DNA from: a virus
Reading direction: 5' to 3' (one strand)
Length of the DNA: 20,037 nucleotides
Virus record (IMG/VR): IMGVR_UViG_3300007344_000353
Coordinates: 1 to 20,037 of that record
Position 1 is the first letter of the stretch. The number at the start of each line of letters is the position of its first letter. Of this stretch, positions 1 through 20,037 are shown piece by piece. Both the position numbers and the translations under genes were made by a program. The notes beneath the pieces were generated by a model, which saw nothing but the letters and a program-made list of their open reading frames with translations, was not told the DNA's origin and did no database searches.

Positions 1-80
1 GAGCCGTGTCGCTCCTGTACGTACACCTCATCTGCATATAATTCCATGCGCACATGATTGCATAGTTGATTCAAGTCCAT
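1..80 (-). CDS. Partial CDS, 5' end of an unknown gene cut by the window edge
   Basis: An open frame begins with ATG at 80-78 and runs without a stop to position 1, giving 26 codons that start MDLNQLCNHVRMELYADEVY. A near-perfect Shine-Dalgarno sequence, GGAGGT (plus-strand 84-89), lies four bases upstream, the best ribosome site in this part of the window, so the start is well supported although the frame is short. It follows a hairpin and a small membrane-protein gene at the end of the tail genes, a place where lysis genes such as endolysins often sit. The 26 residues show no recognisable motif, so that role is only positional inference. Confidence 0.6.
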   Translation of the reverse strand, partial: MDLNQLCNHVRMELYADEVYVQERHG

Positions 81-98
81 ATTACCTCCAGAAATGAA

Positions 99-138
99 GA
101 AGCCACCATGTACGCTGTCCCGCATAGTAGGTGGCTTC
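99..138 (-). terminator. Hairpin between the last tail-region gene and the next gene, terminator-like
   Basis: On the minus strand GAAGCCACC and GGTGGCTTC form a perfect 9-bp stem around a 22-base loop, followed by a pyrimidine-rich but interrupted tail (TTCATTTCT). It lies between the stop of the 160-396 gene and the strong ribosome site of the gene starting at 80. The long loop and the broken T tract make it a weaker terminator than the one near 6240. It could instead be an RNA processing site or mRNA-stabilising stem. Confidence 0.45.
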
Positions 139-159
139 AGTCTGATAAGAACAAGAGGA

Positions 160-396
160 TTATACCTGCGCATCATCCTCATTGCTAGCCTCATCAACGT
201 CGAGGCGTACATCATTGAAATACTCCACAATGTCGACAATCGCATCATCCAGACGTGATTCGGTGCGCATCGCCATCTCTGTGAGTTGCTCAATGAGCTT
301 CGCTGTCTCAGTTGGTGGAAATGAGCGATATTGCCAGTAGAATGCGGCGACAACTGCTGCAATTGTGAGAATCTGCATTACGTCGTTAATGTCCAT
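160..396 (-). CDS. Small membrane protein, holin-like topology, function unknown
   Basis: The product has 78 residues. Residues about 7-21 are hydrophobic (ILTIAAVVAAFYW) and make one probable membrane span. The remainder is charged and helical, with an acidic C-terminus rich in D and E. The ATG at 396 follows an AAGGGA ribosome site and lies three bases after the stop of the preceding gene. One span near the N-terminus with a hydrophilic tail, at the end of the tail genes, fits a class III-like holin or a lysis accessory protein, but no family-specific motif is visible. The 129-residue protein at 15181-15570 has the same overall plan (N-terminal span, then a charged helical tail), so a structural or membrane-anchoring role is equally possible. 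Confidence 0.7.
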   Translation of the reverse strand: MDINDVMQILTIAAVVAAFYWQYRSFPPTETAKLIEQLTEMAMRTESRLDDAIVDIVEYFNDVRLDVDEASNEDDAQV

Positions 397-399
397 GTG

Positions 400-588
400 T
401 TAATCCCTTCTTGAACGTTGCAATTCGATACGAACTAAAATAATCATCACGCGCTTCACCAATGCCCACTTCTTAGCAGCCGCCATGTCGTCGAACTCGT
501 CGCGTAGTTGCTTCAATAGACGACGTAGACGCTTGCTCTCAACTTTCAATTGCGCATCTTCTGATTGCGCTTCAATCTTCTTAGGCAT
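400..588 (-). CDS. Small basic helical protein, unknown function
   Basis: This 62-residue protein is predicted by eye to be almost entirely helical. Residues about 8-35 have heptad-like spacing of leucine and charged residues, suggesting a coiled coil. A short hydrophobic stretch (VKRVMIILVRI) near residues 44-54 is followed by a basic tail. Its ATG overlaps the stop of the upstream gene as TAATG, which predicts translational coupling. I do not recognise a family. Position after the tail-fibre-like genes suggests a small structural or lysis-associated protein, but nothing in the sequence decides this. Confidence 0.65.
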   Translation of the reverse strand: MPKKIEAQSEDAQLKVESKRLRRLLKQLRDEFDDMAAAKKWALVKRVMIILVRIELQRSRRD

Positions 589-1055
589 TATGCCACCTCT
601 GGAGTTACAGTTATGCGAACGAATCCTGACTCGTACATATCAGTCAGACGGTAGATGTAGACAGCGTAATCGCCATCAACAGGATCAACAAGTGACAAGG
701 TCACACTGCCACCTGTAACAGCGTCCGTGCCACTGGCATATAATCCGCCATCTAATAGCACAACGTATCCAACATCAGCATCACCAGCAATCAGTGCATC
801 ATCGCACGTAATCGTTATATCACCAGTACCTTCGACAAGCTCAGTAGGTGAGGCTTCAACTGTCAATAGAGCATGTCCGTTGAGAATCTCTTCAGCTGTT
901 GTGATTAGCTCTGGCGTGTCATTTAGTAGCACAATGACGCTACAGTCTGCAGTTGATACGCCCGCCGTGTTGTCTGCTAGAATAGCGCGTGCCATAGCGT
1001 CTAGTGCTGTCGCGTCCCATATGATAGGGCTGGTTACAATTGTCGTCTCTTCCAT
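588..1055 (-). CDS. Acidic beta-rich tail-associated protein, possibly with an Ig-like domain
   Basis: The chosen start is the ATG at 1055, which overlaps the upstream stop as TAATG and has a GGGAG ribosome site. The frame stays open to 1133, but that extension would overlap the previous gene deeply. The 155-residue product is acidic. Its C-terminal half (about residues 65-155) alternates short beta-type segments with turns (GDITITCDD, GYVVLLDGGLYASG, GDYAVYIYRL), the look of an immunoglobulin-like or other beta-sandwich domain of the kind common in phage tail tips and fibres. The N-terminal third is probably helical. Location right after another tail protein supports a tail-tip, adhesin or fibre-accessory role. 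No specific family is recognised. Confidence 0.7.
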   Translation of the reverse strand: MEETTIVTSPIIWDATALDAMARAILADNTAGVSTADCSVIVLLNDTPELITTAEEILNGHALLTVEASPTELVEGTGDITITCDDALIAGDADVGYVVLLDGGLYASGTDAVTGGSVTLSLVDPVDGDYAVYIYRLTDMYESGFVRITVTPEVA

Positions 1056-1549
1056 TACTTCAACTCCCGTACTGCAAATAATAGGTGCAACCCTTCTAGT
1101 GTCAACGTTGCACCTGCCGCCTGTAACCGCCATTGCATTTTGAACGTGTGCGACCCTGCTGAAACACCATTGAACACATAACTGAATGATACATTTGACG
1201 AACCCGTATCGATATATTGTGTGACGGCGTTGCGAACCGTGCCGTCGTATACAATTGCAAAAACTCCTTGTATAGGTGTTCCGCCGGGTCTAGACGCATG
1301 ACCTGTAAAAACAACTAGAATATCACCCCCGTCTGTTGTTAACGTCGTACTTAAATTTGTAGCGTCGATATCAACTAACGAGGTGCTTGTTGTTGTATAA
1401 TCTGTTCCACTTCCCCGCGTGTATGTATATTCTGCGGGTGAATATGTCACTTCGTCATATAGGTATTGTGTGTTATCTGATAGATACGTGTTCATTTCGG
1501 CGGAACTGAGAACTTCACTGATCCACGTTTTAGGTGTTGTCCATGGCAT
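1055..1549 (-). CDS. Tail fibre/tail-tip protein with a WTTPKTW-type N-terminal segment
   Basis: The product has 164 residues. Its N-terminus (MPWTTPKTWISEVLSSAEMN, then YLSDNTQYL) resembles a short segment I recall at the start of many phage and prophage tail proteins, of the form TPRTW..GEVLTAADLN..LRDN. The rest is rich in T, S, G and beta-prone residues, with TGHASRPGG and a C-terminal LLFAVREL strand, consistent with a beta-sandwich that could bind a surface sugar or assemble as a trimer. The ATG at 1549 has an AAAGG ribosome site. It sits directly after the tail-tip gene and is translationally coupled to the next gene. Receptor binding is a reasonable inference, not shown. Confidence 0.72.
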   Translation of the reverse strand: MPWTTPKTWISEVLSSAEMNTYLSDNTQYLYDEVTYSPAEYTYTRGSGTDYTTTSTSLVDIDATNLSTTLTTDGGDILVVFTGHASRPGGTPIQGVFAIVYDGTVRNAVTQYIDTGSSNVSFSYVFNGVSAGSHTFKMQWRLQAAGATLTLEGLHLLFAVRELK

Positions 1550-1561
1550 AGTCTAGCCTTT

Positions 1562-3220
1562 CTAATAGCCTAGTATAATCTCATTACTATCTAGTATATC
1601 ACGGTCAAGTGTAAAGTACGTTGTCACGTCTTTAGAGCGCAGGATGAAGGTGACACGATGCGCGCCGTTTGGAATATCGAGCTCATGCCGTTCGCCCATA
1701 ACGATATATTCATTGGTGTGATTCACATCTGGATCAGTGATGGTGATGGCATCGCCTAAGTCAATCGCCATTATGTCAATGAAGTTATCTTCACGTAGCA
1801 TGATGGTAACAGATTCAGCAATTCGACGCATCGGTGCATATTGTCGCACCATATAATCCGCCACTGATTGTGCGAACCGCTCTTCGAACATGTAGTTAAT
1901 GGTGATGTTCGGTAGTGGTAGGTGATTGTTGAAGAATATTGACTCGGCATCTGTCGATTGCGCGTATTGCTGGTCATGCTGATAGATTGGTGTTCCTCGT
2001 ACTTGTAACTTGGTTATGGTGTAATCGTTCCCTGTTGGGTTTCTGAAATAAATCTTGCCACCAGTTGCGTTTAGATCTGCACCGACATATGCCGCTTTTG
2101 TAACATTTACACCGCCGCTACTCGTTACGATTACGTCGGTATCTATAACAGGTTCGATAGTCGTTAATGCGCTCTGTATGTTGTCTTTGTTGTCTGGGTT
2201 TCGGAATTGTACGCCGATTGTTTCTCGAGATTCTGGTGGTATTGTTATTGGCAATTTCTGAGCTTCAAAAAGCACAGAGCCAGCCTCTCCGACTTCTCGA
2301 GGTGTATAGAATATCCTGACATCGTTGGAGACTGCTGATTGCTTAGTTGGCAAGGCGATGATGTCACTGGTCGTCAGTGTGATTTCTGATTGTGTGTTCG
2401 CATCATGATAGCGATTCTGGAAGTGGAACTTGTTGTCACGTGGATTGAAGTACAACCGCCCGAAGGCCTCACCCATGCAGACATCATACACATACGCCAA
2501 GCCATTCTGTAACAAGAGCTTGTCATTCTGTGGCTCTCTCAGGTTGTCTCCGACATACTCCAGAACACTGACACCTGTCTCTACCTCTACGAAATCATTG
2601 ACGAATGTATCAGCATCATATAGCACACGGTTGATGGTATCAGATGGATTGATAATCGCTTGAATACCAACTGGCGGGTTAATTTTTGACACATCAAGGA
2701 TGAAGAAGTTGGATGAGTAGGGCAGGTAGATGTCGGATTCCTTGAAGAAGTCAATGATTGCATCCGATGTACGCTTGTCCTGTTCGACGCTGGGCTCATA
2801 CTGCACTGCTTGCAATCGGTGCATCGCATCACGTGCTGTTAAGATGGCAATCTGGTCGCCATACTTACCAACTGATGTGCGCATGCCAACGGTATAGAAG
2901 GTGTAGCTGTGCGTAATGCCATCCAGTGTCATGCTGAAGCGCAGCATAATCGATTGTGACAGCAGGTTATAGAACTCAGCACCGATGATGCCATTGCTAC
3001 CTTCTGACTCGTAATTGAACGCGCCATCACGGTTGTCCAGCGTCAATTGCAAGGTGTTGGATGGAGCTACCAGAGCAGTGGCGTTCTGAGGTATCTGGTC
3101 GCCACTCTGGAAGCCTGTTGAAAATGTTAGACTGTCTCTGACACGGTTGGTGATGTCGCTCAATGGATGTGCGAAGTTACCATCACGCAGGATGTCCAGC
3201 TCTACGGTGTACTTAATCAT
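1562..3220 (-). CDS. Minor tail protein, probable tail-tip/hub component
   Basis: This 552-residue protein follows the tape measure gene, where siphoviruses encode distal tail or hub proteins. The N-terminal part resembles minor tail proteins I know from other siphophages: a statement of an interval (DITNRVRDSLTFSTG), then LQLTLDNRDGAFNYESEGS, then a beta-rich segment around YTFYTVGMRTSV. The middle contains a module with LYDADTFVNDFVEVETG and GRLYFNPRDNKFHF, resembling the inner domains of hub proteins. The end is beta-rich (GDAITITDPD, YIVMGERHELD). The ATG at 3220 overlaps the stop of an 11-codon minigene as TAATG and has a GGAG ribosome site. No enzymatic motif was seen. Confidence 0.8.
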   Translation of the reverse strand: MIKYTVELDILRDGNFAHPLSDITNRVRDSLTFSTGFQSGDQIPQNATALVAPSNTLQLTLDNRDGAFNYESEGSNGIIGAEFYNLLSQSIMLRFSMTLDGITHSYTFYTVGMRTSVGKYGDQIAILTARDAMHRLQAVQYEPSVEQDKRTSDAIIDFFKESDIYLPYSSNFFILDVSKINPPVGIQAIINPSDTINRVLYDADTFVNDFVEVETGVSVLEYVGDNLREPQNDKLLLQNGLAYVYDVCMGEAFGRLYFNPRDNKFHFQNRYHDANTQSEITLTTSDIIALPTKQSAVSNDVRIFYTPREVGEAGSVLFEAQKLPITIPPESRETIGVQFRNPDNKDNIQSALTTIEPVIDTDVIVTSSGGVNVTKAAYVGADLNATGGKIYFRNPTGNDYTITKLQVRGTPIYQHDQQYAQSTDAESIFFNNHLPLPNITINYMFEERFAQSVADYMVRQYAPMRRIAESVTIMLREDNFIDIMAIDLGDAITITDPDVNHTNEYIVMGERHELDIPNGAHRVTFILRSKDVTTYFTLDRDILDSNEIILGY

Positions 3221-3265
3221 TAGTAGTTCTCCAGCTGTACGGTGTACTTAATCATTAGTAGTTCT
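3196..3265 (-). repeat. 35-bp tandem duplication across the tape measure/tail-tip gene junction
   Basis: Positions 3196-3230 and 3231-3265 are the same 35 bases with a single difference (C at 3202, G at 3237). Each copy holds a GGAG ribosome site, the codons for the peptide end ENY, a TAATG stop-start overlap, and the first codons MIKYTV of a reading frame. The period of 35 is not a multiple of three, but because TAATG reuses one base the duplicated unit is translationally self-consistent. Confidence 0.95.
3220..3255 (-). CDS. 11-codon minigene created by tandem duplication (MIKYTVQLENY)
   Basis: The tape measure gene ends in a TAA that overlaps an ATG (3255-3253). That ATG opens an 11-codon frame, MIKYTVQLENY, which itself stops in a TAA overlapping the ATG of the 552-residue tail protein at 3220. 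Its first six residues equal the start of the tail protein, and its last three equal the end of the tape measure protein. It has the same GGAG ribosome site, eight bases before the start, as its downstream neighbour. It is most simply a duplication scar. If translated, it would act as a relay for coupled translation. A stable functional peptide is unlikely. Confidence 0.55.
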   Translation of the reverse strand: MIKYTVQLENY

Positions 3266-5552
3266 CCACACCAGATGGTGGTGCTGAACCCGGTTGATGT
3301 TGCGGATTCTGTTGCAAGTTATTCAGTGAGCCTTCACCTAGAACATAATCAAGTGCAGCAGAGTTACCACTGACGTTCACATCGATGTTCACTGTCGCAT
3401 TCATTGTGCGATTTCTGAAGGTGTTAGCGACTGTTGATTGAATGGTACGCATCTTCTGGTCAATGTCAACGAAGTCAGCCTGTAATGTATCAACCTCTTC
3501 CAATGCTTGCTCAGAGATGAGACTCTCAATCGGTTGAAGCGCGCCACCATCTTCACCACTCAAGAATGATGGGAAATTTGTCGGTTGTCCGAATATGTTC
3601 TGATACGGCATCGTAGGTTGTACACCACCCATGCCGGGCAAGCCGATTTGCATGCCGGGTTGAAGTGTGCCATACGGTGCGAACATGCCAAGCATCGACT
3701 GTATCTGACTTGCTGGTATACCCATGTTAGCCAAGATACTCCACGGACTGTCTCCGGGCTGTACGGTATACGCGCCACCTGTACCAGCAGGAGCTGGCAT
3801 TGGACCCGGTGTTGATGCTCTGACTGCATCTCTAACTAGTTGTATAATGTCATCATCTGACATGCCAAGGAATTCACCAGTCTGGAGCGCATTTTGCACA
3901 GCTTCTACCATACCGAATGACACTTGAGCACCCATCGACTTGGCGATGCGCGCAATCTCTGGTGAGATTTCATTCTCTACGACTTGCGCGAGTTCGGTGT
4001 CTTGTCCTGTTAGCAGTGCGAATTCAGATTGTAACATGCTTCTCAATTCTGAGTTGTCAATGTTGCCTAGAAGCATCTCAACGAGTCCAGTCTGTTGTGG
4101 ATCACCTGCACCACGTCCGAGCAAGTCGTCTAGTGACATCAGCTTGATGTTGGCTAGTTTCTGCATATCGGCATATGACTGGCGAATCGATGCTTCAACA
4201 TTTTGCCACTTGCCTTCAATATCATCAAGATAATCTAAGTATTCATTATCTCGCATGGTCGCTGCAACATCTCGCGTCTCTGCAATCCGTGCATACAGGT
4301 TATCAAATTCTGCAATCGTTGCTCTTAGATTGTCTTCATCCAGCACACTACCCGTTAATGACTGAACAGTCATAGCAGATAGCGTTGCCATTGACTGTTG
4401 CTCAGTCTCAATCATTGTTTTCAGCAACTCAAATCGCATCGCTGTATTTTCAAGGCGATTATTCATCATCGCGAGCTGTTCTTCTGTCATGCTGTATTGA
4501 CCGTCAAGATTAGCATACTGTTGAGCCAGCAGTACAGAATAATAGTCACCCGGTTCATAAATTGTCCCAGCTGGAAGCGTCGGCAAGCCTGTTCGCTCAT
4601 CGCTACCGATTTGCGTCTGTAATCGAAATGCCTCTTGTTGATAACGTTGCTCTGCGACCGCTGTCACTTGCGCACGCATTCGTTCAGCATCCTCAATATA
4701 ACCCATCGCCTCAGCCATATCGGCAGCTGCTAAGCCACCTACAAGCCCAGCATCAATTTGCTGTTCGCCTGTCGTAAAAAATAGAGCTCCGATTGCAGCG
4801 GTTAGCTCTATAGTCGACGATGTGAAGCTGGAGAAGCTGTTATAATAGTCCTCCATGTTCGCTTTGGCTCTATTGACAGCTGTATCAGTCGCTGTGACTG
4901 CATCACCTAATCGCGCGATTGCTTCAGCACCGATGTCAAATGTCGCCATCTTGAATGCTTCTTCACGATTGAGTGCTTGTCCTGTCTCCAGCAACTGTTC
5001 CATCTCAGCTCGCACCTTAGCCGATGAGATACCGAAGGAGTCAAGACGCTCAACGGATTGATTCGCAAGCATCAATGCAAAATCGTCTATTGCTTGCCCA
5101 GCAGTCATCGTCGGACTTTTGAGCTTCACAGCCATGTCAATGAGTGATTGAACTTCTTGAGCGTTCTCAGCTAATCCCATGCGCATCAACTGATTAGCAC
5201 CCGTCATCAAGTCCATCTCACTCACAACGCCGTTGGTGATTGATTTCAGGCTGTCGAGTAGTTGATACGACTGTTCAACATCACCTGTCAACTGTTGAAA
5301 TATTTTGCGCGTTGCGTTGACAGATGTCCCGACGTTGTTCAATTCATTTGCTACACTGACAAATGCCGCACCTGCTGCAACCGCCGCACCTGCCATACCT
5401 GCCATGCCCATGACTTTGGTAAGACCGCCGATACCTCTGCCTGCTTGTTGTCCAGCATTATTGAGATTACTCATATTCTGTTGTACACGGCGCAAGTCGT
5501 CACTGGCGTTGTCTTGTCCCTCTATAACGATTGCAATTGTCTCTTTTGCCAT
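3255..5552 (-). CDS. Tail tape measure protein with an internal LysM-like domain
   Basis: This is the longest gene of the tail cluster (765 residues). It follows the tail assembly chaperones, the standard tape measure position. The sequence is largely helical, with coiled-coil-like stretches near the N-terminus (about 1-35) and centre. A glycine/alanine-rich hydrophobic segment at about 42-68 is typical of the membrane-inserting part of tape measure proteins. At about residues 592-641 there is a LysM-like unit: YTVQPGDSPWSILANMG, a helix, then LQPGMQIGLPG. LysM domains bind peptidoglycan N-acetylglucosamine, so this part may contact the cell wall during DNA entry. At the usual scale of about 0.15 nm per residue the tail would be near 115 nm. 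The ATG at 5552 has a TAGGAA ribosome site. Confidence 0.9.
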   Translation of the reverse strand: MAKETIAIVIEGQDNASDDLRRVQQNMSNLNNAGQQAGRGIGGLTKVMGMAGMAGAAVAAGAAFVSVANELNNVGTSVNATRKIFQQLTGDVEQSYQLLDSLKSITNGVVSEMDLMTGANQLMRMGLAENAQEVQSLIDMAVKLKSPTMTAGQAIDDFALMLANQSVERLDSFGISSAKVRAEMEQLLETGQALNREEAFKMATFDIGAEAIARLGDAVTATDTAVNRAKANMEDYYNSFSSFTSSTIELTAAIGALFFTTGEQQIDAGLVGGLAAADMAEAMGYIEDAERMRAQVTAVAEQRYQQEAFRLQTQIGSDERTGLPTLPAGTIYEPGDYYSVLLAQQYANLDGQYSMTEEQLAMMNNRLENTAMRFELLKTMIETEQQSMATLSAMTVQSLTGSVLDEDNLRATIAEFDNLYARIAETRDVAATMRDNEYLDYLDDIEGKWQNVEASIRQSYADMQKLANIKLMSLDDLLGRGAGDPQQTGLVEMLLGNIDNSELRSMLQSEFALLTGQDTELAQVVENEISPEIARIAKSMGAQVSFGMVEAVQNALQTGEFLGMSDDDIIQLVRDAVRASTPGPMPAPAGTGGAYTVQPGDSPWSILANMGIPASQIQSMLGMFAPYGTLQPGMQIGLPGMGGVQPTMPYQNIFGQPTNFPSFLSGEDGGALQPIESLISEQALEEVDTLQADFVDIDQKMRTIQSTVANTFRNRTMNATVNIDVNVSGNSAALDYVLGEGSLNNLQQNPQHQPGSAPPSGVENY

Positions 5553-5560
5553 AGTCGTTC

Positions 5561-5758
5561 CTAATTATGCAAGCTCAGGATTATCGGAATGTACTGTTCC
5601 AAGTACGTCTTGCCTTCATCGTTGGTGCTGATGTCCAGTAAGTCCTCTGCGAAGGCTGTGCGCTGTGCTTCATGGTCAATCCAACGATCCTTCTGCCAAC
5701 TATCCAGCTCGAACCATTCATCTAGTCGCCATCTCATACGCTGGCAGATGCGCATCAC
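5561..5758 (-). CDS. Second-frame tail assembly chaperone segment, probably made by recoding
   Basis: This frame has 65 codons counted from a GTG at 5758 (ATG at 5755). No Shine-Dalgarno-like sequence precedes either start. The same frame stays open upstream to a TAA at 5806-5804, and the extra codons read plausibly as protein (DFRNYELSVMRICQRMRWRL). The composition (repeated W, R, E, with EWFELDSWQKDRW) is like the C-terminal T part of siphophage G/GT chaperone pairs. It lies between the upstream chaperone and the tape measure gene, as expected for T. I infer that it is normally translated as an extension of the upstream protein. Termination-reinitiation at GTG/ATG is the alternative. Confidence 0.65.
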   Translation of the reverse strand: MMRICQRMRWRLDEWFELDSWQKDRWIDHEAQRTAFAEDLLDISTNDEGKTYLEQYIPIILSLHN

Positions 5759-5771
5759 AGATAATTCGTAA

Positions 5772-5806
5772 TTACGGAAATCGGTTGATAGCGTCGGATG
5801 CGCTTA
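5772..5806 (-). promoter_or_regulatory. Candidate +1 (or -2) ribosomal frameshift window in the tail chaperone pair
   Basis: The zero frame ends CGA TTT CCG TAA. The downstream chaperone frame is open from 5803 and overlaps the zero frame for 29 bases, offset by +1. At TTT C (5780-5777) a phenylalanine tRNA could slip from TTT to TTC, just before the slow context CCG TAA, giving a 215-residue fusion (144 residues of the first protein plus 71 of the second). No classical -1 heptamer is needed, because the offset is not -1. A -2 shift would also join the frames. Confidence 0.4.
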
Positions 5807-6209
5807 CTCGCTTTCCATATAGCCAGACGTGTAATGCGTTGATTAATGCTGTGAAGGTGTCCGCATCAATGTCTTGGAATGCCTTCGCCTTGTCTAGCAG
5901 GTTGTCTGGCTCATCATCGCCCCAATCAATACCGCCACCATTCTCCAGCGCATAGACTAATCGAACAGCGTTGCGCAGGATGTTGGCTTCTTCATCAAGC
6001 TTGGCTTGTTCATCTGTGTCTTCGATGTACTTCTCTGGATTCTTCGGGTCTTTCTTCTTCGGAGCTCTGGCAGTCGTCACAAGCAAGCCGAGCTCATTCC
6101 ACTTGTGATAGCCGATGCCAGCAAGCTCGAACGTCTCAATCACATCACCAGTGATATTCTTGAGCTCAACTGTGATAGTCTTCTCTTTATGCTCTTTAAT
6201 CTTGAACAT
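5772..6209 (-). CDS. Tail assembly chaperone (G-like)
   Basis: The product has 145 residues. The N-terminal 40 residues are beta-prone (TITVELKNITGDVIETFELAG). A central basic stretch (RAPKKKDPKNPEK) is followed by a helical acidic C-terminal half. Size, charge pattern and position between the tail tube/decoration genes and the tape measure fit the first of the two chaperones that coat the tape measure during tail assembly. Family sequences are poorly conserved, so identification rests mainly on synteny and on the second open frame that overlaps its 3' end. The ATG at 6209 has a strong GGGAGAG ribosome site, and an intrinsic terminator lies just upstream, so it is likely expressed at a lower level than the tail tube gene. 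Confidence 0.68.
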   Translation of the reverse strand: MFKIKEHKEKTITVELKNITGDVIETFELAGIGYHKWNELGLLVTTARAPKKKDPKNPEKYIEDTDEQAKLDEEANILRNAVRLVYALENGGGIDWGDDEPDNLLDKAKAFQDIDADTFTALINALHVWLYGKRVSASDAINRFP

Positions 6210-6228
6210 GAATGCTCTCCCTTAAGCG

Positions 6229-6251
6229 AAAATCGGGGCATAATGCCCCGA
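6229..6251 (-). terminator. Intrinsic (Rho-independent) terminator
   Basis: On the minus strand TCGGGGCA and TGCCCCGA form a perfect 8-bp GC-rich stem around a three-base TTA loop, followed at once by TTTT. It begins four bases after the stop of the decoration-like gene and ends about 20 bases before the start of the chaperone gene. It probably acts as a partial terminator, lowering transcription of the chaperone and tape measure genes relative to the abundant tail tube protein. Confidence 0.85.
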
Positions 6252-6255
6252 ATCA

Positions 6256-6663
6256 CTACGCTGTGTTACCTGTATAGTAGATGTCGACATACAGCTCTGT
6301 GGTGCTGTTCGCGAATCCGAACTCACAAATGTACTCGCCACCTGATAGTCCGCTCTGTGGTTCAATCTTGCCAGCATCTCCACCGACAACATACCGCGTG
6401 TTCGCAGTCAAGCCACCACCAACTGTGACGGTTGCGCCGTGTGTTGCCACAAGCACGTATTCACCATCAGCTGCTGCATGAAGAGCGATGCCATACGCCA
6501 CTGCTGTTGCAGCCGCACTCGCATCGGCAGGCTTGACGCTGTTGCTGTCTGTCGGGTCAATGTACACGACATCATGCTTAGCGATCGTGCCACCTGCGAC
6601 ACGACATGCCATGTTCGCTTTATTGTCAGGAATTGCGACACCTGTGAAGGTTACGTTAGCCAT
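6256..6663 (-). CDS. Decoration-like structural protein (DUF2190-type appearance)
   Basis: The product has 135 residues and is rich in A, G, V and T. Its pattern (AGGTIAKHDVVYIDPTDSN, AVAYGIALHAAADGEYVLV, GGLTANTRYVVGGDAGKI, ELYVDIYYTG) recalls small phage head-decoration proteins of the DUF2190 type, which have a beta-barrel or beta-tadpole fold and coat the capsid. The resemblance is from memory of the pattern, not from a search. It lies after the major tail protein rather than beside the capsid gene, so it may decorate the tail tube instead. The ATG at 6663 has an AAGGAT ribosome site. It is the last gene before a strong terminator, as suits a highly expressed structural gene. Confidence 0.6.
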   Translation of the reverse strand: MANVTFTGVAIPDNKANMACRVAGGTIAKHDVVYIDPTDSNSVKPADASAAATAVAYGIALHAAADGEYVLVATHGATVTVGGGLTANTRYVVGGDAGKIEPQSGLSGGEYICEFGFANSTTELYVDIYYTGNTA

Positions 6664-6672
6664 AGGTTATCC

Positions 6673-7119
6673 TTAAGCAATTGTTGTCTCTGTGACTGGT
6701 CCATCGATGTTCAGTGTCACAGATAAGGTCTGAGGGTCTCCAGCACCAGCGGTTGCGTTAACAAGTTGAACTGAACCGCCAGCACGGACTTCGAAGTCGA
6801 ACTGAGTCGACCCGCTTGTACCATCAGGCTTCTGAATTTGCATACTGCGAACGCCTGCCTTGTTGCTTGCATGAAGCAACCATTCACGCATGTAGCCTGC
6901 GAATGATGTTGCACTGGTGTCATCGTAGAAGTTGACTGTCACAGTGCCCATGATGCCACCTTCAAGGCTGTCTGCCCATCGGTCGCCAAGTGTATGGAAT
7001 TGACCGCCATTGACAGTCATGTCCATTGTCACGGATTGAATGGATGTACTCACATCCTGAAGCGTGTCTGACGCATTGTCGAACTTCACGACAGCGTCAT
7101 GTTGTGCGAATTTAGCCAT
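6673..7119 (-). CDS. Probable major tail (tube) protein
   Basis: The product has 148 residues. It begins MAKFAQHDAVVKFDNASDTL and shows features usual in short tail tube proteins: a statement of which quantity is modified near the N-terminus (DVSTSIQSVTMDMTVNG), a GDRWADSLEGG turn, a beta-rich core (MGTVTVNFYDD) and a strand-rich end (PQTLSVTLNIDGPV). Such proteins stack as hexameric rings around the tape measure. It sits after the tail terminator and before the chaperones, the canonical position. The ATG at 7119 overlaps the upstream stop as TAATG with a GAGGAA ribosome site. Family assignment is from pattern and synteny, and no tail tube signature can be checked here. Confidence 0.75.
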   Translation of the reverse strand: MAKFAQHDAVVKFDNASDTLQDVSTSIQSVTMDMTVNGGQFHTLGDRWADSLEGGIMGTVTVNFYDDTSATSFAGYMREWLLHASNKAGVRSMQIQKPDGTSGSTQFDFEVRAGGSVQLVNATAGAGDPQTLSVTLNIDGPVTETTIA

Positions 7120-7397
7120 TATAGTTCCTCGCGTGTAGTTGATTTGATAATACCGACATCAACAAGTCGTTGATAGTCTGGATGCGTTGTATCCACGATG
7201 TCGATTGCATATCCAAGCAGTACATTGATGTCATTCTGTGGACGCTTCGCAAGGAATCCGTCACGCCAGACAACGCCATCAATTGTCACCTGTTCCGCGT
7301 TGATTGCGTCAGGATTGTCACTGCAAAATGCACCAATGTATAACTTCTCATTCGTGCGGATGTGCGACAGGTTACGTGTTACCTTGTAGATTGTCAT
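7119..7397 (-). CDS. Small protein of the head-tail/tail junction region, unknown function
   Basis: The product has 92 residues, with a beta-prone first half (YKVTRNLSHIRTNEKLYIGAF) and a mixed second half ending in TTREEL. There is no membrane segment, cysteine cluster or recognised motif. Its ATG overlaps the stop of the probable tail terminator gene (ATGA), and its own stop overlaps the start of the tail tube gene (TAATG), so the three are probably translated as a coupled unit. A role in the neck or in tail tube assembly is a guess from position alone. Confidence 0.65.
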   Translation of the reverse strand: MTIYKVTRNLSHIRTNEKLYIGAFCSDNPDAINAEQVTIDGVVWRDGFLAKRPQNDINVLLGYAIDIVDTTHPDYQRLVDVGIIKSTTREEL

Positions 7398-7852
7398 TCT
7401 ATGATTTCCTTCATCGTTAACGTCATCAGACAGCCATAGTAGATGTTCTCTGAATTGTCAGGGAACTCATAGGCATTCCATTCATAGTCAATTGCTTCAA
7501 TCTTCACGTTGTCCACAAGCGACATGTTCGGTCTGATTGCATCGATGTAGTTAGATGTATAGTCGATTAATTCAGGCAAGGCGTTATGGATACTTGTACC
7601 ACGCTTGACGCTATCGAATAACAGCAAGTCCGCTATCAGCCATGTGATGACAACTGTGCCATTATCGCCAAATGAGACACGCTCCATAGATTGTCCTTCA
7701 CTCTGCAATATCTGCATTGGAAAGATGACACGCGCTGGTGTACCTCTGATGGATGATGTTGCATTGTCAATACCATATACAACAGGTGTCTTGGTTGTCG
7801 TGTTGACTGCGATGCCTGCTAAGGCGTTGACGCATGACTTGATCTGGCTCAT
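7394..7852 (-). CDS. Probable tail terminator/tail completion protein
   Basis: The 152-residue product has the layout of tail terminator (gpU/gp17-like) proteins: an N-terminal helix (SQIKSCVNALAGI), a beta region around ARVIFPMQIL and TVVITWLIADLLL, a helical stretch (NALPELIDYTSNYIDAI) and a final beta part (YYGCLMTLTMKEIIE). It lies between the connector and the tail tube genes, the usual place for a protein that caps the finished tail and joins it to the head. The ATG at 7852 overlaps the connector stop as ATGA. Such proteins are weakly conserved, so the call rests on secondary-structure look and synteny. Confidence 0.6.
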   Translation of the reverse strand: MSQIKSCVNALAGIAVNTTTKTPVVYGIDNATSSIRGTPARVIFPMQILQSEGQSMERVSFGDNGTVVITWLIADLLLFDSVKRGTSIHNALPELIDYTSNYIDAIRPNMSLVDNVKIEAIDYEWNAYEFPDNSENIYYGCLMTLTMKEIIE

Positions 7853-8403
7853 ATTGCAATCCCTGACAAGCGGATGTACGGCTTCAACATCATGTTGATG
7901 TCTGCTGGCATCGGCTCTGGTGTGTCTTGGTCATTCTGGCGAACCCAGTGCAATATCAACTGAATGGCAACTTGCTTGATGGCATCTGGTGGTGTTGTGG
8001 AGTATCCCCAATAACCAACGATGCTAATGGCATCTTCCGGGCTGTCCTCGTAATCCCACACCACATCGGTGTCTGTCTTCAATTGCAACCCGTAGAAGGG
8101 TGCGTGATTGCGAGGCATGGTGACGTAATTACTTGATGCAATCACATCACCTGTACCGTTAGTCACCACTAGGCTGTCAGTTGTCGCAAGGTACTCATCG
8201 AAGTACAGCTTGAATCCATCAGTCTGTAACATGTAATCGAACTTACGCTCGCTGGTGTTACTGACTTCGAACACATTGTTCGTGATGGTCTCAATTGTAT
8301 TCTGAGCACGTGGTATGAGCGATGTAATCAGTCCATCATGGAACGTATCACTCGCGTCATATCCGCCTTGTTGCTTAACCTCTGCTAGTGTGACGTATGC
8401 CAT
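7849..8403 (-). CDS. Head-tail connector protein, HK97 gp6-like
   Basis: The product has 184 residues. The N-terminal half (MAYVTLAEVKQQGGYDASDT, then ITSLIPRAQNTIETITNN) matches the helical opening of gp6-like connector/adaptor proteins, in which a short strand and L.E.K.. helix are followed by a helix ending in I..... The later part DAIKQVAIQLILHWVR is the typical helix near the C-terminus. These proteins form a ring under the portal to which the tail docks. The gene follows the capsid and head protein genes and precedes the tail terminator, as in HK97-like phages. The ATG at 8403 has only a weak ribosome site, so it may depend on coupling with the upstream gene, which stops three bases earlier. 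Confidence 0.78.
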   Translation of the reverse strand: MAYVTLAEVKQQGGYDASDTFHDGLITSLIPRAQNTIETITNNVFEVSNTSERKFDYMLQTDGFKLYFDEYLATTDSLVVTNGTGDVIASSNYVTMPRNHAPFYGLQLKTDTDVVWDYEDSPEDAISIVGYWGYSTTPPDAIKQVAIQLILHWVRQNDQDTPEPMPADINMMLKPYIRLSGIAI

Positions 8404-8406
8404 AGT

Positions 8407-8859
8407 CTAGCCGATGATTTCATCAACACTCGCAAGGTCAAGCCCTGCGGTGTCGCTATAGTGTGCTGGTTCGCCAAGTACGATGACTGCCAAGTCGCAT
8501 GCAGCAGTTCCGACAATCACTTCAGCTTCAAGGAATTGCAAGCCTTGTGCAGCTGCTTCTTCTGCTGATACTTCGATGATGACTTGCTTGTCGCTGTCAG
8601 TACCTGCTTGTGTCAGTTGTGTTGCGTCCTTGCCTGTCACCAGTGTTGCGTGACTGCCCGGATTAGTTGATGCGCCACCGTTGATTTCGAAGTCGATGGT
8701 TGCGCTTGAACCCATCTCACCAACGCTCAGGATGAAGAGGACACGGCGGAAGTTGCTCATGTCAATTTCGTCTGACTGGTAGGTGTCCGCGCTGTATGCG
8801 TCTGGGTCAATTGTCCCGATGAGTGCGAGACGTTCGTTGAGTTGTGAAATGCTAGCCAT
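8407..8859 (-). CDS. Head-associated protein, possible capsid decoration protein
   Basis: The product has 150 residues and lies directly after the major capsid gene. It contains a helix-turn opening (SISQLNERLALIGTIDPDAY), a segment DMSNFRRVLFILSVGEMGSS with strong beta character, then ATIDFEINGG and several further strands. I recall similar small proteins after capsid genes in other siphophages, and a decoration or minor head protein is likely, but I cannot name a family. A good GGAG ribosome site lies eight bases before the ATG at 8859, consistent with high expression. It is acidic overall and lacks cysteine clusters, membrane spans or catalytic motifs. Confidence 0.6.
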   Translation of the reverse strand: MASISQLNERLALIGTIDPDAYSADTYQSDEIDMSNFRRVLFILSVGEMGSSATIDFEINGGASTNPGSHATLVTGKDATQLTQAGTDSDKQVIIEVSAEEAAAQGLQFLEAEVIVGTAACDLAVIVLGEPAHYSDTAGLDLASVDEIIG

Positions 8860-8870
8860 ATGCTGTGCTC

Positions 8871-10103
8871 CTAGTCGTTGAAGTTAACGTATGCGGATAC
8901 TTCGTAAGCCGAGCCCGGTCCACCAAGTGTGATGGTATTTTGCAACCATGGCTTACCGTCGAGTTCTTGACCGAAGCGCCATGCGTCTTGACCTGTGTCG
9001 AAGAAGCGGTGTTCGGAGTAGTCTACATACAAGCCACCGAATTCGAACAGTGCGTATGCGCCCAAGTCAGCAAGAACAACACAACCGCTCGCGTCAGCTT
9101 GTGGCAAGTGTTCGCTGAAGTAGATAGGGTAGCCACTCAATGTCTGTGGTTGACCACCTGCGATATTTTGCAACCATACCGCACCACCTGTACCGACTTC
9201 CAACTTCATCAAGTCAGTCATCATTGATGGGTGCATGATCCATGCCACACGTCCTTGCAATGTCTTGAGACGTGCTGTCATTTTCGCAACGTCGTCAACC
9301 TTGAAGGTGCTGTTGGTGGTTGGTGTCACGTCAATCAACGCATCGGCATTCAAGATACCAAGTGGTTGCGCGTTACCTGTACCGTTCAGGATGAAGTATT
9401 CCAATTTGCTCTGGTATGCAACACTGATGAGGTTGCGAAGCAAGGATTCAAGTGCAGGTACAGATTGTACCATTTTGCGTGATGCCTTCACCAAGCCACT
9501 GACAGCATCATTGGTGCTGAATGTTACTTGGTCGAAGCTACCATCTGTCTCTGTGTAGCTACCACCTTCGGCGCGATTCGCTGTTGTGATACCAGATGCC
9601 ATCGCTGTGTCACCAACGCCAGCTGTTGGAGCTGTGAACATGTCGAGGCTTGGATATGTACCAGCAGGACTAGAGACGTTCATGCGCGATACACCAGCAA
9701 CGACTGCGCTGTTCTGAATCGCAATTTGTACCATTTCATTGTAGAAGGTATCTGGCACAAGGTAGCCACCATCAGCACCGCTTCCGCTTGTCTGTGCTTT
9801 GTAGCTTCCATAGATTTTGTTCAAGCGTTTCTCATCGCCACGCTTCACTGCCATCGCCCAGTCGCCAAATGACTTGATGTTGCTGTCAGCAGTACCGCCA
9901 TCTACTGTGAAGTAGCCTGATTTGCGGATTGCTGGGCTATCTTCCATGTGTGCTGTGATTTTAGCAAGCGCATCAGACAAGCCCTTAACGGTTGCCTTCA
10001 TGTCTTCTTGGCTTTCCATCACACCTTTGATTGCATTGTCAATTGCGCCTTGAACGCCGTTGTCGGTTGCTTCAGGCTTGACGTTTTGAGTTTCATCACT
10101 CAT
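8871..10103 (-). CDS. HK97-type major capsid protein translated from an internal start within the protease-capsid fusion
   Basis: ATG at 10103 (codon 208 of the longer frame) is preceded four bases upstream by AGGTGA, within the longer GAGGTGA, a much stronger ribosome site than that of the full-length start. Translation from here gives a 410-residue HK97 major capsid protein. It has a helical delta/scaffold region at about 1-60, a probable cleavage region before the beta-rich segment around GYFTVDGG (about 62-70), then an N-arm and the typical core (GGYLVPDTFYNEMVQIA, SLISVAYQ-like helix region, ILNGTGNAQPLGILN). The protein forms the icosahedral shell. Its ratio to the protease would be set by the internal site. 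Expression from it is inferred from sequence. Confidence 0.75.
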   Translation of the reverse strand: MSDETQNVKPEATDNGVQGAIDNAIKGVMESQEDMKATVKGLSDALAKITAHMEDSPAIRKSGYFTVDGGTADSNIKSFGDWAMAVKRGDEKRLNKIYGSYKAQTSGSGADGGYLVPDTFYNEMVQIAIQNSAVVAGVSRMNVSSPAGTYPSLDMFTAPTAGVGDTAMASGITTANRAEGGSYTETDGSFDQVTFSTNDAVSGLVKASRKMVQSVPALESLLRNLISVAYQSKLEYFILNGTGNAQPLGILNADALIDVTPTTNSTFKVDDVAKMTARLKTLQGRVAWIMHPSMMTDLMKLEVGTGGAVWLQNIAGGQPQTLSGYPIYFSEHLPQADASGCVVLADLGAYALFEFGGLYVDYSEHRFFDTGQDAWRFGQELDGKPWLQNTITLGGPGSAYEVSAYVNFND

Positions 10104-10724
10104 GTGTTCACCTCGTGTAATTTGAATATGTAAGTTGTTCGCATCACCTTCGGTTGCCTTCGTCTCACCGACCTCTGCAACGTTCAATTCTGCATCATTA
10201 CTCTGACTAAGTGGCAACAGCTTCAAGCCCTTGTAGGTCGCCTTGTTACGGTAGTCTGCTGGTGTGTGTGTCAGACTGGCATCTGCGCCTAAGCTCCACG
10301 TCTTCACATGGTACGCATTGCCTGTCTTCTCGCGCTCTACTAAGTGCGATGGTACACCACTTGACCAACCGAGGCTCTTGCCTTCCTTCTGTCGCGCCTT
10401 AATCAGTTCTATAACCATCTTATCATAAGCATCGGCTTCGTCAAGCTTGCCACGAATCCACACGCCCATGTCGTCTTGACCAATCTCTGCCTTGATGCCA
10501 CGATTCAGCTTGTGTGTCTTCAGCACAGGATCGAAGCCATGATTGAAGTACATTGTCGCTGTACCCTTGCCTTCAACCAAGTCGAAATCGGTCTTGCTAG
10601 TGAAATAGTCGCCATCGAAATCGGCTTCATCAGGCGACCCGTACAGCACCAAGTAACCTGACACTTCATTGTTCTCAGTCATCTTGACATTGCTACCAAG
10701 ATGAATCAGTTGGTTCTCATTCAT
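8871..10724 (-). CDS. Prohead protease-major capsid protein fusion (HK97 type)
   Basis: A single 617-codon frame joins a prohead protease to a capsid protein. Residues 1 to about 170 are an HK97-family (S78/U35-type) protease. The catalytic histidine is probably H62 in FNHG, and a serine lies in KSLGWSSGV (S117, S121 or S122). Typical flanking text is SGYLVLYGS, GDYFT and the turn near TPADYRN. Residues 208-617 are the HK97 capsid protein, with a helical delta region (about 220-262). Residues 171-207 form a polar linker. In most phages these are two genes. Here no stop codon separates them, but an internal ribosome site does. The ATG at 10724 overlaps the preceding stop as ATGA and has only a weak AAAGAG ribosome site, so full-length fusion should be made in smaller amounts. 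Confidence 0.88.
   Translation of the reverse strand: MNENQLIHLGSNVKMTENNEVSGYLVLYGSPDEADFDGDYFTSKTDFDLVEGKGTATMYFNHGFDPVLKTHKLNRGIKAEIGQDDMGVWIRGKLDEADAYDKMVIELIKARQKEGKSLGWSSGVPSHLVEREKTGNAYHVKTWSLGADASLTHTPADYRNKATYKGLKLLPLSQSNDAELNVAEVGETKATEGDANNLHIQITRGEHMSDETQNVKPEATDNGVQGAIDNAIKGVMESQEDMKATVKGLSDALAKITAHMEDSPAIRKSGYFTVDGGTADSNIKSFGDWAMAVKRGDEKRLNKIYGSYKAQTSGSGADGGYLVPDTFYNEMVQIAIQNSAVVAGVSRMNVSSPAGTYPSLDMFTAPTAGVGDTAMASGITTANRAEGGSYTETDGSFDQVTFSTNDAVSGLVKASRKMVQSVPALESLLRNLISVAYQSKLEYFILNGTGNAQPLGILNADALIDVTPTTNSTFKVDDVAKMTARLKTLQGRVAWIMHPSMMTDLMKLEVGTGGAVWLQNIAGGQPQTLSGYPIYFSEHLPQADASGCVVLADLGAYALFEFGGLYVDYSEHRFFDTGQDAWRFGQELDGKPWLQNTITLGGPGSAYEVSAYVNFND
10101..10113 (-). promoter_or_regulatory. 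Internal ribosome binding site at the capsid start
   Basis: On the minus strand 10113-10101 reads AGGTGAACACATG: AGGTGA, four spacer bases, then the ATG of codon 208. With the preceding bases it is GAGGTGA, closely matching the anti-Shine-Dalgarno end of 16S rRNA. In the full-length frame the same bases encode TRGEHM. The site coincides exactly with the domain border between protease and capsid protein, which argues against chance. Confidence 0.8.
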
Positions 10725-11107
10725 CGTAAGCTCTTTCTAATCTCATTACGGACAATACCAGTGATGCGCTGTTCATTCTTGCGCACAACATAATTGACGC
10801 TGTGCATGCGCCATACACGTCGGAAGTAACGATTACGCTTGTCACCTTGTACGTATTCCATATATCCGACGTTGTTGCCAAGCTCTGCCACGAATCCACC
10901 CGAGCGCAACTTGAACGCCCACTTCTTCTTCAAGTCGTTGGTACGCTTGTATGTCGTTCCGGGTAGCTGGCGAGGATACTCTCGCACCTTCGCAATCAAG
11001 TCAGTGGCACTTGCTGTGATACCACGCTTCAAGCCTTCCATCTGCTTGGCACGTTGCAACAGGTTGTTGACACGTGGAATGCCTGTGATACGGATGTCAA
11101 TTTGCAT
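10721..11107 (-). CDS. Small head/neck protein, HK97 gp10-like
   Basis: The product has 128 residues, is strongly basic and contains many R and K. The pattern MQIDIRITGIPRVNNLL, a helix, YKRTNDLKKKWAFKLRSGGFVAELGNNVGYMEYVQGD resembles gp10-like (HK97 gp10, also annotated as tail/neck) proteins, where a GT.RL..S region is followed by YA.Y.E.G. In HK97 such proteins lie after the connector and act at the head-tail junction. Here the gene lies before the protease, an unusual place. The ATG at 11107 overlaps the preceding stop (TAATG) and has an AAGGTG ribosome site. A basic DNA-contacting head protein is the alternative. Confidence 0.6.
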   Translation of the reverse strand: MQIDIRITGIPRVNNLLQRAKQMEGLKRGITASATDLIAKVREYPRQLPGTTYKRTNDLKKKWAFKLRSGGFVAELGNNVGYMEYVQGDKRNRYFRRVWRMHSVNYVVRKNEQRITGIVRNEIRKSLR

Positions 11108-11814
11108 TATGCACCTTCTATCGGCTCATCGTACTCAAATGATACAACACATCTGCAATTCACGTGCGCAGGTGGTAAGCCCATGCCATCGAAGCGCACA
11201 TTCGAGCCAGTCGTCTCCGACCGCTTGCCATCCAGTGGTGCGCATATCGGACAGACAAGTTCATCGCGTCCAGTCTGCCATACACCACGCATCGTCACGC
11301 CTTGTGATGACAGCTCATCAATAACAGGCTTCTGTCCTTCATTCGCAGCACGTGTCGTCTCTGTGACTGCGATCTGCTCTGCCTTCGCTGGACTGTACAG
11401 TCTACCGACGCGCTCTGTCAGTCCTGCTCTGTCAATCTCACCTTCGAAGAAGCGTACAATGTCCTTCTGTACAACTTCACGGCGATAGTCCACCATGTCA
11501 CCAGCAATGCGTGGCACATAGTTACGCGCCCACTCAACAGCGCCTTGATTAATGACATCTACTGACACGCCTGTGAAGCCACTACTCGCCATCATCGCGC
11601 CTGACGCTTCAATGAATGTGCGTTCCAGTGGTGTCTGGAGTACCTGTTGCAATTCTGTCGCAATCTCACGGTAGACCTCTGGTGTCAGGTTGTCCAGATT
11701 CGGTGGGTCGCCAATGAGCTCAAGGATGCGACGGCGTGTGCGACTATTGAACTGTGCGACATCGCGTGCCAGCGCAGATTCAAGCTCGCGTCGTCTCTCA
11801 TCACTAATAGGCAT
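11107..11814 (-). CDS. Head morphogenesis protein, SPP1 gp7/Mu F-like
   Basis: The start is placed at ATG 11814 (235 residues), because GAGAGGA lies just before it and it overlaps the portal stop by only 11 bases. The frame is open to 11862. The C-terminal third has the family signature. It begins TETTRAANEGQKPV, then DELVCPICAPLDG and GLPPAHVNCRC, giving C188, C191, H217, C220 and C222, a cysteine/histidine cluster that could bind a metal. Proteins of this family sit on the portal side of the procapsid, and a few copies enter the head, aiding assembly or DNA ejection. Position after the portal gene is canonical. Confidence 0.85.
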   Translation of the reverse strand: MPISDERRRELESALARDVAQFNSRTRRRILELIGDPPNLDNLTPEVYREIATELQQVLQTPLERTFIEASGAMMASSGFTGVSVDVINQGAVEWARNYVPRIAGDMVDYRREVVQKDIVRFFEGEIDRAGLTERVGRLYSPAKAEQIAVTETTRAANEGQKPVIDELSSQGVTMRGVWQTGRDELVCPICAPLDGKRSETTGSNVRFDGMGLPPAHVNCRCVVSFEYDEPIEGA

Positions 11815-13648
11815 CTGCTGTCCTCTCATGGTTGTGCTTGTGTATATCAATTGCGCCATCAAATATCATGTCAATCTCATCGCGTGATTGCGCGTCTTCT
11901 AACTGTGCTGTGATGGCAGAATGAAGCACCACTGGAATGTAATCAGATTCAAAGTCCACGTTCGCAGAGCCCTTCGACTTGTACGCCTTGCTTGCCTTGC
12001 GTCGCCACTTGTCCAGATGACTGCTGAATAAGTCTGACACGCTCTTCTCTGCTTCATCGGCTGTCAACATCTGCTCACGGCGTGCTGTCGCCCATGTGTA
12101 CCCAGCATCACCACCCCACAGCATCCATGCGATGTATCCATTCGTTGGATTCGATGGGTCGCCCCAACCATCGCGCTTGTCAACCTCATGCCGTCTGAAG
12201 TAGCTGTACATGCTCAATACGTCTGGTGGTAGAATCTCACGTCCACCTGCAATCTGTCGTCCACGCGCCAAGCCGACACGTGTGCCACCACGTCCGAACT
12301 CTTCACGCAGTTCAAGCCCACGACGCGCATTGTCTCGCATAGTGTCGTTCGGATAGAAATCAATGTGACGATACTGCGCAGGTATCGGCTTGATGTCCTT
12401 GCGTTCATCGTCTGGCTTGTAGCCATCAAGTTCTATCTCATCCATCTCATCATCATCGACAAGCTGAGCTTCTGGTATCTCTGGCTCTTCAATCTCCATC
12501 TCATCAGGCTCTTCCATGTCGTCATCCATGTTGACACCTAGACGCTCCCACTGGTCGTCTGTCAGGTCGTAGCCTAGCACTTCCATTGCCAGCGTCAACG
12601 GCATGCCAACATTCACAAGATTCAACAGCGAACCACTACGCATCGCCTCGTCTGTCTGGAATACTTCCAACTGTTGCTCTCTGAAGATGAGCTCACCATC
12701 AATGTCGTAGTGGTCGAAGTACCGATTGAACATGGATTCAATCTTGCGTGCCAACGGTATGATTGTCTTCTCGTAGAAGTGGCGATTGTCCTGCTGTGCT
12801 GTTGCGAAGTTCGTGGCATTGCTGAATAGCAGTGACTGTGGAATACCAAGTGCCGTGCTGATGTCCTCGCGCTTCGCTGTTGTTAGCTCTGGCACTGCCA
12901 ACTCTGACATCGGTGAGCCGATTGTCTCGAACTCAATGTTCGTACCCACAGGAGCGACACGGTGCGCTGTCTGGTTACCACGCCCGAACAGTCTGTCTAG
13001 TATGCTCTTGGTGCGTTCCTGCTCTGATTCTGGATACGCTTGGAAGTCTTCAATCTTGGCGATGGTTGGATTAATTGCGCCTGCTTCGAAGTACTTGACA
13101 GCGTGTTCATCGATGGATGACAGCAAGCCACTGGCACGGATTGCAGCAGTCGCTGGCGCATCACCTATGGCAATCTCTGACGTGCGTGATGGTATCCATG
13201 CGTGTGCCAGTTCGCCAACCTCATAGAAGTATTTCTGATTATCGCGCAGGTTACGCTCGAATCCGACAAGCCCTTCAGTCGCATCTGTAATCAGCTTGAT
13301 TGTCTTCGGATGGAAGCGTCTCATGGTACGATTGCCACCCATCGCATTCTCTTCCATACATGCGAACATCGCACCAGCAAGCAAGTAATCACCTACAAGC
13401 TCATTGAGGATGGTTGCGAAGTCAATCTTCACATTCGCATATTCCAACGCATCATCATCGCGTGGCAGGTTGACGATCGCCTCGGCAATCACGTTGATGC
13501 CACGATATAGCCACGGTACATGCTTGGCTAAATCATAGACGTTGCCATCGGTTGGATCACCGAACACGCTTGTCCATGCCTCTGGTGGCATGTTACGAAT
13601 CGGAATAGACTTCACGCCGTTCACGGTTGTCATCTTAATATCAGTCAT
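11804..13648 (-). CDS. Portal protein with an additional C-terminal domain
   Basis: The product has 614 residues from ATG at 13648 (TGATG overlap with the terminase stop). Residues 1 to about 370 are a phage portal of the HK97/SPP1 class: VPWLYRGINVIAEAIVNLP at the start, the stem/crown helices around TAKREDISTALGIPQSLLF and AQQDNRHFYEKTIIPLARKIE, and a final RSGSLLNLVNVGMPLTLAMEV. An acidic linker (about 375-415, rich in D, E and M) leads to an extra domain at about 425-525 with ARRGLELREEFGRGGTRVGL, then SYFRRHEVDKRDGWGD and IAWMLWGGDAGYTWA. I recall this segment in other phage head-region proteins without a defined function. A helical tail follows. The portal is the dodecameric DNA gate at one capsid vertex. 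Confidence 0.85.
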   Translation of the reverse strand: MTDIKMTTVNGVKSIPIRNMPPEAWTSVFGDPTDGNVYDLAKHVPWLYRGINVIAEAIVNLPRDDDALEYANVKIDFATILNELVGDYLLAGAMFACMEENAMGGNRTMRRFHPKTIKLITDATEGLVGFERNLRDNQKYFYEVGELAHAWIPSRTSEIAIGDAPATAAIRASGLLSSIDEHAVKYFEAGAINPTIAKIEDFQAYPESEQERTKSILDRLFGRGNQTAHRVAPVGTNIEFETIGSPMSELAVPELTTAKREDISTALGIPQSLLFSNATNFATAQQDNRHFYEKTIIPLARKIESMFNRYFDHYDIDGELIFREQQLEVFQTDEAMRSGSLLNLVNVGMPLTLAMEVLGYDLTDDQWERLGVNMDDDMEEPDEMEIEEPEIPEAQLVDDDEMDEIELDGYKPDDERKDIKPIPAQYRHIDFYPNDTMRDNARRGLELREEFGRGGTRVGLARGRQIAGGREILPPDVLSMYSYFRRHEVDKRDGWGDPSNPTNGYIAWMLWGGDAGYTWATARREQMLTADEAEKSVSDLFSSHLDKWRRKASKAYKSKGSANVDFESDYIPVVLHSAITAQLEDAQSRDEIDMIFDGAIDIHKHNHERTADAY

Positions 13649-14817
13649 CAAATAAATACCCTCGCTGGAATCGTTCGTGCCTTATTAGCCAATGCCAATG
13701 CAATGACTGTATCATCGTGCATGCCATTCGGTGCTGTATAGCGATAATTACCAGATGGCAACCGCTCAATGCTGAATGCTTGCAACTCATTCAATAATAT
13801 CTGATTATCAGGAATACCGATACTTTCCTGCTCAAATGCCAACGCCAAGCTATTGATAATCTCTTGCTTGCTCTGCGCTGTTGTCTTGAATGGCTTCACA
13901 GGTAAGCCCATCTTGCGAAGCTCCTCAATGTTCGGGTCACCGATACTATTCTGCTCGGCTAAGATTGTGAATGGCTTCAATCGCTGGTACATCGCGTTCA
14001 AGCGTCCACGTTGCAATGTCCAGTCTATCTGATTGAATCTATCCATCTCAATCACGTGCCCGGTGTCCACATCAATTGCCACGACAACGGTGTAATCATT
14101 CGCACGCCCCCAGTCCACTCCGAAGGCGACGCGCTTGGCATTCTCTGGAGCAGGTTGGATGCACGCGCGCAGGTTACGGAACACCGCACCGCCATCATCA
14201 AGGAACTCTGCCATGTACTCCTGACGGAACACACGCTCTGGTGTATTGCGCTTGATGTCTTCTAGCTCATCATGGTCAATCATCGGATTGTCGTAACTTG
14301 TGAAGTGCCATGCCTTCCAGTTCGGTTGCTCTGGGTCAAGTCCATTCTGGTATAACTCGAAGAACCAATTGCGTCCGTTGGTTGATGACAAGAAGTCAGC
14401 CGAGCCCTTCGATTCCAGCAACATCGGACGGATGATGAATGGAAATACATTGCCATCAATGAAGGCGCACTCATCGAATATCGCATGATCCAGACCTTGA
14501 CCACGCAACTCGGAATCTGCGCTCTTCACAGACAAGAAGCCACCTGATGGAAATTGGATGAGTCGCTCTGACTTGTTGATGTATACGCCTGTCATCGTTC
14601 GGAAGATGTTCTCGAAATCACGGAAGATGCGCTGTCCTGTATTGTACGTCGGCATAATCCACCACACACGCTTGTACAAGGCACGCTGTATCGCACGTAT
14701 CTTGAATGCCTCTGTCTTACCAAATCGACGACCAGCAACGCATACATTGAAGCGCGTCCTGCTGTTGATGATGTCAATCTGGTTGATGTGTGGCTTAATC
14801 GGTAGTTGTAATTTCAT
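13648..14817 (-). CDS. Terminase large subunit (TerL)
   Basis: This is the ATP-driven packaging motor with a C-terminal nuclease. The start used is ATG 14817 (389 residues). A TTG at 14835 would add six residues. ATPase motifs are Walker A VAGRRFGKT (about residues 27-35), Walker B HAIFDECAF with adjacent D115 and E116, and the coupling motif SSTNG (about 144-148). The nuclease (RNase H fold) has D235 in AFGVDWGRANDYTVV, E288 in ILAEQNSIGD, and D368/D369 in GMHDDTVIAL. All expected catalytic residues are present. It overlaps the small subunit gene by 23 bases and the portal by one base. At 389 residues it is shorter than typical TerL (about 420-550), but both domains are complete. Confidence 0.95.
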   Translation of the reverse strand: MKLQLPIKPHINQIDIINSRTRFNVCVAGRRFGKTEAFKIRAIQRALYKRVWWIMPTYNTGQRIFRDFENIFRTMTGVYINKSERLIQFPSGGFLSVKSADSELRGQGLDHAIFDECAFIDGNVFPFIIRPMLLESKGSADFLSSTNGRNWFFELYQNGLDPEQPNWKAWHFTSYDNPMIDHDELEDIKRNTPERVFRQEYMAEFLDDGGAVFRNLRACIQPAPENAKRVAFGVDWGRANDYTVVVAIDVDTGHVIEMDRFNQIDWTLQRGRLNAMYQRLKPFTILAEQNSIGDPNIEELRKMGLPVKPFKTTAQSKQEIINSLALAFEQESIGIPDNQILLNELQAFSIERLPSGNYRYTAPNGMHDDTVIALALANKARTIPARVFI

Positions 14818-15148
14818 CAGGATACACGAACTCAATCTTCAAGGAATTGCCATCAGCTCCACTGTGCTCATGGCGTTCGGTGTAACCACGCTCCTTGCCG
14901 ATTGTCTTCAATGCGAATATTGTTGCTGTCACGTCGCCATCCAATATCTTGTTGTGCAACGTCATCTCTGCCATATCTAAGAAGCCAGCGCGTGCGTCCG
15001 TGACTGCTTGTTGACAGATGTCGTACCGCTCAATATAACGGTACACTGTCTTGCGATCACATCCGAGCTTCTTCGCTGTGTACGTGATGAAGCCCTTCGT
15101 CTCTATGATTGCATCTGCTACTTCTTGAGCAGTATATCTCTGTGCCAT
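14795..15148 (-). CDS. Terminase small subunit (TerS)
   Basis: The product has 117 residues. An N-terminal helix-turn-helix at about 5-40 (YTAQEVADAIIETKGFITY, then CDRKTVYRYIERY) would bind the packaging site. A central helical region (about 42-95), rich in A, M and L, is typical of oligomerisation. A polar C-terminal tail (SGADGNSLKIEFVYPDE) could contact the large subunit. It directly precedes and overlaps TerL. The ATG at 15148 has a strong AAGGTGG ribosome site. The cos or pac site it recognises is not evident; it may lie in or near this gene. Confidence 0.85.
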   Translation of the reverse strand: MAQRYTAQEVADAIIETKGFITYTAKKLGCDRKTVYRYIERYDICQQAVTDARAGFLDMAEMTLHNKILDGDVTATIFALKTIGKERGYTERHEHSGADGNSLKIEFVYPDEITTTD

Positions 15149-15180
15149 AATTCCACCTTTTTATAGTGTGACATGTGACG

Positions 15181-15570
15181 CTACGCATCTTCAATCGGTG
15201 GCTCTGGTATCGTTAAGTCGTTCTTGCGTAGCTCATGTTCAAGCTGTGCCACCCGTGCTCTCAATAGCTTAATCTGCTCGGCTTGCTGATTCTTGTAGGT
15301 CTCGAGTTCGGCGTTGCGTGTCTCCAAGTCCTGCAATCGACTTGACATCGCCGCTATGGTGCGCTCGTTCTCATCGACTCTGTCCATTAGCCTCCGCATC
15401 ATTTCCGTCTGTGTTGCTGTCACGTCCAATGACTGCCCAAGCATAGAATCTTCCTCGGGCTCTGCGCTCATCAGCTTTTCGGATTTCACAATCGCTCTGA
15501 TGATGACTGCAACGATTGCGCCAACCGTACCAGCAACTGCAATCGCATTTTCTAGGTTCATGTTGTCCAT
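15181..15570 (-). CDS. Small membrane-anchored coiled-coil protein, unknown function
   Basis: The product has 129 residues. Residues 9-28 (IAVAGTVGAIVAVIIRAIV) form one membrane span. Residues about 50-115 are a coiled coil with regular leucine, methionine and charged positions (MMRRLMDRVDENERTIAAM, then LRARVAQLEHELRKN). It ends in a proline-rich acidic tail. It lies between the accessory genes and the terminase, behind a promoter candidate. The ribosome site before ATG 15570 is weak. A second ATG at 15561 gives MNLENAIAVAG. Possible roles are a holin-like or lysis-timing protein or a membrane anchor. No family signature is visible. Confidence 0.7.
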   Translation of the reverse strand: MDNMNLENAIAVAGTVGAIVAVIIRAIVKSEKLMSAEPEEDSMLGQSLDVTATQTEMMRRLMDRVDENERTIAAMSSRLQDLETRNAELETYKNQQAEQIKLLRARVAQLEHELRKNDLTIPEPPIEDA

Positions 15571-15630
15571 TGTGTTCTGTGTCCATATTTAACCTAATCT
15601 AAAAATGACCGCATGGTACGGTTCATCTCC

Positions 15631-15639
15631 ATTATAACA
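15631..15639 (-). promoter_or_regulatory. Extended -10 promoter candidate for the packaging/structural genes
   Basis: On the minus strand 15639-15631 reads TGTTATAAT, a perfect TGnTATAAT extended -10 element, in the 75-base gap between the nuclease gene and the 129-residue membrane-protein gene. No good -35 hexamer lies 17 bases upstream, which extended -10 promoters can tolerate. It is the only such element I noticed in an intergenic position and lies at the head of the terminase-to-tail gene series. Confidence 0.5.
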
Positions 15640-15645
15640 TATGCG

Positions 15646-16254
15646 TCAATAATCATTCTTGGAGTCCTTCCACTCATCGTATCCGTCCTTGTGACTGATG
15701 TCTTGCTTGTACATGTAATTCGATAGCCGATGCAATTCTTCCTTCTCATCATCCGTCAAGTGGTACAAGCCACGCTCCATTGATTCAAGCGGGTAGTATA
15801 CAATCTGCTTCCCGACTGCTGTGAAGTTGTCCTTCACCAATGGGTAGTTCAATGTCTTGTTGCGCCACTGGATAGTAGTGGGACGCTCTAACACAGACAA
15901 CCAATTGCCATACACCTCACCAAGCACTTCATCCACGAACATCAAGTACAATGGAATCTTGTGTTGCTTGACAATCTGCTGGTACACGTCGCGGTGTGCG
16001 ATGCTGATACCAGTGTCTGGGCATCCCTTGCCTACAAATTCAGGCTTGGAATAGCGTGCGGATACTGCCTTGACATCCATTGCGATGATGTTGAAGCTAT
16101 CACGTCTAATCAAGAGGCGGTCAACAGGATGCGGGCCTTCAGTCTTGATGGGATACACGTGATACAATCCCTGATCGTGGACAAGTCTATCAACTAAGGC
16201 TTCAGCATAATCACCCTTCGTTGCCATGATGGTGTCTTCAAATTTACGTGGCAT
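15646..16254 (-). CDS. PD-(D/E)XK-like nuclease
   Basis: The product has 202 residues. The arrangement fits the PD-(D/E)XK fold: an N-terminal helix with an acidic residue (GDYAEALVDRL, E18), then HPVDRLLI (D45) and IIAMDVKAV (D60, K62), spaced as D-X14-D-X-K. The pattern resembles Holliday junction resolvase-like and restriction-type endonucleases. A later YQQIVKQHKIPLYLMFVDEV reads like the strand-helix after the active site. The gene is coupled to the methyltransferase upstream (its ATG at 16254 lies one base after the stop) and has a GGAG ribosome site. Substrate and specificity cannot be read. DNA recombination/replication or restriction are both possible. Confidence 0.72.
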   Translation of the reverse strand: MPRKFEDTIMATKGDYAEALVDRLVHDQGLYHVYPIKTEGPHPVDRLLIRRDSFNIIAMDVKAVSARYSKPEFVGKGCPDTGISIAHRDVYQQIVKQHKIPLYLMFVDEVLGEVYGNWLSVLERPTTIQWRNKTLNYPLVKDNFTAVGKQIVYYPLESMERGLYHLTDDEKEELHRLSNYMYKQDISHKDGYDEWKDSKNDY

Positions 16255-16255
16255 C

Positions 16256-17869
16256 TCATTCTCCTACTCTCGCCTTCGATTCAATGTATGATTGCTCATC
16301 AGCATCAACCAAGATACACCGACGGTTGAGCTCACGTGACGCGATGCCTGTGCTTCCACTACCAGAGAAGAAGTCCAGCACCAAGTCGCCCGGAGCAGTG
16401 TGCGCCTTGATGATGCGTTCCAATGCGCCCTGTGGCTTCGGTGTGTAGTGCAATGTCTCCTTGCGTGTCAGTTGCTCTGGTATATCTGTCCAGACGTTGG
16501 TGATGCGCTTGAATTCACTCTTCACAGCGTAGCCACCCATGCCAACCTTGAACTGATTCGGTTCATCGCCATACTGCTCATCAAGATTCCAGATGAACTG
16601 GTTATTATCCTTGACGTACCATAGAAGCTCTTCACGTGTGTATAACCAACCTCGCACTGTACCGCGTCCACGTCGCTTCTGCCATGTAATCCAGTCACGG
16701 AAGATGAAGCCGAGCTTGTCCAGCAGTAGCTTCTGATGAATAATCGAATCACTATTCGCACCGATTGTCCCCCAGATGTAGAAGTTAGCAGTGGGCTTCA
16801 TGACGCGCAATGACTCAACCATCCATTGCTCACACCATACGAGGTAGTCGTCTATAGACTGCCACTGATTATCCCAGTCATCATCGACAACGTTGTAATA
16901 CGGTGGGTCAATCAGTATGAGGTCAATGGATTCATCTGGTAAGGTGCGCAGGAATTCAGTGCAATCGGCATGATGGACTTGGATGTCATCAGGTAGAATG
17001 GCGGTGCTTGCCTTGATGGCGAGTGATTCCTTCAATGACTCCCTGTCTGCATCCTTGCGTTGAAGCTCAATCAGCTTGTGATAGCGTGCGATGCTCTCCA
17101 GCGCGTCCAGTACCTGCTTGTATGATGCCTCTGCGAAATCAAGCCAGTCATCCATCTCCTCGCCATAATGGAAGCCACCTGTTGTCGCAATCTCTTCGAA
17201 GGTGTCATTACTGCCATCCTTGCCAGTGCTCTTGTACAGCCGTGACAGCACAGCAACCTTGTCCGCATCATCACCAGCGTACTTCAAGGCGACATCAATA
17301 ACAGGTTGTGGTTGCGACTTCATGGCATTGGACAGCAACGATGCGCGATGTATGCTGATGTCACCAGAGCGCGCCTTATCCTTGATGGCATCTGGTGCGT
17401 CGTTGAGCACTTGCTTCACCTTGTAGATGTTGCCTGCTGATGTCTCGGCAATGCGTGCAAGTTCCTTCTGTGTCTTGATAGCGTCCGAACTTTCTATCAA
17501 ATTTGATAGAATGTCTGTGCGCTGTCCTTGATTCTGCTTAGCCATCTCTGCGATTGTAGATTCCATCTGCAATGCCAGCTCAGTACGGTTGAATGGTGTC
17601 AGGTTACGGCGTGCCAACTGATTGCGAATCATCCATAGCTTCACTTCCTGACGACTAGCGAACTCCTTATATATTGTCTTGAATGCTATGGTGTGCTTGT
17701 GGCAGATTGCGAAGCGGTTGTGTCCATCAATCAACACGTCGCCATCCTCTGTCTCCCAGACAACAAGCGCATCACGACAACCTTCTTGCAGAATAGATTC
17801 TTCCAGCTTCTGGAGCTCTTCTGCTTGCAGTGGTGGAATCAGTGCCTTAAATTCTGGATCAATAATCAT
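16256..17869 (-). CDS. ParB-like domain fused to a DNA methyltransferase (N6-adenine/N4-cytosine type)
   Basis: The product has 537 residues. Residues about 1-90 are a ParB/Srx-like nucleotide-binding domain with VLIDGHNRFAI (D48, H50, N51, R52 region). A helical middle (about 95-290) contains a helix-turn-helix-like stretch near TQKELARIAETSAGNIYKV. Residues about 295-537 are the methyltransferase: motif IV DPPY at 321-324 comes first, then HYTPKPQ (about 474-480) and motif I VLDFFSGSGSTG (about 497-508). That order (IV before I) marks the beta class, which methylates adenine N6 or cytosine N4. Such ParB-methyltransferase fusions occur in phages and mobile elements and may protect phage DNA from host restriction. 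The ATG at 17869 overlaps the GIY-YIG gene stop (ATGA) with a GAGGA ribosome site. Confidence 0.88.
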   Translation of the reverse strand: MIIDPEFKALIPPLQAEELQKLEESILQEGCRDALVVWETEDGDVLIDGHNRFAICHKHTIAFKTIYKEFASRQEVKLWMIRNQLARRNLTPFNRTELALQMESTIAEMAKQNQGQRTDILSNLIESSDAIKTQKELARIAETSAGNIYKVKQVLNDAPDAIKDKARSGDISIHRASLLSNAMKSQPQPVIDVALKYAGDDADKVAVLSRLYKSTGKDGSNDTFEEIATTGGFHYGEEMDDWLDFAEASYKQVLDALESIARYHKLIELQRKDADRESLKESLAIKASTAILPDDIQVHHADCTEFLRTLPDESIDLILIDPPYYNVVDDDWDNQWQSIDDYLVWCEQWMVESLRVMKPTANFYIWGTIGANSDSIIHQKLLLDKLGFIFRDWITWQKRRGRGTVRGWLYTREELLWYVKDNNQFIWNLDEQYGDEPNQFKVGMGGYAVKSEFKRITNVWTDIPEQLTRKETLHYTPKPQGALERIIKAHTAPGDLVLDFFSGSGSTGIASRELNRRCILVDADEQSYIESKARVGE

Positions 17870-18387
17870 GTGTTGTCCTCATCTAAAATAATGTAATCCT
17901 GCTGTTGCTTCTGTGCGTCAATCATACCATTTGCGAATGCGGACATGCTGTTAAGGTATGCTTGCTCCGATGGTTGCATAGAGCGTTGCCACTGATTGTC
18001 TGCGATGATGTATCGCCACCCAGTGGCATCCTTCAGTGTGATGATTGTCACGTGCGGACGCTTGTACGTGCGAATCTCTTCATAGACATCTTGCATCCTG
18101 CCATTATAGCGTGCGCAGATGTCCTCGATGTCGTTGTCGTCTAAGGCGAACCATTCACCATCGACGCGCTTGTGTTCATAGTCTGTATGTAGTCGCTTCT
18201 CCATTACGTGCCTGTCCTGTGTTCGAATTAATACAGCATAGCGCACATCCAGTGGCAACTTGACACCGAATGTACGCAGTCTATTCTCTGGGTTGCTGGT
18301 CTTGCCTATCTTGTAGTAATCTGTACCGATGCCTTGAAGGACGTATACCCAGCCAGATCGTTGTTGCTTACGTCCTTCAATAGTCAC
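17866..18387 (-). CDS. GIY-YIG (T5orf172/Mug113-like) nuclease-domain protein
   Basis: The product has 173 residues from a GTG start at 18387; no closer ATG would keep the domain. Residues 12-82 match the T5orf172/Mug113 variant of the GIY-YIG fold: GWVYVLQ (Y15), then YKIGKTSNPENRL (K26-T30, R36), then MEKRLHTDY (E63, H67) and DGEWFAL (E78-L82). The tyrosine, arginine and glutamate of the catalytic set are present, so an active endonuclease is plausible. Residues 100-173 carry a separate region (VTIITLKDATGWRYIIADNQ, then an S/Q-rich tail) that may bind DNA or a partner. The gene lies between the helix-turn-helix modules and the methyltransferase. Homing-type or repair roles are both open. 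Confidence 0.85.
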   Translation of the reverse strand: MTIEGRKQQRSGWVYVLQGIGTDYYKIGKTSNPENRLRTFGVKLPLDVRYAVLIRTQDRHVMEKRLHTDYEHKRVDGEWFALDDNDIEDICARYNGRMQDVYEEIRTYKRPHVTIITLKDATGWRYIIADNQWQRSMQPSEQAYLNSMSAFANGMIDAQKQQQDYIILDEDNT

Positions 18388-18390
18388 TTT

Positions 18391-18867
18391 TCATTGCGCC
18401 GTCACTAGTTGGTATTGCTTGATGGCATCGCGTGCTAATCTGTCCTTGTCGAACCATGTCATCCAGTAGAAGTATTCCAACCGTGCCATTGTCGTTCGGT
18501 GTACTGGTGTGAATCCATGGTATTCGTAGATTTTACAAATGTAGTTGTTGATCGTGGTACGTGACAAATCAAGCTCACGCTCCATGTCTGGTGCTGACAT
18601 ATACGGTGCATCAACCCAGAGACGCAGGACACGCTGGTAACGTTCTGGCATGTCCTTCTTCAAATGCCGTGTCTTAACTTTGATGTAGCCTAGCCGATGG
18701 AATAACGTGACGCGCTTGAACGTGCCATGAGGCTCTAAGCGATCTAGCATATACATCATTGTTCCGCGATGGACGTATATGTTGTCGACAATGTCCTGAT
18801 CACGCGCCAACGGATTCGTGTACAACTCACGTAATATGAGATTCCATGTCGGGTTCGATGTGTACAT
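18391..18867 (-). CDS. Paralogous double helix-turn-helix protein, copy B
   Basis: The chosen start, ATG 18867, has a GGAG ribosome site five bases upstream; the frame is open to 19026 but that would overlap the previous gene. The 158-residue product has an N-terminal helix-turn-helix-like half with LYTNPLARDQDI (about 15-26), RLGYIKV (about 58-64), a LuxR/GerE-like second half (MERELDLSRTTINNYICKIY, about 95-114), and the C-terminal motif EYFYWMTWFDKDRLARDAIK (131-150). The same layout appears in the two neighbouring genes upstream, so this is a gene family made by tandem duplication. DNA binding is inferred from the helix-turn-helix pattern. The C-terminal motif is not one I recognise. Confidence 0.75.
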   Translation of the reverse strand: MYTSNPTWNLILRELYTNPLARDQDIVDNIYVHRGTMMYMLDRLEPHGTFKRVTLFHRLGYIKVKTRHLKKDMPERYQRVLRLWVDAPYMSAPDMERELDLSRTTINNYICKIYEYHGFTPVHRTTMARLEYFYWMTWFDKDRLARDAIKQYQLVTAQ

Positions 18868-18889
18868 TATCGCTCCTATATCGGCTCTG

Positions 18890-19384
18890 TCATGATACAG
18901 ACATCCGTTGAAGTACGTTGTATTGCATCTTCGCGTCACGTGCGAGGCGTTCGGTGTCGAACCATCCCATGTGTGCATAGAATCCGTGGCGACTACGATT
19001 GCGTGTCTCAGACATCGGCATGCCAAAATAGTTGTATGTATATTTCATGGTCATTGTCATGGTATGTGTCGTGTAGCCTGCGATTTCTGCCAAATGTCGC
19101 AACGACCCTGATGGTGCTTGTTGCATGGCACGCAATGTGCTGTTAACCATCGCAGAGCCACCCTCTGGCATGACATCTGGTAGTTCGATGTAGCCGAGCA
19201 TGTGATACAACTGCACACGCGATTGTGTGTGTAGCCCTAACTGTGCAGCAGTGTATGAAACTGCCGACACTGATGTGTATAGCGTATTAGCAATGTCCAC
19301 ATCACGTGCCAGCGGATTCGTGTACATGTACAATAGTATCTGTAACTGCGATGCTGTCATGCCTTGCTTGTATAGTGGTCTCAT
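18890..19384 (-). CDS. Paralogous double helix-turn-helix protein, copy A
   Basis: The product has 164 residues. The ATG at 19384 overlaps the upstream stop (ATGA). The layout equals that of copy B: N-terminal half with YTNPLARDVDIANTLY (about 21-36), HMLGYIELP (about 61-69), a second helical half (LRHLAEIAGYTTHTMTMTMK, about 95-114) that is less LuxR-like than in its neighbours, and HGFYAHMGWFDTERLARDAK (133-152). Identity to copy B is high at YTNPLARD and at WFDxxRLARDA but low elsewhere, so divergence is old or rapid. Genes of this set probably act in regulation or DNA recognition. I do not know the family. Confidence 0.75.
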   Translation of the reverse strand: MRPLYKQGMTASQLQILLYMYTNPLARDVDIANTLYTSVSAVSYTAAQLGLHTQSRVQLYHMLGYIELPDVMPEGGSAMVNSTLRAMQQAPSGSLRHLAEIAGYTTHTMTMTMKYTYNYFGMPMSETRNRSRHGFYAHMGWFDTERLARDAKMQYNVLQRMSVS

Positions 19385-20037
19385 GTTCTCTCCTGTAGTG
19401 CTTCAAATTGTGCGTGCGCATCGTCTGCCAATCGGTGCATGTCGAACCAGCCCATGTACCAGTAGAAGCCGAGGCGTTGGTACGCTTTCGGACGGAATTT
19501 TCGTGTGTACCCGAGCTTGTCATACATCCTGTAGATGCGATTGCTCATCGTCTTCTCAGGTACTCCAAAATGTGCGGCGGTGTCTTTTTGCGTTGCGCCC
19601 GGGTTGACGCGCCAATAATTCAGAATCTTCTGTGGCAGGTGCTTCGGTACATGCACATAACCCAACCGTGTCAACATCGCAATTCGTGATGATGTCGAGC
19701 CATTCTGATCCCATAGCGCGGCGTGGTATGTCATGTTTGAGCAATACGTCTGTGCTATAACCTCGCCTCGCGTCGCAAATGGATGCGTATAGATGTAATA
19801 CAGCACCTGTTGACGTGCGAATGTCGATTCACGTGGAAATAGTCGAGGTGGGCGCGGTTTTTCGTTCTCACGTTGTAGCCATACCGCATCACGGTTCATC
19901 TTCGCACGGTTCAACCATCCCATGTGCGCATAGAATTCAATGCGTCGGTGGTCGCCTCGCGTTTTCGGGTCTGGTACAAATCCATTGGCAACTGCGAGCT
20001 CATTCACCAGCCGTGACACGTAATCACGTACAATGCC
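19381..20037 (-). CDS. Paralogous helix-turn-helix protein, copy C, 5' end cut by the window edge
   Basis: The frame is open to the last base (20037), with no stop before the GTG at 20019, so the gene probably starts outside; 218 residues are seen. It holds one and a half modules. Residues about 1-56 (counted from the edge) are the end of a first module, with FYAHMGWLNRAKMNRDA. A linker rich in P and R follows. The second module (about 70-218) has YYIYTHPFATRGEVIAQTY, RLGYVHVP, a LuxR/GerE-like KDTAAHFGVPEKTMSNRIYR and FYWYMGWFDMHRLADDAHAQ. The C-terminal helix-turn-helix (MSNRIYRMYDKLGY) is the clearest of the family. This copy shows that modules can be fused in one chain. Confidence 0.75.
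   Translation of the reverse strand, partial: GIVRDYVSRLVNELAVANGFVPDPKTRGDHRRIEFYAHMGWLNRAKMNRDAVWLQRENEKPRPPRLFPRESTFARQQVLYYIYTHPFATRGEVIAQTYCSNMTYHAALWDQNGSTSSRIAMLTRLGYVHVPKHLPQKILNYWRVNPGATQKDTAAHFGVPEKTMSNRIYRMYDKLGYTRKFRPKAYQRLGFYWYMGWFDMHRLADDAHAQFEALQERT

Follow-up and report, generated by a model that had tools for sequence, protein, structure and literature searches.

A few uncultured phages of one lineage, with genomes of 27-30 kb, carry, between their replication and packaging genes, a tandem array of paralogous genes that encode copies of one protein module, predicted to consist of two helix-turn-helix (HTH) units of the NarL/LuxR type. On balance we favour the view that the array encodes phage transcription regulators that bind DNA, from a family that has expanded within this lineage and whose recognition helices have diverged, the paralogues acting on different operators. 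The family itself, the predicted fold of the module, its internal duplication, the position of the array, the turnover of its content and the apparent confinement to one phage lineage were all computed here. The module family is genuine and apparently undescribed, and an unusual tandem expansion, but it is built of a known type of domain.

The phage genome and its relatives

The DNA analysed (the window) comprises positions 1-20,037 of the viral contig IMGVR_UViG_3300007344_000353, and is 20,037 bp in length. At 99.8% identity it overlaps a second contig of 30,341 bp (G002, also L003 below); window 345-20037 corresponds to G002 1-19693 and window 1-336 to G002 30006-30341, with the end-to-end gap of G002 bridged by the window at 337-344. 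Since the window spans both ends of G002, the phage genome is circular or circularly permuted, with a size of ~30.35 kb. Two related contigs have overlapping ends, G003 (28,454 bp, with a 151-bp overlap) and G012 (27,319 bp, with a 125-bp overlap), so that together with the G002 junction the three genomes look essentially complete. All three are classed as linear in IMG/VR.

Pattern scans of 2.9 million viral contigs identified five that carry the family beyond the window's own record. These are L002 and L003, both near-identical to the window, L012 (G003), L013 (G004) and G012.

A tandem array of modular genes

The original prediction was based on three minus-strand open reading frames with shared motifs at 18391-20037 of the window. 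These are real, with the order of the motifs and an 8-residue spacing maintained, and are:

19381..20037, minus strand: gene A, of which the 3′ part lies in the window, encoding the C-terminal half of module A1 and the whole of module A2
18890..19384, minus strand: gene B, 164 aa, one module; ATGA overlap with gene A
18391..18867, minus strand: gene C, a single module in 158 aa; start most likely the ATG at 18867, with AGGAG upstream

Pairwise BLASTP comparison of A, B and C gave E values of 1e-14 to 1e-20 over ~150 residues, and the additional C-terminal half module in the window part of A gave 2e-5 to 6e-4. The most likely start of C is the ATG at 18867 rather than the TTG at 19026, because the L013 orthologue likewise has a 158-aa open reading frame and nucleotide homology between the two contigs begins 13 bases before the ATG.

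A chain of one and a half modules had been described, but this arises where the end of the window cuts gene A. The complete gene (L003:7039-8004) encodes 321 aa containing two full modules. A look for more copies to the right of the window had been suggested, and genes D (161 aa) and E (167 aa), of one module each, were found there. The full array in G002 therefore comprises five genes and six modules, i.e. D, E, the two-module A, B and C; the earlier count of at least 3.5 modules in three genes was of real copies, but fell short of the whole. BLASTP between the six modules gave E values from 1e-7 to 1e-22, and in the module alignment they are 19-31% identical. They take up 971 codons of 30.35 kb, up to about a tenth of the genome.

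There are three modules in G003 and four in G012. The G003 array consists of F (double, 307 aa) and G (169 aa). In G012 the array has the single-module I and the double J, which is complete once the ends of the contig are joined. Outside its array G012 has in addition a solo module K (L041:1717-2214, i.e. G012:19216-19713), encoded by the other strand, where it is flanked by pentapeptide-repeat and SSB-like genes of the divergent operon. The complete copies are all intact open reading frames with no internal stops.

The predicted structure of the module

A model of B was built with AlphaFold2 using a 15-row alignment of the family (pLDDT 92.7, pTM 0.85). The first half contains helices at residues 11-22, 28-35, 39-51 and 56-62, and the second half at 78-89, 95-102, 106-119, 132-139 and 144-163. 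Each half is thus modelled as three HTH helices followed by a short fourth helix ending in GYI or GWF, so HTH folds are present in the prediction for a single module. The corresponding model of A (pLDDT 89.7, pTM 0.67) has four units, the first of which, in A1, lacks helix 2. The first unit of both A1 and F1 looks degenerate, F1 being shorter in this region. Modules A1, D and E are not basic.

The second half had been likened to LuxR/GerE domains, and comparison of the models with known structures agrees with this. The top rows of VIA-align for B residues 72-141 are mostly NarL/LuxR DNA-binding domains (VqmA, ComA, NarL, VraR, GerE, RcsB and StyR), matched over nearly the whole domain length. 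The values of Z are 6-6.5 with rmsd of 2.3-2.7 over 58-60 of ~66 residues, and A 72-144 reaches Z of 7.7; as Z below 8 may reflect a common arrangement only, and the models are predicted, the assignment is at the level of the fold. It derives from these matches and not from membership of GerE by profile. In the alignment FYxHMGW coincides with helix 4 of the NarL/LuxR-type domain, while the C-terminal helix begins with WFDxxRLARDA. In the first unit the equivalent of helix 4 is RLGYI. The FYxHMGWFDxxRLARDA motif of the original prediction is therefore present, but corresponds to helix 4 of the second HTH together with the helix that follows, and not to a separate domain. In gene B it lies at:

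18932..18982, minus strand: stretch encoding FYAHMGWFDTERLARDA (residues 135-151 of B), covering helix 4 in the second HTH unit and the first part of the helix at the C-terminus

For the purposes of annotation, FYxHMGWFD can be used as the signature of helix 4 of a NarL/LuxR-like unit. It is not invariant, reading FYWMTWFD in C, FYAGRGWFD in K and FSVWGWFD in I.

The R-to-G spacing is 8 residues both in R..L...LGYI of the first half and in R..FY..MGWFD of the second. Alignment of the first half with the second by hhalign gave 4e-8 over 58 columns. As a control, the HTH of terS from the same phages gave 5e-3 over 26 columns with the first half and 7e-5 over 18 with the second, and other HTHs were weaker. 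The two halves of the module are homologous, the result of an internal duplication, the first having diverged from a unit of the kind seen in the second. The module would then be two tandem four-helix units of NarL/LuxR type. The earlier suggestions of a tandem family of two-HTH modules, of expansion driven by duplication and of a regulator-like nature are supported.

Searches for related proteins

A match of the whole module to a described family was sought in the profile libraries, and no specific family emerged. The GerE profile of Pfam matched two of 15 members with a best E of 0.031, and G scored 13.3 bits, below the gathering cut-off of 23.5. Gene A exceeds the Pfam gathering scores of HTH_24 (34.9 vs 21.9) and MarR_2 (31.9 vs 27), and F and G exceed that of HTH_24, while B, C, D, E, I, J and K fall below the HTH_24 and MarR cut-offs. 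The MarR family phrog_1687 matched A at 2.2e-11. This profile also matches 13 of 14 control genomes, and was rejected as a specific family because it is evidently a generic HTH model. No Ltr, RinA or ArpU profile was among the Pfam, PHROG and NCBIfam matches of the family.

The module family is apparently restricted to one phage lineage. Searching ~50,700 phage records by tblastn with B and F found no homologue, and A gave one match at chance level (E 4); no homologue of A was found in 72,500 plasmid records. Peptide-pattern scans of 85,000 species genomes, using the module alignment and the portal, returned nothing, although these scans are insensitive and distant relatives could escape them. 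A search of PDB sequences with the family profile gave short HTH matches only (best E 0.0098). Foldseek gave no match at E <= 0.001 in either the PDB or BFVD, with weak top matches to SETMAR and Pax-6 (E 0.14-0.16).

We note some weak structural matches (E 0.008-0.11) to the BFVD entries A0A141HRX2, A0A141HSI2, A0A141HSI3 and A0A141HRW7, and Q2XUW5, Q2XUW6 and Q2XUW9. They fall into groups with neighbouring accession numbers, which could point to several multi-HTH paralogues in other viruses as well.

Variation between modules and turnover of the array

In a comparison of 12 modules the recognition helices rank with the least conserved segments, at mean pairwise identities of 10% and 16%. The most conserved parts are GYIE and GWFD, at 71% and 74% mean identity. 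The one close orthologue of C, C′ (L013:365-841), is 85% identical to it, and 20 of the 23 replacements lie inside the two HTH cores that make up 87 of 158 residues (Fisher P 0.001, for this one pair). C has evolved faster than its neighbours, with a dN/dS of 0.26 compared with 0.03 for terL and 0.09 for the methyltransferase. This pattern fits a changing specificity, and equally a relaxed constraint, in the single pair available.

Array content has changed even between close relatives. From 13 bp before C the window shares 5.9 kb with L013 at 94% identity, yet upstream of C′ L013 has another paralogue, H, with 57% identity to F2 of G003. In the tree A2, F2, G and H group together (94/92), A1 groups with F1 less surely, and few of the other forks are settled; with one starred branch, the tree is a weak guide to orthology. 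A 50-bp DNA match of 88% suggested recent gene conversion at the motif. However, codon identity between paralogues is barely above expectation (0.50 vs 0.40), and we do not claim this.

These observations could be read as a set of DNA binders, each with its own target, that diversifies by turnover. In this view every paralogue would be directed to a different sequence of the host or a competing phage, for host promoter shut-off or superinfection control, and modules would be gained, lost and swapped between phages. We regard this as unlikely, while more probable than the other alternatives to be discussed. Hypervariable recognition helices on a fixed scaffold, the concentration of the C/C′ changes in the HTH cores, the rate of change in C, and the variable copy number with the exchange of H would all be expected. 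Yet the dN/dS of C/C′ is well below 1, relaxed constraint explains the data from one close pair equally well, and the codon identities leave recent shuffling inside modules unsupported. A little less probable is the bolder form, in which the array comprises diversifying bipartite DNA readers, with a fixed GYI/GWF scaffold and rapidly changing recognition helices, that retarget the promoters of host or rival phages through module swapping, as the transcription-factor counterpart of a variable recognition cassette. If each paralogue does read a different site, the array offers a compact natural set for studying the change of specificity of duplicated regulators on one scaffold.

Genomic position and probable function

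The array is part of one long operon of the genome, on the minus strand of the window. Genes for dCTP deaminase, an O-like initiator and DnaB come before it, and a GIY-YIG nuclease, a ParB-like/N6-N4 methyltransferase fusion, terS, terL, portal, capsid and tail genes come after. A divergent block encodes SSB, a Holliday-resolvase-like protein and others. The elements following the array are:

17866..18387, minus strand: GIY-YIG-type nuclease (MUG113 / T5orf172), 173 aa, directly after the array
16256..17869, minus strand: fusion of ParB-like and N6/N4 DNA methyltransferase, 537 aa
15631..15639, minus strand: putative late promoter, an extended -10 element TGTTATAAT ahead of the coiled-coil/terS/terL block

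In all three of G002, G003 and G012 the array lies between the DnaB/O-like genes upstream and a methyltransferase followed by terS/terL downstream. A regulator that switches on late genes is usually found between the replication and packaging genes of a phage. For the position that defines late transcriptional regulators of the Ltr/RinA kind we have followed PMC13123087, and the arrays lie between DnaB and terS/terL in the three genomes.

In each of the three genomes an extended -10 element TATGNTATAAT lies between the methyltransferase block and the packaging block that follows it, at window 15639-15631 on the minus strand, G003:23843 and 23965, and G012:1272. In G012 it is the sole extended -10 site, and in G002 it is one of two in the direction of the operon, the other being near the operon start. 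This exact comparison across genomes was informative, whereas scans for sigma-70 promoters gave as many matches as in shuffled sequence. The idea that the modules read an array of sites was not borne out, as no repeated operator site was found in the intergenic gaps examined.

In the reading that we favour, the two HTH units of a module would enable one protein to read a two-part site, and a double-module protein up to four parts. R..L...LGYI and R..FY..MGWFD would be the helix-4 scaffolds of the two units, and the divergence of the recognition helices would lead the paralogues to bind different operators. Some of these regulators may act on the putative late promoter before the packaging genes, and others elsewhere. 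They probably act at the early-to-late switch, given where the array lies, the predicted fold, and the presence in each genome of an extended -10 element ahead of the packaging genes. We infer DNA binding, a role in transcription, a late-gene target and the sign of regulation. Several observations count against this reading: A1, D and E lack basic character, the first unit of A1 and F1 has a degenerate look, and the number of modules varies (six, three and four). The GIY-YIG and methyltransferase genes separate the array from the putative promoter, so that the two are not directly adjacent. Moreover, K of G012 belongs to the second early operon, and a tie to the late switch cannot hold for every member.

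Separately we note an AT-rich, single-copy intergenic element of ~32 bp, CCGTTRTATATATATANARTCAYATAWATAAC, that lies outside the window at G002:29717 (L052:4642-4672), G003:15545 and G012:323. It is conserved in three otherwise diverged genomes, and its relaxed form has four matches among 2.9 million viral contigs, all in the same lineage. It is possibly an operator, an origin, a recombination site or an RNA hairpin.

Proteins encoded between DnaB/O-like replication genes and the terminase might instead be structural or replication DNA binders that recognize an origin or packaging site, or organize the genome, with no role in transcription. The AT-rich element could provide such a site, being directly after the array in G012. 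However, in G002 and G003 the element is not beside the array, the phages separately encode a terminase small subunit and an O-like initiator, and several divergent paralogues would be unnecessary for one site, making this role rather improbable. We give slightly less credence to the array as a source of DNA-targeting subunits for the neighbouring methyltransferase or GIY-YIG nuclease, as a unit of modification, homing or self-protection. A DNA methyltransferase follows the array in three of three genomes, with a 4-base overlap with gene G in G003, and the nuclease of the window, with no other recognized domain, comes first after the array. Yet the methyltransferases are non-orthologous, G003 and G012 having a D12-class enzyme (identified by eye from motifs) in place of the ParB-like N6/N4 fusion, and the nuclease is absent after both of those arrays, so that there is no fixed enzyme partner. 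Furthermore, phage methyltransferases normally have their own recognition domain. Lastly, the modules are very unlikely to be functionless remnants, of either a transposase that bound DNA or a duplicated regulator, left to drift where the genome tolerates it; transposase-derived and paired domains also have bipartite HTH folds (compare the weak SETMAR and Pax-6 matches) and C evolves fast, but every complete copy is intact, the dN/dS of C is 0.26, and the scaffold residues are kept across about 20-30% identity.

Comparison with known systems

Transcription regulators built from these modules would resemble, but differ from, several known classes. The four-helix HTH unit is shared with the NarL/LuxR/GerE domain (PF00196; NarL, GerE, RcsB and VqmA, including phage VqmA 7dwm), with the FYxxMGW and LxxxLGY elements of the family in place of helix 4. 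By contrast, each module of the family combines two such units and lacks a receiver, PAS or ligand-binding domain, and the family matches the GerE profile only marginally. There is likeness also to the MarR-type winged helix (MarR_2, HTH_24, PHROG 1687) in the scores of A, F and G. As to the beta-hairpin wing that follows the recognition helix in that class, DSSP finds only isolated bridge residues in the models of A and B, which have short helices followed by a GYI/GWF turn and no strand of three or more residues.

Gp47 of Streptomyces phage Chymera (AMS01606.1, annotated as a transcriptional regulator) also has two LuxR-type HTH units in one phage protein. Its two GerE stretches are above the cut-off (E 1.5e-7), and Foldseek relates it to the family with a probability of 0.99 and a TM of 0.52 over 148 columns, the ending of helix 4 reading AYRAGWLD. 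It differs in being a single gene with no array, and in sequence it resembles the family only weakly (hmmsearch E 2e-5, with one sequence searched). Among 50,697 phage records this protein was found in Chymera alone.

Ltr and RinA of staphylococcal phages are different again, being single genes of ~130 aa, and no profile of the libraries used identified the array family as RinA or ArpU. Late regulators have been described as one gene each, while the array has up to six paralogous modules. Where the cited late switches use one small regulator gene, this 27-30 kb lineage has three to six tandem two-HTH modules.
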